From NCBI GenBank assembly GCA_001898935.1, contig MKVT01000034.1:124001-188000 (forward strand): a stretch of DNA of 64,000 nucleotides, written 5' to 3'. Under the pieces are notes generated by a model. That model was given only the letters and a program-made list of their open reading frames with translations, made no database searches and was not told the DNA's origin. Source of the stretch: Paludibacter sp. 47-17 (GTDB taxonomy: Bacteria > Bacteroidota > Bacteroidia > Bacteroidales > Paludibacteraceae). Positions 1 to 64,000 of this stretch are shown here, in pieces (positions within the stretch are counted from its first letter, which is position 1; the number at the start of each line of letters is the position of its first letter). Position numbers and translations under genes: made by a program.

Positions 1-379
1 TTAGCTCCGTATCGCTAAACGACTGAATGCCCATACTTAACCGGTTGAAAGGTAAACCGGTAAGCATAGTTAAGTAGGCGGGCGTTAAGTCGTCGGGATT
101 CGCTTCCAATGTGATTTCCGCATCTTCGGTTATCGCATACCGATCGAACAGCACTCTAAAAATACGTTGAAACTGATCCCCGGACAAAACACTGGGCGTA
201 CCTCCTCCAAAATAAATAGTATGAACAGAGGCACCGTTCAGATAATTGGCGCGCAAACGCAATTCTGTTATCAGTGCCTCTGTAAATCGATCGGTGTGCT
301 GTAAGGATGTCTCCTTATAAAAATCACAATAATTACACCTTTGCTTACAAAACGGAATATGAAGATAAATTCCTGCCAA
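1..379 (-). CDS. hemW: HemW-like radical SAM protein (partial, cut by window start)
   Basis: The visible N-terminal 126 residues begin MAGIYLHIPFCKQRCNYCDF. The CxxxCxxC triad (C-K-Q-R-C-N-Y-C) binds the radical SAM [4Fe-4S] cluster. GGGTPS and a MGIQSFSDTEL segment also match the HemW / oxygen-independent coproporphyrinogen oxidase-like family, whose members act as heme chaperones or are annotated as HemN-like. The only start that gives the usual family N-terminus is TTG at 379-377; no ATG lies in frame upstream of it. The gene follows fabD after 11 bases and is probably co-transcribed with it. The C-terminal part lies outside the window, so the family is secure but the HemN versus HemW distinction rests on the short N-terminus before CxxxCxxC. 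Confidence 0.88.
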   Translation of the reverse strand, partial: MAGIYLHIPFCKQRCNYCDFYKETSLQHTDRFTEALITELRLRANYLNGASVHTIYFGGGTPSVLSGDQFQRIFRVLFDRYAITEDAEITLEANPDDLTPAYLTMLTGLPFNRLSMGIQSFSDTEL

Positions 380-390
380 AATTTCAATGC

Positions 391-1263
391 TTATCCTACA
401 ACTACCTCGGAATTAACTTTCTTAACCAGACCTTTTAAAACATCGCCCGGGCCCAATTCGATAAACTCGGAGGCACCATCCGTAATCATATTTTTAACAG
501 TCTGCGTCCAACGAACAGGAGCGGTCAGCTGCGCAATCAGATTTGCTTTAATGGAAGCCGGATCCGTCTGTGGATAAGCATTCACATTTTGATAAACCGG
601 GCAAACCGGAGCAGAAATGGCAGTAGAATCGATAGCAGCCTTCAATTCTTCGGCAGCAGGCTGCATCAAGGGAGAATGAAACGCTCCCCCTACAGGTAAT
701 TTTAATGCCCTTTTGGCACCCCTGGCTTTCAAAGCTTCGCAGGCCTTGTCGATTCCGGCAATGGATCCCGAAATAACGAGCTGCCCGGGACAATTGTAGT
801 TGGCAGGCACGACAACCTCATCTTTAATAGCATCGCACACTTCTTCGACATCTTCATCACTTAACCCCAGAACTGCAGCCATCGTCGACGGTTCCGACTC
901 ACATGCTTTCTGCATGGCCATCGCACGTTTCGAGACTAAAACCAACCCATCTTCAAACGATAATGCTTTAGCGGCCACAAGGGCCGAAAATTCGCCCAGT
1001 GAATGTCCTGCCACCATATCGGGACGAAAATCGTCACCCAATACCAACGAACTGATTACCGAATGTAAAAAAATGGCCGGCTGGGTCACTTTGGTTTGTT
1101 TAAGATCTTCTGCCGTGCCCTCAAACATTAAATCAGTAATTCTGAATCCCAGAATTTCATTGGCTTTTTCAAAATATTCTTTTGCCAGCGGTGAGTTGTC
1201 GTACAGGTCTTTACCCATTCCCACAAACTGTGCTCCCTGCCCGGGAAAAACATAAGCTCTCAT
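391..1263 (-). CDS. fabD: Malonyl-CoA:ACP transacylase FabD
   Basis: Transfers malonyl from CoA to acyl carrier protein, the entry step for elongation in type II fatty acid synthesis, in the cytoplasm. The 290-residue protein has the normal length for the family. GQGAQ is at residues 8-12, the nucleophile motif GHSLG has Ser88, and GAFHSPLM carries the catalytic His196. The start ATG gives MRAYVFPGQGAQ, the typical FabD N-terminus. A Bacteroidetes -7 box lies at 1300-1307. hemW follows after 11 bases, so the two are likely one transcript. No anomalies seen. Confidence 0.97.
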   Translation of the reverse strand: MRAYVFPGQGAQFVGMGKDLYDNSPLAKEYFEKANEILGFRITDLMFEGTAEDLKQTKVTQPAIFLHSVISSLVLGDDFRPDMVAGHSLGEFSALVAAKALSFEDGLVLVSKRAMAMQKACESEPSTMAAVLGLSDEDVEEVCDAIKDEVVVPANYNCPGQLVISGSIAGIDKACEALKARGAKRALKLPVGGAFHSPLMQPAAEELKAAIDSTAISAPVCPVYQNVNAYPQTDPASIKANLIAQLTAPVRWTQTVKNMITDGASEFIELGPGDVLKGLVKKVNSEVVVG

Positions 1264-1299
1264 CTTTTATTCTATTGATTTGTTATAATATACGGGTTA

Positions 1300-1307
1300 C
1301 AAAGATA
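1300..1307 (-). promoter_or_regulatory. Predicted -7 element for fabD-hemW
   Basis: On the minus strand this reads TATCTTTG, an exact match to the Bacteroidetes -7 consensus TAnnTTTG, 37 bases upstream of the fabD ATG. A TTTG lies 16 bases further upstream (1324-1327), slightly closer than the usual spacing of about 19-21. Confidence 0.55.
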
Positions 1308-1324
1308 CTACAATTTTACCAAGC

Positions 1325-1369
1325 AAAAAAAGAGGCTACAGGCAATTGATGCATGTAACCTCTTTTTTT
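1325..1369 (-). terminator. Rho-independent terminator of tRNA-Pro
   Basis: A 10-bp stem (1331-1340 with 1354-1363, one G-U pair on the minus strand) with a 13-base loop. It is followed on the minus strand by a run of six T (1330-1325). There is also a T run on the plus side. It lies directly 3' of the tRNA and separates it from the fabD promoter. Confidence 0.8.
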
Positions 1370-1371
1370 CG

Positions 1372-1446
1372 TCGGGGTAGCGGGATTCGAACCCACGACC
1401 CCCTGCTCCCAAAGCAGGTGCGCTAACCGGACTGCGCTACACCCCG
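1372..1446 (-). tRNA. tRNA-Pro (anticodon TGG)
   Basis: The minus strand folds into a full cloverleaf. The acceptor 5' CGGGGTG pairs with 3' TACCCCG and the discriminator is A. The D arm is GCGC...GCGC. The anticodon stem CCTGC/GCAGG closes the loop TTTGGGA, giving anticodon TGG. The T arm contains GGTTCGAATCC. The CCA end is not encoded. Its promoter (1465-1496) and terminator (1325-1369) are both visible, so it appears to be a single-gene unit. Confidence 0.97.
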
Positions 1447-1464
1447 AAATCGCCTAAGCGGCTG

Positions 1465-1496
1465 CAAAGATACACTATTATTTTATAACTCACAAA
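1465..1496 (-). promoter_or_regulatory. Predicted promoter of tRNA-Pro (-33 TTTG, -7 TATCTTTG)
   Basis: Minus strand TTTG (1493-1496), a 20-base spacer, then TATCTTTG (1465-1472), ending 18 bases before the tRNA 5' end. Both Bacteroidetes boxes match exactly with normal spacing, which makes this one of the best promoters in the window. Confidence 0.72.
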
Positions 1497-1519
1497 TAAA
1501 TTATGCCTGAGATTTTTAG

Positions 1520-1527
1520 TATTTTTG
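1520..1527 (+). promoter_or_regulatory. Predicted -7 element for rsmG
   Basis: TATTTTTG, an exact match to TAnnTTTG, 20 bases before the rsmG start codon. No clear TTTG -33 box is seen. Confidence 0.5.
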
Positions 1528-1547
1528 CACCCTAATTTATTATTAAT

Positions 1548-2168
1548 ATGGAAACAATTCTGAAGTACTTTCCTGAACTTTCTGAAAATCAGCAAATTCA
1601 ATTTTCAAAACTATATGATTTATATTTTGACTGGAATGCAAAAATCAATGTGATTTCCCGTAAAGATATCGAAAATCTTTACTTGCATCATGTATTGCAT
1701 TCATTGGCAATCGCTAAAATCATCCGTTTTAAGAAAGACTCCTGTATACTGGATGTGGGCACCGGGGGCGGTTTTCCCGGCATTCCGCTGGCCATCTTGT
1801 TTCCTTCATGTCAATTCACACTCATCGATTCAATCGGCAAAAAGATACGCGTTGGCCAGGAAGTGGCCTCCGCGATCGGGCTATCCAATATCACCCTGAA
1901 GCACCTGAGGGTGCAGGACGAAAAATCCAAATTTGACTTCGTAGTCAGCAGAGCCGTAATGCCCCTCGGCGATTTAGTGGGATTAGTCCGAAAAAATATT
2001 GCTTCAAAACATCAAAATGCACTTCCGAACGGACTCATATGCCTGAAAGGTGGAGAATTGGAGCATGAAATACTTCCGTTTAAAAACACCGCCGAACGCT
2101 TCGAGATCAGAGAATTTTTTAAAGAAGAATATTTTAAAACGAAAAAAGTGGTCTATGTGCCGCTTTAA
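1548..2168 (+). CDS. rsmG: 16S rRNA (guanine-N7) methyltransferase RsmG (GidB)
   Basis: Methylates N7 of a conserved guanosine (G527 in E. coli numbering) of 16S rRNA using S-adenosylmethionine. The 206-residue protein matches the family length. The SAM-binding motif ILDVGTGGGFPGIPLAILFP covers about residues 67-86. NxxSRKDIENLYLHHVLHSLA near residues 34-54 is the usual GidB N-terminal signature, and FVVSRAV follows later. The start is the first ATG, 20 bases after an exact -7 box. It stands alone between tRNA-Pro (divergent) and aspS, which has its own promoter. Confidence 0.96.
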   Translation: METILKYFPELSENQQIQFSKLYDLYFDWNAKINVISRKDIENLYLHHVLHSLAIAKIIRFKKDSCILDVGTGGGFPGIPLAILFPSCQFTLIDSIGKKIRVGQEVASAIGLSNITLKHLRVQDEKSKFDFVVSRAVMPLGDLVGLVRKNIASKHQNALPNGLICLKGGELEHEILPFKNTAERFEIREFFKEEYFKTKKVVYVPL

Positions 2169-2204
2169 GACCTGTCCATCTGTATTTAGATTCATAAAAA
2201 TTAC

Positions 2205-2212
2205 TACTTTTG
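2205..2212 (+). promoter_or_regulatory. Predicted -7 element for aspS
   Basis: TACTTTTG, an exact TAnnTTTG match, 31 bases before the aspS ATG. A weak TTTA (2185-2188) lies 16 bases upstream. Confidence 0.5.
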
Positions 2213-2243
2213 CACTCAATAATCTACAAACAACATCATAATA

Positions 2244-4004
2244 ATGTATAGATCGAAAACATGCGGTGAACTCCGCAGTACGAATAGCGGCGAAATCGTA
2301 ACGCTGGCCGGATGGGTACAACGCACACGAAAAATGGGTGGGATGACTTTCGTTGATATCCGCGACCGGTATGGGGTTACACAGTTGGTGTTCAATCAGG
2401 AATCGAATAGCGAGTTGTGCGAACGGGCCAATAAACTCGGGCGTGAATTCGTTATACAAGCAACCGGAATGGTTGCCGAGCGCAGCAGCAAAAATGCCAA
2501 TCTCGACACGGGCGATATCGAAATTTTAGTGAGCGAACTTACTGTTCTGAACGAATCGGTCACTCCGCCTTTTACTATTGAAGATAATACAGATGGAGGA
2601 GATGATATCCGGATGAAATACCGCTATCTGGATTTACGAAGGAATGCAGTCCGGTCGAACATGATGCTTCGGCATCAGATTGCTTTTGAAACGCGTCGTT
2701 TCCTGGATCAGCAAAACTTTCTGGAAGTGGAGACTCCGATTCTGATCGGTTCGACGCCCGAAGGCGCCCGCGACTTCGTGGTCCCATCGCGCATGAATCT
2801 CGGACAGTTTTACGCATTGCCACAATCGCCTCAATTATTTAAACAATTATTGATGGTGTCGGGTTTCGATCGTTATTTTCAAATCGCCAAGTGTTTTCGC
2901 GACGAGGATTTAAGGGCCGATCGCCAGCCGGAGTTTACCCAGATCGACTGCGAAATGTCGTTTGTAGAACAAGAAGATGTATTGCAAATCTTTGAAGGGC
3001 TCATACGGCACCTTTTCAATTATATAAAAGGAATTGAATTTGATGGCGCTTTTCCGCGGATGACTTACGCCGATGCAATGAAATTTTATGGATCCGACAA
3101 GCCGGATATCCGGTTTGATATGAAATTTGTAGAACTGAAAGAAGTTGTATCCGGCAAAGACTTTGCGGTTTTTGACTCGGCCAATTATGTCGGAGGAATT
3201 TGCGCCCCGGGTTGTGCTACGTATACCCGTAAACAAATCGATGAATTGACCGAGTTCGTAAAACGCCCGCAAATTGGAGCGAAAGGCCTTGTTTATATTA
3301 AAGTCGAAAACGATGGCTCTTTCAAATCGTCGATCGATAAATTTTATAATCAGGATGAGTTGAAAACAATAGCTGCATTATTTAATGCACAGCCCGGCGA
3401 CCTGATACTGATTCTGGCCGGCGATACTGCTAAAACTCAAAAAGCCCTGAATGAATTACGCCTGGAAATGGGCAACCGGTTGGGATTACGAGATAAAAAC
3501 GTATTTAAACCCTTGTGGGTGGTCGATTTTCCTTTGTTCGAATGGGACGAAGATACACAGCGTTATTATGCTATGCATCACCCGTTTACTTCGCCGAAAT
3601 TAGAAGATCTATCGTTTCTGGATACGGATCCCGGGAAGGTACGAGCCAATGCCTACGACATGGTGGTGAATGGCGTTGAGCTGGGAGGAGGTTCGATCCG
3701 GATTCACGATAGCAAGCTTCAGAACCGGATGTTCGAATTGCTTGGTTTTACTCCCGAAAAGGCCGAAGCTCAATTCGGCTTCCTGATGAGTGCATTTAAA
3801 TATGGTGCACCTCCGCATGGAGGACTCGCATTCGGCCTCGATCGTCTTGTTTCGCTGTTTGCCGGACTGGACTCGATTCGCGACTGTATTGCTTTCCCTA
3901 AAAACAACTCGGGAAGAGATGTGATGATCGATGCTCCTTCGGCAATCGATGCTTCGCAACTGGAAGAATTACATTTGACCTTAATTCCTCCTGCAACGAA
4001 TTGA
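2244..4004 (+). CDS. aspS: Aspartyl-tRNA synthetase
   Basis: Class II synthetase that charges tRNA-Asp. It has the bacterial 586-residue length. The N-terminal OB-fold anticodon-binding domain spans about residues 1-110 ([22 protein letters not shown]). Motif 2 is seen in [18 protein letters not shown], and motif 3 in [15 protein letters not shown] near the C-terminus. A GAD insertion domain occupies the middle, as usual in bacterial AspRS. The start ATG follows an exact -7 box, and a strong terminator follows the stop. Whether it also charges tRNA-Asn cannot be decided from this sequence. Confidence 0.97.
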
Positions 4005-4027
4005 TGATACTAATTGAAATTATTTGA

Positions 4028-4057
4028 AAGGTGTGAAGGATTTCACACCTTTTTTTT
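4028..4057 (+). terminator. Rho-independent terminator of aspS
   Basis: Perfect 10-bp stem (4028-4037 with 4042-4051), four-base loop GGAT and a following run of T, 23 bases after the aspS stop. Confidence 0.92.
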
Positions 4058-4088
4058 GTAATTAATCGCTGCAATTAAATTAAATTAT

Positions 4089-4096
4089 TATATTTG
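4089..4096 (+). promoter_or_regulatory. Predicted -7 element for the GEVED/T9SS protein gene
   Basis: TATATTTG, an exact TAnnTTTG match, leaving an AT-rich 77-base leader before the ATG at 4174. No convincing -33 box at the right distance. Confidence 0.5.
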
Positions 4097-4173
4097 CGGC
4101 GGAGTATTATTAAATATAATTATAATAAAGCCCCGTAATTATCAAACAAGTTATTAATTAAAAAGTAATTATT

Positions 4174-6483
4174 ATGAAAAGAGCTACTTTTTTTATGATG
4201 CTGCTTTCGCTTTTTACCTGCTTCGGCCCCACACTTCAGGCACAGGTCAACGGAACGGCAATCGATCCGATCAGTTCCACCCTTGAAGACCCGATTTATT
4301 TTTTCATTGAATCGGCCTCCGATGGCTCAGTAAAGTATGGCGGTGTGCAATACACCGGAGATTTTCGAGGTGAAGTGATTATTTCACCGGAAACAAGGGG
4401 TACCAAACTTATTCACAACACTTTGGCTTCAGCGCCAAATCCCGATTATGCGCTTTGGGCAGTTGTGAATCTGAATGGAAAATTGTATTTGAAAAATAAA
4501 GCCACCGGCTTTTACATGATCGGCAGCCATTCGGCCGATACGATCGCAAAAACAAACGAATTTAAAACTCAAACGTTGGGTCAGAACCAATTCCTGCTCC
4601 GGACGGCCGAAGTAGGCAGTTATACCATTGCCTGGCAAAACAACTTATGCGACCGCTGGAGCAATTCAGGAATGGTTGCCAATGGCCTGGTAGCCTGGTA
4701 TTTTATTATTGCAGAACCCGAAAAATTGCAAACGGCATTGAAATCAGCCCTGAATAATAAGATAAACGAAGCAACCACCTTGTTGAATGCGACGAAAGAA
4801 GGCGAAGATATCGGCCAGTATCCTTCGGACAGCCGTGTCCAGCTTACCGAAGATCTCGATAATGCAAAAGCTGTTTACGAGTACCCGCAAAGCACTATCA
4901 ACGACATCAATGTAATGATTGAATATATTACACAAGCCATTGCTGCCTATAAAGCTACCATCAATGTGCATCTTGCTGTTTTTGAATCGGCCAATCCCGA
5001 CAACTATCGATGGTACCGTATTCGTAATTTTGGTTACGATACCCCCATCTGTTTCAACCATGTCATTTCATACACCAACCGAACAGTAGGAGAGAAGTAT
5101 TTTTACGAATTACCCGCCGATTCGTTAACCGACAGTCAAATCTTCAGATTTGAGATGAACGAAGATAAATCCAGAGTTCTTCACATAATCGACCGGCAAG
5201 GCAACTATATGTCGGCGAACGGCGGGATTGCCAGTACATCGACTCAAGGCAACGACTTTGAGATTCAACCTCAGAGCGATGGTATTGCATTCTGGATCAA
5301 ACCTACGTCTTTAGCTCCGTTGCGTGCCGACGACAACGGTTCGATAACCAATTGGCTTTATATGGCCGGAGGTGCTTCGTCGTGGGTCTTCGATTTTGTT
5401 AAAGAAATGCCTAAAATACCTCGCTTCGAAAATGCAAGAACGATTGCGGTTACCTCATCGAATACCACCCAGGGAGCGGCATTTATAACCGACACCCGGG
5501 AAGCCTCCATATCTACCGACCTTGAAAGCGTATCGGTAACTGCCGAACCTGTACCGGGCTATTTCTTTGTTAAATGGACCAACGAAGCAGGCGACAGCCT
5601 GAGCAATAAACTCACCTATATCTATAAAGGTCCGGCCGACATCCTTCTGATTGCACATTTCGAACCAGGCTATTATCGTCCAATGTCGCGTTTTTATACC
5701 GGTGCCAGCCCTGCAGTACAGTCGGCCGACCGTTATCTTACCGACATTATCGTCCGGGTGGGCGAAACCGAACAGATTATTATGAACGATGTTGCTTCCA
5801 TCCCCAATCCGGTCGACACCTCCGTCGTACGCAATCAGATCATTCCCGACGCAGTGATCGATTATACATTCAATCCGATTCTGATACCCCTTAACACCGA
5901 TACGTTTGAATTGATTACATTTGGCAGCCGCCAGACCATCGAAAACTTCCAATGGACTCAACAGAACGCTTTTGTGGACTGGAACAAAGATTTCGATTTT
6001 CTTGATGAGCATGAGGCAGGTGTAAGAAATTCAAGCAACTCCACCGATCAGCAATTAATAGATACCTTAGGTTACACACGCAAAGTAGGTATTCCGGAAG
6101 GTTTACAAGAAGGCGACTACCGCTTACGTTTAATTTACCATGAATCGGCTACACCGGCAACCGATTGGGCCGTATCGATCTGGAATAATAACATAATCAG
6201 AAACGGCACCGCCTACGATTTCACCATCCGTTACGGCACACCTACCGGCTTTAATGCATTCACAACCAATAACCTGAGAGCATATACTATTGATAATGAA
6301 TTGCATATACTAAATGCAACGGGATCAAAACTGGCGATTCACGATCTGTCCGGAAAACGGATTATGTCGATTCAGGTAACTTCGGATCATCACACTTTAC
6401 CGCTCGACTTAGAACGGGGAATCTATATAATTAACATAATTTCAGCAAATGGGGCTAAAATGAATCAAAAATTAATATTATAA
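4174..6483 (+). CDS. Secreted protein with InlB-like repeat, GEVED domain and T9SS sorting domain
   Basis: 769 residues with a signal peptide (MKRATFFMMLLSLFTCFGPTL..AQA-type cleavage near residue 24). The first 400 residues contain lectin- or RICIN-like short motifs that I cannot assign firmly. Residues of about 425-500 resemble a divergent InlB B-repeat (TAEPVPGYFFVKWTNEAGD). Residues of about 500-690 form a GEVED domain, with FVDWNKDFDF and the later GDYRLRLIYHES. The last ~70 residues end in GIYIINIISANGAKMNQKLI, a type A sorting domain of the type IX secretion system. It is therefore predicted to be exported, moved across the outer membrane and anchored or released at the surface. No catalytic domain is recognised, so the substrate or partner is unknown. 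It is flanked by its own promoter and terminator. Confidence 0.85.
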   Translation: MKRATFFMMLLSLFTCFGPTLQAQVNGTAIDPISSTLEDPIYFFIESASDGSVKYGGVQYTGDFRGEVIISPETRGTKLIHNTLASAPNPDYALWAVVNLNGKLYLKNKATGFYMIGSHSADTIAKTNEFKTQTLGQNQFLLRTAEVGSYTIAWQNNLCDRWSNSGMVANGLVAWYFIIAEPEKLQTALKSALNNKINEATTLLNATKEGEDIGQYPSDSRVQLTEDLDNAKAVYEYPQSTINDINVMIEYITQAIAAYKATINVHLAVFESANPDNYRWYRIRNFGYDTPICFNHVISYTNRTVGEKYFYELPADSLTDSQIFRFEMNEDKSRVLHIIDRQGNYMSANGGIASTSTQGNDFEIQPQSDGIAFWIKPTSLAPLRADDNGSITNWLYMAGGASSWVFDFVKEMPKIPRFENARTIAVTSSNTTQGAAFITDTREASISTDLESVSVTAEPVPGYFFVKWTNEAGDSLSNKLTYIYKGPADILLIAHFEPGYYRPMSRFYTGASPAVQSADRYLTDIIVRVGETEQIIMNDVASIPNPVDTSVVRNQIIPDAVIDYTFNPILIPLNTDTFELITFGSRQTIENFQWTQQNAFVDWNKDFDFLDEHEAGVRNSSNSTDQQLIDTLGYTRKVGIPEGLQEGDYRLRLIYHESATPATDWAVSIWNNNIIRNGTAYDFTIRYGTPTGFNAFTTNNLRAYTIDNELHILNATGSKLAIHDLSGKRIMSIQVTSDHHTLPLDLERGIYIINIISANGAKMNQKLIL

Positions 6484-6503
6484 ACTAATTTCATTTGCAG
6501 TTG

Positions 6504-6545
6504 AGGGGTTATCGGATTATTATTCGATAACCCCTTATTTTTAAC
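6504..6545 (+). terminator. Rho-independent terminator after the GEVED/T9SS gene
   Basis: Perfect 11-bp stem (6504-6514 with 6525-6535), 10-base A/T-rich loop, then a T-rich tail (TATTTTTAA). Confidence 0.85.
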
Positions 6546-6588
6546 AAGATATAACTATAGAATTTAGTATTGATTGAAAAAAACTTTC

Positions 6589-6596
6589 TAATTTTG
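6589..6596 (+). promoter_or_regulatory. Predicted -7 element for the LruC lipoprotein gene
   Basis: TAATTTTG, an exact TAnnTTTG match. A TTAG at 6564-6567 lies 21 bases upstream as a weak -33 box. The box is 45 bases before the chosen ATG. Confidence 0.5.
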
Positions 6597-6641
6597 TACC
6601 GAATTTGAGATAGAGTGCATAAAACATCAATCATAAAAAAA

Positions 6642-9029
6642 ATGAAACTAGTTAAGAATCGGATTTTGTTAGTTGCCGGCATCGTGTTACTGCCGTTCTT
6701 ATTGCAGAGTTGCGACGACAATTCAGGACCAGATTACACTGGCAATGAAATTCCATCAGACTTCAACTATCTGACTGTCAAAACAATCGACTTGCAGGTC
6801 GACGTGAACGACCAGTATGCCGGCCAGTATCTCTACAAAGTAGAAGTATTCGATCAGAATCCTCTTACTTCAGATACAGTGGTAAATCTTCTTGCTGCCG
6901 GAGTAGCCAACACAACGAAATCGTACACAACGCGTGTCGTGGTTCCCCAGTACGTTACAACTTTATTTGTACGTCAAACCGACCCCAAGAAAAAATCGCT
7001 TGTCAAGGCAGTATCCATCGAACAGTTAAGTCCGGGTACAATAGCCCGATGTAATTTTAATCCGGCCGTAACCAATCAGGCTGTAAAACAAAAAGCCGCT
7101 CCGGTACGTACCGACAAAGCCAGTGATTATACCTTACCGGCCAATTATACAACCATAACCACCAATGCGGCTATTGGCGCCGGTGTTTATTATGTACCGG
7201 CCGGAACGACCATTACGAACTTAACGATCAACTGGGTTCAGAATATTGAACTGTACGTTGCCGGTAACCTGATTTATAATACAACTAATAATTTCCCGAA
7301 CACACCTCCGGGACTCAAGCTGGTTTTATTACCCGGATCAAAAGTTAGTTTCTCGCAACGGAATGAAGTACATTTTGAGCAACCCAACAATATAGTTGCG
7401 GTACACGAAGGCGCCACACTTGAATTTCTTGAAAACGCTGCCATTGGCAATACTGCAAAACTCATCAATGATGGTACCGTGACTGTTGCTAAACAATTCC
7501 AGGTACGTACCAACGGTGCCTATCTGGTGAACAACGGCAGCTTTACAGCTCGAACTCTGGATATCACCAATGGAGGACTCGTTGTTAACCAAAACACTAT
7601 GACATTGAATAACAATGTTATCATGAATTCTAATGCTACCTTAGTTAATAACGGTACATTAGAAGCAAAAACGGCTTTTACTTCCAATAATCAAACAGCC
7701 TCGATTTATAATAACCATGTTCTGATTACTCCTTTCTTCGATTTTGCAAGGGGTGGGGGAGTTTTATACAATGCCTGCCGGCTCGAATGCGAAGACTTCA
7801 TCACCGAGGGATCAATCATCAACAATGAAAACGGAGCTTTGATTCTTTGCCAGGATATGGAAATGAACAACACGACCTTTAATTTATCCGGTGGTTCTAT
7901 GATCTATGCAAGAGACCTGGGGTACAATAATGTGGACGAAACCAAATACAGCGGCTCTCATTTCAAGCATGGAATAGAAATAAACGGTACTGCTGTCGGA
8001 GGTGTGACTCCGCTCTTTATAAACTGGAAAATCGAAGATCGTAACGGGCACAAAGTCCTTTCGTTGAAAGGAACTCTGGAGTTCGTGGTTTCGACAGGCA
8101 GTGTACCGGGTAATACCTTCTTCAACCTGATCGAACCGTCGGTGACAATTTCTACCTCACCTGTGTCGGTAATTCCTTCGAGTCCGTGTAATCTGGGAGG
8201 AGTGAACAGCGGTACCGGCGGCGGAGACGACGAGGATGATGATAACGGCGGTGGTGGTGGAGTTCCTCCAACCGATCCCAGCTTTCCGATTCAGGTAGTT
8301 GAGGGCACCGATTATATTTACTCGATGGAAGATTTATGGCCGCATATGGGCGATTATGACATGAACGACTTCGTATTTAAAATTCATGCGATTACAAAGT
8401 TCGTAAACAGTAGCAACAAAGTGGAAAAAATGACCTTCCAGCTGACGCCACTGGCATCAGGATCGACCAAAGTTTTAACTGCTGCACTTCAATTGGACGG
8501 AGTAGCAGAGGGTGGTGCTACAGCCGTCGTTTCCACATTGAATAAAGCCCGACTCGATCTGGGCCATACCAAGGCGAATGTCATTTTATTTGAAAATGTT
8601 CACGCTTTGTTCGGGCTCGATAATAATGATATTGTAAATACATTCAATAACATTGATAAAATTGAAACTTCGACCTACACATTTGAAATTACCTTTGCAA
8701 CTCCGGTCGACCAATCGGCGGTTAGTGTAGATAAATTAAATTTCTATTCCATTGTCGGCCAAGTGGAAACAACTGACCGTCACGAAATTCACCTCGCCGG
8801 TTATGCGCCGAGCAGTAAAGTTTCGCGTCAGGTAGGAAGCTACAAGGATGAAAACAATATGGTGTGGGCATTAATGCTGCCAACATCCAATTATAAATAT
8901 CCGGCCGAGAACGTTAAAATATTTACTGCATATCCGAAATTTAACGACTGGGCCCGTTCGGGTGGGAAAGACTTTACCAATTGGTATTTGAATCCTGCAG
9001 AATCAGAAGATTTATTATACAATAAATAA
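6642..9029 (+). CDS. LruC-domain lipoprotein
   Basis: 795 residues. The start at ATG 6642 is preferred over an in-frame upstream GTG because it gives a compact lipoprotein signal, MKLVKNRILLVAG...LLQSC, with Cys at about residue 24. The middle (about residues 150-480) is rich in repeated short Asn/Gly/Thr strands, such as LVNNGSFTARTLDITNGG and LVNNGTLEAKTAF, which suggests a right-handed beta-helix. A Gly/Asp linker (GGGDDEDDDNGGGGG) follows. Then comes a C-terminal LruC domain whose hallmark is YSMEDLWPHMGDYDMNDFVF. LruC domains occur in secreted or surface proteins of Bacteroidetes and some other bacteria, and their role is unclear. The acidic linker and DYDxND motif could bind calcium (inference). 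It is a single-gene unit with its own promoter and terminator. Confidence 0.85.
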   Translation: MKLVKNRILLVAGIVLLPFLLQSCDDNSGPDYTGNEIPSDFNYLTVKTIDLQVDVNDQYAGQYLYKVEVFDQNPLTSDTVVNLLAAGVANTTKSYTTRVVVPQYVTTLFVRQTDPKKKSLVKAVSIEQLSPGTIARCNFNPAVTNQAVKQKAAPVRTDKASDYTLPANYTTITTNAAIGAGVYYVPAGTTITNLTINWVQNIELYVAGNLIYNTTNNFPNTPPGLKLVLLPGSKVSFSQRNEVHFEQPNNIVAVHEGATLEFLENAAIGNTAKLINDGTVTVAKQFQVRTNGAYLVNNGSFTARTLDITNGGLVVNQNTMTLNNNVIMNSNATLVNNGTLEAKTAFTSNNQTASIYNNHVLITPFFDFARGGGVLYNACRLECEDFITEGSIINNENGALILCQDMEMNNTTFNLSGGSMIYARDLGYNNVDETKYSGSHFKHGIEINGTAVGGVTPLFINWKIEDRNGHKVLSLKGTLEFVVSTGSVPGNTFFNLIEPSVTISTSPVSVIPSSPCNLGGVNSGTGGGDDEDDDNGGGGGVPPTDPSFPIQVVEGTDYIYSMEDLWPHMGDYDMNDFVFKIHAITKFVNSSNKVEKMTFQLTPLASGSTKVLTAALQLDGVAEGGATAVVSTLNKARLDLGHTKANVILFENVHALFGLDNNDIVNTFNNIDKIETSTYTFEITFATPVDQSAVSVDKLNFYSIVGQVETTDRHEIHLAGYAPSSKVSRQVGSYKDENNMVWALMLPTSNYKYPAENVKIFTAYPKFNDWARSGGKDFTNWYLNPAESEDLLYNK

Positions 9030-9036
9030 GACAGCA

Positions 9037-9077
9037 AAAAAGCGCCACCATCTACAGCAAGAGTGGCGCTTTTTTTA
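9037..9077 (+). terminator. Rho-independent terminator after the LruC gene
   Basis: Stem AGCGCCAC/GTGGCGCT (9041-9048 with 9063-9070), extended by A/T pairs, followed by seven T. Confidence 0.9.
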
Positions 9078-9281
9078 TTGCCATATTCTATTTTACATAA
9101 TGTAAATTATAGGAAAAATAGATTCCTGCAATTCGATCATAAAAAAGAGGCTCTGTCTCCAACTAGAAATTAAGTCTCCGAGAATTGAATATTCGGATTT
9201 GTTCTCGGATTGGTATCCGAATAAAGAGAGGGTGAAATCACATTGTGATACACCCTCTCACTGGTTTCCCCCTACAGAACT
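9078..9281. other. Intergenic region between convergent exported-protein genes
   Basis: No ORF is evident. It holds an 8-bp inverted repeat, ATTCGGAT (9191-9198) with ATCCGAAT (9215-9222), and the terminator of the minus-strand gene at 9226-9259. Otherwise nothing recognisable. Confidence 0.6.
9226..9259 (-). terminator. Terminator of the duplicated-domain T9SS gene
   Basis: GAGAGGGTG (9226-9234) pairs with CACCCTCTC (9251-9259). The loop itself contains the small palindrome ATCAC-ATT-GTGAT. On the minus strand a short T-rich tract follows. It lies 22 bases after the stop codon. Confidence 0.7.
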
Positions 9282-10739
9282 TTATTGTACTATCAATTTT
9301 CGTACACTGCCGTTGTTGATAGAGACAATATAAATGCCGGTCTGAAAATTGCTCAGATCGATTGTTGCAGGGTTTAAGCCCGAATACACCTCGATTCCTG
9401 CAGTAGTATAAATGCGTACTACCGAATTTGGAGCAAGATTCTCAAAATCAATCACTTTTCCTTTTTGAATAAACGAACCGAGCTGTGCTCCGGGTTCAAT
9501 GCCGGTAATGACACGACCGATCAGTTTTAAATTATCATAACGAATCGGGCCGGTCGTTGAATAGATCTTACCGAATCCGGTTGCCTGATAGGCATTGCCG
9601 ACCATAGTGGTTACCAATCGGATACCAAACTGCGGATTATTAAACGCTGCCGGTATGGTGGAAAAATCATAACTGCGTTTATACCAGGTATCGCCTGAAT
9701 TAGCACTATAAGTAATTGCATCGGTCCAATCGTTGCCGTTTGTAGTGTACTGCAGCAGTATACGATTAGCTGCTGTACCGCCGTGACGAATATCGGCCGA
9801 AAAACTAATATCTTTATAATTGGAAGTATTAATATTTAACCGGATCCCTGCCGATTTATCGCTTCCTACAGCCGGATAATTTATCGTTTGCAAACCAAAG
9901 CCGGTTTTTACAGCGGCATAGTCGTACACCCCCTGATCGAAAATAGTTTGATTGGGAATGATCCCTGTCCGCGTCCATGCTGTTTCGTAGGAAATACCTC
10001 CGGTAAGCTCCAGGGATCCATTGCCCACAACAGGCGTAAGATCTTGATTATCAAATTCCCAATAAGCAACAGTAGTCCTGTCGTCTTCCGGGGTTGCGAG
10101 CCTCTCTCCTCTTATAATGATGTTATCGTAGCGTATTGTACCACTTGAAGAATACACATTCGATCCCGATACAGGTACATATACTTCCTGTCCCACCACA
10201 TCATCATCAAAATTAGTAACAAAACGAATTCCGAACAGCGGATTATTATTGACTTCGGGGATATTGCTGAAATTGAAATTTCTCAGGTACCAGGTATCGT
10301 TGTCGTCGGTGGTATACGTAATGGCCTTTTCCCAGGTGGTACCATCGATGGTATATTGCAGCATCAACTTATTTGCCGAAGTGCCTCCCTGACGAATATC
10401 GGCACTGATAAGTATATTTTTAAAGCCTGAGGTACTGACTTTGAACTGCACGCCGGCCGACTTCGGATTAGTTCCCTGAGCCGGATAGTTATAGGTATTG
10501 CACGATTTACCTTTTTTGTGATCATCGGTTTCCTTCAATCCTGCCGGTAACGATAACCCAGGATCGATGCCCGTACGAGCAAAATCGACAATTATAGCCC
10601 CTGTAAGCGACAGTGTACCACTTCCGGTGGCCGGAAACTGAAGTCCGTTATCAAAATTCCAGGAGCTTATTACTTCCTGAGCTAAAATTGTCCCCGACAA
10701 AAATAAAGCAGAAATAAAAATAGAAAGCTGTTTGTTCAT
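9282..10739 (-). CDS. Secreted protein with two tandem homologous domains and T9SS sorting domain
   Basis: 485 residues. The signal peptide MNKQLSIFISALFLSGTILA ends near residue 20. Residues 26-211 and 226-408 are clear copies of one domain: SWNFDNG/YWEFDNQ, GSGTLSLTGAI/GNGSLELTGGI, SADIRQGGTSAN/SADIRHGGTAAN, FGIRFVT/FGIRLVT, IRYDN in both. The beta-rich pattern resembles jelly-roll adhesin modules. The last ~75 residues (VRIYTTAGIEVYSGLNP...GIYIVSINNGSVRKLIVQ) are a type A T9SS sorting domain. I do not recognise a catalytic site. It may bind a polymer or surface ligand. An exact -7 box lies upstream at 10788-10795. Confidence 0.85.
   Translation of the reverse strand: MNKQLSIFISALFLSGTILAQEVISSWNFDNGLQFPATGSGTLSLTGAIIVDFARTGIDPGLSLPAGLKETDDHKKGKSCNTYNYPAQGTNPKSAGVQFKVSTSGFKNILISADIRQGGTSANKLMLQYTIDGTTWEKAITYTTDDNDTWYLRNFNFSNIPEVNNNPLFGIRFVTNFDDDVVGQEVYVPVSGSNVYSSSGTIRYDNIIIRGERLATPEDDRTTVAYWEFDNQDLTPVVGNGSLELTGGISYETAWTRTGIIPNQTIFDQGVYDYAAVKTGFGLQTINYPAVGSDKSAGIRLNINTSNYKDISFSADIRHGGTAANRILLQYTTNGNDWTDAITYSANSGDTWYKRSYDFSTIPAAFNNPQFGIRLVTTMVGNAYQATGFGKIYSTTGPIRYDNLKLIGRVITGIEPGAQLGSFIQKGKVIDFENLAPNSVVRIYTTAGIEVYSGLNPATIDLSNFQTGIYIVSINNGSVRKLIVQ
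9516..10664 (-). repeat. Internal coding duplication (two ~185-residue domains)
   Basis: Two copies within the T9SS protein gene: copy 1 at about 10664-10107 and copy 2 at about 10064-9516. They share many short identical motifs (ADIR, GGT, QYT, IRYDN) but have diverged considerably, so the duplication is old. Confidence 0.85.
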
Positions 10740-10787
10740 TGAGATTTAATATTAACGTAATTTAATTTTCTAGTCGTATAACTACTA

Positions 10788-10795
10788 CAAAAATA
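10788..10795 (-). promoter_or_regulatory. Predicted -7 element for the duplicated-domain T9SS gene
   Basis: Minus strand TATTTTTG, an exact TAnnTTTG match, 48 bases before the start codon. No -33 box recognised. Confidence 0.5.
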
Positions 10796-10842
10796 CTCAT
10801 TTTGTTTGAGTTTGCAGCTGTATAATTCAAAAAAAAAAATAG

Positions 10843-10850
10843 TATCTTTG
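10843..10850 (+). promoter_or_regulatory. Predicted -7 element for secA-lgt-menG
   Basis: TATCTTTG, an exact TAnnTTTG match, 48 bases before the chosen secA ATG. It lies inside the upstream in-frame extension of the reading frame, which argues against any earlier start. Confidence 0.55.
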
Positions 10851-10898
10851 CAAGTCTTATACAGAATCCATATATTCATTTTAAAATATTTCACTAAA

Positions 10899-13800
10899 AT
10901 GGGATTTAACGATCTTCTTAAAAAAGTTTTTGGCAATAAAGCCCAGCGCGACCTGAAAGAAATTGAGCCTTTTGTGGCCAAGATAAAGGCTGCATACGAT
11001 GATATTAAAAAACTCTCCAACGACGACCTTCGTCAATTAACCGAACAACTCAAAAAGCAGATTCAGGACTATGTTTCGAAAGAAAATGCCCGGATTCAGG
11101 AATTGAAAGAATCGGTAGAAGCCACGGAGCTGGAACAGCGCGAGAAAATCTACTCGGAAATCGATAAGCTCGAGAAAGAAGTTACGGTCAAGCTGGAAGA
11201 AGTACTGGAACAGATTTTACCACAAGCCTTTTCAATAGTCAAAGAAACAGCCCGTCGCTTCACCGAAAATACAACCACTGTGGTTACAGCAACAGCTTTC
11301 GATCGGGAACTGGCGGTTAAGTACGACTTTGTTACCATCGAAGGCGACAAGGCCGTCTACAAAAACGAATGGCTTGCAGGTGGCAATACCATTAAATGGG
11401 ACATGGTGCATTACGATGTGCAGCTGTTTGGAGGTACGGTACTGCACAAAGGCAAGATTGCCGAAATGGCAACCGGTGAGGGAAAAACACTGGTGGCTAC
11501 CCTACCCGTCTTTCTCAATGCACTTACACGCCGGGGTGTTCACGTTGTTACCGTGAACGATTACCTGTCGAAACGTGACTCCGAATGGATGGGACCTTTG
11601 TATATGTTCCACGGACTATCGGTAGATTGCATCGACAAGCATCGACCCAATTCGGAAGAACGCCGGTCGGCTTACCTGGCCGATATTACTTTTGGAACCA
11701 ATAATGAATTCGGTTTTGATTACCTGCGCGATAATATGGCCACTCATCCCGAGGACCTGGTGCAGCGTAAACACAATTTTGCCATCGTGGATGAGGTTGA
11801 CTCGGTGTTGATCGATGATGCACGTACTCCATTGATTATCTCGGGTCCGGTTCCCAAAGGCGATGATCAGCTTTTTGAAGAGCTCCGTCCGAAAGTCGAG
11901 AAATTGGTGAATGCACAGAAAGTTCTCGTTACTAAATACTTAGCCGAAGCACGCGAATTGTTTAAGTCCGACGACGAAAAGAAACGGGAGGAAGGTGCAC
12001 TGGCTTTGTTTCGTTCCTACAAAGGGATGCCTAAAAACAAACCCTTAATTAAATTTCTCAGCGAACAAGGTATCAAGGCGCAATTGTTGAAAACGGAAGA
12101 ATTCTATATGCAGGAGAATAACCGCAATATGCATATAGCCACCGATCCGCTGTACTTTGTGATCGACGAAAAAAATAAAGGAATCAATCTTACGGATAAG
12201 GGTATTGATCTGATCACCGGTAATTCGGAAGATCCGAAGTTTTTTGTTTTGCCTGATGTCGGGTCCGAAATAGCCGAACTGGAACGCAACAGTAGTCTTT
12301 CGGCGGAAGAAAAACAAAACCTTAAGGATGAGATCAATCAGAATTATGCCATCAAATCGGAACGTGTACATACTATTAATCAGTTACTGAAAGCATATAC
12401 CCTTTTTGAAAAAGATGTGGAGTATGTGGTTCTCGAGAACAAGGTAAAGATTGTCGACGAGCAAACGGGCCGTATTATGGAAGGCCGCCGTTATTCCGAT
12501 GGGTTACATCAGGCGATCGAGGCGAAAGAAAGCGTTAAAGTGGAAGCTGCAACTCAAACCTTTGCAACGATCACATTACAGAACTACTTCCGTATGTATA
12601 GTAAGCTGGCCGGTATGACAGGTACTGCCGAGACCGAAGCGGGCGAGCTTTGGGATATCTACAAGCTGGATGTAGTGGTAATCCCGACTAACAGGCCTAT
12701 TGCGCGTAACGATATGGAAGATCGCGTGTACAAGACGAAACGTGAAAAGTACACCGCGGTAATTGAAGAAATTGAAAGTCTGGTTAATGCAGGACGCCCT
12801 GTTTTAGTGGGTACGACTTCCGTCGAAATATCGGAATTACTGAGCAGGATGCTGACTTCCCGGAAAATCAAACATAATGTATTGAATGCAAAATTGCATC
12901 AACGGGAAGCAGATATTGTTGCTGAAGCCGGACGTAAAGGTACGGTCACCATTGCTACCAACATGGCAGGTCGTGGTACCGACATCAAGCTTACGCCCGA
13001 AGTGAAAGAAGCAGGCGGATTGGCCATTATCGGTACCGAGCGCCATGAAAGTCGTCGTGTCGACCGTCAGCTCCGCGGGCGTGCCGGTCGTCAGGGCGAT
13101 CCGGGCTCCTCCATCTTCTATGTATCGCTGGAGGACGATTTGATGCGTTTATTCGGCTCGGAACGTATATCTTCGGTTATGGACCGCTTGGGATTCAAGG
13201 AAGGAGAAATGATCGAACATTCGATGATTTCCAAATCGATTGAACGGGCACAACGTAAGGTAGAAGAAAACAACTTTGGAATTCGTAAACGGCTACTTGA
13301 ATACGATGACGTGATGAATTCACAACGTGAAGTTGTGTATTCGCGTCGTCGCCATGCCTTGATGGGCGAACGTATCGGCATGGATATTACCAACATGATC
13401 TATGAAGTGGCCGAAAGCATGGTTGAAAATGCGAAGACTGCCAACGACTATCCTTACCTGGAAGAAGAAGTATTAAAAATATTTGCCCTGGATGTGCCTT
13501 TTACCGAAGAACAATTTGTTGGTGGAAAACAACACGAATTGACCTCTAAGCTGATTGCTGAAATCATGGCCGCATTCAAACGGAAAATGGATAAACTTGC
13601 TGCGATTGCCTATCCGGTAATCAAGCAGGTATACGAAAAACAAGGGAAGCAATACGAGAACATCCTGGTTCCGATTACCGATGGTAAACGGATGTTCAAT
13701 GTTTCGACTCATCTGGAAACGGCTTACAATAATGAAGCGCGTGAAATAATTAAGGCGTTTGAGAAACAAACTTTATTGTACATTATTGACGATGAATGGA

Positions 13801-14204
13801 AGGAACATTTGCGTCAGTTGGACGAACTTAGAAATTCGGTACAGAATGCATCGTACGAACAAAAAGACCCGCTGTTGATTTACAAATTGGAATCCTATGG
13901 TTTGTTCAAGGAAATGATCGACAGCATCAATCGTAAAGTAATAGCAATACTGATGCGGGGTCAGATTCCGATGCGCGAACCCGAACAAGTGCGCGAAGCC
14001 CGGCCGGTTCAACGAATGGATATGAGCAGATACAAAACTCAAAAAGACGAATCTGCAACTGGAAATTCACTGCAAGACCCGACCAAACAGGATACACGTG
14101 AAAATCAACGGGTCGAACCTGTTCATGCTGAAAAACGGCCGGGTCGTAACGAGCCATGTTTCTGTGGTAGCGGCAAGAAGTATAAACATTGTCACGGTGC
14201 ATAA
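10899..14204 (+). CDS. secA: Preprotein translocase ATPase SecA
   Basis: The ATPase motor that drives proteins through SecYEG. 1101 residues from ATG 10899 ([16 protein letters not shown]), the usual Bacteroidetes N-terminus. The frame stays open upstream to 10806, but that part overlaps the promoter. Walker A is ATGEGKT near residue 190, DEVD is the DEAD-like Walker B, and [12 protein letters not shown] is the helicase motif. A charged coiled-coil insertion near residues 60-95 is typical of this phylum. The C-terminus carries the zinc-binding SEC-C motif [17 protein letters not shown], which contacts SecB or ribosomes. lgt follows after 29 bases. Confidence 0.98.
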
Positions 14205-14233
14205 CACCACCTTGACGCACAAAACGGGATAAT

Positions 14234-15055
14234 ATGCTGAATTACATTGTATGGAACGTTGATCCGGAACTTTTCAGTCTGGGGAGTTTGCATGTACGCT
14301 GGTATGGATTATTGTGGGCTTTAGGTATTTGGGTAACATTGGTGATAACCCAAAAAATTTTCAAACATGAAAATCATCCTGATGTATGGGTCGACAAGTT
14401 ATTCATATATACCGTATTAGGAGCGGTGATCGGAGCTCGTCTGGGGCATTGCTTATTCTATAACCCCAGCTATTATCTTGCCCGTCCATGGGAAATGCTG
14501 TTTATCTGGCAAGGAGGATTGGCCAGCCATGGCGGGGCAATCGGGATCTTAATTTCCACCTGGATGTTCCATAAGAATGTTTCCAGGAAGGGTTTTATCT
14601 GGGTACTCGACCGGCTTGTAATCGGGGTATCGTTAACGGGTATGCTGATCCGGTTCGGTAATTTGATGAATTCGGAAATATACGGTGGACCTACTACCCT
14701 CCCCTGGGGATTCATTTTTGTACGCGACGGACAAACCGAACCGATGCATCCGACCCAGATTTACGAAATGCTCTATGGAATAATTACCTTCGGTATAACT
14801 TATTGGTTGTACTGGAAAAAAGATGCCGGTAAAAAGAACGGACTGATTTTCGGTATTTTTCTGATCGGTACCTTTTTTACCCGATTCCTGATCGAGTTTA
14901 TTAAAAACGACCAGGAAGCTTTTGAAGCCGGAATGTTCATCAATATGGGCCAGATATTAAGCATTCCATTTATTATTTGGGGTATCTTATTGATTATCAA
15001 TAGCAACAAATCCGCAGTTTCACCACATGGCACACAAGGAAGTACTAAACGATAG
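14234..15055 (+). CDS. lgt: Prolipoprotein diacylglyceryl transferase Lgt
   Basis: Adds diacylglycerol from phosphatidylglycerol to the lipobox Cys of prolipoproteins in the inner membrane, the first step of lipoprotein maturation. It would serve the many SPII lipoproteins of this window. 273 residues, about seven membrane segments. Signature motifs: HVRWYGLLWALG, GARLGHCLFYNPSYY, GGLASHGGAIG and the Lgt signature GNLMNSEIYG preceded by R-F. It lies between secA and menG and overlaps the menG start by 29 bases, so the three are probably one operon. Confidence 0.96.
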   Translation: MLNYIVWNVDPELFSLGSLHVRWYGLLWALGIWVTLVITQKIFKHENHPDVWVDKLFIYTVLGAVIGARLGHCLFYNPSYYLARPWEMLFIWQGGLASHGGAIGILISTWMFHKNVSRKGFIWVLDRLVIGVSLTGMLIRFGNLMNSEIYGGPTTLPWGFIFVRDGQTEPMHPTQIYEMLYGIITFGITYWLYWKKDAGKKNGLIFGIFLIGTFFTRFLIEFIKNDQEAFEAGMFINMGQILSIPFIIWGILLIINSNKSAVSPHGTQGSTKR

Positions 15056-15779
15056 TGTAAAGCCTTATAACGATCGTGAAAGCAAGACCCATCAGTTGCG
15101 CAACATGTTTAACACGATTTCAAAGGATTATGATTTTTTCAACAATTTGATGTCGTGGGGATTAGCACATTTGTGGAGACGCAAGGCCATGCGATGGTTA
15201 CACGATTATCGCACCGAAACACTCCTGGATATCGCTACCGGAACTGCCGATATGCTGTTGTTAGCCGACCAGCTTTTATCGCCTGAGGTATTGCGTGGAA
15301 TAGACATTTCGGAAGAAATGATGAATGTTGGCTGGGAAAAGTTGAAAAGCCACCGGCTGGATCACAAGACGGAACTGGAAGTAATGGATTGTGCCGAAAT
15401 GAAATTCGCTGATTCTACCTTTGATACGGTCACCATAGCTTTTGGAATACGCAATCTGGAACGGCTTACCCAATCGCTGGAACAAATCAACCGCGTTTTA
15501 AAAACCAACGGGAGGTTTTTGATTATTGAAATGAATGAGCCTCAAAAAGGGCCACTGGCTGTTTTATATAAAATATACGTGAAATTGTATGTTCAACTGG
15601 CTACCGGTTTATTGAGCAAAGATAAGGAAGCGTATGCCTATCTCACAAAATCGATGCACTACTTTCCACAAGGTAAAGCCCTTATTGAAATTCTTACAGA
15701 TCATGACTTCAGACTGCTAAAATATAAGAGCTTTACCTTTGGGGTGTGTAGTGCATACTTACTCGAAAAAACGAATTAA
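15027..15779 (+). CDS. ubiE: Demethylmenaquinone methyltransferase MenG/UbiE
   Basis: SAM-dependent C-methylation of demethylmenaquinone, the last step of menaquinone synthesis. 250 residues. Motif I is LLDIATGTADMLLL near residue 67. ISEEMMNVGWEKL, VTIAFGIRNL and RFLIIEMNEPQKGP match UbiE/MenG signatures. The ATG at 15027 overlaps the end of lgt. A menaquinone pathway suggests fumarate or another anaerobic respiratory chain. The stop overlaps the convergent biotin carrier gene by 4 bases. Confidence 0.95.
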   Translation: MAHKEVLNDSVKPYNDRESKTHQLRNMFNTISKDYDFFNNLMSWGLAHLWRRKAMRWLHDYRTETLLDIATGTADMLLLADQLLSPEVLRGIDISEEMMNVGWEKLKSHRLDHKTELEVMDCAEMKFADSTFDTVTIAFGIRNLERLTQSLEQINRVLKTNGRFLIIEMNEPQKGPLAVLYKIYVKLYVQLATGLLSKDKEAYAYLTKSMHYFPQGKALIEILTDHDFRLLKYKSFTFGVCSAYLLEKTN

Positions 15780-16324
15780 ACGTCGATCGATTGAATTTCG
15801 ATCAATAATTCATCTTTCATTACCGATTGTCCTTTTGCAACCCGGATTTTGCGGATTACTCCATTACAATCCGCTGTAATTTCATTTTGCATTTTCATCG
15901 CTTCCAGTGCCAGAACCGGTTCTCCGGCATTGACAAGATCGCCTTCACTCAGGAACAGATCAACAATCTTTCCCGGCATTGGAGCTTTGATATTGTTATC
16001 CTGCTCTTTATCGGCTCCTCCTGAAATCATACCTCTGCGAACGTACGAGAAAATAGATTCAAGGCTGAATTTATATTCGACACCATTCACTTTAATGACG
16101 GCTTTATTCTGATCGCGAGCTACCAGTTCGCATTGAAAACGCTTACCCTTCCAGTCGAATGCGTAATGAAAATCCTCTTGTTCAACAAAATCGATATCCA
16201 TCTCATTCCCATTAATAACCGGGCTCGATTCTTTTGGTAAATATATTTTATACCGTTTGCCACTATCACGTACTGCAATAAACAATCGCGATGCATCTCT
16301 TTTATATTTGTACGAAGTTCCCAT
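15776..16324 (-). CDS. Biotin carboxyl carrier subunit of acyl-CoA carboxylase
   Basis: 182 residues. The C-terminal biotinyl domain starts near residue 112 (KAPMPGKIVDLFLSEGD). It carries the biotin attachment motif EAMKMQ with Lys144, one of the clearest single-residue signals in the window. The N-terminal 100 residues are an uncharacterised beta-rich linker domain common to Bacteroidetes carriers of this kind. It is the last gene of a three-gene operon, 4 bases after the biotin carboxylase. It moves carboxybiotin between the carboxylase and the carboxyltransferase. A transcarboxylase or decarboxylase carrier role is also possible. Confidence 0.94.
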   Translation of the reverse strand: MGTSYKYKRDASRLFIAVRDSGKRYKIYLPKESSPVINGNEMDIDFVEQEDFHYAFDWKGKRFQCELVARDQNKAVIKVNGVEYKFSLESIFSYVRRGMISGGADKEQDNNIKAPMPGKIVDLFLSEGDLVNAGEPVLALEAMKMQNEITADCNGVIRKIRVAKGQSVMKDELLIEIQSIDV

Positions 16325-16328
16325 TCAA

Positions 16329-17825
16329 TCAGTAATTTAAACGTTTATTCAATACCCATACATTCAATGCATCATTTTCGTAGGCAGGTATATCGCCCTG
16401 CAACTGAAGATATTCTGATGCATACATAATGGTAGCCGCCAGCGCGCCGATAAGCTCGTCGTCGTCATTCTCAAGCATTTCAGGAGTATATACCTGATCA
16501 ACCCAACGGGTTGTATACGTGGCATTCACGAAATCGGGATGTTGCAAAACTGCTTTACAAAACGGGACAGTCGTTTTCAATCCGATTAAACTGAAATGGT
16601 TCAAGGCATTCAGAGTACGGGCTATCGCATCTTCACGCGAACTGCCGTATACGATTATTTTGGCAATCATCGAATCGAAATAGGGTGTCACTACCGAGCC
16701 GCTTACCACACCCGTTTCAATCCGGATCGTCGGGTCCTGCGGAAAATGAATCGTATCGATGAAACCAGTTTGAGGACTAAAACGATTTTGAGGATCTTCG
16801 GTATTAACCCGGCATTCGATCGCCCATCCCTGAATTTTCACATCGGTCTGAGATAGTGTGAGGATTTCCCCCAATGCTACTTTTATTTGCCACTCCACCA
16901 GGTCTACACCAGTAATCATTTCTGTTACGGGATGTTCGACCTGAATTCGGGTATTCATCTCCATGAAGTAGTACGATCCATCCTCATCCATAATATATTC
17001 GATGGTACCTGCCGAAAAATAACCGATTTTTTGGGCAAATTTTACGGCCAGCGCTCCCATTTCGTCGCGCAGTGCAGCCGAAACAGAAGCAGAAGGTGCC
17101 TCTTCGACAATCTTCTGATGCTTACGTTGTAACGAACATTCGCGCTCCCCCAGATGAATTACATTTCCGTGTTTATCGCCTAATATCTGAAATTCAAGAT
17201 GTTTAGGGTTTTGAAGGTATCTTTCTACAAAAATATCGCCGTTACCGAACGCTGCGAGTGCTTCGTCGTATGCCGATTTAAAATGCCGTTCAAGCGTTTC
17301 AGGTTTTTCAACAATACGCATACCACGCCCGCCTCCACCTGCCGAGGCTTTCAATATTACGGGATACCCAATACTGTCGGCATAATCCCTCGCAGCCTGG
17401 GCATTGCCTACCGGCCCGTTGGATCCGGGTACCAACGGTAATCCGGCTTCGACCGCCATATTTTTCGCCACGGTTTTCAACCCCATATCACGGATGAGTT
17501 CGGGCGACGGACCTATAAAATTCAGTCCCTTTGAAATACATAATGCGGCAAAATCAGGATTTTCAGATAAAAAACCGTAACCTGGATGGAGTAAATCGGC
17601 CTGGTGATCAAGTGCTAATTGAACAATTTTTTCCGGATTAAGAAAAATCGGCTTTTCATCGTTTGCATCGCCGGCCTGAATCACTTCATCGGCAAATTGC
17701 AGATACAATGCATCCGGCTCACGGTCGCTTTGAAATACAATCGTAATCAAACCTAATTTGTGCGCAGCACGAATGATGCGTATGGCAATCTCTCCTCTGT
17801 TCGCTATTAATAATTTTCTCTTCAT
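16329..17825 (-). CDS. accC: Biotin carboxylase subunit of acyl-CoA carboxylase
   Basis: ATP-dependent carboxylation of biotin. 498 residues. MKRKLLIANRGEIAIRIIRAA is the classic N-terminus. The ATP-grasp glycine loop GGGGRGM is near residue 165, and FMEMNTRIQVEHPVTEMITG carries the catalytic Glu/Asn/Arg. It is slightly longer than the 450-residue AccC of fatty acid synthesis, and the C-terminal extension (IMYASEYLQLQGD...) fits the propionyl-CoA carboxylase type. It lies between the carboxyltransferase (13 bases upstream) and the carrier (4 bases downstream), which points to an acyl-CoA carboxylase rather than housekeeping ACC. Confidence 0.94.
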   Translation of the reverse strand: MKRKLLIANRGEIAIRIIRAAHKLGLITIVFQSDREPDALYLQFADEVIQAGDANDEKPIFLNPEKIVQLALDHQADLLHPGYGFLSENPDFAALCISKGLNFIGPSPELIRDMGLKTVAKNMAVEAGLPLVPGSNGPVGNAQAARDYADSIGYPVILKASAGGGGRGMRIVEKPETLERHFKSAYDEALAAFGNGDIFVERYLQNPKHLEFQILGDKHGNVIHLGERECSLQRKHQKIVEEAPSASVSAALRDEMGALAVKFAQKIGYFSAGTIEYIMDEDGSYYFMEMNTRIQVEHPVTEMITGVDLVEWQIKVALGEILTLSQTDVKIQGWAIECRVNTEDPQNRFSPQTGFIDTIHFPQDPTIRIETGVVSGSVVTPYFDSMIAKIIVYGSSREDAIARTLNALNHFSLIGLKTTVPFCKAVLQHPDFVNATYTTRWVDQVYTPEMLENDDDELIGALAATIMYASEYLQLQGDIPAYENDALNVWVLNKRLNY

Positions 17826-17838
17826 ACTTCCTAATTTT

Positions 17839-19380
17839 TTACAATGGAATACTTCCGTGCTTTCTCTCGGGCTTATTATATTGCTTATTGGCTAATATTT
17901 CAAAAGCCGTAATCAGAATCTCTCTGGTTTTTGACGGTTCAATTACTTCATCGATAAGCCCGATTTCCTCGGCCCGGTAAGGATTTGCAATCTCAGCCTT
18001 GTACTTCTCGGTTAAAATACGCTCCATCTCGGCTTTATTATCAGCCTGAGCAAGTTCTTTTTTATTCACAATTTTAATAGCACCTGCCGGTCCCATTACC
18101 GCTATTTCGGCCGTAGGCCACGCAAAATTGAAATCGCCCCCCGTATTCTTACTGCTCATCACAATATACGCTCCGCCATACGCTTTGCGGGTTATTACAG
18201 TAATTTTGGGAACAGTGGCTTCACAGAAAGCGTACAACAATTTGGCTCCGTTACGGATGATCCCGTTGTGCTCCTGCTCGATGCCAGGTAAAAACCCTGG
18301 TACGTCTTCAAGTATCAGCAGAGGAATGTTAAACGCATCGCAAAAGCGTACAAATCTGGCTCCTTTGACACTGGCGTTAATGTCGAGCGTTCCCGCCATC
18401 ACTTTCGGCTGATTTGCAACAATACCAATCGTTTTTCCGTTTAATCGTGCAAAGCCTACCAGAATATTCTGAGCAAAACCTTCGTGTACCTCAAAAAACG
18501 TATCTTTATCGACCAGAATTTTTATAACGTCTTTCATATCGTACGGTCGGTTCGGATCGTCCGGAATAATTTTATTGAGGAATTTCTGTCTCGATTCATA
18601 CGATTTCACAAGGTGTGACACGGGTAAAGATTCAAAATTATTCGATGGTATATATGATAACAGTTTGCGAACCAGCAAAATAGCATGCTCTTCATCGTCT
18701 GAAACGAAATGGGCGACCCCACTTTTATTGGCATGTACATCTCCCCCACCCAATCCGTCCATATCAATATCTTCGTTCAGAACTTCCTTTACCACATCAG
18801 GCCCCGTTACAAACATATAAGAAGTCTTCTTGGTCATGAAGATAAAATCGGTAAGAGCCGGCGAATATACAGCCCCACCGGCAGCCGGACCTAAAATTAC
18901 GGAAATTTGCGGCACAATACCCGACGAACGTACATTATTCTTGAAAATACGGGCATAGGCAGCCAAACTCTTCACACCTTCCTGAATACGGGCACCGCCC
19001 GAATCCATCAAACCTACTACCGGAGCACCCAGTTTTAAAGCCATTTCCTGCACTTTGGCTATTTTGGTACCGTGGGCGAAACCCAACGATCCACCCAATA
19101 CCGTGAAATCCTGTGCATAAGCAAACACACTCCGTCCCTGCACCAACCCACGGCCAACAACCACCCCATCGCCAAAATTGATCTGTCGACTGCTCAGCGG
19201 CGACTGACTGGGCGATACAAAAGCATCGAGTTCAAAGAAAGTTCCTTCGTCAAACAATACATGCAAACGCTCACGAGCCGTGAGCTTACCTTTGAGGTGC
19301 TGCTTGTTCACCGCATTGTCCTCCATCTCTTGCAACGCCTTAAGGCGTGTTTCAAAGATATCGTTTTTATTCATATCCAT
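17839..19380 (-). CDS. Acyl-CoA (propionyl-/methylmalonyl-CoA) carboxyltransferase subunit
   Basis: 513 residues, crotonase-fold carboxyltransferase of the PccB/MmdA family. It contains GKLTARERLHVLFDEG, GLMDSGGARIQEGV, GPAAGGAVYSPALTDF and VITRKAYGGAYIVMSSK. It transfers CO2 between biotin and the alpha carbon of an acyl-CoA. With a biotin carboxylase and a carrier in the same operon, the simplest reading is propionyl-CoA carboxylase. In a fermenter it can run toward propionyl-CoA in the succinate-propionate route. There is no membrane decarboxylase subunit here, so a sodium-pumping decarboxylase is less likely from this locus alone. The second ATG (19374) is an equally possible start. Confidence 0.93.
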   Translation of the reverse strand: MDMNKNDIFETRLKALQEMEDNAVNKQHLKGKLTARERLHVLFDEGTFFELDAFVSPSQSPLSSRQINFGDGVVVGRGLVQGRSVFAYAQDFTVLGGSLGFAHGTKIAKVQEMALKLGAPVVGLMDSGGARIQEGVKSLAAYARIFKNNVRSSGIVPQISVILGPAAGGAVYSPALTDFIFMTKKTSYMFVTGPDVVKEVLNEDIDMDGLGGGDVHANKSGVAHFVSDDEEHAILLVRKLLSYIPSNNFESLPVSHLVKSYESRQKFLNKIIPDDPNRPYDMKDVIKILVDKDTFFEVHEGFAQNILVGFARLNGKTIGIVANQPKVMAGTLDINASVKGARFVRFCDAFNIPLLILEDVPGFLPGIEQEHNGIIRNGAKLLYAFCEATVPKITVITRKAYGGAYIVMSSKNTGGDFNFAWPTAEIAVMGPAGAIKIVNKKELAQADNKAEMERILTEKYKAEIANPYRAEEIGLIDEVIEPSKTREILITAFEILANKQYNKPERKHGSIPL

Positions 19381-19426
19381 TTATTATGTTGAAAATGCCG
19401 TTTCTTTAGTTAAAAGAAAAATCGCA

Positions 19427-19434
19427 CAAAAATA
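19427..19434 (-). promoter_or_regulatory. Predicted -7 element for the carboxylase operon
   Basis: Minus strand TATTTTTG, an exact TAnnTTTG match, 46 bases before the start. GTTG (19456-19459) lies 21 bases upstream as a near-consensus -33 box. Confidence 0.58.
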
Positions 19435-19450
19435 GTAATTTTGTGCAGAA

Positions 19451-20128
19451 TTAAACAACTATCCAAATTAAAATTACTACAATTAGCAAAGCAGGTAACA
19501 TATTCATGATTCTTAACCTTTTAATTTCCAAAATATTAATTGCTAAACCTAGCAATAAAATTCCACCGGTATTGGTTAATCCATGAATAATATCCGGTGT
19601 AAAAAACCGGCTTGCATACATCGATAAAAGGGTGATCGATCCCTGAAACAGCAATAATGGTATTGCTGCAAAAACAACTCCTATTCCCAGGGCTGATGCG
19701 AGTAACAATGCGGAGAAGAAATCCATCAAGGATTTCGTCAGTAACAAATCCGACGAAACTCCGGTTCCTTCCTGAATCGCTCCAACTATGGTCATCGAAC
19801 CCACACAGAACAGTAGAAATGCTGTCACGAGTCCTTCGGTAAACCGGTCGCTTCCGATCCGAAGTTTTTTTCTTAACATTTCACTGAGCCGATCGGTTTG
19901 CTTTTCTAAATTCAGCAGTTCGCCGGTTATCGAACCAAGTGCCAGACTACCTACAACAATCAAAATATGATTTAGTTCCCACACCATCGAAATACCTATA
20001 GCCAGGGTAAACAAACCGATAGCCTGAAAATAAATGGAAGTCATGCGCTCAGGCATATTCTTTTTCAGCAACATACCCAAACTGCCTCCCGCAATCACTG
20101 CCGCTGTATTTACAAGTGTGCCAATCAT
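19451..20128 (-). CDS. DUF554 family membrane protein
   Basis: 225 residues with about six hydrophobic segments. MIGTLVNTAAVIAGGSLGMLL is the typical DUF554 N-terminus, and GSMTIVGAIQEG with TKSLMDFFSALLLASALGIGV matches the two-fold repeat of the family. The function is unknown in the family; an inner-membrane transport role has been suggested only by topology. It precedes the carboxylase operon in the same direction with a 70-base gap that contains a promoter, so they need not be co-transcribed. Confidence 0.88.
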   Translation of the reverse strand: MIGTLVNTAAVIAGGSLGMLLKKNMPERMTSIYFQAIGLFTLAIGISMVWELNHILIVVGSLALGSITGELLNLEKQTDRLSEMLRKKLRIGSDRFTEGLVTAFLLFCVGSMTIVGAIQEGTGVSSDLLLTKSLMDFFSALLLASALGIGVVFAAIPLLLFQGSITLLSMYASRFFTPDIIHGLTNTGGILLLGLAINILEIKRLRIMNMLPALLIVVILIWIVV

Positions 20129-20207
20129 ATCAATTTTTTTTACGTTTTTTGGGGACGCTAAGATAGATATTTTACTTTTAAAATGATTAGAACATACGAA
20201 AATTCAT

Positions 20208-20215
20208 TATATTTG
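20208..20215 (+). promoter_or_regulatory. Predicted -7 element for the AddB-like gene
   Basis: TATATTTG, an exact TAnnTTTG match, 29 bases before the ATG at 20245. Confidence 0.5.
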
Positions 20216-20244
20216 CAAGAAAATTCATTTGAGGCGATTGTGGG

Positions 20245-23124
20245 ATGAAACACTTTTTACATAGGGTTGCAGAAATCTTTTTTCAAAATTATACATCTGA
20301 AATAAACCGCTTTACGTTTGTATTTCCCAACCGTAGGGCCGGACTTTTTTTTCAGCAATACCTGGCCGAAGTAGCTGCCCGACCTTTTTTTTCGCCTTCC
20401 ATTATCACGATCGAACAATGGTTTGAAAATGCGTCCAGTTACGTCGCTGCCGACAAGCTATTTCAATTGTTCCGTTTATACGAATTATTCAAAAAAGAGA
20501 GCAACTCGACCGAAACCTTTGACAGTTTTGCTTTCTGGGGTGAAATAATACTCAACGATTTCAATGAGGTAGATAAATACCTCGCGGATGCCCAACAACT
20601 TTTCGGGAATATTGCCGATCTAAAAAATATCGATGAAAAGTTCGATTACTTTTCCGAGAGCCAATTGGAGGCTATTCGTTCATTTTGGAAAAACTTCACT
20701 CCCCTGCCCGATAAAAAAAGCCAGCTGGAATTCCTCGAAACCTGGAAAGTGCTCCATGCCTTATATACCTTGTTCCGCAATTCGCTTAAAGAAGAGGGCT
20801 TAGCCTACGAAGGAATGATGATGAGGGAAGTGGTCGACATGCTTCAGCAAAATCGCATTCCAGCCTGGTTAGCCAACAAGGAATTCGTATTTATTGGATT
20901 TAATGCGCTTAATCCCTGCGAAAAAGCGATGATGACCGTACTCAAAAAAATGGGGAAAGCCGATTTTTACTGGGATTACGAAGCCGACACATTGCAGGAT
21001 CCTGAAAATCCCGCTTCACGATTTTTTATTGAAAACACCACGCTTTTTCCCTCCAACTTCACTATATCCCGTGAAAACCGACCGCTCTCGGACAAAAAAA
21101 TACATTTAATCAATGTGCCTTCGGGAGTGGGACAAGCCAAACAGGCCTATTCAATTCTGAACACCCTGTATCCCGAAGGAAGTGAAGAAGAGTCGTTTTT
21201 GCAAACTGCCATCGTGTTGCCCGACGAACAATTATTAATGCCGTTATTGTACTCGATCCCTTCTCACATTAAAAAAATTAATGTTACCATGGGCTATCCG
21301 ATGCAACTGACTCCGGTGTCGGGGCTAATGGATCATATTTTTGAAATGCACCGCCGGAAAAAACAGAAAGGCAATGTGTATTCATTTTATCACCAAACCG
21401 TTACCAATATCCTGAACCATCAGTTTATAGCAGAAGTGGAAAGTTCGGCAAGTAAGGATCTTATAAAAAAAATTACTGCTGAAAATAAAATCTATATCGA
21501 GGATACGTATTTGCACACAAATGATCTTTTCACCGCATTATTCCAAGCCGATATTGATGTTCACAAGTTTCTACCTTACTTAAAAGACACTTTATTTCTA
21601 CTATACAGATCGTGGAAATGGAAGCACGAAAGCACTTCAAATTCATTAGAAGCAGGTTTTCTGTACCAGTATTATAATGCCGTTACCCGACTTGAGCAAT
21701 TGATCGAGCAACATTCGGACATCGAAATACTGAATCTTGATACGCTGCTACGCATTGTACGTGAGTTGACGTCCACCATTACGGTTCCTTTTGTGGGCGA
21801 ACCGCTCGATGGTTTACAATTGATGGGTGTTTTGGAAACCCGCGGACTCGACTTTAAAAACGTCATAATCTGTTCGTTTAACGAAGGTATTTATCCTAAA
21901 AAAAGTTTTACGAACAGTTTTATACCCTATCAGCTTCGAAAAGGTTTCGAATTACCCACCTATGAACAATTGGATGCAGTAACCGCCTATAACTTTTACA
22001 GGCTCTTACATCACGCCGAAAATATATATTTTCTTACCGACAGTCGTGCCGAGAGCGGCTCTACCGGTGAAGTAAGCCGGTTTTTCTATCAGCTCTGCTA
22101 CTATTATGGAATCGATATTCACACATCGTCGCCGGCAGTGAATGTATCCTTCGCCACACCGCAGTTACTCACTGTGAAAAAAGACGAACGTTTACTCCGG
22201 CTGCTTGACGAATATAAGGTTGAATGCAATGGAACGAGGGCGTTATCGGCCAGTGGTATCAATACTTACATCAAATGTCCGCTCGCGTTCTACCTATCGG
22301 TTCTGGAGGATGTCGAGAAGCTCGACACAATTGCCGAAACAGTCGAAAACGATACTTTCGGAAATATATTTCATTACGTGATGTCGGAATTGTATGCCCC
22401 CTTTACCGGCCGACTGCTCACCGGCGATACCTTAGAAGGTATGTTAAAAAACGAATCGCATATTGAACGGTTATTATCGCAGGCTTTTGCTTTTTATTTC
22501 TTCAAAAAGGACAAAGGTACGACTGTGGAGCTCGAAGGAAACAACCTTTTAATAGCAACAGTACTTCTTAAATACATTAAAGGAGTTGTTCGTAAAGACA
22601 TCGAATACGCCCCTTTTACTTATCTCGGAGGTGAAAAACCAGTTCGCTCTGTATTACCTACCCTGTACGGTACGATCCGATTGAAAGGCTATATCGACCG
22701 GATCGACCGGAAAGAAAATCGCGTAAGGATTCTCGATTACAAAACGGGTAGCGGAACATTGGATTTGAAAAACTGGGACAGCCTGTTCGACCGGAATTTA
22801 AAACCTACCGATCGTCCCAAGCACATCTTGCAGACCTTTCTTTATGGTTATCTATATGCGGCGGAAAACGAACATAATGTCATAACACCCGGGCTTTTTT
22901 TTACAAAAAAGGTCTTCGACGAACAATTCACCACCAATTTAAGTTATAAAGACGAACAAAATGTAAAAAACACCATCGAAAACTATTATGATTTTGAAAA
23001 CGAATTTATTCCGCGCATCCGTGCCTGTGTGGAGGAGATTTTTAATCCTCAGGTACCGTTTGTACAAACAGCGGTAAAGGAAGCTTGTTCCTATTGTGAT
23101 TACAAAACACTATGCAAAAGGTAA
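20245..23124 (+). CDS. AddB-like PD-(D/E)XK nuclease with iron-sulfur cluster
   Basis: 959 residues. The C-terminal third is a RecB-type nuclease domain: GYIDRIDRKENRVRILDYKTGS carries the Asp...Asp-Tyr-Lys active site. An Fe-S staple is formed by Cys in YIKCPLAFYL and the C-terminal CSYCDYKTLC (Cx2Cx5C), the pattern known from AddB and Cas4. The N-terminal region (FVFPNRRAGLFFQQYL) is where AddB has a Walker-like loop, but no intact GxGKT is seen, so this half is probably a degenerate helicase fold. The likely role is DNA double-strand break processing with an AddA-type helicase encoded elsewhere. It is a single gene with its own promoter. Confidence 0.87.
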   Translation: MKHFLHRVAEIFFQNYTSEINRFTFVFPNRRAGLFFQQYLAEVAARPFFSPSIITIEQWFENASSYVAADKLFQLFRLYELFKKESNSTETFDSFAFWGEIILNDFNEVDKYLADAQQLFGNIADLKNIDEKFDYFSESQLEAIRSFWKNFTPLPDKKSQLEFLETWKVLHALYTLFRNSLKEEGLAYEGMMMREVVDMLQQNRIPAWLANKEFVFIGFNALNPCEKAMMTVLKKMGKADFYWDYEADTLQDPENPASRFFIENTTLFPSNFTISRENRPLSDKKIHLINVPSGVGQAKQAYSILNTLYPEGSEEESFLQTAIVLPDEQLLMPLLYSIPSHIKKINVTMGYPMQLTPVSGLMDHIFEMHRRKKQKGNVYSFYHQTVTNILNHQFIAEVESSASKDLIKKITAENKIYIEDTYLHTNDLFTALFQADIDVHKFLPYLKDTLFLLYRSWKWKHESTSNSLEAGFLYQYYNAVTRLEQLIEQHSDIEILNLDTLLRIVRELTSTITVPFVGEPLDGLQLMGVLETRGLDFKNVIICSFNEGIYPKKSFTNSFIPYQLRKGFELPTYEQLDAVTAYNFYRLLHHAENIYFLTDSRAESGSTGEVSRFFYQLCYYYGIDIHTSSPAVNVSFATPQLLTVKKDERLLRLLDEYKVECNGTRALSASGINTYIKCPLAFYLSVLEDVEKLDTIAETVENDTFGNIFHYVMSELYAPFTGRLLTGDTLEGMLKNESHIERLLSQAFAFYFFKKDKGTTVELEGNNLLIATVLLKYIKGVVRKDIEYAPFTYLGGEKPVRSVLPTLYGTIRLKGYIDRIDRKENRVRILDYKTGSGTLDLKNWDSLFDRNLKPTDRPKHILQTFLYGYLYAAENEHNVITPGLFFTKKVFDEQFTTNLSYKDEQNVKNTIENYYDFENEFIPRIRACVEEIFNPQVPFVQTAVKEACSYCDYKTLCKR

Positions 23125-23139
23125 TTCATCAGCGGATTT

Positions 23140-23168
23140 TTTACCCCATATGCATACTCTTTACCCCA
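23140..23168. repeat. Direct repeat of TTTACCCCA upstream of the kor operon
   Basis: TTTACCCCA occurs at 23140-23148 and again at 23160-23168, 20 bases apart (about two helical turns), in the 173-base gap before korD. It could be a regulator site, but there is no other support. Confidence 0.35.
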
Positions 23169-23297
23169 AATAATCATTTTTAGGCCCAATGAAACCCGGA
23201 ATTTCCCGTTTTTAACACATCTGTGGTTTGAAACCCCTTACTTTGCGTTAACTTTAATCACAAATAAAAAACTGTCATAAAAAGACGTTCAATTATC

Positions 23298-23522
23298 ATG
23301 GCAAAATTTAAAGGAGCTATAGTCGTAAATACGGAAAGGTGTAAAGGCTGCGACCTGTGTGTGGTAGCCTGTCCGACCGAAACGCTGGCATTGTCGAACG
23401 ATGCCAACAGCAAAGGTTACAACTTTTCGTTCATGGAAAAAGAAGAGAATTGTACGGGATGTGCTGCGTGCGCACATGTATGTCCCGATGCGTGTATAAC
23501 AGTTTATCGAATTAAGATATGA
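23298..23522 (+). CDS. korD: Ferredoxin-type delta subunit of 2-oxoacid:ferredoxin oxidoreductase
   Basis: 74 residues with two [4Fe-4S] motifs: CKGCDLCVVAC near residue 14 and CTGCAACAHVC near residue 54. This is the small electron-transfer subunit of a four-subunit 2-oxoacid:ferredoxin oxidoreductase. It passes electrons from the thiamine site to soluble ferredoxin. Its TGA stop overlaps the next start (ATGA), and the order delta-alpha-beta-gamma is that of Kor/Vor enzymes. Confidence 0.93.
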   Translation: MAKFKGAIVVNTERCKGCDLCVVACPTETLALSNDANSKGYNFSFMEKEENCTGCAACAHVCPDACITVYRIKI

Positions 23523-24607
23523 CAAAACATAGCGAAGAAATAACCCTCATGAAAGGGAATGAAGCGGTGGCTCATGCGGCAGTGCGATGTGGATGCGACG
23601 GGTATTTCGGATATCCTATTACTCCCCAGTCGGAGATCCTGGAAACCCTTATGGAAATTGAGCCCTGGAAAACTACGGGTATGGTGGTTCTGCAGGCCGA
23701 AAGTGAAGTTGCCTCTATCAATATGGTGTATGGAGGTGCCGGTTGCGGGAAAAAAGTAATGACTACCTCGTCGAGTCCCGGAGTAAGTTTGATGCAGGAG
23801 GGAGTATCGTATATGGCGGGTGCCGAATTACCCGGTGTGATCGTCAATGTAATGCGTGGTGGTCCGGGCTTGGGAACTATTCAGCCGAGTCAGGCCGATT
23901 ATTTTCAGGCAGTAAAAGGCGGAGGACATGGCGATTACCGTATGCCTGTACTCGCGCCGGCATCGGTACAGGAAATGGCGGATTTCACGGTATTAGCATT
24001 CGACCTGGCCTTTAAATACCTTACGCCTACGATGATTCTGGCCGATGGCATTATCGGTCAGATGATGGAAAAGGTAATATTACCCCCTTTCCGGCCCCGG
24101 CGGACAGAGGATGAAATTCGTGAGCAATGTCCCTGGGCTACTTTAGGTAAGACCCCCGAACGGGATCCGAATTATATTTCGTCGCTGGAACTACGTTCCG
24201 AGGAAATGGAAAAGATCAACCTCCGGCTGCAAGCCCGTTACCGCGAAATTGAAAAACACGAAGTTCGATACGAAGAAATCCAATGCGACGATGCTGAATA
24301 TATCTTTGTTGCTTTTGGGACAATGGCGCGGGTTTGTCAGAAAGCGGTAGAATTGGCGCGGGCCGAAGGAATTAAAGCAGGTTTATTGCGTCCGGTCACC
24401 CTGTTCCCCTACCCTACTCAACGAGTAAGCGTGCTGGCACAAACGGTAAAAGGATTTTTATCGGTTGAAATGAGTGCCGGTCAGATGGTGGAAGATGTTC
24501 GTCTGGCCGTATCGGGAACTGTGCCGGTTGAATTTTACGGACGAATGGGAGGAATCGTTCCTTCTCCGAGTGAAGTGTTGAATGCCTTAAAAACAAAATT
24601 CTTATGA
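23519..24607 (+). CDS. korA: 2-oxoacid:ferredoxin oxidoreductase alpha subunit (KorA/VorB)
   Basis: 362 residues. It has the pyruvate:ferredoxin oxidoreductase domain I fold (GNEAVAHAAVRCGCDGYFGYPITPQSEILE) followed by the transketolase C-terminal-like domain (FVAFGTMARVCQKAVELARAEGIKAGLLRP). LQAESEVASINMVYGGAGCGKKVMTTSSSPG is characteristic of Kor/Vor alpha subunits. The enzyme oxidatively decarboxylates a 2-oxoacid to acyl-CoA and reduces ferredoxin, or runs reductively. The substrate, 2-oxoglutarate or branched-chain 2-oxoacids, cannot be decided here. It overlaps its neighbours by 4 bases on each side. Confidence 0.92.
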   Translation: MTKHSEEITLMKGNEAVAHAAVRCGCDGYFGYPITPQSEILETLMEIEPWKTTGMVVLQAESEVASINMVYGGAGCGKKVMTTSSSPGVSLMQEGVSYMAGAELPGVIVNVMRGGPGLGTIQPSQADYFQAVKGGGHGDYRMPVLAPASVQEMADFTVLAFDLAFKYLTPTMILADGIIGQMMEKVILPPFRPRRTEDEIREQCPWATLGKTPERDPNYISSLELRSEEMEKINLRLQARYREIEKHEVRYEEIQCDDAEYIFVAFGTMARVCQKAVELARAEGIKAGLLRPVTLFPYPTQRVSVLAQTVKGFLSVEMSAGQMVEDVRLAVSGTVPVEFYGRMGGIVPSPSEVLNALKTKFL

Positions 24608-25368
24608 GTAGTATCCAAGATATCGTCGATCCAGCCAATCTGGTTTACGAAAAAACAACGGTAATGAACGACACACCCATGCATTATTGCCCGGGTTGCA
24701 GCCACGGGGTTGTTCATAAAATTTTAGGTGAAATCATTCAGGAAATGGGTATACAGGAAAAAACCATCGGAGTGGCTCCGGTAGGTTGTGCGGTATTTGC
24801 CTACAAGTACCTCGACATCGACTGGCAGCAGGCGGCACACGGCCGTGCACCTGCAGTGGCAACGGCGATCAAGCGTTTACTTCCCGATCGCTATGTATTT
24901 ACTTACCAGGGCGATGGCGACCTGGCAGCTATCGGTACAGCCGAAACAATTCATGCCTGCAGCCGGGGCGAGAACATTGCCATTATTTATATCAACAACG
25001 GAATCTATGGTATGACGGGTGGACAAATGGCCCCTACTACACTTCCGGGAATGAAGTCGACTACTTCGCCCAACGGACGCGACCAACAGTTGGAAGGGCA
25101 TGCACTCGACATGTCGAAACTGCTGGTACAGCTGGATGGTGTGTGCTATGTAACCCGTCAGAGTGTACATACAGTAGGTGCAGTTCGTAAAACGAAAAAA
25201 GCCATTCGCAAGGCGCTGGAAAACTCAATGTTAAACAAAGGAACTTCGATTGTTGAAGTTGTATCGACCTGTAATTCGGGCTGGAGAATGTCTCCGGCCG
25301 ATTCCAATACCTGGATGGAAGAAAACATGTTTCCGGTGTATGGTTTGGGCGATTTAAAAGATATTTAA
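24604..25368 (+). CDS. korB: 2-oxoacid:ferredoxin oxidoreductase beta subunit (KorB/VorA)
   Basis: 254 residues; the thiamine diphosphate-binding subunit. HYCPGCSHG carries Cys ligands of the internal [4Fe-4S] cluster. The ThDP/Mg motif is GDGDLAAIGTAETIHACSRG followed by YINNGIYGMTGGQMAPTT. It overlaps korA by ATGA, and korG follows after three bases, so the four genes should be translated together. Confidence 0.94.
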   Translation: MSSIQDIVDPANLVYEKTTVMNDTPMHYCPGCSHGVVHKILGEIIQEMGIQEKTIGVAPVGCAVFAYKYLDIDWQQAAHGRAPAVATAIKRLLPDRYVFTYQGDGDLAAIGTAETIHACSRGENIAIIYINNGIYGMTGGQMAPTTLPGMKSTTSPNGRDQQLEGHALDMSKLLVQLDGVCYVTRQSVHTVGAVRKTKKAIRKALENSMLNKGTSIVEVVSTCNSGWRMSPADSNTWMEENMFPVYGLGDLKDI

Positions 25369-25371
25369 GTT

Positions 25372-25920
25372 ATGACAGAAGAAATTATAATATCTGGTTT
25401 CGGCGGACAGGGTGTGCTGTCGATGGGTAAAATCCTGGCATATTCGGGATTGGTTCAGGGTCAGGAAGTAAGTTGGATGCCGTCGTACGGGCCGGAGCAA
25501 CGTGGAGGGACGGCGAATGTAACCGTTATTTTGAGTAACGAACGGATTAGCTCGCCTGTATTAAATGCATACGACACTGCCATTGTTCTCAATCAACCGT
25601 CGCTCGAGAAATTTGAACCGATGGTAAAACCGGGCGGGACATTAATATTCGACGGAAACGGGATGCACAAACTCCCCACACGAACCGATATACGTGTATA
25701 TCAAATCAATGCAACCGAATATGCCTACGCCAATAATGCATCCAAAACCATCAACATGATCATATTGGGTGGTTTGCTAAAGGTCCGCCCCATTGTTGAA
25801 ATCGAAAATGTGTTGAAGGGATTGAAGAAAACACTGCCTCCCCGTCATCATCATTTATTACCTCTGAACGAAAAAGCAATCCATACGGGAATGGATCTGA
25901 TTCAATCGTTTACAGTTTAA
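25372..25920 (+). CDS. korC: 2-oxoacid:ferredoxin oxidoreductase gamma subunit
   Basis: 182 residues of the POR gamma domain: ISGFGGQGVLSMGKILAYSG at the N-terminus and SWMPSYGPEQRGGTANVTV next to it, both family signatures. It completes the enzyme. The 3' end overlaps the convergent prmA gene by 11 bases, with no terminator between them. Confidence 0.94.
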   Translation: MTEEIIISGFGGQGVLSMGKILAYSGLVQGQEVSWMPSYGPEQRGGTANVTVILSNERISSPVLNAYDTAIVLNQPSLEKFEPMVKPGGTLIFDGNGMHKLPTRTDIRVYQINATEYAYANNASKTINMIILGGLLKVRPIVEIENVLKGLKKTLPPRHHHLLPLNEKAIHTGMDLIQSFTV

Positions 25921-26749
25921 TTGTTGTAACAACTGCCCAATTATTTTTCTCACGAGACGAAATCAATTTCAACCCGTTGTGATTCATTTCTTCTTCCAAT
26001 ACCGGAATATCGGCAGTGTAAAATCCGCTCATGTACAATACTCCGCCCTCATTGAGGCTTGCGGAGTATTGTTTCATATCCTCCAGCAATATATTCCGGT
26101 TGATATTGGCAAAAATCACATCTGCTTTTACCGTTTTTAATTTTTCAGCTCCACCTAATTCTATTTGTATCCAGTTCACTCCGTTGGTTTGAATATTCTC
26201 GGCCGAATTTTCGGTGCACCATGGATCAATGTCGATGGCGATTACGGGTTTTGCACCTCTCTTGGCTGCAAGAATTGCGAGTACGGCGGTACCGCATCCC
26301 ATATCCAGTACCAGCTTACCATTCAAATCAACCGAGAGAATTTCTTCGATCATCAAACTGGTGGTTTCGTGATGTCCTGTGCCGAACGACATTTTGGGAT
26401 CGATCACTATATCGTATTCGGCTTGCGGAACATCGGTATGAAACGAGCTGTGGATCACACATTTATCACCGATTACAATAGGTTCAAAATAGTGCTTTTC
26501 CCATTCTTCATTCCAGTTTATCTGATCTACGTTGATTATTTCGTACTGTATATCAGTGGTATACGGAAAATTCGCCAATAAATGCTTCAAGGCATCTTCG
26601 TTAAACTCTTCCCGTTGTATATAGGCGACCATTCCATCCACATCTTCTTCAAAACTTTCGAAACCAATTTCGCCCAGGTACGAGGCCAATAAATCGACAA
26701 TGTATTCTTCGTTGGGCTGAATAGTTAATTTTAGTTCAATATACTGCAT
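25910..26749 (-). CDS. prmA: Ribosomal protein L11 methyltransferase PrmA
   Basis: SAM-dependent methylation of ribosomal protein L11. 279 residues. An N-terminal substrate-recognition domain (residues 1-100) precedes the Rossmann domain. Signature segments: DPKMSFGTGHHETTSLM, VLDMGCGTAVLAILAAKRGA and IFANINRNIL, the last taking the place of the usual ANI motif. A single gene, convergent with the kor operon. Confidence 0.93.
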   Translation of the reverse strand: MQYIELKLTIQPNEEYIVDLLASYLGEIGFESFEEDVDGMVAYIQREEFNEDALKHLLANFPYTTDIQYEIINVDQINWNEEWEKHYFEPIVIGDKCVIHSSFHTDVPQAEYDIVIDPKMSFGTGHHETTSLMIEEILSVDLNGKLVLDMGCGTAVLAILAAKRGAKPVIAIDIDPWCTENSAENIQTNGVNWIQIELGGAEKLKTVKADVIFANINRNILLEDMKQYSASLNEGGVLYMSGFYTADIPVLEEEMNHNGLKLISSREKNNWAVVTTIKL

Positions 26750-26901
26750 ACTTCAGATTTAATCGTAAATTTGAAGACAAAGATACGTTTTTTTTATGAG
26801 CTGTAAAGCATATCGATTTAACTCATAATGGTATAATAATTGTTACTATCGTATCGTTTGAATTAAAAAAAATTGAAGTAGTTAATTAAAGCAATAGAGT
26901 C

Positions 26902-28278
26902 ATGAAACCACTTAGTATTACTATTCTTATGCTATCGCTGATCCTCAATGGATTACAAGCTCAGCAGGTTTTTGATGATGTGTATTTCACGCCTTCGGAA
27001 GCAAAAAAAGAGACCTCGGTTACTAAGCCGAAAGTACAAAAGAAGCCCGTTTATAAAAACGGAGCTAAAGAAATTATCTTCATTCAATCGGACGAGGCAA
27101 AAAAAATCATCAATAAAGGCGATACCATTTTTGTTCTTTCCGAAATGAACGACAGCCTTGCCAATTTAAAAGATAGCATATACGCCGACGATGAAGGGTA
27201 TTATTTGAATGACTTCAACGGTACAGAATCCGATTATGAGTATGCCGAACGAATCCGTCGTTTTCATAATCCCAAGTACGCCATTCATATTTCCGATCCT
27301 CAGTATACCGATATTTACTTTCTAAATTCCAACGATTGGAACGTATATGTCGATGGTTCGTATGCATGGATCACTCCAACATGGACCAACCCTTCCTGGT
27401 TCGATTACCATTACCGGCCCTATGGGTATAGCAGCTGGTACTGGCGCAACAGTTTATGGAGTCCTTATTCTTTATATAGTAGTTGGTACAATCCGTGGTA
27501 CTACGGCGGATATTATGACGGATTCTACGGAGGTTATTATGGTGGCTATTACGGAGGATATTATGGCGGATACTACGGTAGATACCCTTATTGGGGAAGT
27601 ACTTACGTTACCCACCGTGAACCTCGAAACAGGAATTACAATGAATCGACCCGCAGGGAGCAATACTACAATGGCGGTACGCGTCAAACCATATCCGGCT
27701 CTTCGACCAGGGTAGGAAGAACCAACGAAAGTACCATTGTCACCCGGAATTCGGTAGTATCGGCCGACCGGTCGGTTCGCGTTGTCGACCGATCGGTATC
27801 AACTGCCGCCAGAGGTTCGTCAGTTGTTCGTTCACAGGACAATACAGCCAGTAGAAATGAATCTACTTTCAGATCGACCGGCACCAGAGCGACAACTTCG
27901 CGCACTTCCGATATTATCAGCACACGTCCGAGAACGACTGAAATCTCGGGAGGCAATCGCAGGGGAGAAACAGTAACTGTTGCAACGCCGCGTACATCGA
28001 CCGCCACCTCGCGTTCAACAGTGACAACATCCCGTACCAGCACACCGTCGACAGTACGAAGCTCCTCATCGTCGAGCTCTGCTGGAAGCAGAAGTTCTTC
28101 GTACACGCCTTCTTCCAGTTCGTCGTCTTCCTCCAGCCGAAGCTCGAGTTCTTCTTCCTACTCCTCTAGCAGCAGTAGCAGCAGCAGTAGAAGTACCAGT
28201 AGTAGCAGCAGTGGAGGGTCCTACTCGGGCGGATCGTCCAGAAGTTCGGGCGGTTCCAGTTCGGGAGGAAGAAGATAA
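26902..28278 (+). CDS. Exported Gly/Tyr-rich and Ser-rich low-complexity protein
   Basis: 458 residues, not recognised as a characterised family. A signal peptide ends near LNGLQAQQ (residue 21). Residues of about 30-150 are a normal globular region, including FIQSDEAKKIINKGDTIFVL. Residues of about 150-235 are aromatic (WYNPWYY) and hold a GGYY repeat run. The rest is Thr/Arg/Ser-rich and ends in long Ser runs mixed with Gly. This composition suggests a surface, matrix or cell-envelope structural protein. It is followed after 53 bases by the OmpP1/FadL-like gene, probably in the same transcript. Confidence 0.72.
   Translation: MKPLSITILMLSLILNGLQAQQVFDDVYFTPSEAKKETSVTKPKVQKKPVYKNGAKEIIFIQSDEAKKIINKGDTIFVLSEMNDSLANLKDSIYADDEGYYLNDFNGTESDYEYAERIRRFHNPKYAIHISDPQYTDIYFLNSNDWNVYVDGSYAWITPTWTNPSWFDYHYRPYGYSSWYWRNSLWSPYSLYSSWYNPWYYGGYYDGFYGGYYGGYYGGYYGGYYGRYPYWGSTYVTHREPRNRNYNESTRREQYYNGGTRQTISGSSTRVGRTNESTIVTRNSVVSADRSVRVVDRSVSTAARGSSVVRSQDNTASRNESTFRSTGTRATTSRTSDIISTRPRTTEISGGNRRGETVTVATPRTSTATSRSTVTTSRTSTPSTVRSSSSSSSAGSRSSSYTPSSSSSSSSSRSSSSSSYSSSSSSSSSRSTSSSSSGGSYSGGSSRSSGGSSSGGRR
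27505..27576 (+). repeat. Six 12-bp units encoding (D/G)GYY/F
   Basis: Six consecutive 12-base units of the form GGNGGNTAYTAY, with synonymous third-base differences. The second unit is GACGGATTCTAC. The third-base variation shows selection on the peptide rather than a recent slippage expansion. Confidence 0.8.
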
Positions 28279-28331
28279 ATATACCTGCAGAATAAAAATC
28301 AAAAACACAATCGAATTAAATATTAACGAAT

Positions 28332-29897
28332 ATGAAACGATATAAAGCAGTAGTTGCGATTATTTGCATCTCACTCTCACTTACAGCACAGTCGGAATTC
28401 GACGCCCTTAAATACCTGCAGCCCAATATCTTCGGAACTGCCCGGTACAGTGCGATGGCAGGAGCTTTCGGAGCATTGGGAGCCGATCCTTCGGCAATTA
28501 AAGACAATCCTGCAGGATTGGGAATATACCGAAGCAGTGAATTATCGGCTACAATGAATGTTCTTTCGCAAAACTCACAAGTGGACTGGAATAGGCACAG
28601 CTCGTCAGAAGGGATGTTCAAAGCAGGCTTTCATCAGCTCTCCTATATCATATCGAGCACTCCTTCTTCAAAATTCAGCAGATCGACCGGTATCAAACGT
28701 TCTAATTGGGCCTTTTCATACAACCGGCTAAAAGACTTTAATCGCCAGTTGAGTGCTGCCGGCGGTCGCAATGTGTCGGCTTCGGTGACCGATTACATAG
28801 GTTATTTTACTGCCGACATTCCTGGAGACGAACTCTACAAAACCAGTAACTACGATCCGTACAATAATGTAACAGTTCCCTGGATTTCGGTTGTCGCCGC
28901 AAATGCCGGATTAATACGCGAATATGTATACGATGATACGGGTGAAACGGCCTATTGGCAGACACTTTTAGAGAATAACGAAACAGTATCGCCCAGTTAT
29001 TTCTTACGCGAATCGGGCTATTTTGACGAATATTCACTTAGCTGGTCGGGAAATTTCAATAATCGAGTGTTTTTAGGCGCCTCGGTTAATATTTATGATA
29101 TGAAATACCAGATCAATTCGGAATATAAGGAAAACTTCTCCGTTGTAGGTGGCATGTCGCTCAAGAATTACCTGAGTTCGTCGGCTACCGGAGTTGGATT
29201 CCGGGTAGGAGGTATTTTCATACCGGCTGATAATATCCGTATAGGAGCATCGGTGCAGGCACCGGTTATTTACACAACAAAGGACATAAATTATGCGGAT
29301 GTTTATTATAATCACGGCGCTGACAACTTTGGCACCATTTATACCCCTGAAGGTGACAACAATTTCAAATTGCAAAGCCCGCTTGTTTTTAATCTGAGCG
29401 CCGCTTTGATTCAGGGTAAAAAAGGTCTGATCGGAATCGAATACATGAATAGCAGCAACAATACTGCAAAATTCATGAATAAAAACAACAACAGTTTCAA
29501 TTACAAGTACGAAAACGACAGTATCGGAGCAGTATTTAATGCCCAGCATACCGTAAAACTTGGCGGCGAATATAAGGTGAGTAATAAATTTGCTATCCGT
29601 GCGGGATATGCCTATTCGACGGAACCGGTAAAGAGCAGGATGCAAAAAGAGATGAATCCCAACACCAACCGTACCGATCTTGAGTACATGGTACCATCGT
29701 CCACCAGTTATATTACCGGCGGAATAGGATACAGAGATGCAGATTGGGCTTTTGATTTCGCTGTAGTCAATAAGATGTACGACGAAACTTTTTATGCCTA
29801 CAACATCAACAAGGTAGCTGATGGTTTCAAAATGCCAACAGCTGCTGTAAGCACCACCAATCTCTCATTTATCGCAACGGTAAGTTTGCGCTTCTAA
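28332..29897 (+). CDS. OmpP1/FadL-like outer-membrane beta-barrel protein
   Basis: 521 residues with a signal peptide (MKRYKAVVAIICISLSLTAQS). The N-terminal NIFGTARYSAMAGAFGALGADPSAIKDNPAGLGIYRSSEL is the NPAG-type signature of OmpP1/FadL/TodX-family barrels. Alternating aromatic strands continue to the C-terminal SLRF, whose final Phe is typical of Bam substrates. It is probably a passive channel for hydrophobic or other small molecules; the ligand is unknown. The gene follows the GY/S-rich gene and ends at a long hairpin. Confidence 0.85.
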   Translation: MKRYKAVVAIICISLSLTAQSEFDALKYLQPNIFGTARYSAMAGAFGALGADPSAIKDNPAGLGIYRSSELSATMNVLSQNSQVDWNRHSSSEGMFKAGFHQLSYIISSTPSSKFSRSTGIKRSNWAFSYNRLKDFNRQLSAAGGRNVSASVTDYIGYFTADIPGDELYKTSNYDPYNNVTVPWISVVAANAGLIREYVYDDTGETAYWQTLLENNETVSPSYFLRESGYFDEYSLSWSGNFNNRVFLGASVNIYDMKYQINSEYKENFSVVGGMSLKNYLSSSATGVGFRVGGIFIPADNIRIGASVQAPVIYTTKDINYADVYYNHGADNFGTIYTPEGDNNFKLQSPLVFNLSAALIQGKKGLIGIEYMNSSNNTAKFMNKNNNSFNYKYENDSIGAVFNAQHTVKLGGEYKVSNKFAIRAGYAYSTEPVKSRMQKEMNPNTNRTDLEYMVPSSTSYITGGIGYRDADWAFDFAVVNKMYDETFYAYNINKVADGFKMPTAAVSTTNLSFIATVSLRF

Positions 29898-29904
29898 AAG
29901 CACT

Positions 29905-29960
29905 AACAACTCAAAGGCCCTCGTTTTCAATTCGCGAAACGAGGGCCTTTGAGTTGTTAA
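29905..29960. terminator. Bidirectional hairpin with a perfect 23-bp stem
   Basis: 29905-29927 pairs perfectly with 29938-29960 around a 10-base loop, between convergent genes (porin and cupin). A short TTTT run follows on the minus strand but there is no T run on the plus strand. It probably acts as a shared transcription end, though the stem is unusually long. Confidence 0.75.
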
Positions 29961-29967
29961 TCACCCA

Positions 29968-30324
29968 TCAGCCTTTAATCATGGTCAAAAGCATTTTCAT
30001 CTGCTGAGTAGCCATTACGGCATGAGGTACATTGGCAGGCATTAAGATGCTCTCGCCGGCACCTATTAAATGCGAAACGCCTGCAATACTAATTTCAGCC
30101 TCACCATCAAATACCTGTACAAGGGCATCATAGGGCGTAGTATGTTCGCTCAGCGATTCTCCCTGATCGAAAGCAAACATAGTAACGTTTCCTTTATCGT
30201 TACGTACCAGTATTTTACTCACAATCGATCCTTCGGCATAAGCCACACTTTCGTTAAAACTGAATTTTTCCCCTTTAGGAAATCCTTTATGCTCCTTTTG
30301 GGGCGTGTATTTAAATGTTGTCAT
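29968..30324 (-). CDS. Small cupin-domain protein
   Basis: 118 residues from ATG 30324 (MTTFKYTPQ). The reading frame continues upstream, but that part covers the promoter. Single cupin fold: FDQGESLSEHTTPYDALVQVFDGEAEISIAG (motif 1, with one His and several acidic residues) and GESILMPANVPHAVMA (motif 2, with His). Such small cupins can be metal-dependent enzymes or sensors; no substrate can be named. It is divergent from a Crp/Fnr gene across a region with a 28-bp palindrome, so it is a likely target of that regulator. Confidence 0.8.
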   Translation of the reverse strand: MTTFKYTPQKEHKGFPKGEKFSFNESVAYAEGSIVSKILVRNDKGNVTMFAFDQGESLSEHTTPYDALVQVFDGEAEISIAGVSHLIGAGESILMPANVPHAVMATQQMKMLLTMIKG

Positions 30325-30348
30325 AGGGATAAGAATTTTATTTAAACG

Positions 30349-30356
30349 CAAAGGTA
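30349..30356 (-). promoter_or_regulatory. Predicted -7 element for the cupin gene
   Basis: Minus strand TACCTTTG, an exact TAnnTTTG match, 25 bases before the cupin ATG. There is no -33 TTTG. The palindrome at 30372-30399 is centred about 43 bases upstream of the expected start, where an activator would sit. Confidence 0.58.
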
Positions 30357-30371
30357 GAGAATGTAAAACAA

Positions 30372-30399
30372 TGGAAGTGTAACAATTGTTACACTTCCA
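30372..30399. promoter_or_regulatory. Perfect 28-bp palindrome, candidate Crp/Fnr operator
   Basis: The core TGTAACAATTGTTACA is flanked symmetrically by TGGAAG and CTTCCA, giving 14 perfectly paired bases per half. It lies between the divergent cupin and Crp/Fnr promoters, 8 bases upstream of the latter's -33 box. TGTAAC/GTTACA half sites fit the general size and symmetry of Crp/Fnr family sites but match neither the E. coli CRP (TGTGA) nor FNR (TTGAT) half site. Confidence 0.65.
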
Positions 30400-30407
30400 C
30401 AATTATT

Positions 30408-30438
30408 TTTGACGAAATAAGGATTTTTCGTACATTTA
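30408..30438 (+). promoter_or_regulatory. Predicted promoter of the Crp/Fnr-antiporter genes
   Basis: TTTG (30408-30411), a 19-base spacer, then TACATTTA (30431-30438), one mismatch from TAnnTTTG. The start codon is at 30457. Confidence 0.55.
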
Positions 30439-30456
30439 CATCGCAAACATAGATAT

Positions 30457-31125
30457 ATGAAGAAAAGAGATCTCAACGCTTGTCCCATCTGCCACAATTT
30501 AAACATTGACGACGAGGAAGCATTTCTCGACGATTTAAAATGTACCTTCAGGGTATACGCCAAAAACGACCTGATTATTCAACAAGGGCAATTGTGTGAA
30601 GCGTTTTATATGCTTACCATTGGTAGCGTTCGAACTGAAATGGTTTCTGAAAACGGGAATATCATGGGTATTGAAACGATTGAGGCTCCAAAACCAATTG
30701 CGGCAGCACTCCTTTTTTCCGACAACAACCGTTTTCAGTTTAATGTAATTGCCTTAGATGATGTAGAAATTATTGTGATTCCTAAATCCGAAATTATGCG
30801 CATGATGATGACGAATCCTGATTTCATGCAAAATTATCTTGCTCATAATGCCAATCGAACGCAAGTTCTTACCAGCAGACTGCAGTTATTGTCGATTAAA
30901 ACAATCAAAGGTAAGCTGGCTCATTATTTATTGGAACAGGCAAAAAACACCGACAAGCCCTTTACGGTATCAAAAACTCAAAGCGAACTGGCTGAATTCT
31001 TCAGTGTCGCCCGCCCTTCATTGGCCCGCAGCTTGTCGGAAATGGTGCAGGATGGCATTATTTCAATTCATCGTAAAGTGTATACCATTATCGATCTGAA
31101 TAAAATGAAAGAGTTATTAGTTTAA
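30457..31125 (+). CDS. Crp/Fnr family transcription regulator (cupin/antiporter locus)
   Basis: 222 residues. An N-terminal cyclic-nucleotide-binding-like domain spans about residues 20-140 (LIIQQGQLCEAFYMLTIGSVRTEM). The long dimer helix is near residues 125-150. The C-terminal helix-turn-helix is SKTQSELAEFFSVARPSLARSLSEMV. The N-terminus has a CPIC pair (Cys9, Cys12); a metal or redox role is possible, but the four Cys of FNR are not all evident. The recognition helix (RPSLAR) differs from FNR (ETxSR), so a different DNA site is expected, such as the palindrome just upstream. The antiporter gene follows after 21 bases. Confidence 0.88.
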   Translation: MKKRDLNACPICHNLNIDDEEAFLDDLKCTFRVYAKNDLIIQQGQLCEAFYMLTIGSVRTEMVSENGNIMGIETIEAPKPIAAALLFSDNNRFQFNVIALDDVEIIVIPKSEIMRMMMTNPDFMQNYLAHNANRTQVLTSRLQLLSIKTIKGKLAHYLLEQAKNTDKPFTVSKTQSELAEFFSVARPSLARSLSEMVQDGIISIHRKVYTIIDLNKMKELLV

Positions 31126-31146
31126 CCTCAATTCTGAAAACGGAGC

Positions 31147-33294
31147 ATGAATCTATTACTAATCAACGATTTCACCTTACCACTGCAACATCCGGTACTG
31201 AAGTTTCTGGTGATACTTGTCATCATCCTTTTTGCGCCCATTATTTTCAACAAACTTAAAATACCCCATATATTAGGTTTGATTATTGCGGGAGCAATCA
31301 TCGGTCCCTTTGGTATCAATTTGCTTCAGCGCGACGGCAGTATCATTCTTTCGGGAACTGCCGGGCTTTTGTATATCATGTTTCTTGCCGGGTTGGAAAT
31401 CGATATGGGAGATTTGAAAAAAAACAGCACCAAAAGCTTAATTTACGGTTTACTGACCTTCATCATCCCTATGCTTTCCGGTATTCTCGCCGGTGTTTAT
31501 CTGCTGAATTTTTCTCTTCCCACCTCCATACTGATTGGAAGTATGTTTGCTTCACATACCTTAATTACCTACCCAATAGTAACTAAACTCGATATTGTTA
31601 AAAACCGGGCTGTAGTGGTTACGGTTGGGGGGACTATTATTACAGTCACGCTGGGATTACTGGTTTTGGCTGTCATTATCGGCATGCAATCCGGGGAGGT
31701 GGATTCCTGGTTCTGGACACGGCTTTCGGGTTCAATCGTCCTGTTCAGCGCCATTGTATTATTACTTTTTCCGTTCATCGGCCGTTGGTTTTTTAAAAAG
31801 TATTCCGATAGTGTTTCTCAATACATCTTTGTACTGGTAATGGTTTTTTTAGGTGCGGTTCTTGCACAGGCTGCCGGCGTCGAATCGATCATCGGAGCAT
31901 TTCTGGCCGGACTTTCCCTGAATCGTTTGATACCGGTCACATCGCCCTTAATGAACCGCATCTCATTTGTCGGCAATGCTATTTTCATTCCGTTTTTTCT
32001 GATTAGCGTCGGGATGCTCATTGATTACAGAGCATTCTTCAACGACACGCATACATTATATGTCGCAGCTATTTTGTCGGCCGCAGCAACATTCTCAAAA
32101 TACCTTCCCGCATTGATTACTCAAAAGATGTATGGCTACACCAAAGACGAAGGTAATTTGATTTTCGGATTAAGCAACGCTCAGGCCGCAGCAACCCTGG
32201 CTGCCGTATTGGTAGGCTATAATGTTATCACCGGCTATGCGGCCGATGGCAGCCCCATTCGATTGCTCGACGATAGTGTATTGAACGGTACGATTGTCAT
32301 GATCCTCGTCACCTGTACCATTGCATCGCTGGTAACTCAAAAGGCTGCTGTCAACTTATCGCTCAAAGATAGCACTAACGCTGAACCGCACGATTCGGAT
32401 GGCACCGAACAGATTCTCGTCCCTATTAAGTATGCCGACACAATTGATGAATTAATTAATCTCAGCTCGTTAATAAAGTCAAAACATAATCTCGACGGCA
32501 TTCATGCTTTAAACGTAATCAGTAATAATACAACCAACGATACCGACTTAAAAAAAGCCAATCAACTGTTGGATAAAGCGGTCAAAAATGCTTCGTCGGT
32601 GGATATTCGGATGAACAAATTACTGCGTTACGATGTAAATGTTGTGAATGCAATCACCAGCGTGATACGGGAGCACTCCATCACCGACCTGATCGTATCG
32701 CTTCATACGAAGAAAGGAATGACCGATTCGTTTCTCGGTAAACTGACCGAAGGTATTTTGACGCGAAACAATGTAACGACCTTTGTATACAAAGCCGCCC
32801 AGCCCATCTCTACCATTAAGCGTCACATCGTAGTGATACCCAAAAATGCAGAAGTAGAAATAGGCTTTCCCTTTTGGTTACTTAAAGTGTGGAATATTGC
32901 CCGCAATGCAGGCGCCACAGTCGAATTTTACGGACAGGAGAAAACCATCGGACTTATTCAGGAAGTAATGTCAAAACACCCTATTGAAGCCAGTTTTAAT
33001 AACTTCGACGATTGGGACGATTTTTTGATTTTATCACGCGACATTCGTCCTGACGATAACCTCATTATAATACTTGCCAGGGAAAAAACAATGTCGTATC
33101 ACTCCAGCATGCAACGTATCCCCGTTTATTTACGAAAATACTTTGAAAATCAAAGTTACATACTGATATTCCCTATACAAACCGGGATCTTATCCGACGA
33201 TCATGATAACTTCAACAATCCTTCCATGCTCGAACCCATTGAAAAGCTGGACGAAATGGGGAAAACCCTGGCCCGGTTGTTTAAAAGAAAATAG
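31147..33294 (+). CDS. Cation:proton antiporter (CPA2/KefB type) with C-terminal UspA-like domain
   Basis: 715 residues. About 12 membrane segments lie in residues 10-410, with the CPA2 fold (KIPHILGLIIAGAIIGPFGI near the start and GAFLAGLSLNRL in the middle). The soluble C-terminal half (about 420-715) looks like two UspA-type segments, e.g. HIVVIPKNAEVEIGFPF. It probably exchanges Na+ or K+ for H+ and is regulated by the cytosolic domain. It is likely co-transcribed with the Crp/Fnr gene upstream. Its TAG stop abuts the hisA stop from the other strand without any gap. Confidence 0.88.
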   Translation: MNLLLINDFTLPLQHPVLKFLVILVIILFAPIIFNKLKIPHILGLIIAGAIIGPFGINLLQRDGSIILSGTAGLLYIMFLAGLEIDMGDLKKNSTKSLIYGLLTFIIPMLSGILAGVYLLNFSLPTSILIGSMFASHTLITYPIVTKLDIVKNRAVVVTVGGTIITVTLGLLVLAVIIGMQSGEVDSWFWTRLSGSIVLFSAIVLLLFPFIGRWFFKKYSDSVSQYIFVLVMVFLGAVLAQAAGVESIIGAFLAGLSLNRLIPVTSPLMNRISFVGNAIFIPFFLISVGMLIDYRAFFNDTHTLYVAAILSAAATFSKYLPALITQKMYGYTKDEGNLIFGLSNAQAAATLAAVLVGYNVITGYAADGSPIRLLDDSVLNGTIVMILVTCTIASLVTQKAAVNLSLKDSTNAEPHDSDGTEQILVPIKYADTIDELINLSSLIKSKHNLDGIHALNVISNNTTNDTDLKKANQLLDKAVKNASSVDIRMNKLLRYDVNVVNAITSVIREHSITDLIVSLHTKKGMTDSFLGKLTEGILTRNNVTTFVYKAAQPISTIKRHIVVIPKNAEVEIGFPFWLLKVWNIARNAGATVEFYGQEKTIGLIQEVMSKHPIEASFNNFDDWDDFLILSRDIRPDDNLIIILAREKTMSYHSSMQRIPVYLRKYFENQSYILIFPIQTGILSDDHDNFNNPSMLEPIEKLDEMGKTLARLFKRK

Positions 33295-34017
33295 TCAGGC
33301 TAAGAAAGCCGATAATTCTTTCAATGATATCCGTCCTTCATAGAGGGCTTTTCCGGTTATCACAGCCGGAACCGCTTTTTCTTGGAGCAACAGAATATCC
33401 TGCACGGAACCGACCCCCCCACTGGCAATAAGAAATAAATCGGGAAATGCGCTGAGAATTTTCTCGTATAACGCAACCGATGTACCTTGGAGCATTCCGT
33501 CTTTACTGATATCGGTACAGATCACCTTATTTATGCCCATGTTGGAATAGGAAGCTATAAAAGGCAGCAGCTCCAGCGAAGTAGTTTCGGTCCAGCCGGT
33601 TACTGCTATATTCTCCTCCTTCACGTCAGCTCCCAGAATAATTTTCTCAGAGCCGTATTTTTGTATCCAGGAAGCAAAAATTTCGGGTGATTTAACCGCA
33701 ATACTTCCTCCCGTCACCATCGCGGCTCCCGACTCAAAGGCTATTCGTAAATCATCGTCCGATTTCAGACCTCCACCAAAATCGATTATTAAATCAGTCG
33801 AGTTGGCTATACGTTCCAACACCCTATGATTAACAATATGGTTCGCTTTTGCACCATCCAGGTCAACCAGGTGAAGCCTACGAATCCCCGCATCCTCAAA
33901 CATTTTTGCGACTTCGAGTGGGTTCTCGTTATAGATGGTTTTTTGGTTATAATCGCCTTGCGACAAGCGCACACATTTACCATCGATTAAATCAATTGCA
34001 GGAATAATCTCAATCAT
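33295..34017 (-). CDS. hisA: ProFAR isomerase HisA
   Basis: Histidine biosynthesis: isomerises 5'-ProFAR to PRFAR. 240 residues from ATG 34017 ([23 protein letters not shown]); the frame is open further upstream, but that part overlaps the promoter. The TIM-barrel halves carry the catalytic Asp in AIDLIDG and the Asp in [11 protein letters not shown]. Phosphate-binding loops are FGGGLKS and ASGGVGSV. No other his gene is next to it, which is unusual, since hisA commonly sits in a his operon. Confidence 0.95.
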
Positions 34018-34037
34018 ATTTAGCTTTTTTAGAGCCG

Positions 34038-34045
34038 CAAAGTTA
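34038..34045 (-). promoter_or_regulatory. Predicted -7 element for hisA
   Basis: Minus strand TAACTTTG, an exact TAnnTTTG match, 20 bases before the hisA ATG. Confidence 0.55.
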
Positions 34046-34122
34046 GTTATAATTGGGATTTTAAAAAACTCAAAATCGAATATTACATGAAATGAACTAA
34101 ATGAAATATGAGTTGAAAATTG

Positions 34123-34130
34123 TATTTTTG
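34123..34130 (+). promoter_or_regulatory. Predicted -7 element for the GHL10 gene
   Basis: TATTTTTG, an exact TAnnTTTG match, 22 bases before ATG 34153. It excludes the earlier in-frame start at 34120. Confidence 0.55.
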
Positions 34131-34152
34131 CAGTCAACTTTTCAATGTTAAC

Positions 34153-35679
34153 ATGATTAAAAATTATTTACAATCAAGCTTACTACTTGTATTTCTTACT
34201 ATTACGTCGTTTTCACAAAGCCAAAATCATCCTTTAAAAAGGGAGATGAGAGGGGTATGGATTGCTACCGTAGCTAACATCGACTGGCCTGCAACCAGAA
34301 GCACGAACGCCAATCAACAGCGGGAAGAACTCCGTGAAATGCTTGATCAATTGGAAAAACTGAATATAAATACCATCGTTTTTCAAGCCCGTCCCACTTC
34401 TGATGCTTTTTATTATTCTGCGTATGAACCATGGTCGGCCTATTTCACCGGAAAACAAGGCCGGAAGCCCATGCCCTATTTCGATCCGCTTGAATACCTT
34501 ACCAAAGAGGCGCACAAACGTTGTATGGATATACACGTTTGGCTGAACCCCTACCGGCTCTTGAATAATGAAGCGATAGCTAGTCTCGATAAAACCCATT
34601 TATATTTTCAGAAACCTCAGCTTTTTTTGAAGTACGGAGGTAAGTATTATTTCAATCCCGGATTAGATGAAACACGCGCCCACCTGAATCAGGTCGTGAA
34701 AGATATCGTAGAACGATATGATATCGACGCAATTCATTTTGACGATTATTTTTACCCTTACCCGGTTGCAGGACAGGAGTTTCCCGATCACGATACTTTT
34801 CGAAAATATCCCAGGGGCTTTACAAATAAAGCCGATTGGCGGAGAAACAATGTGAATATGGTAATTGCTGAGCTCAAACAAACCATACAATCGACCAAAC
34901 CTTGGGTAGAATTTGGAATTTCTCCTTTTGGAGTATGGAGAAACAATACTGTAGATCCAAAAGGTTCGGCAACCCGTGCAGGCATTCAAAATTACGATGA
35001 TTTATATGCCGACATTCTTAAATGGCTTGAAGAAGGAACAATTGACTATGTTGCGCCGCAATTGTATTGGGAAATAGGTAAAAAAATTGCCGATTATGAA
35101 ATATTGTTAGAATGGTGGACAAAACATTCGTTCAACAAAAATGTTTACATAGGTCTTTATGCATCGGGGTTAACATTACGTAATGAAGCTGCGTGGAAAA
35201 AGCCCAACGAACTTGCCCGGCAAATAAGGATGAACCGGCAGAATAAACAGGTTGATGGTGCAATATTTTACAGTGCCAGGCCTTTTCTGAACAATCCCCA
35301 GGGCTTGTTGGATAGTTTACAGACTCAGTTGTTCACTTACAAGGCACTTCAGCCATTCAACCGAAATTTAGGCCGAAACAAGGCTATCCAGCCTGAAAAT
35401 ATTCGATTACTTAAAGATAACAAGGAGGTGGTTTTAACCTGGGACTCGGTGGTAGCTGAAGGCGGCGACGCCATCGCTTATTATGTTGTATATTGTTTCA
35501 AAGGAAAGAAACCTGGCAATTTGGAAAATCCTGAAAACATTCTGACGCTCACTACCGAAAATATGGTCAGATTAAACCAACTGAAAAAACTAAAAGGCTA
35601 TTATACCTTTGTGGTGACAGCCGTCAACAGGTATAAAGAGGAAAGCCTCCCCAATTATGCCGTAACACGTAAGCTATAA
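34153..35679 (+). CDS. Secreted glycoside-hydrolase-like protein (GHL10/DUF187 family)
   Basis: 508 residues from ATG 34153, beginning with the signal peptide [37 protein letters not shown] is the diagnostic N-terminal motif of the GHL10 (DUF187) TIM barrel. [38 protein letters not shown] and [10 protein letters not shown] follow in the expected order. The D-D of HFDDYF is a candidate acid pair. The last ~110 residues look like a fibronectin III-type module ([13 protein letters not shown]...YYVVYCF). The family is believed to act on glycans, possibly cell-wall material, but the substrate is not established. Single gene with its own promoter and terminator. Confidence 0.87.
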
Positions 35680-35681
35680 TA

Positions 35682-35717
35682 AAACGCCATTTCGTTCAGA
35701 GCAACGAAATGGCGTTT
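35682..35717. terminator. Bidirectional terminator of GHL10 gene and sulfur operon
   Basis: Perfect 15-bp stem (35682-35696 with 35703-35717) and a six-base loop CAGAGC, between convergent genes. A/T pairs at the base of the stem serve as the U tract in each direction. Confidence 0.85.
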
Positions 35718-35740
35718 CGGCTTTTCATAGCGAATCATTA

Positions 35741-36154
35741 TCAGATATTGATGTGTAAATCGGCTTTTTGAGCGGCTTCAATGTATTGAAAAATTCCACT
35801 GAAATCGTCTACTACATCAATAAATTGTTCTTTGGTAACCCCATCCCACATCTTGCCGGCAAGCGAACAAATAAAGAATTTACAATCGGTAAACTCTTTT
35901 ACCTGACGAAACGAGTCGGCCCAATGCTGAACGTCCAACTCTTTCATTTTCGCAAGCATCTGCGCTTTCAAGTGTGGATATTCAACAAAAGAATCGTTGA
36001 TAAACTCATTTTCTTTCAAGAATGCCCTTGCTGCCGTAAGCAGCACATACACTTCAATTTCCATATCGTCGGCGGCAGCCCCACTGAGCATTACGCCTAA
36101 ACCGACTAATTTGTCGATACTTCCGGATGACAATCCGACAACTAATTTTGCCAT
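35741..36154 (-). CDS. DsrE-family sulfur-transfer protein
   Basis: 137 residues, no signal peptide, so cytoplasmic. MAKLVVGLSSGSIDKLVGLGVMLSGAAAD and the C-terminal half FTDCKFFICSLAGKMWDGVTKEQF match the DsrE/DsrE2-like fold. The Cys in KFFIC sits where this group carries its persulfide-accepting residue. DsrE proteins accept sulfur from TusA-like carriers, and rhd-tusA-dsrE2 clusters are known from sulfur oxidisers. It is the last gene of the eight-gene operon that starts with tusA, 25 bases after the preceding rhodanese gene. Confidence 0.78.
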   Translation of the reverse strand: MAKLVVGLSSGSIDKLVGLGVMLSGAAADDMEIEVYVLLTAARAFLKENEFINDSFVEYPHLKAQMLAKMKELDVQHWADSFRQVKEFTDCKFFICSLAGKMWDGVTKEQFIDVVDDFSGIFQYIEAAQKADLHINI

Positions 36155-36179
36155 TTACAGTTCATTTAAAATGTTAGAA

Positions 36180-36677
36180 TTATCCACCACACCCTCCCGA
36201 AGGAGCTGCCGCTGCTTTTTTAATTGCACCGCGTACCGGCGACTGCTCAACCAATTCGGGATACAATTGCTGCCAGGCGTCAAAGCCACCATCAATAAGT
36301 TGTACGTTGGTGTATTTTAATCGGGGCAATACCGTTGCAGCCAATGCCGAACGTTGTCCGTTATCGCAGTAAATATATACCGCAACGCGTTTTTTAGGTG
36401 CCTGATCCGCAATCTCATTCTCCAAAACACCCCGTGGGACTGAGATGGCCCCCTTAATGCAGGCTATATCAAACTCTTCGGATTCGCGACAATCGATCAG
36501 ATAAAAATGCTTCTCTGATTCTAAAACCGCTTTGAAATCGGCCGGACTAATTATATCGACCTTCGACCGGGCAGCTTCTGTCATTTCTTCAACACCGGCA
36601 TATATTTTCGTATCGTTGCTTCCGCAGGAGGCAAGTCCCGCAAGAAGCACCAGCAAAGAAATAAATTTTACGTTCAT
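36180..36677 (-). CDS. Rhodanese lipoprotein with SoxY-like GGCGG C-terminus
   Basis: 165 residues. Lipobox LASC gives lipidation at Cys18. The rhodanese domain covers about residues 40-145: YLIDCRESEEFD, GAISVPRGVLENEI, and the active-site loop YCDNGQRS with catalytic Cys104. An Ala/Pro-rich tail then ends exactly in GGCGG (Cys163). SoxY carries its sulfur intermediate on the Cys of a C-terminal GGCGG arm. The same ending on a rhodanese suggests that this protein loads sulfur from Cys104 to its own mobile arm, or presents it to a partner (inference). Predicted location: periplasmic face of a membrane. It sits between the tandem rhodanese and the DsrE genes. Confidence 0.85.
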   Translation of the reverse strand: MNVKFISLLVLLAGLASCGSNDTKIYAGVEEMTEAARSKVDIISPADFKAVLESEKHFYLIDCRESEEFDIACIKGAISVPRGVLENEIADQAPKKRVAVYIYCDNGQRSALAATVLPRLKYTNVQLIDGGFDAWQQLYPELVEQSPVRGAIKKAAAAPSGGCGG

Positions 36678-36690
36678 GATTTTTTATTGT

Positions 36691-37473
36691 TTAATGATTC
36701 CAGTCAACCCATGCTCCCTCATATACCTTAACATTCGGGTAATTTAAGATCGATTTCATTACAAAGTAGGTAAAACCTGCAGTAACTCCGGTTTTGCAAT
36801 AAATAATCACTTCTTTGTCCTTCGGGACGGCTGCAAACAACTTGGCAAGTTCAGTGGCAGGTTTCAGCTTCGAACCTGTCAGCATATCGTCGCTTGGAAC
36901 ACTGATCGCATTTCCGATTTTACCGGCAGCATAATCTTCTTTCTTGCGGGAATCGACTAATACGGCCGTATTTATTTTACTCTTCACATAAGCTTTATCT
37001 GCATTTATGGCTGCATTGACAGCCGGAGTAAACGTAGTAGCAGTTAATTTCTTAGGATTTTTAGTAATGGGTTTCCGGGCAGCAAACCACGCGTCCATTT
37101 GTCCATCGAGCATACTTACATCGGAAACACCCAGGTATTTTAAAATCCAGTATACACGACCGGCATTGACTCCTGTTTTGCAATATACCACTATTTTTGA
37201 ATTTCGGGCCACACCATGACTGCCCATAATTTTTGCCAACTCGGCCGCAGGTTTCAGGCTACCTTCAACCGGAGTTGCATTACAAAGTGTAGATGCGTCG
37301 ATATTGATCGCACCGTCGATATGTGTTTTCATATAATCGCCTGCCGGACGGGCATCGATCACTATTACCGCCGGATCTTTAACCATTTTCGCCAAGTCGT
37401 CGACACTTACCAATTGTGCACTAACCGACATTACAGCCAGTACAACCAGTATTAAACCAATCATTTTTTTCAT
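36691..37473 (-). CDS. Exported tandem rhodanese (thiosulfate sulfurtransferase-like)
   Basis: 260 residues with a cleavable signal peptide (MKKMIGLILVVLAVMSVSAQ). Two rhodanese domains follow. The first has VIVIDARPAGDYMKTHIDGAINI and the active loop YCKTGVNAGR. The second has VLVDSRKKEDYAAGKIGNAISVP and YCKTGVTAGF. Unlike classical two-domain rhodaneses, where only the C-terminal domain keeps Cys, both loops here have Cys. It should transfer sulfane sulfur in the periplasm. Gaps of 12-13 bases to both neighbours place it firmly in the operon. Confidence 0.9.
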   Translation of the reverse strand: MKKMIGLILVVLAVMSVSAQLVSVDDLAKMVKDPAVIVIDARPAGDYMKTHIDGAINIDASTLCNATPVEGSLKPAAELAKIMGSHGVARNSKIVVYCKTGVNAGRVYWILKYLGVSDVSMLDGQMDAWFAARKPITKNPKKLTATTFTPAVNAAINADKAYVKSKINTAVLVDSRKKEDYAAGKIGNAISVPSDDMLTGSKLKPATELAKLFAAVPKDKEVIIYCKTGVTAGFTYFVMKSILNYPNVKVYEGAWVDWNH

Positions 37474-37485
37474 TTTCGTTCCATT

Positions 37486-38562
37486 TTAAAATTTTGCCTG
37501 TAACTGTACCATGATCATATCGTTCATCACACCGGCCGATTCGGCGACATTCACATAATTTACCTGTACTCTTGAATAATCGTTGACATAATAGTTGATA
37601 CCGATGGTAGTGTAATTGGTGCGTTTCCCGGCCACTGCGACATCAGAATTATAGGTATCGAACTTGAGCACCGGCTCCAGGCTCCAGGGAGTCATATACG
37701 AGGCCATGACCACAAAACCATCTTTGGTATAACTACCAGCAGTTTTTGTTTCATAACCCACTATACCGCCACAACCACCATACACAGGCACACGCGATGC
37801 AGAATGCAATTGATCTATCCCCCGAATATATTCACCCTGAAGGAATAAATCGCCAAGTTTATAGTGTACTTCGCCCCCAAAACGATAAATATCATTCATC
37901 TTCTGGGCCAGATCCGTAGGATTAATCTTGCCTACATTAAAACTTCCCCCGACAGTAAGACCAGCGAAAGGATGAAGAAGAATACGCCCTACGATATTTT
38001 TATTACGGTTGTCGTCTTCGACATTCATTCCGGTTCCATTCATAATTCCAAGGCTATATTGCAGGAGAGTAGTATCGCTACCTCCGCTGATCAACAGTCC
38101 CATATCCCGCTGAGGACCGGCCAGTTGATTGACAACTTCGGAACGATTAATGGTGTATAATCCCGAACATGAGGTATTTTGCTCCATGCTAAACGGAGAT
38201 TTAAACTGCCCCAGCGTCAACTTAGCCCACCGGCTGAACCGGGTATACGACACATAGGCATCGAGTAGATGCACATTCTTTTGCTGCGTTTTAAAACTAC
38301 TGAATTCCGCTACAAAATAATAATCAATATCGTAAGGAATGGATCCCATTACCCCCAACCGGGCACGATTGAAGGTAAAATTATTTGTATTTAAACTATT
38401 ACCATTTGCATCGGTACCGTTCAGATTGAAGTTATATTGAGGTTGAATAAACCCGGAAACTCCTATTAAATCGCTTCCTCCACCCATACAGCCCTGACCG
38501 GCCACGGGCAACACCAACAGCAAGCCAGCTATTGCTGTTAAAACAATTCTTATTTTTTTCAT
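37486..38562 (-). CDS. OprO/OprP-type outer-membrane porin
   Basis: 358 residues. Signal peptide up to about residue 22 (LLVLPVAGQ). The mature part starts with CMGGGSDLIGVSGFIQPQYNFNLNG and continues with amphipathic strands typical of phosphate-selective porin O/P family barrels: FTFNRARLGVMGSIPYDIDYYFVAEF, LTLGQFKSPFSME, and the C-terminal Phe in VQLQAKF. In this operon it is the obvious candidate for taking up an inorganic sulfur anion such as thiosulfate (inference; OprO/P members select anions). The mature N-terminus also carries a Cys next to three Gly, which may be coincidence. Confidence 0.85.
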   Translation of the reverse strand: MKKIRIVLTAIAGLLLVLPVAGQGCMGGGSDLIGVSGFIQPQYNFNLNGTDANGNSLNTNNFTFNRARLGVMGSIPYDIDYYFVAEFSSFKTQQKNVHLLDAYVSYTRFSRWAKLTLGQFKSPFSMEQNTSCSGLYTINRSEVVNQLAGPQRDMGLLISGGSDTTLLQYSLGIMNGTGMNVEDDNRNKNIVGRILLHPFAGLTVGGSFNVGKINPTDLAQKMNDIYRFGGEVHYKLGDLFLQGEYIRGIDQLHSASRVPVYGGCGGIVGYETKTAGSYTKDGFVVMASYMTPWSLEPVLKFDTYNSDVAVAGKRTNYTTIGINYYVNDYSRVQVNYVNVAESAGVMNDMIMVQLQAKF

Positions 38563-38626
38563 TATTACTTATTGATAGAAGCAGGCCCGTTGTATTTCAA
38601 CCGGCCCGCTTCATGAATGATTCGTT

Positions 38627-39604
38627 TTAATTACCTGTCACTACCGGATAATTCCCTACATTGGCAGCCGACCATTTGTTGGCTTTCAATGTAGAATTGA
38701 TTAATGCATTCGCTCCAAAACCTATACTTTTGGCATTAGTGTATCCCAAAACAGTCAGATAGGCAGAAACCAGCGCCGATGTCTGGCCTGTCCAGCAATA
38801 GGTGATGATGGTCGCGTCAGGATCAAGATTTTTGAAACCGTCGGCTGCCAGGGTCAGCGTTTCGTTTACGCGGTAGGCGCCTTTAATATGACCGTGATCG
38901 TTTACATTCGTATTCGTCCAGTAATTGTTAATAAAATAATTGGTTGGAGTGGTAAGCACATCTTCTGCTTTTACCGACATGGCCGCATACCCCTTGGCCA
39001 GCATTACAGCTACTCTTTCTTTCAAAATACCGGCGCCCGTAGTATCGTTTGCTTCAAATGCCGGTAAAGTAAAGTTCACCGAAGGTACAATAGCATTGGT
39101 AGTCGACCAATTGGCATGATTCAGCGCACGGTCGGAGATATTGGCTGTCCAGCGATCAAACTGGGGGGCCCATGAACTCATTCCCCATTTCAGGATTTTA
39201 CAGGTCGGATGGCCACTCAATCGCAGGGCCACATGGCCCAGGGCGGCGGTCTGACCTGTATAACAAGCGACTACAATAGGTTTCGAACCTGCATTTTTAG
39301 CCATTTCAACAATATTGGGTAAGGTCGTATTAATGGCACCCTGTATATGACCGGTTGCAAAATCGGCTGCCGAACGTAAATCGATTATGTAAAAGTTGGT
39401 TGGCGCCGCTGCAACATCTTTAGCATCGATGGTCCATTGCGATGTCATATGGTTCAGATCCAAATTGTTGGCTTTCATATAATCGGTCATTTTTTTAAAA
39501 TGATCAATTTTTACTTCCTCTACCGGGTCGATACACGATGTGAGACCAAAGGAAAAAACTAAAACTGACAAAATCAGTGTTTTGAATAAAATTGTGGTTT
39601 TCAT
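38627..39604 (-). CDS. Tandem rhodanese lipoprotein
   Basis: 325 residues from ATG 39604; an in-frame upstream extension overlaps the previous gene's end and is not used. Lipobox GLTSC gives a lipidated Cys near residue 23. Two rhodanese domains: YIIDLRSAADFATGHIQGAINT with loop ACYTGQTAALG, and NNYWTN..HGHIKGAYRVNE with loop YCWTGQTSAL. Both catalytic Cys are present. CxTGQTxA loops differ from the CKTGV loops of the other tandem rhodanese, so the two probably have different sulfur donors or acceptors. It is membrane-anchored in the periplasm, between the porin and the Cys-less rhodanese gene. Confidence 0.88.
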   Translation of the reverse strand: MKTTILFKTLILSVLVFSFGLTSCIDPVEEVKIDHFKKMTDYMKANNLDLNHMTSQWTIDAKDVAAAPTNFYIIDLRSAADFATGHIQGAINTTLPNIVEMAKNAGSKPIVVACYTGQTAALGHVALRLSGHPTCKILKWGMSSWAPQFDRWTANISDRALNHANWSTTNAIVPSVNFTLPAFEANDTTGAGILKERVAVMLAKGYAAMSVKAEDVLTTPTNYFINNYWTNTNVNDHGHIKGAYRVNETLTLAADGFKNLDPDATIITYCWTGQTSALVSAYLTVLGYTNAKSIGFGANALINSTLKANKWSAANVGNYPVVTGN

Positions 39605-39641
39605 AAAATATTTATTTTTAAAAGGTGTTTGAAGTGAAAAA

Positions 39642-40127
39642 TCAACCTCCGCATCCGGCACCCGGGGTTACAGCTACGGCATTCGGGTCTTGATGGGGAT
39701 TAAATGCAGTATAGCCGCCTTCCAGGTTGTAGACATTGGTATAACCTAATTGCATAAGAGTTTTGGCGGCTAAAATCCCCAATGCTCCATCTGAACTGTA
39801 TAGAATAATTTCCGATTTTTTTTCGGGAGGATAAATGTATTGCTCCGACCAGAATCCTGCATCCCCGATTTTAAATTCCAAGATACCTCTCGGAATCGAT
39901 ACCGAACCGGGAATATTGGAGGTATAGTAGTCGGACGGCTGACGGATATCGATGAGATAATAGTCTCCTCCGGTATCAATTTTAGTCTGTAATGTTTTTA
40001 CTGAAAGCTGGTTAATATCCGATCTGCAATCAGCAGCCATCTCTCCGCCATTCTCGTAAATGCCCCGGCAGGAATAAAATTGCCCGGTCAGCACGAGTAA
40101 CATAATCAATTGAATTATCTTTTTCAT
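39642..40127 (-). CDS. Degenerate rhodanese lipoprotein with GAGCGG C-terminus
   Basis: 161 residues. Lipobox FYSC (Cys20). The rhodanese fold is clear (YYLIDIRQPSDYYTSNIPGSVSIPRGILEF...TNVYNLEGGYTAF). However, the catalytic loop reads LYSSDGALG where its paralogue at 36180 has IYCDNGQRS, so the active Cys is Ser111. The C-terminus ends GAGCGG with Cys159. It therefore looks like a carrier that has kept a SoxY-like terminal Cys but cannot act as a rhodanese itself. It directly follows the permease (12 bases) and could be the docking partner that hands sulfur to it (inference). Confidence 0.85.
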   Translation of the reverse strand: MKKIIQLIMLLVLTGQFYSCRGIYENGGEMAADCRSDINQLSVKTLQTKIDTGGDYYLIDIRQPSDYYTSNIPGSVSIPRGILEFKIGDAGFWSEQYIYPPEKKSEIILYSSDGALGILAAKTLMQLGYTNVYNLEGGYTAFNPHQDPNAVAVTPGAGCGG

Positions 40128-40139
40128 GGGTTCTACTTA

Positions 40140-41348
40140 TTAAAATGCACTGAATTTACCGGTACGCTCATTCCACTTCACAAACCAATACCAAAGGCCC
40201 AGTAATACGACGATCAGCAGAAAAGCACCATCATATCCCAGGTAATCGGGAAGATAATGACGGAATTTTGCACTTTGAGGCAAAACACCGTCGACCAGTG
40301 GTACGAGAAATTTTGAAGAAAGAGGCATAAACAAGACCATGGCCAGTGCCGAAAACCATAATTTAATCTGTCCCTCGCCTACTCTCCAGAGCGTTCCTAC
40401 CGCGCAGCCTCCCGCCACCGTCATCCCGACTCCGAAAACAAAACCGCCTATTCCGGCTTTGGCCCAGAAATGCGGAAAAACCCAGGTAAGTTCGCGGGCT
40501 CGTAAACCGGCCTCACCCATCGCGCCAATTCCAAAGTATTTAATAACGGTAAAGCCTATCAAACTTACCAGTAAACCGGCAATTACACCTACTGATCCCT
40601 GAGATTCGCCACTCATGAACGGATCTCTGAAGGATTTCACAATACAGAAACGAGAACGTTGCGAAATCAGTCCCATCAATCCGGCAATAAGAATGAACCA
40701 GGTCATGACCGGGTTAGATTTCGCATAAGCGTACGACAGTACTATCACACCCAGCACAACCACCATTCCAACATAAATCTGCCACTGCCCCTTACCCGGT
40801 CCGGCGGCAAGATAGGTATAACTTTTGCCCGAACTCCAGCCCGGTTTATTCTCCATTTCCCATATCAGGTATTTCAGTGCTAATATCACTCCTATAAACA
40901 TACCTGCTGTGAAAATCAAAGCTCCACCCGACAAGGCAGGAACTCCACTGAAAAAGGAGCCGATCGAACAGCCAATACCTACAGTGGCTCCGACTGCCAT
41001 CAGCGCTCCGCCTAAAAAACCTTTGATCATTTCCCCCCGGGGAGGCACACGTAAAGCAAACTCCTTTGAAAACAATGCTCCGGCAAACGATCCCAGCACA
41101 ATAAGCACTACCAGCATACCATAATTATTCTGACTAACGGGTACTACTGCTTCGCCGAAAATTCCGGTCACCGAGTACAGGTTATCGCCTACATTGGTTA
41201 AGCCGCCACTAGCACCCCAGGGACTTTTGATGGCAAACAACAGGATATTAAGCAGCCCCAGTACAATGCCGCCTACCCAAACCGGCCAGTGTTTACCAAA
41301 AAAGGTATTGAACAACTCCAGCAACGGATGTTTTTCTTCCGATGACAT
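40140..41348 (-). CDS. YeeE/YedE family permease (thiosulfate transporter TsuA-like)
   Basis: 402 residues from ATG 41348; earlier in-frame codons would overlap tusA. About ten membrane segments arranged as two YeeE/YedE halves. Three Cys-containing motifs: GATVGIGCSIGSFFSG, SRFCIVKSFRDP and VAGGCAVGTLWRVGEG. Such Cys are known in the thiosulfate transporter YeeE/TsuA to contact the substrate. Gene fusion or adjacency of YeeE with a TusA-like protein is also common. An alternative is selenium transport, since YedE-SirA pairs also appear in selenium-using bacteria. It is the second gene of the operon, 11 bases after tusA. Confidence 0.9.
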   Translation of the reverse strand: MSSEEKHPLLELFNTFFGKHWPVWVGGIVLGLLNILLFAIKSPWGASGGLTNVGDNLYSVTGIFGEAVVPVSQNNYGMLVVLIVLGSFAGALFSKEFALRVPPRGEMIKGFLGGALMAVGATVGIGCSIGSFFSGVPALSGGALIFTAGMFIGVILALKYLIWEMENKPGWSSGKSYTYLAAGPGKGQWQIYVGMVVVLGVIVLSYAYAKSNPVMTWFILIAGLMGLISQRSRFCIVKSFRDPFMSGESQGSVGVIAGLLVSLIGFTVIKYFGIGAMGEAGLRARELTWVFPHFWAKAGIGGFVFGVGMTVAGGCAVGTLWRVGEGQIKLWFSALAMVLFMPLSSKFLVPLVDGVLPQSAKFRHYLPDYLGYDGAFLLIVVLLGLWYWFVKWNERTGKFSAF

Positions 41349-41359
41349 TACTTTCCCTC

Positions 41360-41590
41360 CTATGCTTTTTTCACTAACATACGGTTCACTCCACCTTCCA
41401 GATCGGAGATCCCGAGGCATTCGTTTCCAGTCTTGGCGCACCAGCTCGGCAAATCGGTTTTGGTTCCCGGATCGGTGCCGAAAACTTCCAGTACTTCTCC
41501 TGACTTAAGCTCTTTCATTGCTTTTGCAATTTTCATCATGGGCATTGGGCACGACAGGCCTTTACAATCTAAGGTCATTTTGATTTCCAT
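41360..41590 (-). CDS. tusA: TusA/SirA-family sulfur carrier
   Basis: 76 residues from ATG 41590. CKGLSCPMPMMKIAKAMKEL contains the CPxP motif whose first Cys carries the persulfide. The rest (GEVLEVFGTDPGTKTDLPSWCAKTGNE) follows the TusA fold, including the second common Cys. It is the first gene of the eight-gene operon. TusA-like proteins pass sulfur from permeases or rhodaneses to cytoplasmic acceptors. ATG 41578 is an alternative start. Confidence 0.92.
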   Translation of the reverse strand: MEIKMTLDCKGLSCPMPMMKIAKAMKELKSGEVLEVFGTDPGTKTDLPSWCAKTGNECLGISDLEGGVNRMLVKKA

Positions 41591-41622
41591 ATTATTGAAA
41601 TTTTTAGTTAATGAATCACTGG

Positions 41623-41653
41623 CAAAGATTGTGATATTTTGCACAGCCACAAT
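41623..41653 (-). promoter_or_regulatory. Candidate promoter of the sulfur operon
   Basis: Minus strand ATTG (41650-41653), a 19-base spacer, then AATCTTTG (41623-41630), one mismatch from TAnnTTTG in each box. The tusA ATG is 33 bases downstream. Confidence 0.5.
41630..41645. promoter_or_regulatory. CRP-type half-site pair in the sulfur operon promoter
   Basis: TGTGATATTTTGCACA: TGTGA, six bases, then GCACA, one mismatch from a perfect TGTGA-N6-TCACA site. It lies between the -33 and -7 boxes of the sulfur operon, a place where binding would block RNA polymerase. Confidence 0.45.
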
Positions 41654-41685
41654 GAAAAGATGCGTGATATATTACAAGTATTGCT

Positions 41686-41693
41686 TATATTTG
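41686..41693 (+). promoter_or_regulatory. Predicted -7 element for the Fnr-like regulator gene
   Basis: TATATTTG, an exact TAnnTTTG match, giving a leader of about 70 bases before the ATG at 41771. Confidence 0.55.
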
Positions 41694-41707
41694 CATCAGT
41701 ATAAGAC

Positions 41708-41721
41708 ATGATATAGATCAA
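41708..41721. promoter_or_regulatory. FNR-like box in the regulator leader
   Basis: ATGAT-ATAG-ATCAA matches the FNR consensus TTGAT-N4-ATCAA at nine of ten positions. It sits just downstream of the regulator's predicted start, which fits autorepression. Confidence 0.5.
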
Positions 41722-41770
41722 TAAATATGCAGATTTTAATCATGAATTATATCCTTAATAGAATACTGTT

Positions 41771-42466
41771 ATGAAAAGAGAAGAATCGACGAATAGTTGC
41801 ACGCTGAATACAGCAGTTGAAAATTGTTTTCAAACACTGACGGATGATGAAATGTTGTTGTTGGAAAACAATCTGGTAGTCGTAAACTATAAAAAGGGTG
41901 AAATCCTTTGCAAACAAGGAACTTTAGCCTCACATATCATGTATATTTGCAATGGCCTAGTCAAAATATACATGGAGAGTGAGGCCGGGAGCTTAATTCT
42001 GAAGGTATTACCGGCGGGTAATCTGATCGGTTTATCGGCTTTGCTCGATAATAATAATATTTTCCGTTATTCGGCGTATGCTTATCAGGATTGCAAATTA
42101 CGCCTTATCGATATCCGGGTTTTCAAGCAGTTGATCCGGCAAAACAACAGTTTTGCCAATCAGGTAATCAATTTGTTATGCGAAAATCAGATTCAGACAC
42201 AAACGCGTTTTTTTGCATTTACACAAAAACAATCGTTTGGAAGAATTGCCGATACGCTGATGTGTTTGTCGAACAATATTTTTAAAATGGATGAATTCGA
42301 ATTACCCTTGTCGCGCAAAGAACTGGCCGAATTAACCGGTTTGACCCCCGAAAGCGTGATTCGTATCTTATCCAAGTTTAAAAATGATCGGGTAATCGAA
42401 ATTGACGGAAAAGTGTTTAAAATTATAAACAAAAAAAAATTGCAACAAATTAGTGAATATGGATAA
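41771..42466 (+). CDS. Crp/Fnr family regulator divergent from the sulfur operon
   Basis: 231 residues. Cyclic-nucleotide-binding-like domain at about residues 30-145 (YKKGEILCKQGTLASHIMYICNGLVKIYM) and C-terminal HTH SRKELAELTGLTPESVIRILSKF. The recognition helix keeps the Glu and Arg used by FNR (E..IR) but not the Ser, consistent with a TGAT-like half site. Cys residues occur near 10, 19, 47 and 60; an Fe-S or thiol-based sensor is possible but not shown. It is divergent from the sulfur operon across 180 bases that hold an FNR-like box and a CRP-like site, so it probably controls both. It overlaps mscS by 8 bases. Confidence 0.88.
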   Translation: MKREESTNSCTLNTAVENCFQTLTDDEMLLLENNLVVVNYKKGEILCKQGTLASHIMYICNGLVKIYMESEAGSLILKVLPAGNLIGLSALLDNNNIFRYSAYAYQDCKLRLIDIRVFKQLIRQNNSFANQVINLLCENQIQTQTRFFAFTQKQSFGRIADTLMCLSNNIFKMDEFELPLSRKELAELTGLTPESVIRILSKFKNDRVIEIDGKVFKIINKKKLQQISEYG

Positions 42467-43019
42467 TTTAGTTTTTCTGGAGCGTATCAATTTCTCAATA
42501 ATCATCGAGAATTTACCGCAGGTAATCAGTACTGCTGTCATCATTATCGCCGCGGCAGTAATTCGAATTGTTATTCGAAAACTGGTGATTACCTACGCCA
42601 ATGTTCACGATCATTCCGATTTGAGAGTTTACCAGGTACACCGGTTAACCAAATTTTTTGTCAATGCTGCTGCATTAATTATCTTAATCGTCATTTGGGG
42701 AGTCGACACGAAAAACTTTTTTGTGACCTTATCGTCCGTATTTGCGGTGATCGGGGTAGCACTTTTCGCACAATGGTCGGTATTAAGTAACGTTACCGCA
42801 GGCGTCATTCTCTTTTTTTCGCCGGCATACAGAATCGGAAATTATATCCGGATTCTAGATAAAGACATGCCAACCGAAGCAAAAATAGAAGATATTTTCG
42901 CGTTTTATACGCACCTCAGAACCCGGGACGGAGAATTGCAGATTTTCCCCAATAACCTGTTGTTGCAAAAAGCAATTCAAATCATGGAAGATCCGGCAGA
43001 AACCGAAAACCTGGTTTAA
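42459..43019 (+). CDS. Small MscS-like mechanosensitive channel
   Basis: 186 residues, much shorter than E. coli MscS. Two or three hydrophobic segments precede the MscS core: FFVTLSSVFAVIGVALFAQWSVLSNVTAGVILFFSPAYRIGNYIRI corresponds to the pore helix and the start of the beta domain. The C-terminal cage is mostly absent. The ATG at 42459 overlaps the regulator's stop (ATGGATAA), which implies translational coupling; a GTG six bases earlier is an alternative. Its role next to an Fnr-like regulator is unclear. The gene ends one base before the convergent phosphoesterase gene. Confidence 0.83.
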   Translation: MDNLVFLERINFSIIIENLPQVISTAVIIIAAAVIRIVIRKLVITYANVHDHSDLRVYQVHRLTKFFVNAAALIILIVIWGVDTKNFFVTLSSVFAVIGVALFAQWSVLSNVTAGVILFFSPAYRIGNYIRILDKDMPTEAKIEDIFAFYTHLRTRDGELQIFPNNLLLQKAIQIMEDPAETENLV

Positions 43020-43020
43020 T

Positions 43021-43911
43021 TCAGCGGGCTTTATACCGGATCATTACCGGAAAATGATCCGAAGGATACGCATTACCGGTCGATTTGCCGGTAATTACGG
43101 TATATTCCTCTACCTTGTTTTCAGAAGTGAAAATATAATCGATGCGTACATCTTCGGAGAACGAATCAACTTGTGTGTTCCACCCGTTGAACGTGCCCAC
43201 GCTGGGTTCAACAATTCGGGTTGCAATGGTTCGTGCATCGTGTAATGCTTGCGTCAGCTCATTGTACACCTTTTTCTCCGAAGGAGCGGCATTGAAATCG
43301 CCCAGCAGAAAAACGGGACGATCGCCGGCAATTGCTTTTACTCGGGCTGCCACCAACCGGGCGCTTTGTGCACGTGCTTCTTTTCCGATATGGTCAAAAT
43401 GGGTATTAAAGACAAAAAAACGCAATCCGGTTATTTTATCCTGAAGTTCAACCCATTGGCAGATACGGTTTAAGGCGGCATCCCAACCTTTGGAAGCTTT
43501 ATCGGGCGTATCGGATAAAAAGAAAAAGCCATCCTGAAGACGACGGTACCGGTCCTGCAGATAAAACAGGGCAAGGCGTTCACCCGTGGTACCGGCAGTA
43601 TTGTCTCTTCCCGTCGAAAACACGGCATACGAAGGCAATGCAGCAGAAAGGTCTTTTTCCTGCTCATGATCGATTAGTTCCTGTACGCCGAAAACATCAA
43701 ATAAATTACGCTGCACCAGCGAGGCGACCAGCGGTTTCCGGTGTTGCCACGATCGTACTCCTTTGTCGGATGTAGTACGAATACGTACATTGAATGTTGC
43801 GATCTGCAAGGTATCGGAAAGTGAAATCACCGGTTCAAATCGGTTACCCGAGGCTGTACAACCGACACCCACTGCAACGAGCAAGGCTAATAGAATTAGT
43901 TTTTGTTTCAT
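43021..43911 (-). CDS. Endonuclease/exonuclease/phosphatase-family lipoprotein
   Basis: 296 residues. The signal ends in VGVGC, a lipobox-like sequence (Cys18), so it is probably a periplasmic or surface lipoprotein. Catalytic motifs of the EEP superfamily are present: TFNVRI, DVFGVQEL (Glu), NTHFDHIG (His), LLGDFNAAP (Asp/Asn) and SDHFPV (Asp-His) at the end. It is metal-dependent, but the substrate (nucleic acid, sphingolipid or phosphoinositide-like) is not predictable. An exact -7 box is at 43946-43953. Confidence 0.87.
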   Translation of the reverse strand: MKQKLILLALLVAVGVGCTASGNRFEPVISLSDTLQIATFNVRIRTTSDKGVRSWQHRKPLVASLVQRNLFDVFGVQELIDHEQEKDLSAALPSYAVFSTGRDNTAGTTGERLALFYLQDRYRRLQDGFFFLSDTPDKASKGWDAALNRICQWVELQDKITGLRFFVFNTHFDHIGKEARAQSARLVAARVKAIAGDRPVFLLGDFNAAPSEKKVYNELTQALHDARTIATRIVEPSVGTFNGWNTQVDSFSEDVRIDYIFTSENKVEEYTVITGKSTGNAYPSDHFPVMIRYKAR

Positions 43912-43945
43912 AAAGAAATTGAATTGAATAACTCATATTTGAATA

Positions 43946-43953
43946 CAAACCTA
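43946..43953 (-). promoter_or_regulatory. Predicted -7 element for the EEP lipoprotein gene
   Basis: Minus strand TAGGTTTG, an exact TAnnTTTG match, 34 bases before the start codon. Confidence 0.5.
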
Positions 43954-43986
43954 CAAAAAAAACAGATTCCATGCATACTCTTCCTG

Positions 43987-43994
43987 TATTTTTG
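43987..43994 (+). promoter_or_regulatory. Predicted -7 element for the FecCD permease gene
   Basis: TATTTTTG, an exact TAnnTTTG match, 30 bases before the ATG at 44025. Confidence 0.5.
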
Positions 43995-44024
43995 CTTAAT
44001 TTTGGGGTCAAAACTTTTTTTTGA

Positions 44025-45023
44025 ATGATTTCAAAACAACGATACTGGTTATTTATACCGGCAGTGTTGGCGCTGTTGATTTTTTTCATCCTGGATTTAA
44101 TGCTGGGAAGTATCGATATACCTTTCGGTGACTTTCTCGCGTTGCTCAACGGTAGTCATGAAAACACCATTTATCGTGAAATTCTTCTGAACTACAGGCT
44201 CCCCAAAGCCATTACAGCCGTCATTGCCGGTGCGTCGCTTTCTCTGTCGGGACTATTGATGCAAACCCTTTTCCGCAATCCGCTGGCCGATCCGTATATT
44301 TTAGGAGTAAGCTCGGGAGCCGGCTTAGGGGTGGCCATTACCCTGATGGCCGCGTCTTTTTTGCCGGCCGTTCTTATCAGTACCGGCTGGGGTACTGTAC
44401 TGGCAGCCGTAATAGGAGCATCGGCCATTTTATTATTGGTTATTCTGGTATCCTTCCGGTTGCATAATAATGTATCGTTGCTGATCGTAGGGATTATGTT
44501 CGGAACCATTGCCTCGTCGATCGTTAGCATACTGCAGAATTTTGCAAATCCCGATGCCATCAAATTGTATGTATTGTGGACATTTGGCAGTCTGAGCGCC
44601 GTCAATTGGGCGAATTTGCAGGTTCTAGCTCCTGTTTTTCTTATAGGAAGTACAGTAGCGTTTTGCCTGCACAAAAAATCGGATGGGCTTTTGTTAGGCG
44701 AAAACTACGCCAGGGGACTGGGCATCGATATTCAAACGACCCGGATTCTGATGGTACTCTCGACCGGTTTGCTGGCGGGCAGTGTGACGGCCTTCACCGG
44801 TCCCATTGCTTTTGTGGGTGTGGCCATACCCCACATCGCCCGGGGCTTGTTTAAAACTTCGGCACATAAAATACTGATGCCTGCCTCTTTCCTGTTGGGA
44901 GGAATATTGATATTGATATGTGATATAATTTCTCAGATTCCCGAATACACCTTACCGATCAACACCATCAGCGCTTTATTCGGCGCTCCGGTAATTATCT
45001 GGATAATATTAAAACGAACTTAA
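44025..45023 (+). CDS. FecCD/BtuC-family ABC transporter permease
   Basis: 332 residues with about ten membrane segments. YRLPKAITAVIAGASLSLSGLLMQTLFRNPLADPYILGVSSGAGLG is the family signature, and TGPIAFVGVAIPHIARGLF is the coupling region that contacts the ATPase. It imports an iron chelate, heme or cobalamin-type substrate. No binding protein or ATPase gene lies beside it, so the substrate and partners are unknown. The nth gene follows one base after the stop. Confidence 0.92.
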   Translation: MISKQRYWLFIPAVLALLIFFILDLMLGSIDIPFGDFLALLNGSHENTIYREILLNYRLPKAITAVIAGASLSLSGLLMQTLFRNPLADPYILGVSSGAGLGVAITLMAASFLPAVLISTGWGTVLAAVIGASAILLLVILVSFRLHNNVSLLIVGIMFGTIASSIVSILQNFANPDAIKLYVLWTFGSLSAVNWANLQVLAPVFLIGSTVAFCLHKKSDGLLLGENYARGLGIDIQTTRILMVLSTGLLAGSVTAFTGPIAFVGVAIPHIARGLFKTSAHKILMPASFLLGGILILICDIISQIPEYTLPINTISALFGAPVIIWIILKRT

Positions 45024-45024
45024 G

Positions 45025-45669
45025 ATGACTACAAAAGATCGCTATAAACACATCATTGCCTGGTTTGAAGAACACGTTCCGGTAGCCGAAACTGAATTGC
45101 ACCACGAAGATCCGTTTCAATTATTGGTCGCCGTGATTCTTTCGGCACAATGCACCGATAAACGGGTAAACATGGTCACTCCCGCTCTGTTCAAAGACTT
45201 TCCTACTGCCGAAGTGATGGCCGAGGCATCTCCTGAAGTACTTTTCGAATATATCAAATCGATTTCTTATCCGAACAATAAATCGAAGCATTTAGCCGGT
45301 ATGGCACGCAAACTCAGGGATGAATTCGGAGGAATAGTGCCCGAATCGATTGAAGAGTTGCAAAAACTGCCGGGGGTAGGACGCAAAACCGCCAATGTAA
45401 TCGCATCGGTCATTTACAACCAGCCAGCCATGGCTGTGGATACGCATGTATTCCGGGTAGCCGAGCGACTTGGCCTCACCACACATTCAAAAACTCCCCT
45501 GCAAACCGAATTAACACTCGTCAAGCACATCCCCGAGCATCTCATTCCCCGTGCACACCATTGGCTCATTTTGCATGGCCGCTATATATGCCAGGCCCGC
45601 AAACCCCTGTGCGAGGAATGCGGGCTCCGCCCCTGGTGCCGGATGTATCAGAAAAACGTTCGTTCGTAA
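45025..45669 (+). CDS. nth: Endonuclease III
   Basis: Base-excision repair glycosylase/AP lyase for oxidised pyrimidines. 214 residues. LLVAVILSAQCTDKRVNMVTPALF near residue 30, helix-hairpin-helix LPGVGRKTANVI with catalytic Lys, and VDTHVFRVAERLG with catalytic Asp. The C-terminal [4Fe-4S] cluster is ICQARKPLCEECGLRPWC (Cx6Cx2Cx5C). It is coupled to the FecCD permease gene and overlaps the convergent hydA gene by 22 bases. Confidence 0.97.
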   Translation: MTTKDRYKHIIAWFEEHVPVAETELHHEDPFQLLVAVILSAQCTDKRVNMVTPALFKDFPTAEVMAEASPEVLFEYIKSISYPNNKSKHLAGMARKLRDEFGGIVPESIEELQKLPGVGRKTANVIASVIYNQPAMAVDTHVFRVAERLGLTTHSKTPLQTELTLVKHIPEHLIPRAHHWLILHGRYICQARKPLCEECGLRPWCRMYQKNVRS

Positions 45670-47408
45670 TACTTCGTATGCAATAAATGATGCGAAAGAT
45701 CGCCGAGCGGTTCTTTCAAAAAATGATCGTAAAGATAAACGATTTCAGGATTCTCGTGCGATTTCCGGATGAATTTATGTGCATCTTCCGCATAGATCGA
45801 TTCGGCCCGTTTCCGACGAATCTCCTGATTCGTCGGAATGGGTTGCCCACCGCCTCCCAGGCAGCCCCCCGGACAAGTCATCACTTCAATAAACGCATAG
45901 GGAGAACTACCTTCTTCCACTTCTTCCAGCAATTTCCGTGCATTTGCAAGCGTATGCGCCACCGCCACCCTGATAGGGGTACCGTTTAAATCGATTTCGG
46001 CTTCACGAATTCCCTGAACACCACGAATACTTTTAAAATTCACATCGGGTAAGGTCTGTCCGGTATACACTTCATAAGCCGTGCGAAGAGCAGCTTCCAT
46101 AACACCGCCTGTGGCACCGAAAATCACAGCTGCGCCAGTGGAAGTACCCAGCGGATTATCAAATTCCTCCTCGGGTAACTGAATGAAATCAATTCCGGTT
46201 TCCTGAAACATGCGCCCCAGTTCGCGGGTAGTCAGCACATAATCCACATCAAAGAAACGATCGTTGGCATCAAGCTTCATTTTATCTTTCCAATATTCAA
46301 ACGCTCCATCCATTTCGGGTCGCTGAGCTTCGTACTTTTTAGCGGTACACGGCATCACCGACACTACGACCATGTTACGCGGATCGAGGTTCGTTTTTTC
46401 GGCATAATAGGTTTTAGCAATAGCTCCGAACATTTGCTGAGGCGACTTACAGCTGGAAAGATGTGGTAACGACGCGGGGAAAAAATGCTCGATAAACTTG
46501 ATCCATCCCGGCGAGCAGGAAGTAATCATCGGCAAACGGCCCCCGTTCTTAAGCCGGTGCAACAATTCGTTACCTTCTTCGATAATGGTGAGGTCGGCCG
46601 CAAAATCGGTGTCGAACACCTTCGAAAATCCCAGCCGACGCAAACCTGCCACCATTTTACCGGTTACCAGGCTGCCATAAGGCATACCCATCGCCTCTCC
46701 TATCCCTACTCTGACGGCCGGTGCCGTTTGTACAATCACCACCTTGTCGGGATCATGAATAGCCCTCCACACAGCAGGTACGTGATCTTTTTCGGTGATA
46801 GCACCGGTGGGACAAACCAACGCACACTGTCCGCAATTGGTACAAGCCACTACACCCAATCCCATCTCCATAAACGTTGAAATCTTGCTTCTCAACCCCC
46901 TGCCTGCAAAATCGATGGCTTTTACCGTCTGCATTTCACTGCATACAGCCACACAGCGTCCGCAAAGAATACATTTATCCGGATCACGTACCAGCGAAAA
47001 CGACGTATCGTCCTTTACCTGCGACACGGGTTTGGTACGCGGGAAACGCCGCTCCCGGATTCCGAATTCATAGGCGACGGTTTGTAGCTCGCAATGCTGA
47101 TTCCGGTCGCAGGTAAGACAATTATCGGGATGATTGGCCAGCAATAGTTCCACATTCATTTTCCGGGCCGACTGAATACGGGCACTCTGAGTTGTAATCT
47201 CCATGCCTTCAGCAGCTCGAGTGACACAGGAGCGCAACAGATTTCGAGCACCCTTCACTTCGACTACACACAGGCCACAGGACGCATTGGCCGAAACATC
47301 TTTCAGGTAACAAAGCGATGGGATTTTCACGCCGGCATAGCGGCATGCTTCCATAACAGTAAGTCCATCAGGAACTTCGGTTGCTATTGAATTTATTTTT
47401 AGTCGCAT
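45648..47408 (-). CDS. hydA: [FeFe] hydrogenase catalytic subunit HydA
   Basis: 586 residues. N-terminal [2Fe-2S] domain (Cys33, 44, 47, 61). His-ligated [4Fe-4S] motif (His93, Cys97, Cys100, Cys106). Two [4Fe-4S] motifs (Cys146/149/152/156 and Cys189/192/195/199). H-cluster motifs are all intact: TSCSPGW (Cys298), MPCTAKKYE (Cys354) and EVMTCPGGCLGGGGQP (Cys512, Cys516). The architecture matches the multimeric, bifurcating-type (A3) hydrogenases that use NADH and reduced ferredoxin together. No HydE/F/G maturases are in the window. It is the third gene of hydC-hydB/gltD-hydA, 12 bases after the fusion gene. Confidence 0.97.
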   Translation of the reverse strand: MRLKINSIATEVPDGLTVMEACRYAGVKIPSLCYLKDVSANASCGLCVVEVKGARNLLRSCVTRAAEGMEITTQSARIQSARKMNVELLLANHPDNCLTCDRNQHCELQTVAYEFGIRERRFPRTKPVSQVKDDTSFSLVRDPDKCILCGRCVAVCSEMQTVKAIDFAGRGLRSKISTFMEMGLGVVACTNCGQCALVCPTGAITEKDHVPAVWRAIHDPDKVVIVQTAPAVRVGIGEAMGMPYGSLVTGKMVAGLRRLGFSKVFDTDFAADLTIIEEGNELLHRLKNGGRLPMITSCSPGWIKFIEHFFPASLPHLSSCKSPQQMFGAIAKTYYAEKTNLDPRNMVVVSVMPCTAKKYEAQRPEMDGAFEYWKDKMKLDANDRFFDVDYVLTTRELGRMFQETGIDFIQLPEEEFDNPLGTSTGAAVIFGATGGVMEAALRTAYEVYTGQTLPDVNFKSIRGVQGIREAEIDLNGTPIRVAVAHTLANARKLLEEVEEGSSPYAFIEVMTCPGGCLGGGGQPIPTNQEIRRKRAESIYAEDAHKFIRKSHENPEIVYLYDHFLKEPLGDLSHHLLHTKYYERTFF

Positions 47409-47420
47409 GGTTATTATAAT

Positions 47421-50400
47421 TTAAAGGTGAACATCACATCGCAGACAACGATTTACCTCGGCACGCGCCTGCAACCCGGTGTATCCGCCATCTACTTCCA
47501 GGAAGTTCCGGTTACGATCTTTCACTGCCAGTTTGTAACTAACATTCTTTGGCGTTTTAACCGGATGAGGCGGAATTGTATTCCGGTAGACAAATCTCCG
47601 GAAAAGTCGATCGAATCGTTTTTGTCCCATTAAATATTCATCGATCGATGCAGCAGCCTTTTTTGCCATCCCCATCGCTTCGGCAGCCGTTGATGGTCCG
47701 GTAACGGCATCACCTCCTGCAAACACCTTGGGGAGGTTGGTTTGACCGGTAAAGGCGTTTATTTCAACTGTACCCGATCGACCTGTACTGATTTCGTCCA
47801 CTATGCTGTTGTCCACTCCCTCACCAATAGCCACCACTACAGCATCACAATCCAGGCGATCGAACTTTCCGGTAGCAATGGGTTTCCGGCGGCCCGACGC
47901 ATCGATACCTCCACAGGTCATCAACTCTATTTTCAGCCCCCGAACACGCCCCGCTGCATTAACAAGCACTTCCACCGGAGCCGACATAAACCGGAACTGA
48001 ATCTGTTCGGCTTCCGATTCGGCAATTTCGCTATGATTAGCAGGCATGGAACATTTGTCGCGTCGATAAACAATGGTAACCTCTTTGCCATAGCGCCATA
48101 AACTACGGGCAGCATCGATGGCAACATTACCGGCACCAACGACAGCCACTCTCCGGCCCATTTCCGGAAGCCTGCCTTCGGACAGTTGCCTTAAAAGCTC
48201 CGTCCCCGGAAAAACACCTTCAGCCTCCTCGCCGGGAATATTCAAGGGCAGTTCCTTCCAGGCACCAAATGCCAGGTACACAGCGTCAAAATCTCCTTTC
48301 AGCTCATGAAGCCGGAAGTCGGTCCCCAACCGTTTGCCCATCTCAAAACGAGCCCCCAGGCGTGCGATAAGCTCGGTTTCCTTATCGAGCACCTGGTGGG
48401 GCAAACGGTACTGAGGAATGCCGTAACGCAACACGCCGCCCGGTTTTTCGAACGCATCGTATATAGTAACGTCGTGACCCAGCCTCAGCAGGTAAAATGC
48501 CGCCGTCAGCCCGGCCGGTCCCGCTCCTACGATGGCAATTCGTTTGCCGGTCGAAGGTAGCTTTTCGTCCAGCAGTTTCTTGTAAATACGCTCCTCGTTG
48601 CCCAACTTATACATGGTATCGGCCAGGTAACGGTGCACCTCGCCCTGTGCCACCGGTTCGTCGAGCATATCGCGCCGGCAACGCATCTGGCAATGAAAAT
48701 GACAAATGCGCCCTATAGTACCCGGAAGCGGATTATCGCGTAAGGTAAGTTCAAAGGCATCCTCAATACGATCTTCCTTGATGAGTTCAATATAACCGGG
48801 AATATTCATGTGCATCGGGCACGAATTCTCACACAAGGCCATGAACAGACGTTCGCACACACCGGCATGACAGCGTTTTTCGATGATATGTTCCTCGTAT
48901 TCGTGGCGGAAATAACGTAAGGTCGTCAGTATCGGATTCGGTGCCGTTTGTCCGAGTCCACACAAAGCCGTATCTTTTATCGTACTGCTCAGCAGTTCCA
49001 ACATATTCAGGTCCGCCATCGTTCCCTGTCCGTTGCAGATACGAGTAAGCACAGCCAGTGCCTGCGATAACCCTTCACGACAAGGCGTACATTTCCCACA
49101 GGATTCAGCGGAGTTGAACTCCAGAAAATACCGGGCCACATCTACCATGCAGTTGTCCTGATCCATCACCACCATGCCACCCGAACCCATAATGGCTCCC
49201 AGCGAAGCCAGCGATTCATAATCCACAGCTGCTTTGAAATGAGCGGCCGGAATACAACCTCCCGACGGGCCACCCGTTTGTACCGCTTTAACACGTTTGG
49301 AAGTTCCGGTGCCTTCGCCAATATCGTACACGAACTGCTCCAGGCTGGTGCCCAATGGAACTTCAACCAAACCGGTATTTTTCACTTTACCGACGAGCGA
49401 GAATACCTTGGTACCCGGACTCTTCTCGGTGCCTGTCTGCAAAAACCAACCACTTCCTTTTTCAATGATCAGCGGTATATTGCACCAGGTTTCAACATTA
49501 TTGATATTGGTAGGACAGCCGTATAATCCTTTGGCGGCAGGATAAGGCGGGCGGGGCGCCGGGCGGCCGGCACGACCTTCGACAGACGCAATCAGAGCCG
49601 TTTCTTCCCCACAAACGAAGGCGCCGGCACCTTCCACTACCTCACACCGGAAACTAAAGCCCGAATTCATAATATTATCACCCATCAACCCCCGTGCTGC
49701 CGCTTGCTCGATAGCTAGTTTAAAGCGTTGTACAGCCAGCGGATATTCGGCGCGTACATAAGCTATCCCCAGGCTGGCTCCCATGGCATAGGCGCCAATC
49801 ATCATCCCTTCCAGCACCGAATGCGGATCGCTTTCAATTTCGTTGCGATTCATATAAGCTCCGGGATCTCCTTCGTCGGCATTGCATATAATGTACTTCT
49901 GAGGAGCCTGTTGTTGTAACATCAGCGACCATTTCACTCCGGTCGGAAAACCCGCACCTCCCCTTCCCCGCATTTTTGCAGCCGTCACTTCTTCAACAAC
50001 ATCGGCCGGACGCATCCCCTCCAACACATGCGCCAGCGAACGATAACCACCTATGGCAATATAGTCGTCGATACTCTCCGGATTGATAAAGCCTGCGTTG
50101 CGCAACACCAGTTTCTTCTGACCCTTGAAAAACGCCAGATCGTTCCACACCGGAATATTTCCGGGCGCTTTTCCATACTCAAAAAAAGCGGTATGATGAT
50201 CCCATTCCGGAATGCTGCATAAGATATGCCGCCGGTAAAACCTACCCTCGGCAAGCGAATCGAGCACCTGCTTTGCTATTTTCAGATTCACACGCCCGTA
50301 AACACGTAATGCCTCGCCGGGTAAATAAGCGATCACCAACGGTTCTGCAGCGCAAAATCCGAAACAACCTACAGGCTTGAGTTCAACGGCCAGCTTCCGG

Positions 50401-50549
50401 GAATTGATTGCTTGTTGAAGCAACTCATAAATACCGGCAGCACCGTTTCCGATTCCGCAGGTACCCATTCCCACGGTCAACATAGCCCGATCGGGAAGCA
50501 TCCGGCCTGTCGACTGCTCGCGCAACTTCTCTAATTCTTTCAGATTCAT
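47421..50549 (-). CDS. hydB: HydB (NuoF-like) subunit fused to a GltD/NfnB-like FAD oxidoreductase
   Basis: 1042 residues from ATG 50549; the frame continues upstream into hydC, which is not used. Residues of about 20-105 are a thioredoxin-like ferredoxin domain (VGMGTCGIGNGA, VGCFGFC). Residues of about 150-570 are the NuoF core: RGRGGAGFPTGVKW for FMN/NADH and SCGKCTPCREGL for the [4Fe-4S] cluster. HydB usually ends in two [4Fe-4S] ferredoxin motifs. Here these are replaced by the GltD-type Fe-S helix domain (NSCPMHMNIPGYI...CHFHCQMRC) and two Rossmann folds: AIVGAGPAGLTAAF for FAD and AVVGAGNVAIDAARS with VYRRDKCSMPA for NAD(P). It ends in VNRCLRCDVHL. It may couple NADH, NADPH, ferredoxin and H2 (inference). 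Confidence 0.93.
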   Translation of the reverse strand: MNLKELEKLREQSTGRMLPDRAMLTVGMGTCGIGNGAAGIYELLQQAINSRKLAVELKPVGCFGFCAAEPLVIAYLPGEALRVYGRVNLKIAKQVLDSLAEGRFYRRHILCSIPEWDHHTAFFEYGKAPGNIPVWNDLAFFKGQKKLVLRNAGFINPESIDDYIAIGGYRSLAHVLEGMRPADVVEEVTAAKMRGRGGAGFPTGVKWSLMLQQQAPQKYIICNADEGDPGAYMNRNEIESDPHSVLEGMMIGAYAMGASLGIAYVRAEYPLAVQRFKLAIEQAAARGLMGDNIMNSGFSFRCEVVEGAGAFVCGEETALIASVEGRAGRPAPRPPYPAAKGLYGCPTNINNVETWCNIPLIIEKGSGWFLQTGTEKSPGTKVFSLVGKVKNTGLVEVPLGTSLEQFVYDIGEGTGTSKRVKAVQTGGPSGGCIPAAHFKAAVDYESLASLGAIMGSGGMVVMDQDNCMVDVARYFLEFNSAESCGKCTPCREGLSQALAVLTRICNGQGTMADLNMLELLSSTIKDTALCGLGQTAPNPILTTLRYFRHEYEEHIIEKRCHAGVCERLFMALCENSCPMHMNIPGYIELIKEDRIEDAFELTLRDNPLPGTIGRICHFHCQMRCRRDMLDEPVAQGEVHRYLADTMYKLGNEERIYKKLLDEKLPSTGKRIAIVGAGPAGLTAAFYLLRLGHDVTIYDAFEKPGGVLRYGIPQYRLPHQVLDKETELIARLGARFEMGKRLGTDFRLHELKGDFDAVYLAFGAWKELPLNIPGEEAEGVFPGTELLRQLSEGRLPEMGRRVAVVGAGNVAIDAARSLWRYGKEVTIVYRRDKCSMPANHSEIAESEAEQIQFRFMSAPVEVLVNAAGRVRGLKIELMTCGGIDASGRRKPIATGKFDRLDCDAVVVAIGEGVDNSIVDEISTGRSGTVEINAFTGQTNLPKVFAGGDAVTGPSTAAEAMGMAKKAAASIDEYLMGQKRFDRLFRRFVYRNTIPPHPVKTPKNVSYKLAVKDRNRNFLEVDGGYTGLQARAEVNRCLRCDVHL

Positions 50550-50560
50550 GGCAATAAGTA

Positions 50561-51070
50561 TTAAAGTTTCTGATGCGAAAGTGTACGGAGAATCTTCAGC
50601 AACTGTTGAGCATTTACATAACTGTGAATAACCCCATCCACCGATACCACCGGCGATTGTGCACATTGACCAAAACAAGCCACCGTACGGATGGTGTATT
50701 CGTTATCGGGAGTAGTAAACGAAGGTTCTCCCTCGCCGGGATCGTACTGAAATCCCAGAATATGTCCCACATCGTTGAGCAATGCCCGTGAGCCTTTGGT
50801 ATGGCAGGCGGTACCGCGGCACACAATAATCGTATGCCGGCCCTGTGGTTTCAGGTTGAAAAACGAATAAAATGTTGCAACGCTGTACACCTGAGTCAGG
50901 GGTATATTCATTTTGCGCGACACAGCTGCTAAAGTTTCCGGCGGAAGAAATTTTAAGGGATTGGCCTCCTGAGCTTCTTCAAGTGCCGAGAGTAAATTGC
51001 CCGGCTTTCCGCGATACTTCTCAACAATGCTGTCGAGTACGGTATCTTCAAGTATCTGTACTGAAATCAT
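50561..51070 (-). CDS. hydC: NuoE-like [2Fe-2S] subunit HydC
   Basis: 169 residues of the thioredoxin-fold ferredoxin family. [2Fe-2S] ligands lie in CRGTACHTKGS and CFGQCAQSPVVSVDG. PLTQVYSVATFYSFFNLKPQG is the family core signature. It is the first gene of the hydrogenase operon, with 11 bases to hydB. No convincing promoter box was found in the 97 bases between it and the groEL terminator. Confidence 0.95.
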   Translation of the reverse strand: MISVQILEDTVLDSIVEKYRGKPGNLLSALEEAQEANPLKFLPPETLAAVSRKMNIPLTQVYSVATFYSFFNLKPQGRHTIIVCRGTACHTKGSRALLNDVGHILGFQYDPGEGEPSFTTPDNEYTIRTVACFGQCAQSPVVSVDGVIHSYVNAQQLLKILRTLSHQKL

Positions 51071-51161
51071 GTTTCTATAAACTTAAGGTTAACTACTTAC
51101 TTTCAATACATTAATGAAATAATTAAGCTTTATTTGCGGAATTATTTCCCTAATAAACAAC

Positions 51162-51200
51162 AAAAAAAATCTCCGGAAAGTTCTGGAACCTCCGGAGATT
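51162..51200 (-). terminator. Terminator of groES-groEL
   Basis: Perfect 10-bp stem (51168-51177 with 51191-51200); on the minus strand a run of eight T follows. It is 23 bases after the groEL stop. Confidence 0.92.
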
Positions 51201-51223
51201 AGCGCAATATTTAGGGAATCGGC

Positions 51224-52864
<1,641 letters not shown>

Positions 52865-52869
52865 TCAGA

Positions 52870-53139
52870 TTAAATGATTGCTAAAATATCAGATTGTCTC
52901 ATTATCAGGTATTTTTCACCTTCCCACTCCAGTTCGGTTCCGGCATATTTACCATAAAGAACGGTATTGCCAACGGCAACTACCATGGTTTCATCTTTGG
53001 TTCCGTTTCCTACTGCCAGTACTTCACCCTTGAGGGGTTTTTCTTTCGCCGAATCCGGAATAATGATTCCGCTGATGGTCTTTTCTTCCGCCGGTGCTGG
53101 CTTAATCAACACGCGGTCTGCTAATGGTTTGATATTCAT
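52870..53139 (-). CDS. groS: Co-chaperonin GroES
   Basis: 89 residues. [35 protein letters not shown] includes the mobile loop ([14 protein letters not shown]), and [19 protein letters not shown] is the typical C-terminus. First gene of groESL. There is no CIRCE element and no exact TAnnTTTG box upstream; see the findings for repeats in that region. Confidence 0.98.
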
Positions 53140-53272
53140 ACTGATTCACTATTAAATTGTTAGTTTATTTTTAATTTGTCGGCAGCGCATATTCAGATTC
53201 TGTGCCAAAGCGCAATTCTGATTATATTGTCAGAATCAATCGTCCTGTGTCAGTCCGGGTACTGCCAGCTTG

Positions 53273-54169
53273 TCAGTCGCGCCGGGCAACCGTACATAAA
53301 TGTGCCAGCTTGTACCAATCGTACAACCGCAAAGAGGGATGGGCCGAGCTCAATTGCCAGCGAAGGAATGGACGCATTACTAAGCCGGTCAGGCTTACCA
53401 GGGTAATTAATCGTCTTTTTTTAAGCGATTCAAATGCTTTTAAAAGCTGCGAATCGTTTTTTAAAAACGGATAGTGGCCGGTACGGTATAACTTATACAA
53501 ATTAGCAACACTTTCTTCCGTCTTCTTCAGAAAGGTATAATTATCATCCAGCCCCTGGTGGATCAGCGTATTATCAATTCTGAAAAATGAAAAACCCGCC
53601 TCGTGCAACGCGTGACCAAACAGTGTGTCCTCGTGTCCGTAACCAGCTATACTTTCGTTAAACCGTATCGTTGAAACGATATTTTTTGAAATCAGGAAAT
53701 TGAACGTAGCGAAATTGTTAAAGGAAGTTTGCCGGTTGTGATACAATAAATTGGCTTCGCGCTTCCTCCCATAGGTCAAGCGGAGACTATACCGGGGATC
53801 GTCGAACGATTCATCGTAGGCAGTTCCCCCGATCACGATAACATCAGTCTCCCTGAAAAAATTGGCATACCGCCGTAAATAATCGTCGTGTTGTACTTCG
53901 GCGTCGCAATCCATATAAATAAGGTAGGGATAACGGGCCTCGTCGGCCAGCCGGTTCCGGGCAGCCGAACGTCCTATATTTTGTTCAAGCCTGATGTACC
54001 TGCAATTGTACCATCCGGCAATTCGGGTATTTTCTTCCAGGAATTTTTCTGATCCGTCTTCCAGTACAATAATCTCAAAATCAAGCATCAGCTCCAGCGC
54101 CTGGCGGTGTAAATCTCCCACCAGTTGCCTGATATCGGTATTATAAGTCGGAATAAGAACAGAATACAT
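53273..54169 (-). CDS. Family 2 glycosyltransferase
   Basis: 298 residues from ATG 54169, which overlaps the previous stop as TGATG. GT-A fold: YSVLIPTYNTDIRQLVGDLHRQ, EIIVLEDGSEKF, QNIGRSAARNRLADEA, and the metal-binding YMDCDAEVQ (DxD variant). The later GYGHEDTLFGHALHEAGFSF has the ED motif of many GT2 enzymes. It transfers a sugar from a nucleotide sugar, probably at the inner membrane for a surface polysaccharide. Translational coupling to the PKD lipoprotein is notable. Confidence 0.88.
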   Translation of the reverse strand: MYSVLIPTYNTDIRQLVGDLHRQALELMLDFEIIVLEDGSEKFLEENTRIAGWYNCRYIRLEQNIGRSAARNRLADEARYPYLIYMDCDAEVQHDDYLRRYANFFRETDVIVIGGTAYDESFDDPRYSLRLTYGRKREANLLYHNRQTSFNNFATFNFLISKNIVSTIRFNESIAGYGHEDTLFGHALHEAGFSFFRIDNTLIHQGLDDNYTFLKKTEESVANLYKLYRTGHYPFLKNDSQLLKAFESLKKRRLITLVSLTGLVMRPFLRWQLSSAHPSLRLYDWYKLAHLCTVARRD

Positions 54170-55755
54170 CAATATTTTTTTACTTCATCGAGTGCTAATC
54201 CATAAGCAGCCAATCCGGTAGTCAAATACTCGATGGCTGTATCCACACTGTAATTTTTAGCCAGCCGAACCATTTTAATACCGGTCCGGTGTGTTGGATG
54301 CTCATTATAATACGATTCGTCCAGGCCAGCCGGCGCCCGGTATGCCCAATACACTTTATTGGTAACATGATCGACCACAATGCCGGTAATAAAACGGGCG
54401 GCATCGTCAACCGGTGCATTATCGATCCGTACAGGATTGCTGCCGCTCAGATTAGCCACCCAAAAACCGGCTTTATCGGCTGGTGCCGTTGCTGCAAAAT
54501 AGATTTTCTGATTAATGTGATCGATGCTAAACGACCGGATGGCAAATTCGTTCAGAATCGATCCGGTTGCAGGCGGAGTACCTGCCTCTACAACATTGGT
54601 TGTAAGTATATCACCGGCTGTAAACCGGTAAATACCTTTCCCCGTCCCTCCTTTCGACCAGAAATACACGAAATCGTAGGAATAGATTCCCGTCGACATA
54701 CCTGCATGATCGAGACCGTTGCCGTAATACCCAAGCCGATCGGCTTTCACCAGGTAATAAGGCAAGGTGGTTTGCGCATCGGTCGAACCTTTCCATTCAA
54801 ATGCGCCCACCGGGCCAGCGGCCAGCGGCTGACGGTACACGACACGGTTAAAATCGGACCAGTACAAATTAGCTGCATCTACATACCCCGAAAAGAAACC
54901 ATTGAGGGCCGTTGTGTTACGGTTGTGTACCAATTCAACAGAAGTATTGTCCGACATATTATAACGGACGATACTCCCATCACCGGTTTTTGACGCGAGT
55001 TCGGATGCCTCCGACGACACGGTAGAGCCGGCGTTGAACAAGTACAACTGATTATCGAGCGCCTGAATGGTAAATGGATGCGAACCTGTGGTGAAAGCGG
55101 TGGGTTGTACAACTTCTAATCCTCGGTTGAACAATCGTTGGCGATAAATCTTTCCATCGGCCCCTGCAATAATCAGGCTCCGGGACGGTTGATTGAAAAC
55201 AGTAAATTTTTTCTCCACCTTGTATTCCTTCTCGCCAATTGTAATGGTGAGTTTAATCGTCTCCTGCACATCCCTGTTATTAAAAAACACCTTGAGCGTT
55301 GAAGCGGACGATTTCCCATCGGTGAGCGATTCGCTCACAGCATTATCCGAAAACTCCCAATCGTATGTAACCGTGTATCCATAAGGATTATACGCTAAAA
55401 CCGAAACCGTTACATCTTCGTAATAGATCACCGAATCGGGTTTAATGTAGATGGTGGGAATCGTATCGTAGATGGTGATTTGTTTGGTAGTTACATAATT
55501 ATCATTCGAATCGGCCCGGAGCGTAATATCGTAAACCCCGGGTTTACGGTAAATATAAGTTGGATTTTTACCTGTCGAAACACCCCCGTCGCCAAATGTC
55601 CAGTTCCAATATTCACCGGTTTCGGTTAAATTGGTAAAAGTAACCAATTGGCCAGCCCGGGGAGTTTCCGGAGTGAAGGAGAAATCGGGTTCAATGGGTG
55701 TTTTACAGCTGAACAACAGGAAAGAAAGAGCAAGAAGGACGTATGTAAGTTTCAT
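54169..55755 (-). CDS. PKD-domain lipoprotein with C-terminal beta-propeller-like region
   Basis: 528 residues. Lipobox LLFSC (Cys17). A PKD domain spans about residues 25-100: PRAGQLVTFTNLTETGEYWNWTFGDGGVSTGKNPTYIYRKPGVYDITL has the WxFGDG and PGxYxxxL signatures. A second beta-sandwich region precedes residues of about 200-528, which repeat blade-like units (LIIAGADGKIYRQRL, IKMVRLAKNY) resembling a YncE/TolB-like or DUF5050-like propeller. Surface or periplasmic; no enzyme site seen. Its stop overlaps the glycosyltransferase start, so the pair is one transcript. Confidence 0.82.
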   Translation of the reverse strand: MKLTYVLLALSFLLFSCKTPIEPDFSFTPETPRAGQLVTFTNLTETGEYWNWTFGDGGVSTGKNPTYIYRKPGVYDITLRADSNDNYVTTKQITIYDTIPTIYIKPDSVIYYEDVTVSVLAYNPYGYTVTYDWEFSDNAVSESLTDGKSSASTLKVFFNNRDVQETIKLTITIGEKEYKVEKKFTVFNQPSRSLIIAGADGKIYRQRLFNRGLEVVQPTAFTTGSHPFTIQALDNQLYLFNAGSTVSSEASELASKTGDGSIVRYNMSDNTSVELVHNRNTTALNGFFSGYVDAANLYWSDFNRVVYRQPLAAGPVGAFEWKGSTDAQTTLPYYLVKADRLGYYGNGLDHAGMSTGIYSYDFVYFWSKGGTGKGIYRFTAGDILTTNVVEAGTPPATGSILNEFAIRSFSIDHINQKIYFAATAPADKAGFWVANLSGSNPVRIDNAPVDDAARFITGIVVDHVTNKVYWAYRAPAGLDESYYNEHPTHRTGIKMVRLAKNYSVDTAIEYLTTGLAAYGLALDEVKKY

Positions 55756-55792
55756 AAACTAACTTAAATTTATCTTTTTTGAATTGAAGCTG

Positions 55793-55800
55793 CAAATATA
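55793..55800 (-). promoter_or_regulatory. Predicted -7 element for the PKD-GT2 pair
   Basis: Minus strand TATATTTG, an exact TAnnTTTG match, 37 bases before the start codon. Confidence 0.52.
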
Positions 55801-55895
55801 AACATTTAAAAACGAAGACTTGTGCAAGCAAGGCTCTAAATATGTTAATTTTTAATATAATGCTTAACAGGGCCGTTGGTTGGGTGGAATTTTTG

Positions 55896-55903
55896 TAATT
55901 TTG
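55896..55903 (+). promoter_or_regulatory. Predicted -7 element for the MATE gene
   Basis: TAATTTTG, an exact TAnnTTTG match, 33 bases before ATG 55937; TTGG (55876-55879) lies 16 bases upstream. It lies inside the longer reading frame, which argues against the upstream start at 55880. Confidence 0.52.
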
Positions 55904-55936
55904 TCGCCGCAATATCAACTCCTCACACTTATTTTA

Positions 55937-57280
55937 ATGTCTACATTACCCGCCAACAAACTAAGCACCGAGAAGATCGGGAAGCTGATTTGGGAATATT
56001 CCGTGCCTTCGATTGTTGGTATGGTAGTGATGTCGGTCTATAATATCATCGACCGGATTTTTATCGGACAAGGAGTAGGTGCTTTAGCAATCTCCGGATT
56101 GGCACTTACTTTTCCCTTTATGATTCTCTTACAGGCATTCGGTATGCTGATAGGCGCCGGCGCTGCTTCGCGGATCTCCATCAATTTGGGTGAAAACAAG
56201 ACAGCCAGAGCCGAGAAAGTGCTGGGAAATGCGCTCACACTTACAGCCATTATTTCGGGAAGTATTGCCCTGATCGCATTTTTGATGATGGATTATTTGC
56301 TAACCTTATTTGGAGGCACCGATCTTACCATCGGATATGCACGGGATTATATGCAGATAATTATACCCGGTTCAGTACTTTCGGCCACATTGTACGGCTT
56401 CAACAATATAATGCGTGCCTCCGGATTTCCTCGTAAGGCGATGTACACCATGATTATCGGTGCCGTTGTGAACGTTATTCTTGATCCGCTTTTTATTTTT
56501 GTATTTAAATGGGGCATCCAGGGAGCTGCAATTGCAACCGTGATTTCCTTCGTGGTGGGTGCGTGGTGGGTGCTTGCTCACTTCACATTACCCGAATCGC
56601 ATATTAAATTCAGGAAGGAGAATTTCAAGCTGGACAAGGATATTGTTTATTCCATTATCAATATAGGGATGTCGCCTTTCAGTATGCAGATAGCAACCAG
56701 TATCGTTGTCATTCTCATCAACGGAACATTGCTCAGGCATGGAGGCGATCTGGCGATCGGGGCCTATGGAATTGTCAATAGCCTGGCAACGCTGGTGATC
56801 ATGGTTGTACTCGGACTTAATCAGGGCACCCAACCCATTGTAGGGTTCAACTTCGGGGCAAAGCAGTATGACCGGATGTTCCGAACGGTCAAACTGGCGA
56901 TCATTACTGGAACTATCCTGACCACTACAGGATTTTTATTGGGGATGTTTTTTTCCGATCTTTCGGTTAGCTTATTTACCACCGACGACGAATTAACAGC
57001 CATTGCAGCCAATGCATTACGCATTTCAATCCTGCTCTTTCCGGTTGTCGGATTTCAGATCGTAATCAGCAATTTCTTTCAATCGATAGGAAAAGCGAAA
57101 GTATCAATCTTTTTAAGCCTGACCCGGCAATTTATTTTTCTGATCCCGGCAATTTTAATCTTGCCGCCCGTCTTCGGGCTTAACGGAGCCTGGGCTGCCA
57201 TGCCTGTGAGCGACGGATTGGCAACCTTAACCGCAGGATACACTTTTTACCGGTTTTACAAAACTTTTAAATGGCTTTAA
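55937..57280 (+). CDS. MATE family multidrug efflux transporter
   Basis: 447 residues from ATG 55937 (MSTLPANKLSTEKIGKLIWEYSVPSIVGM). Twelve membrane segments. MVVMSVYNIIDRIFIGQGVGALAISGLALTFP in the first half and VLGLNQGTQPIVGFNFGAKQYDRMFRTVKLA in the second are MATE family signatures. It exports cationic compounds using a Na+ or H+ gradient. It overlaps convergent nadC by 14 bases. Confidence 0.93.
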   Translation: MSTLPANKLSTEKIGKLIWEYSVPSIVGMVVMSVYNIIDRIFIGQGVGALAISGLALTFPFMILLQAFGMLIGAGAASRISINLGENKTARAEKVLGNALTLTAIISGSIALIAFLMMDYLLTLFGGTDLTIGYARDYMQIIIPGSVLSATLYGFNNIMRASGFPRKAMYTMIIGAVVNVILDPLFIFVFKWGIQGAAIATVISFVVGAWWVLAHFTLPESHIKFRKENFKLDKDIVYSIINIGMSPFSMQIATSIVVILINGTLLRHGGDLAIGAYGIVNSLATLVIMVVLGLNQGTQPIVGFNFGAKQYDRMFRTVKLAIITGTILTTTGFLLGMFFSDLSVSLFTTDDELTAIAANALRISILLFPVVGFQIVISNFFQSIGKAKVSIFLSLTRQFIFLIPAILILPPVFGLNGAWAAMPVSDGLATLTAGYTFYRFYKTFKWL

Positions 57281-58106
57281 AACTCATATCCAGACTTTTG
57301 ATAGAATGAGTGAGGGCGCCTACCGAAATAAAATCGACGCCACATTCGGCATAATCATGTAAAGTCGACAGCGTTATTCCCCCCGACGATTCGGTTTCGT
57401 ACCGTCCGGCAATAAGTGCAACAGCTTTACGAGTGTTTTCAACCGTAAAATTATCGAGCATGATCCGGTCCACTCCTCCTATCGCCAATACTTGATCAAG
57501 CTCCTCAAAATTGCGGACCTCAATTTCAATTTTGAGGTTCTTGCCCTTTTCCCGGCAATAATTCCGTGCACTTTGAATCGCATTGGCTATACCTCCGGCA
57601 AAATCGACATGATTATCCTTGAGCATAATCATATCAAACAATCCCATTCTGTGGTTTACGCCCCCTCCTATCCTTACAGCTTCTTTTTCAAGCATACGGA
57701 GTCCCGGAGTCGATTTCCGGGTATCCAACACCCGGGTCGATGTGCCTTCTAACCGGCGGACATATTCGCGGGTGCGGGTTGCAATTCCGCTCATTCGCTG
57801 CATGATATTGAGCATCAAACGTTCGGTTTGCAAAAGCGACTGAATTTTTCCTTCCACCACAAATGCAATGTCACCGGGCTTTACTTCCTGCCCGTCGTTA
57901 ATAAACACGGTCATGGCCAACTCCGGATCGAAGGCATTAAAAATTCGGCGGGCAATTTCAACACCGGCCAAAACTCCTTTCTCTTTAATTATCAACTGCG
58001 ACTTGCCCCTGGCCGTTTCGGGAATGCAGGATAAAGTAGTATGGTCGCCATCACCTATATCTTCGGCAAACCAAAGAGGTACTAATTGGTTTAAATAATC
58101 AGTCAT
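57267..58106 (-). CDS. nadC: Quinolinate phosphoribosyltransferase NadC
   Basis: 279 residues; converts quinolinate and PRPP to nicotinate mononucleotide in NAD synthesis. FAEDIGDGDHTTLSCIP at the N-terminus, RMSGIATRTREYVRRL, and LDTRKSTPGLRMLEKEAVRIGGGVNHRMGLFDMIMLKDNH are diagnostic. It overlaps the preceding DUF4783 gene by 8 bases, so the two are translationally coupled. Confidence 0.97.
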   Translation of the reverse strand: MTDYLNQLVPLWFAEDIGDGDHTTLSCIPETARGKSQLIIKEKGVLAGVEIARRIFNAFDPELAMTVFINDGQEVKPGDIAFVVEGKIQSLLQTERLMLNIMQRMSGIATRTREYVRRLEGTSTRVLDTRKSTPGLRMLEKEAVRIGGGVNHRMGLFDMIMLKDNHVDFAGGIANAIQSARNYCREKGKNLKIEIEVRNFEELDQVLAIGGVDRIMLDNFTVENTRKAVALIAGRYETESSGGITLSTLHDYAECGVDFISVGALTHSIKSLDMSFKAI

Positions 58107-58491
58107 TGGATGATTCTATACGTAATTGTTGTATTAATTGCTGTTCGTCGGATGTTCGCCGGACAAGAATATATACTCTGTAGCTGGTAGTGCCGGAACG
58201 TAGTGTACAAATAGAAAATGCGGAGTTTTCCTTCGATCCTTTGTGCAGAATCTGAAACGAATTCACTTTGTTTTTTCGGAAAAAATCGGCCACGATACCT
58301 GTAGCCTGTTTCTTACTGAACACATCATTGATCGATCCTATTACCAATTCAACATTATCGTTGAAATAGGACGACAAGGTAACGGCATCTCCTTTCGACA
58401 AAGCGTCGGTGATAGCCGGTGATATATCGCGCTGCGCCTGAAGTGCACCGATTGTTACTGCTAAAAATAAAAGGGTGGAAATAAGTCTCAT
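58099..58491 (-). CDS. DUF4783 family small exported protein
   Basis: 130 residues. Signal peptide MRLISTLLFLAVTIGALQAQ, then an NTF2/SnoaL-like small domain (DALSKGDAVTLSSYFNDNVELVIG...KKQATGIVADFFRKN). The function is unknown. It matches the Bacteroidetes DUF4783 type often found near nadC and rlmH. Its 3' end overlaps the nadC start. Confidence 0.82.
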   Translation of the reverse strand: MRLISTLLFLAVTIGALQAQRDISPAITDALSKGDAVTLSSYFNDNVELVIGSINDVFSKKQATGIVADFFRKNKVNSFQILHKGSKENSAFSICTLRSGTTSYRVYILVRRTSDEQQLIQQLRIESSND

Positions 58492-58585
58492 TGTTCCGAT
58501 ATTTTAAAAGTTCACAAATCATTAAAGGTTGTCACTCGATTTTCGTGTAAAAATCCCATATTTGCATTTCCTTGCCTTTGTGACG

Positions 58586-58593
58586 CAAAAATA
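58586..58593 (-). promoter_or_regulatory. Predicted -7 element for DUF4783-nadC
   Basis: Minus strand TATTTTTG, an exact TAnnTTTG match, 94 bases before the DUF4783 start, so a fairly long leader is implied. The rest of the 228-base divergent region up to rlmH has only a near match on the plus strand (AATCTTTG, 58672-58679), which may serve rlmH. Confidence 0.48.
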
Positions 58594-58719
58594 CGCTATT
58601 TAATTGGCAGAAAAAAATCTTTCGCCCTTTTTAGTGCCGATCAGGATCGATTTTTACCCACAAAACCGCAAAATCTTTGCAAATAGCAGACCATTAAACG
58701 TTAAATACTGGATAAGACA

Positions 58720-59193
58720 ATGAAGATTAGTGTACTAATGGTAGGAAAAACAACCCATGAAGGACTGCAAAAACTGATTCAGGACTATCATCAACGCCTG
58801 ACGCATTACATCGGTTTTGAAACCAGAATAATTCCCGAACTTAAAAACATAAAAAACCTGCCGGTCAACGAACAAAAAGAGAAAGAAGCTGATCTGATTC
58901 TTAAACAATTGGAGCCGGCTGACGAAGTAATTCTGCTCGATGAGAAAGGAAAAACCCTTACATCGGTGGGCTTTGCCGGTTTTCTTGAAACAAAAATGCT
59001 GGCATCGACCAAAAAACTGGTTTTCGTAATTGGAGGACCGTTTGGGTTTTCCGAACGGGTTTATCAACGGGCCGATCAGCTCCTTTCGCTTTCTGCCATG
59101 ACCTTTTCGCATCAGATGATCAGGTTGTTGTTTGCCGAGCAATTGTACCGTGCCATGACCATCATTAAAGGGGAAAACTATCATCATCAGTAA
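58720..59193 (+). CDS. rlmH: 23S rRNA pseudouridine-1915 N3-methyltransferase RlmH
   Basis: 157 residues, SPOUT methyltransferase. FVIGGPFGFSERVYQRADQLLSLSAMTFSHQMIRLLFAEQLYRAMTII is the trefoil-knot SAM-binding signature, and the protein ends in YHHQ as usual for this family. The histidine kinase gene follows after eight bases. Confidence 0.97.
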   Translation: MKISVLMVGKTTHEGLQKLIQDYHQRLTHYIGFETRIIPELKNIKNLPVNEQKEKEADLILKQLEPADEVILLDEKGKTLTSVGFAGFLETKMLASTKKLVFVIGGPFGFSERVYQRADQLLSLSAMTFSHQMIRLLFAEQLYRAMTIIKGENYHHQ

Positions 59194-59201
59194 GAGAAAA
59201 C

Positions 59202-62200
59202 ATGCGACCGAATTTCAGCAACATACAAATTTTAATCCTGGCCTTTTCATGCTGCCTGCTGATTGGAATAGTAATTCAGACCTTTGATGTTGAGGGGATA
59301 AAACCGCGCTACAATACGGAGAAAATCCAACAGCTGGCACAGCAGGAAATGGCCGGAGCCGATACCTATGCAAGTCAGTTTTTCGGCGCTGAAGCGGGCG
59401 ATATTAAACAGTTTTTCCTCACCAACGATCAGCAGTTTGCTTCCTACTGGTACGAAAATGGTTTACTAAGCTATTGGTCGACAAACGAATACGCGTTTCG
59501 TTTTCCTAACCTGAAAAACCTTCACGGATGGAACTACGAACGTGCCTCCAACGTACATGCACTTTTTAAATGGTATCCGGTTAGCGATTCAACAGGGTTG
59601 TTGATAATGATTCCTGTGAAATATGCGTTTCCTTACGAAAATAAGTTTTTGAAAAACAAAGGAGTTCCGCCTTTCGATGGAGTCGATGTGGATATTTATT
59701 CCGATACCGCCAGTAAGGCTTCTGCAGTTTACGATTCTACGGGCAATTATTTGTTTAGTGTCGGCAGCGAACAAAGTGTAACTGAATATTCATTTGTTCA
59801 ATGGATCGGACTCACTGCATTCAGCCTGGCTTTTCTTCTGTTGTTAATGCTCTATCTGCAACTGACCCTACCAGTACGAAAACATCCGAAACGTAATTTT
59901 TTCATCGTTTCGTTCTTCTTTGTTCTAGTTGTTACAGTAATATTATGGCTGGGCTATCCTGAATTAATTTTTAAAAATCCGCTCTTTTCTGTCCATCATT
60001 TCACCGTAAATCCGTTGATTGCATCGTTTACCCATCTTTCAGCGTACGTTTTGCTGTTTTTTGTGGTCGCAAGAAGTTTTTCAATCATTTTCAGGTCGTC
60101 GGTTTCCCGCTTCGTCTCTATCATAATCGTTTTCAGCTACGGATGGCTGCTTTTCGAATTTTTACGGAATATAGTGCTGCATTCAGTTATAACTATCAAT
60201 TTCTATTTATTAAGCGACATATCGTTCATTACCGTCTGGGTGCATGTTTTACTGTTTATTATGTTGATGGGCGGATATGAAATCCTGAAAGTGGCATTTC
60301 CAAAACTCTTCACTTTCCAACTTTCTGCAGCTATCTACCTCGTACTGGCGACAGTACTCAGCCTGGGACTGACTCATCACTTACAGCAACAGAAAAAATT
60401 CACAAAGTACCAGATCCTTACCGAAAACGTCCGGTTGAATGGCGCTACCCGCCAGGATCCCATAACTGAACTACTGCTTGAAGATTTATCTTATAACCTG
60501 CAAAACGACAGCAACCTAACCGTATTGTTAAACCCTAATGATTCTGCAGATAGGTTCAAGGAATATCTCCTCACCAACCATTTACAACATTTCAGTTCGA
60601 AGTACGAAATTGATATTTCCCTGGTCTCCAAACAAAATCAGCAAGTATGGAATTACATTCAAATGCTTCAGCATACAGGTACTAAGGTCGGAACAACCAA
60701 CTTCTATAATCTGCCTGAATCCTTATACGAAATGAGCTATGCCGGCATTATCAACCTGCTCCCCCTCGATGCCCACCACTATTCCTTGCTTATTGAATTC
60801 AAAAACAAACGCAATTTCCGGAGCTACAGTTTGCCCGATCTGTTAATCAATGAAACGGCAAATGCTTTGCAACAAAAAGATATCTCAACCGCGCGGTACG
60901 AAAACAACCTATTGGTTTTTAGTGATGCCCGTTACGATTGGCCCGAATCGGGATTGCTTTTTGAAAGAAGTACCGACGGCTTTTTTAAGCTGAAACACCA
61001 TCGAACCACCTACTTCTTGCAGCAACACGGAAAAACCAAAATTGTAATTACCGAGATGAACAATCCCGGTCGTATCGATAAGATTTTCTATTATATTCTT
61101 ATCATTGTCCTCTTTTTGCTGGCCGCACGCATCGGATCGATGTTAAATCGGCTTATTCATCATAAAATACCTGTTTCATTAGGACTTACGGGCAAATTCC
61201 AAATTGTTTTCACTTCGTTGATCTTGATTAGCTTTATCTCTACCCTGCTGTTTTCGGTAAACTATTTCAGAAAAAACTACGAACAAGAGCAGTTGCAGCT
61301 CAGCGAGAAAAAGCGACATTATATTCAGGCTTCTTTACAGGAAACCTTATTCTGGGTCAACGATATTACGGCGTTGAGCGAACAACGGATTTCGGGCATT
61401 CTACAGGATCTGGCTTACCGATACCAAACCGATATTCATGTATACAACCAACACGGCGAGTTGGCGGGCAGTTCGCAAAATCTATTGTTCAGCAAACAGC
61501 TGGTAAGTAAACTTATTGCTCCGGCGGTTGTGTTCGGAGAAAACATGCCGGTACACCTGAACGAAAAAATAGGGCAGCTGAACTACCTGACAACCTATGC
61601 CGAACTCATCAATGGCGATTATATACCGTTAGGATACATCGCTATACCGCAATATTTCAGCCAATCGGAAATCAATCAGAAGATCAATCAGTTTCTGATC
61701 GCACTTATTCAGATTTATACGCTGATTATTCTTCTCTCAATTTTCTTACTCATTATTGCGGGCAACCGGCTGGCCAGTCCGTTGAAACTGATGGAAGAGA
61801 AACTGAAGACCATGAAATTAAACGGACGGAATGCGCGGATCGAGTACAGAGGAAATGATGAAATCGGCCAATTGGTCGAGCAGTACAACCGCACGGTCGA
61901 CGAGCTGGAGAAAAGCACGGATCTGTTATTGAAATCGGAACGCGAATCGGCCTGGCGAACGATGGCAAGACAGGTTGCTCATGAAATCAACAATCCGTTG
62001 ACCCCGATGAAGCTTACCATCCAGCAATTACAACGACTCAAACTTCAGGCGAATGAGGGATTCGATGCGTATTTTTCAACAGCATCGACCACCTTGATCG
62101 AACAAATCGACAACTTATCGCGCATAGCGGGCACCTTTTCACAATTTGCACGGCTACCCGAAACCCAGTTACAGGAAATCGATATTGCCGCCCGCTTGTA

Positions 62201-62612
62201 TTCGTCGGTAGAACTATTTAAAAACAATCAGGATGATGTTTCGGTCCATTATTCGGGGCCACAGAGCGGAGTAATGGTGAAAGGCGATCCGGAGCAACTC
62301 ATACGGGTTTTTTCCAATCTATTGAAAAACGCACTCCAGTCGATTCCGTCGGGCGGATCGGGTCGAGTTGAAACAACGCTTTGGGTCGAACCCGATCAGG
62401 TGATTATCAGCATAAAAGATAATGGCGTCGGAATCGAACCTGAAGCTCAAAAAAACATTTTCAAACCGAATTTCACGACAAAAAGCTCGGGCATGGGATT
62501 GGGACTTAGTATTTCGAAAGCCATAATCGAAAATGTAGGAGGCACTATTACTTTCAGTTCGGAAGTAAATAAGGGTACCGAATTTACAATTCGATTACCT
62601 AAGTTAGCATAA
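59202..62612 (+). CDS. Large membrane-bound sensor histidine kinase (NtrY-like)
   Basis: 1136 residues. One N-terminal membrane segment, an extracytoplasmic domain (about 30-195), a cluster of about six membrane segments (about 195-390), a second sensor region (about 390-630), a further membrane segment (about 630), another extracytoplasmic stretch, a last segment near 850 and then HAMP (about 860-915). The phosphoacceptor His927 is in ARQVAHEINNPLTPMKLTIQQLQ. N-box NLLKNALQSIPSGG, G1 DNGVGIEPEAQ and G2 SGMGLGLSISKAI are intact, so it should be active. No response regulator gene is adjacent. The ATG follows rlmH by eight bases, suggesting co-transcription. The signal is unknown; the overall plan resembles NtrY-type kinases. 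Confidence 0.88.
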   Translation: MRPNFSNIQILILAFSCCLLIGIVIQTFDVEGIKPRYNTEKIQQLAQQEMAGADTYASQFFGAEAGDIKQFFLTNDQQFASYWYENGLLSYWSTNEYAFRFPNLKNLHGWNYERASNVHALFKWYPVSDSTGLLIMIPVKYAFPYENKFLKNKGVPPFDGVDVDIYSDTASKASAVYDSTGNYLFSVGSEQSVTEYSFVQWIGLTAFSLAFLLLLMLYLQLTLPVRKHPKRNFFIVSFFFVLVVTVILWLGYPELIFKNPLFSVHHFTVNPLIASFTHLSAYVLLFFVVARSFSIIFRSSVSRFVSIIIVFSYGWLLFEFLRNIVLHSVITINFYLLSDISFITVWVHVLLFIMLMGGYEILKVAFPKLFTFQLSAAIYLVLATVLSLGLTHHLQQQKKFTKYQILTENVRLNGATRQDPITELLLEDLSYNLQNDSNLTVLLNPNDSADRFKEYLLTNHLQHFSSKYEIDISLVSKQNQQVWNYIQMLQHTGTKVGTTNFYNLPESLYEMSYAGIINLLPLDAHHYSLLIEFKNKRNFRSYSLPDLLINETANALQQKDISTARYENNLLVFSDARYDWPESGLLFERSTDGFFKLKHHRTTYFLQQHGKTKIVITEMNNPGRIDKIFYYILIIVLFLLAARIGSMLNRLIHHKIPVSLGLTGKFQIVFTSLILISFISTLLFSVNYFRKNYEQEQLQLSEKKRHYIQASLQETLFWVNDITALSEQRISGILQDLAYRYQTDIHVYNQHGELAGSSQNLLFSKQLVSKLIAPAVVFGENMPVHLNEKIGQLNYLTTYAELINGDYIPLGYIAIPQYFSQSEINQKINQFLIALIQIYTLIILLSIFLLIIAGNRLASPLKLMEEKLKTMKLNGRNARIEYRGNDEIGQLVEQYNRTVDELEKSTDLLLKSERESAWRTMARQVAHEINNPLTPMKLTIQQLQRLKLQANEGFDAYFSTASTTLIEQIDNLSRIAGTFSQFARLPETQLQEIDIAARLYSSVELFKNNQDDVSVHYSGPQSGVMVKGDPEQLIRVFSNLLKNALQSIPSGGSGRVETTLWVEPDQVIISIKDNGVGIEPEAQKNIFKPNFTTKSSGMGLGLSISKAIIENVGGTITFSSEVNKGTEFTIRLPKLA

Positions 62613-62615
62613 AAA

Positions 62616-62647
62616 GTTGCATTCCGAACTTTTTTGAATTATTTTTG
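62616..62647 (+). promoter_or_regulatory. Predicted promoter of the DPP IV gene
   Basis: GTTG (62616-62619), a 20-base spacer, then TATTTTTG (62640-62647), which is an exact -7 match. The ATG at 62668 is 20 bases downstream. Confidence 0.58.
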
Positions 62648-62667
62648 CGCACTATTATTTTTTTCAC

Positions 62668-64000
62668 ATGAAATTGAAACGATTTATTCTTGCAGCAAGC
62701 CTTCTTACACTGACGATAAGTGCCGCAGCCAACTTATTGTACGATATTACCGATGGTAAATATCGCCCGGTTCGCCCCGATATGCCTCGCTCGATGAACG
62801 ACGGCGAGCATTACACCCTGATGAAGAACGGTACAACCCTATTGAAATACAGTTACCGTAGCGGTCAGGTTACCGATACGCTCCTTCATCTTCCGCGGTT
62901 AAAGGATGCACCCTTAAAGAGTATCAGTGGTTACATAATGAGTCCGAAAGAGACTAAAATCCTGGTCTTTACCAATGTCGAGCAACGGTACAGGCGGTCG
63001 TTTACCGCCGAATATTTTATATTCGATGTGAAATACAAGGAATTCGATCCGCTCTCGTCCAGTAGTCCTCAGGAGGATCCGGTATTTTCGCCCGACGACC
63101 GGTATATTGCCTTTGCGCATAACAATAATTTGTACATGAAGAAAGTTGAATTTAAAACCGATATTCAGATTACAAAAGACGGGGTCAAAGGCGGTATCAT
63201 TAACGGAATTGCCGACTGGGTATACGAAGAAGAATTTGGTGCAACCCGTTATTACGAATGGAGTCCCGACAGTAAATTGCTTGCATTTGTAAAATTCAAC
63301 GAAAGCAAGGTAAAAGAATTCTCATTTCAGCGGTTTACCGCAGCAAATGAAAAATTGTCGCTCTACCCGGCGTCCGAACAGTTTAAATATCCGAAGGCAG
63401 GAGAAAGCAATTCGACTGTTGGAGTCTACATCTACGACGACTTTAACAAAACGACACGCAGCATGAAGCTATTGGACACCAACCCTGATAGCTACATTCC
63501 GCGGATACAATGGACCAACGACCAGGAAAAGCTTATGATTTATCAGTTAAATCGTCAGCAAAACAGGCTGGATATGCTTCAGGCTAATCCTCGTACCGGT
63601 ATCTGCAAGCTTATCATGCGCAGAGACGACAAAGCCTATGTCGATTATCAGGATATCGACGGAACAATTTACACAAAAGATAAGAAGTTTTTTTATACGC
63701 TGAACGACAAGGACGGGTTCCGGCATATCTATCAGCACAGGATGGACGGCACTGTTGCCCGCCAGGTTACAAAGGGCAATTGGGACGTGACCGATTTTTA
63801 CGGAGTCGACGAAGTGAAAGGAACAGTGTATTACCAATCCACAGAAAGTTCTCCGCTCAATCGCGATATTTATGCCATCGACGCCAAAGGAAAGAAAACA
63901 GCATTGAGCGATGGAAAAAGTTTCAATAATGCCCGGTTCAGTAAAAATTTCAATTATTTTGTATTGACCTCATCGACTATCGACCAACCCGATCGCATTC
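62668..64000 (+). CDS. Dipeptidyl peptidase IV family protein (partial, cut by window end)
   Basis: The first 444 codons are visible. Signal peptide MKLKRFILAASLLTLTISAAA. A beta-propeller domain of the DPP IV N-terminal type follows. IADWVYEEEFGATRYYEWSPDSKLLAFVKF includes the double-Glu motif that anchors the substrate N-terminus in DPP IV, and SPDDRYIAFAHNNNLYMKKV is a propeller blade. The catalytic alpha/beta-hydrolase domain with the Ser-Asp-His triad lies beyond the window. It removes X-Pro or X-Ala dipeptides from peptides in the periplasm, a common activity of protein-fermenting Bacteroidales. Confidence 0.92.
   Translation, partial: MKLKRFILAASLLTLTISAAANLLYDITDGKYRPVRPDMPRSMNDGEHYTLMKNGTTLLKYSYRSGQVTDTLLHLPRLKDAPLKSISGYIMSPKETKILVFTNVEQRYRRSFTAEYFIFDVKYKEFDPLSSSSPQEDPVFSPDDRYIAFAHNNNLYMKKVEFKTDIQITKDGVKGGIINGIADWVYEEEFGATRYYEWSPDSKLLAFVKFNESKVKEFSFQRFTAANEKLSLYPASEQFKYPKAGESNSTVGVYIYDDFNKTTRSMKLLDTNPDSYIPRIQWTNDQEKLMIYQLNRQQNRLDMLQANPRTGICKLIMRRDDKAYVDYQDIDGTIYTKDKKFFYTLNDKDGFRHIYQHRMDGTVARQVTKGNWDVTDFYGVDEVKGTVYYQSTESSPLNRDIYAIDAKGKKTALSDGKSFNNARFSKNFNYFVLTSSTIDQPDRI

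Follow-up and report, generated by a model that had tools for sequence, protein, structure and literature searches.

An eight-gene operon in Paludibacter sp. 47-17 probably encodes a relay that brings sulfane sulfur into the cytoplasm, starting at the cell surface. An envelope-to-cytoplasm relay had been put forward in the original prediction for this DNA and, given the synteny found in related genomes, it is still the best reading, but that account missed both the predicted location of one rhodanese, RhdB, on the outer surface and the cysteine-bearing arms that end two of the others. Gene families, synteny, the arm, an export signal, cysteine conservation and a regulator site were computed; the substrate, direction, chemistry, order of hand-over and sink of the sulfur are what we infer.

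Organisation and control of the operon

The operon occupies positions 35741-41590 on the minus strand of the window (the whole 64,000-nucleotide stretch of DNA analysed). Its eight open reading frames, tusA-yeeE-rhdA-rhdB-porin-rhdC-rhdD-dsrE, are separated by 11, 12, 37, 64, 12, 13 and 25 bases (Table 1), confirming the uninterrupted cluster with gaps of 11-64 bases described at the outset; the start codons of tusA (41590), yeeE (41348) and rhdB (39604) were picked by eye. The Pfam families scoring above their cut-offs are TusA, Sulf_transp, Rhodanese and Porin_O_P, with one Rhodanese domain each in RhdA and RhdD and two each in RhdB and RhdC. The windowed GC content of the operon (0.42-0.45) does not contrast with that of the flanking DNA, leaving the operon's patchy distribution as the sole hint of transfer.

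Table 1. Features of the operon and its flanks (positions in the window)
Feature	Position	Strand	Evidence
tusA, TusA-type sulfur carrier, cytoplasmic, 76 aa, LSCPMP	41360..41590	-	PF01206, 87.5 bits
yeeE/yedE, inner-membrane sulfur permease, 402 aa	40140..41348	-	PF04143, 173.5 bits
rhdA, lipoprotein, one rhodanese domain, without active-site Cys, GAGCGG arm	39642..40127	-	PF00581, 54.2 bits
rhdB, lipoprotein, tandem rhodanese, acidic N-terminus CIDPVEE	38627..39604	-	alignment and export-signal statistics
rhdB-porin gap, strong RNA hairpin without T-run	38563..38626	-	-25.5 kcal/mol, z -6.8
OprO/P-family porin	37486..38562	-	PF07396, 82.6 bits
rhdC, secreted tandem rhodanese, two active-site Cys, no arm	36691..37473	-	PF00581, 127.8 bits, two stretches
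rhdD, lipoprotein, one rhodanese domain, active-site Cys and SGGCGG arm	36180..36677	-	PF00581, 69.2 bits
dsrE, DsrE-fold, cytoplasmic, conserved Cys96 (CSLAGK)	35741..36154	-	profile and model matches
Terminator-like hairpin 3' of dsrE	35681..35718	-	folding
CRP/FNR-family regulator, divergent from operon	41771..42466	+	PF00027 and PF13545
CRP-type dyad TGTGCAAAATATCACA	41630..41645	.	one mismatch to TGTKA-N6-TMACA

The hairpin that follows dsrE (16 bp, 3' arm ending TTTTATTAT, -24.5 kcal/mol, z -6.3) was found by folding and is absent from the terminator-like sites listed by a pattern scan. In that scan terminator-like sites numbered 7, where shuffled sequence gave a mean of 6.4 (sd 2.6), and promoter-like sites 23, where it gave 15.8 (sd 3.9); these counts do not support a transcript end inside the operon. 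Relatives share the strong folding between rhdB and the porin gene: where this gap spans 40-200 nt, z is -3 or lower in 33 of 42 cases, compared with 45 of 177 for unrelated gaps between co-directional genes.

Among the best 80 of the 505 relatives described below, 52 loci have room for a divergent CRP-type gene in the 5 kb upstream of rhdB, and 36 of these carry one. The dyad in the window sits 39 bp before the tusA start. The pattern used to score such sites was derived from the same regions in which it was later counted, but the control gaps played no part in its choice. Exact sites are seen in 16 of the 46 non-redundant gaps with a linked CRP gene and in 1 of 167 control gaps; allowing one mismatch weakens the contrast (20/46 against 13/167). 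Near-copies were dropped from these gaps, whereas earlier counts of the site include the duplicates L031/L056 and L032/L047, L031 being the contig of L056 and L032 that of L047.

Four exported rhodaneses and a cysteine arm

Signal peptides read from the sequence are of lipoprotein type in RhdA, RhdB and RhdD and of signal-peptidase-I type in RhdC. The claim that four rhodanese-fold proteins are exported stands, except that RhdB is predicted to lie on the cell surface instead of in the periplasm. RhdB tends to bear the Bacteroidota surface-export signal, which the armed proteins do not: a strict K(D/E)2 motif is present in 36 of 78 RhdB sequences, in none of 66 armed lipoproteins and in 1 of 89 other lipoproteins. 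The strict signal is missing from the other 42 RhdB sequences, that of the window among them, where the N-terminus is acidic and has no K. Both active-site cysteines of RhdB, C114 and C270, are invariant across eight aligned sequences.

The single-domain rhodaneses RhdA and RhdD each end in a glycine-rich tail with a cysteine (GGCGG or GGC). RhdA had been called Cys-less, which is correct for its active site (YSSDG) and incorrect for the protein, whose C-terminus reads PGAGCGG; the arm thus gives this rhodanese a candidate reactive cysteine. When RhdD-clade proteins were collected by a search in which the tail was not scored, a cysteine fell within the last six residues of all 54 matches (which include the window's own RhdD) and of none of 35 other rhodaneses, and the tail closed with CGG in 52 of the 54. 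A second search found the tail cysteine in 87 of 95 matches, the misses being three of the 90 clade members and each of the five remote matches. Among the best 80 of the 505 loci, a cysteine lies within the last four residues of 75 of 84 complete short rhodaneses and of none of 143 tandem ones; it is flanked by Gly or Gly-like residues in 73 of the 75, the two others (tails CC and ACWE) probably being chance. With near-copies dropped and the window added, the arm is found in 70 of 79 short and 0 of 136 tandem rhodaneses. Of 77 armed proteins, 19 have a residue other than Cys at the active-site position. The 9 short rhodaneses of the 84 that have no arm count against its generality; armless RhdA proteins occur in L045, L046, L067 and L107, all adjoining YeeE. 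The counts of arms within loci and those of active sites, export signals and partners, and the porin tree, cover the window and loci L044-L123 alone. The profile of RhdA and RhdD also matches PDB entry 1qxn, labelled 'sulfide dehydrogenase', at 7.4e-9, an entry that we take to be Sud of Wolinella.

Relatives and partner systems

When 84,980 species genomes were scanned with a pattern, 505 relatives of RhdB came up. The full eight-gene order, counted by tblastn as tusA was missed by the simple gene caller in several loci, is kept in 9 of the best 80 (L044, L047, L048, L049, L052, L054, L056, L057 and L067). Conserved order of the kind sought to check the original prediction is thus present in Bacteroidota, where the operon family is widespread, and some of the loci that show it carry the labels of other phyla. 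Also among the best 80, the porin gene follows RhdB in 67 of 71 cases, and the core of surface rhodanese, porin and periplasmic tandem rhodanese is adjoined by YeeE-TusA, PsrABC or an octaheme tetrathionate reductase in 52. Across the porin tree, one partner system has repeatedly been swapped for another. Of these 80 loci, 13 have PsrA-type genes and 4 an ExtM/ExtP-like cytochrome, and 25 have no recognised partner, in part due to contig ends.

Porin, permease and cytoplasmic carriers

The assignment of an OprO/P-like porin was borne out both by its PF07396 match and by its structural model (pLDDT 89.8; 16 strands by our count), for which the best PDB match is OprP (2o4v). Across 57 sequences Cys25 and Cys132 are invariant and Cys264 is conserved in at least 90%; with loops assigned from strand order alone, Cys132 lies in the long loop that joins strands 5 and 6, and a GGCG turn holds Cys264. 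A DsrE-family identity for the last protein was likewise upheld: it has no match of its own in Pfam or NCBIfam, but the profile of its family matches 2qs7 and 3pnx, both structures of DsrE type, its AlphaFold model matches these and 2hy5 (DsrEFH), and PF13686 is present in many homologues. TusA scores 52.8 bits against the NCBIfam TusA model, under the cut-off of 78.

The description of YeeE as a thiosulfate-type YeeE/YedE permease needs more care. It has three TsuA-like cysteines, two of them inside TsuA-aligned segments where GGC/GC motifs correspond, the third in an RxRFC/RxRIC motif, and their columns are conserved in 29/29, 29/29 and 28/29 sequences (the last with one gap) of an alignment that counts two contigs twice. 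However, its halves are swapped relative to TsuA (residues 2-112 of 6leo correspond to 217-337 of the query, and 238-312 to 74-147), and the scores against the NCBIfam TsuA and TsuB models are far below the cut-offs (91.4 against 400, 81 against 645 and 21.7 against 147.5). The YedE family models also score low (117.7 against 350 and 43.1 against 200), the YedE/FdhT model covering the permease end to end but below its cut-off.

These features bear on whether the operon could serve thiosulfate uptake of the TsuA/TsuB kind, with thiosulfate passing intact through porin and YeeE to be split on TusA, and with the rhodaneses merely converting other sulfur species to thiosulfate. The three channel cysteines, the TusA partner and the fact that OprP is an anion (phosphate) channel, according to the title of 2o4v, would all suit such a role. 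We nevertheless think it unlikely, both because of the swapped halves and low scores and because it leaves six rhodanese domains, the arms and the pairing with PsrABC or octaheme reductase unexplained.

Carriers and the wider genome

Carriers of the operon family include named strains, among them Marinifilum breve, M. fragile, Ancylomarina euxinus and Flavobacterium alvei, and many MAGs, as well as isolates named Zod and ZodW. The sections of the literature drawn on here describe Zodletone spring, the source of some carriers, as a sulfidic habitat (PMC9040765) and Ancylomarina as a Black Sea genus from a sulfidic setting (PMC11129491). Such origins could fit an outward, protective role in which the envelope detoxifies sulfane sulfur or cyanide whilst YeeE and TusA balance cytoplasmic persulfide. 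Rhodaneses are able to detoxify both cyanide and sulfane sulfur. This role seems quite improbable, since the use of external sulfur better accounts for a rhodanese anchored on the surface and for the linkage with reductases, and the operon encodes no enzyme of cyanide or sulfide oxidation.

A role in selenite or tellurite reduction like that of Geobacter ExtHI, or in selenium uptake like that of YedE/YedF, is very improbable: RhdC does score 65.1 bits with the ExtH model and the porin 67.1 bits with the ExtI model, and a few loci carry the cytochrome noted above, but the curated cut-offs are 200 and 150, the operon has no cytochrome, the partners found elsewhere are enzymes of sulfur-oxyanion and polysulfide type, and SelD falls below its cut-off in the three genus-sample genomes with both RhdB and YeeE (G000, the organism's own, G002 and G026). 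In the own genome, which is 99.98% complete, SelD reaches 71.4 bits against a cut-off of 125; among 60 genomes 13 exceed that value, and among 14 controls 2 do. The alternative of selenium handling raised in the original prediction is thus unlikely as assimilation, which we reject for this genome; the result says nothing against selenite reduction.

At E <= 0.001 the dsrA model TIGR02064 matches nothing in G000, G026 or G002 (8 of 14 controls match, none over the cut-off), so Dsr-based oxidation is unlikely in the own genome, and we set aside Dsr-based oxidation or disproportionation. PsrA has no match in the own genome, the positive control genome being matched. SoxY (PF13501) had no match in the four genomes searched and an octaheme reductase search of the own genome was empty, though in neither case did any control match. 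A separate cluster, DsrE2-TusA-MvhD-HdrA-HdrA-QmoC, is present in the own genome. High-scoring MvhD is found in 26 of the 35 congeners, and 23 of those 26 do not have the operon's YeeE, so its co-occurrence with the operon says little and dependence of the operon on the Hdr cluster is not adopted.

Proposed relay and comparison with known systems

In the relay we propose, RhdB on the outer surface would take sulfane sulfur from polysulfide, tetrathionate, thiosulfate or S0, and the OprP-type porin would pass the anion or a small persulfide carrier, its loop cysteines perhaps binding sulfur in transit. Periplasmic RhdC would hand sulfur to RhdA and RhdD, whose GGCGG arm may hold it as a persulfide, as in SoxY, and present it to the three-cysteine YeeE/YedE channel. 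TusA would pick it up on the cytoplasmic side, with DsrE receiving it next. A plausible sink is the DsrE2-TusA-MvhD-HdrA-HdrA-QmoC cluster, where the persulfide could be reduced (or oxidised) and electrons exchanged with the quinone pool.

The operon resembles YTD, Sox/SoxT, Sud-Psr and ExtHI, yet each of these has a defining feature that it lacks. Like YTD clusters, in the portion of the literature on them consulted, it encodes a YedE-type permease, TusA and a DsrE-fold protein together, but here dsrE, although in the same operon, is not adjacent to yeeE and tusA, with four exported rhodaneses and a porin in between. YTD has a DsrE/Chp1/Chp2 triple and usually accompanies reductive dsrAB, according to the same portion; the operon has one DsrE and its genome no dsrA match. 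Its short gaps leave no room for Chp genes on the operon strand, and we reject YTD membership because Chp genes (two or three in YTD, understood to be subunits of DsrEFH type II) are lacking, as is a dsrA match. As with TsuA/TsuB (YeeE/YeeD), a three-cysteine permease stands beside a TusA-like protein, but the halves are not colinear, the scores are sub-threshold and there are extra envelope proteins; TsuA membership is rejected on the first two counts, and YedE/YedF membership on the YedE scores and the lack of SelD above its cut-off.

In Wolinella polysulfide respiration (Sud-Psr), a sulfur enzyme of the membrane is supplied with sulfane sulfur by a periplasmic rhodanese. The operon likewise seems to use rhodanese as a sulfur feeder, and PsrA-type genes accompany some of its relatives, but the own genome has no PsrA match, the relay would begin at the surface, and arms are present. 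In SoxYZ-SoxT, the relevant passages of PMC6067878 and PMC11582611 describe a C-terminal GGCGG cysteine that carries periplasmic sulfur and a YeeE-like transporter thought to be the importer. SGGCGG in RhdD and GAGCGG in RhdA reproduce this C-terminal feature beside a YeeE-like transporter; unlike in SoxY, the arm sits on a lipoprotein of rhodanese fold, Rhodanese being the sole Pfam match of both proteins, with no SoxY domain. In the Geobacter cluster extHIJKLMNOPQS, as set out in excerpts of PMC6148476 and PMC5877670, the gene for an exported rhodanese lipoprotein lies beside that for a porin of the OprP Pfam family. The operon shares this adjacency, but it has more rhodaneses, some of them armed, and the ExtH and ExtI scores together with the absence of multihaem cytochromes lead us to reject ExtHI membership.

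We suggest, as a tentative proposal that could yet go either way, that these loci form a class of relay with an exchangeable core (surface rhodanese, Cys-bearing OprP-type porin and periplasmic tandem rhodanese), which SoxY-like armed rhodaneses, apparently evolved independently of SoxY, link to the host's YeeE-TusA, Psr or octaheme reductase. No description of such a class was found in the open-access literature searched (one library). The crossing of two membranes by zero-valent or sulfane sulfur is poorly understood, and the operon family offers a concrete parts list with testable cysteines. If the proposal is true, Bacteroidota and neighbouring phyla would draw sulfane sulfur straight from outside, a large group of anaerobes would join the users of intermediate sulfur, and a sulfur-carrying arm would have evolved on a second fold. 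It would also suggest that ExtHI of Geobacter, currently regarded as belonging to an electron or selenite conduit, may be a sulfur device.

Operon structure, synteny and control region

Re-reading the window bore out the eight genes and the order in which they were originally predicted. Of the four exported proteins, RhdA and RhdD have a single rhodanese domain each, and RhdB and RhdC have two. Among neighbouring genes read by eye, a minus-strand cluster appears to encode the [FeFe] hydrogenase HydA, a long NuoF-type protein followed by a glutamate-synthase-like flavin domain, and a NuoE-type protein, and resembles a fused electron-bifurcating hydrogenase.

Features of the operon and its surroundings in the window
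Feature	Position	Strand	Remark
yeeE start	ATG at 41348	minus	most likely choice
rhdB start	ATG at 39604	minus	most likely choice
Porin gene	37486-38562	minus	
CRP/FNR-family gene	at 41771		divergent from operon
Candidate CRP-type dyad TGTGCAAAATATCACA	41630-41645		one mismatch; 39 bp before tusA start
16-bp hairpin, 3' arm ending TTTTATTAT	behind dsrE		folding
Second stable hairpin, without T-run	38563-38626		rhdB-porin gap; folding
Hydrogenase-like cluster	45648-51070	minus	NuoF-type ORF, 1085 aa; by eye
Another CRP-type gene, then cation/proton antiporter-like gene	30457-33294		by eye

In a sample of 60 genomes (the window's own, 35 congeners and 24 further members of the order), RhdB was matched at E < 1e-100 in two congeners (G002 and G026), and eight genomes from other families hold RhdB relatives at E 6e-23 or better, all other matches being weak and rhodanese-like. 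The window-type YeeE was restricted to its own genome, these two congeners and a third (G030), where it is cut by a contig end. Since RhdB and YeeE are present in few congeners, the operon is accessory within the genus. A pattern scan of one genome for each of 84,980 species gave 505 stretches encoding an RhdB relative, of which 80 loci were kept. Their record titles are mainly Bacteroidota (by name Paludibacter, Draconibacterium, Marinifilum, Ancylomarina, Labilibaculum, Cyclobacteriaceae and Flavobacterium), while others carry the labels Chlorobi(ota), Calditrichaeota, Neomarinimicrobiota, Cloacimonadota or Eisenbacteria and one that of Dehalococcoidia; the labels of MAGs are possibly wrong. 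Among named loci the closest is L044, from a Paludibacter MAG (RhdB identity 81%).

These loci were picked by RhdB likeness, so RhdB is present by construction and the finding lies in the remaining genes. Conserved synteny, proposed as a check with the original prediction, was found, with 9/80 loci keeping all eight genes in the window's order. By script, the porin gene directly follows rhdB in 67 of the 71 loci with room for it; of the exceptions, the locus map does show a porin in L046 and L052, and it is absent from L086 and L092. The latter two, labelled Neomarinimicrobiota, have their RhdB relative without porin within a long co-directional run of other genes. A rhodanese (RhdC) comes after the porin in 57/61 loci. 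The RhdB ORF is ~620-640 aa in L062, L071, L075, L077, L081, L082, L087, L095, L096, L098, L099, L101, L105 and L122, so that in Marinifilum and a number of other loci RhdB apparently contains an additional half.

In 36/52 loci a CRP-type gene runs divergently at most 5 kb upstream. The dyad TGTKA-N6-TMACA, made of the usual CRP/FNR half-sites, occurs exactly in 16/46 non-redundant gaps between CRP gene and module and in 1/167 control gaps (shuffle mean 0.17); with one mismatch the counts are 20/46 and 13/167 (shuffle mean 3.88). Between rhdB and the porin gene, gaps of 40-200 nt in relatives gave hairpin z scores, from 30 base shuffles per gap, of -3 or below in 33/42 cases, compared with 45/177 unrelated co-directional gaps. 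At a guess, these hairpins may lead to unequal amounts of RhdB and porin.

A cysteine arm on the short rhodaneses

RhdA ends in GAGCGG and RhdD in SGGCGG. When only residues 30-145 of RhdD were searched against 5.8 billion proteins, the tail being omitted to avoid bias, a Cys stood within the last six residues in all of the best 54 of 89 matches, the window's own included, and in 0/35 of the remainder; 52 of the best 54 end in CGG. The same search from the octaheme-linked RhdA of Marinifilum breve gave 87/95 matches ending in GGC, the eight exceptions comprising three members of the clade and the five remotest matches. Within the 80 loci, 75/84 complete short rhodaneses have a Cys among their last four residues, two of which, with tails CC and ACWE, are apparently fortuitous, and 0/143 tandem rhodaneses do; with near-copies removed and the window added, the counts are 70/79 and 0/136. 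The stretch preceding the arm is variable and enriched in E, A, K, P, G and S, as a flexible linker would be. By automatic alignment, the active-site position is S, G, D or A in 19/77 armed proteins, among them the window's RhdA, and therefore the arm can outlive the active site. It is absent from four RhdA proteins adjoining YeeE (L045, L046, L067 and L107), the first three of which, by eye, have an altered active site too.

Likely compartments

Surface lipoproteins of Bacteroidetes carry an N-terminal export signal, K-(D/E)2 or Q-A-(D/E)2, according to the available parts of PMC5080379 (see also PMC6222051). At positions +2 to +7, acidic residues average 2.78 in RhdB, ~1 in the armed lipoproteins and 0.89 in other lipoproteins of the loci; at least three occur in 51/78, 0/66 and 4/89, and the strict K(D/E)2 in 36/78, 0/66 and 1/89, respectively. 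The window's RhdB begins CIDPVEE, which is acidic and without K. On these counts, RhdB probably lies on the outside of the cell envelope, with the armed carriers on the inner side. By eye, the N-terminus of some PsrABC-type armed proteins is simply hydrophobic and may anchor them in the inner membrane.

In its structural model (pLDDT 89.8), the porin has a barrel that we count as 16-stranded, and its best structural match is OprP. Across 57 sequences, two cysteines are invariant, Cys25 close to the start of the mature protein and Cys132 within the long strand 5-6 loop, and Cys264 within a GGCG turn is conserved at 90% or more. To our knowledge, conserved cysteines are unusual among porins.

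Exchange of partner machines and a candidate sink

Beside the core, full-length YeeE occurs in 26/80 loci, split YeeE in 7/80, PsrA in 13/80, octaheme tetrathionate reductase in 15/80, HdrA-type genes in 18/80 and an ExtM-like cytochrome in 4/80; at least one of YeeE, PsrA and the octaheme protein is present in 52/80, and no partner was seen in 25/80. Families were named via one representative each (Pfam, NCBIfam), the octaheme one scoring over its cut-off (579.6 vs 375 bits) and the PhsA/PsrA-type one under it (437.2 vs 694 bits). The small protein adjoining the HdrA genes is DsrE2-type (PF13686). Mapped onto a 70-row tree of the porin, the four partner labels, of which 'none' is inflated by contigs ending early, require at least 19 changes; shuffled labels averaged 37.8 and 0/200 shuffles were as low, so partners are partly inherited yet repeatedly exchanged. 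Near some cores lies a cytochrome b with an attached ExtM-like multihaem portion (L077:573-3299, with members of its family in L034, L088, L104 and L123), which scores 225 bits to ExtM (cut-off 800) and is a link to the Geobacter Ext clusters.

The YeeE permease aligns to the TsuA structure as two pieces in swapped order, and matches the YedE/FdhT model end to end at a score far under the cut-off. All of its three channel-type Cys are conserved among relatives (29/29, 29/29 and 28/29, the last with one gap). The DsrE protein has the DsrE fold, its Cys motif taking the form CSLAGK in 115/120 homologues among the matches listed. Elsewhere in the genome, a DsrE2-TusA-MvhD-HdrA-HdrA-(93 aa)-QmoC cluster (G000:C8; L127:4066-9926) is possibly a quinone-linked sulfur complex in Bacteroidales; a DsrE2-TusA-MvhD-HdrA-HdrA-QmoC cluster adjoins or nears the operon in several relatives. 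Its MvhD marker is common in the genus, and the Hdr/Qmo-like cluster is therefore a plausible sink and not a dedicated partner. In the window's own genome, searches gave no match for PsrA (a positive control did match), none for dsrA or related genes, and no SelD over the cut-off.

Relation to known systems and proposed working

The component proteins are of known kinds. Their combination is closest to YTD, SoxYZ-SoxT, ExtHI and Sud-Psr, but differs from each in a defining feature. In the accessible portions of two studies, the complete YTD cluster is reported only from Desulfobacterota and Nitrospirota (PMC12998232), and it is read as yeeE-tusA-dsrEFH type II, with 985 genomes and 20 phyla (PMC13293266). 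Octaheme tetrathionate reductases are reported in 73 Zodletone sediment genomes, and the available text of that study held no description of the operon that we could find (PMC9040765); some RhdB-related loci carry Zodletone-type isolate names. Likewise, Ancylomarina and Labilibaculum are credited with rhodanese genes in the part seen of PMC11129491, and we found no description of the present cluster there. Rhodanese genes clustered with octaheme cytochromes in Dethiobacter are a further loose precedent (PMC10376724, in part). We found no description of GGCGG/GGC-armed rhodaneses, or of the present rhodanese-porin core, in a literature search that mostly left subscription journals uncovered.

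According to PMC11582611, YeeE relatives take up thiosulfate or increase the sulfane sulfur of the cell. Of the proposed relay, the analysis shows the parts, the order of their genes, their likely compartments and the candidate reactive cysteines. Sulfur would move inward, given the surface signal on RhdB, the importing YeeE relatives and the swapping of YeeE with Psr- and octaheme-type reductases. Paludibacter is a fermenter. With neither Dsr nor Psr at hand, the cell may use the sulfur as an electron sink via the Hdr/Qmo-like complex, or else as a sulfur source.
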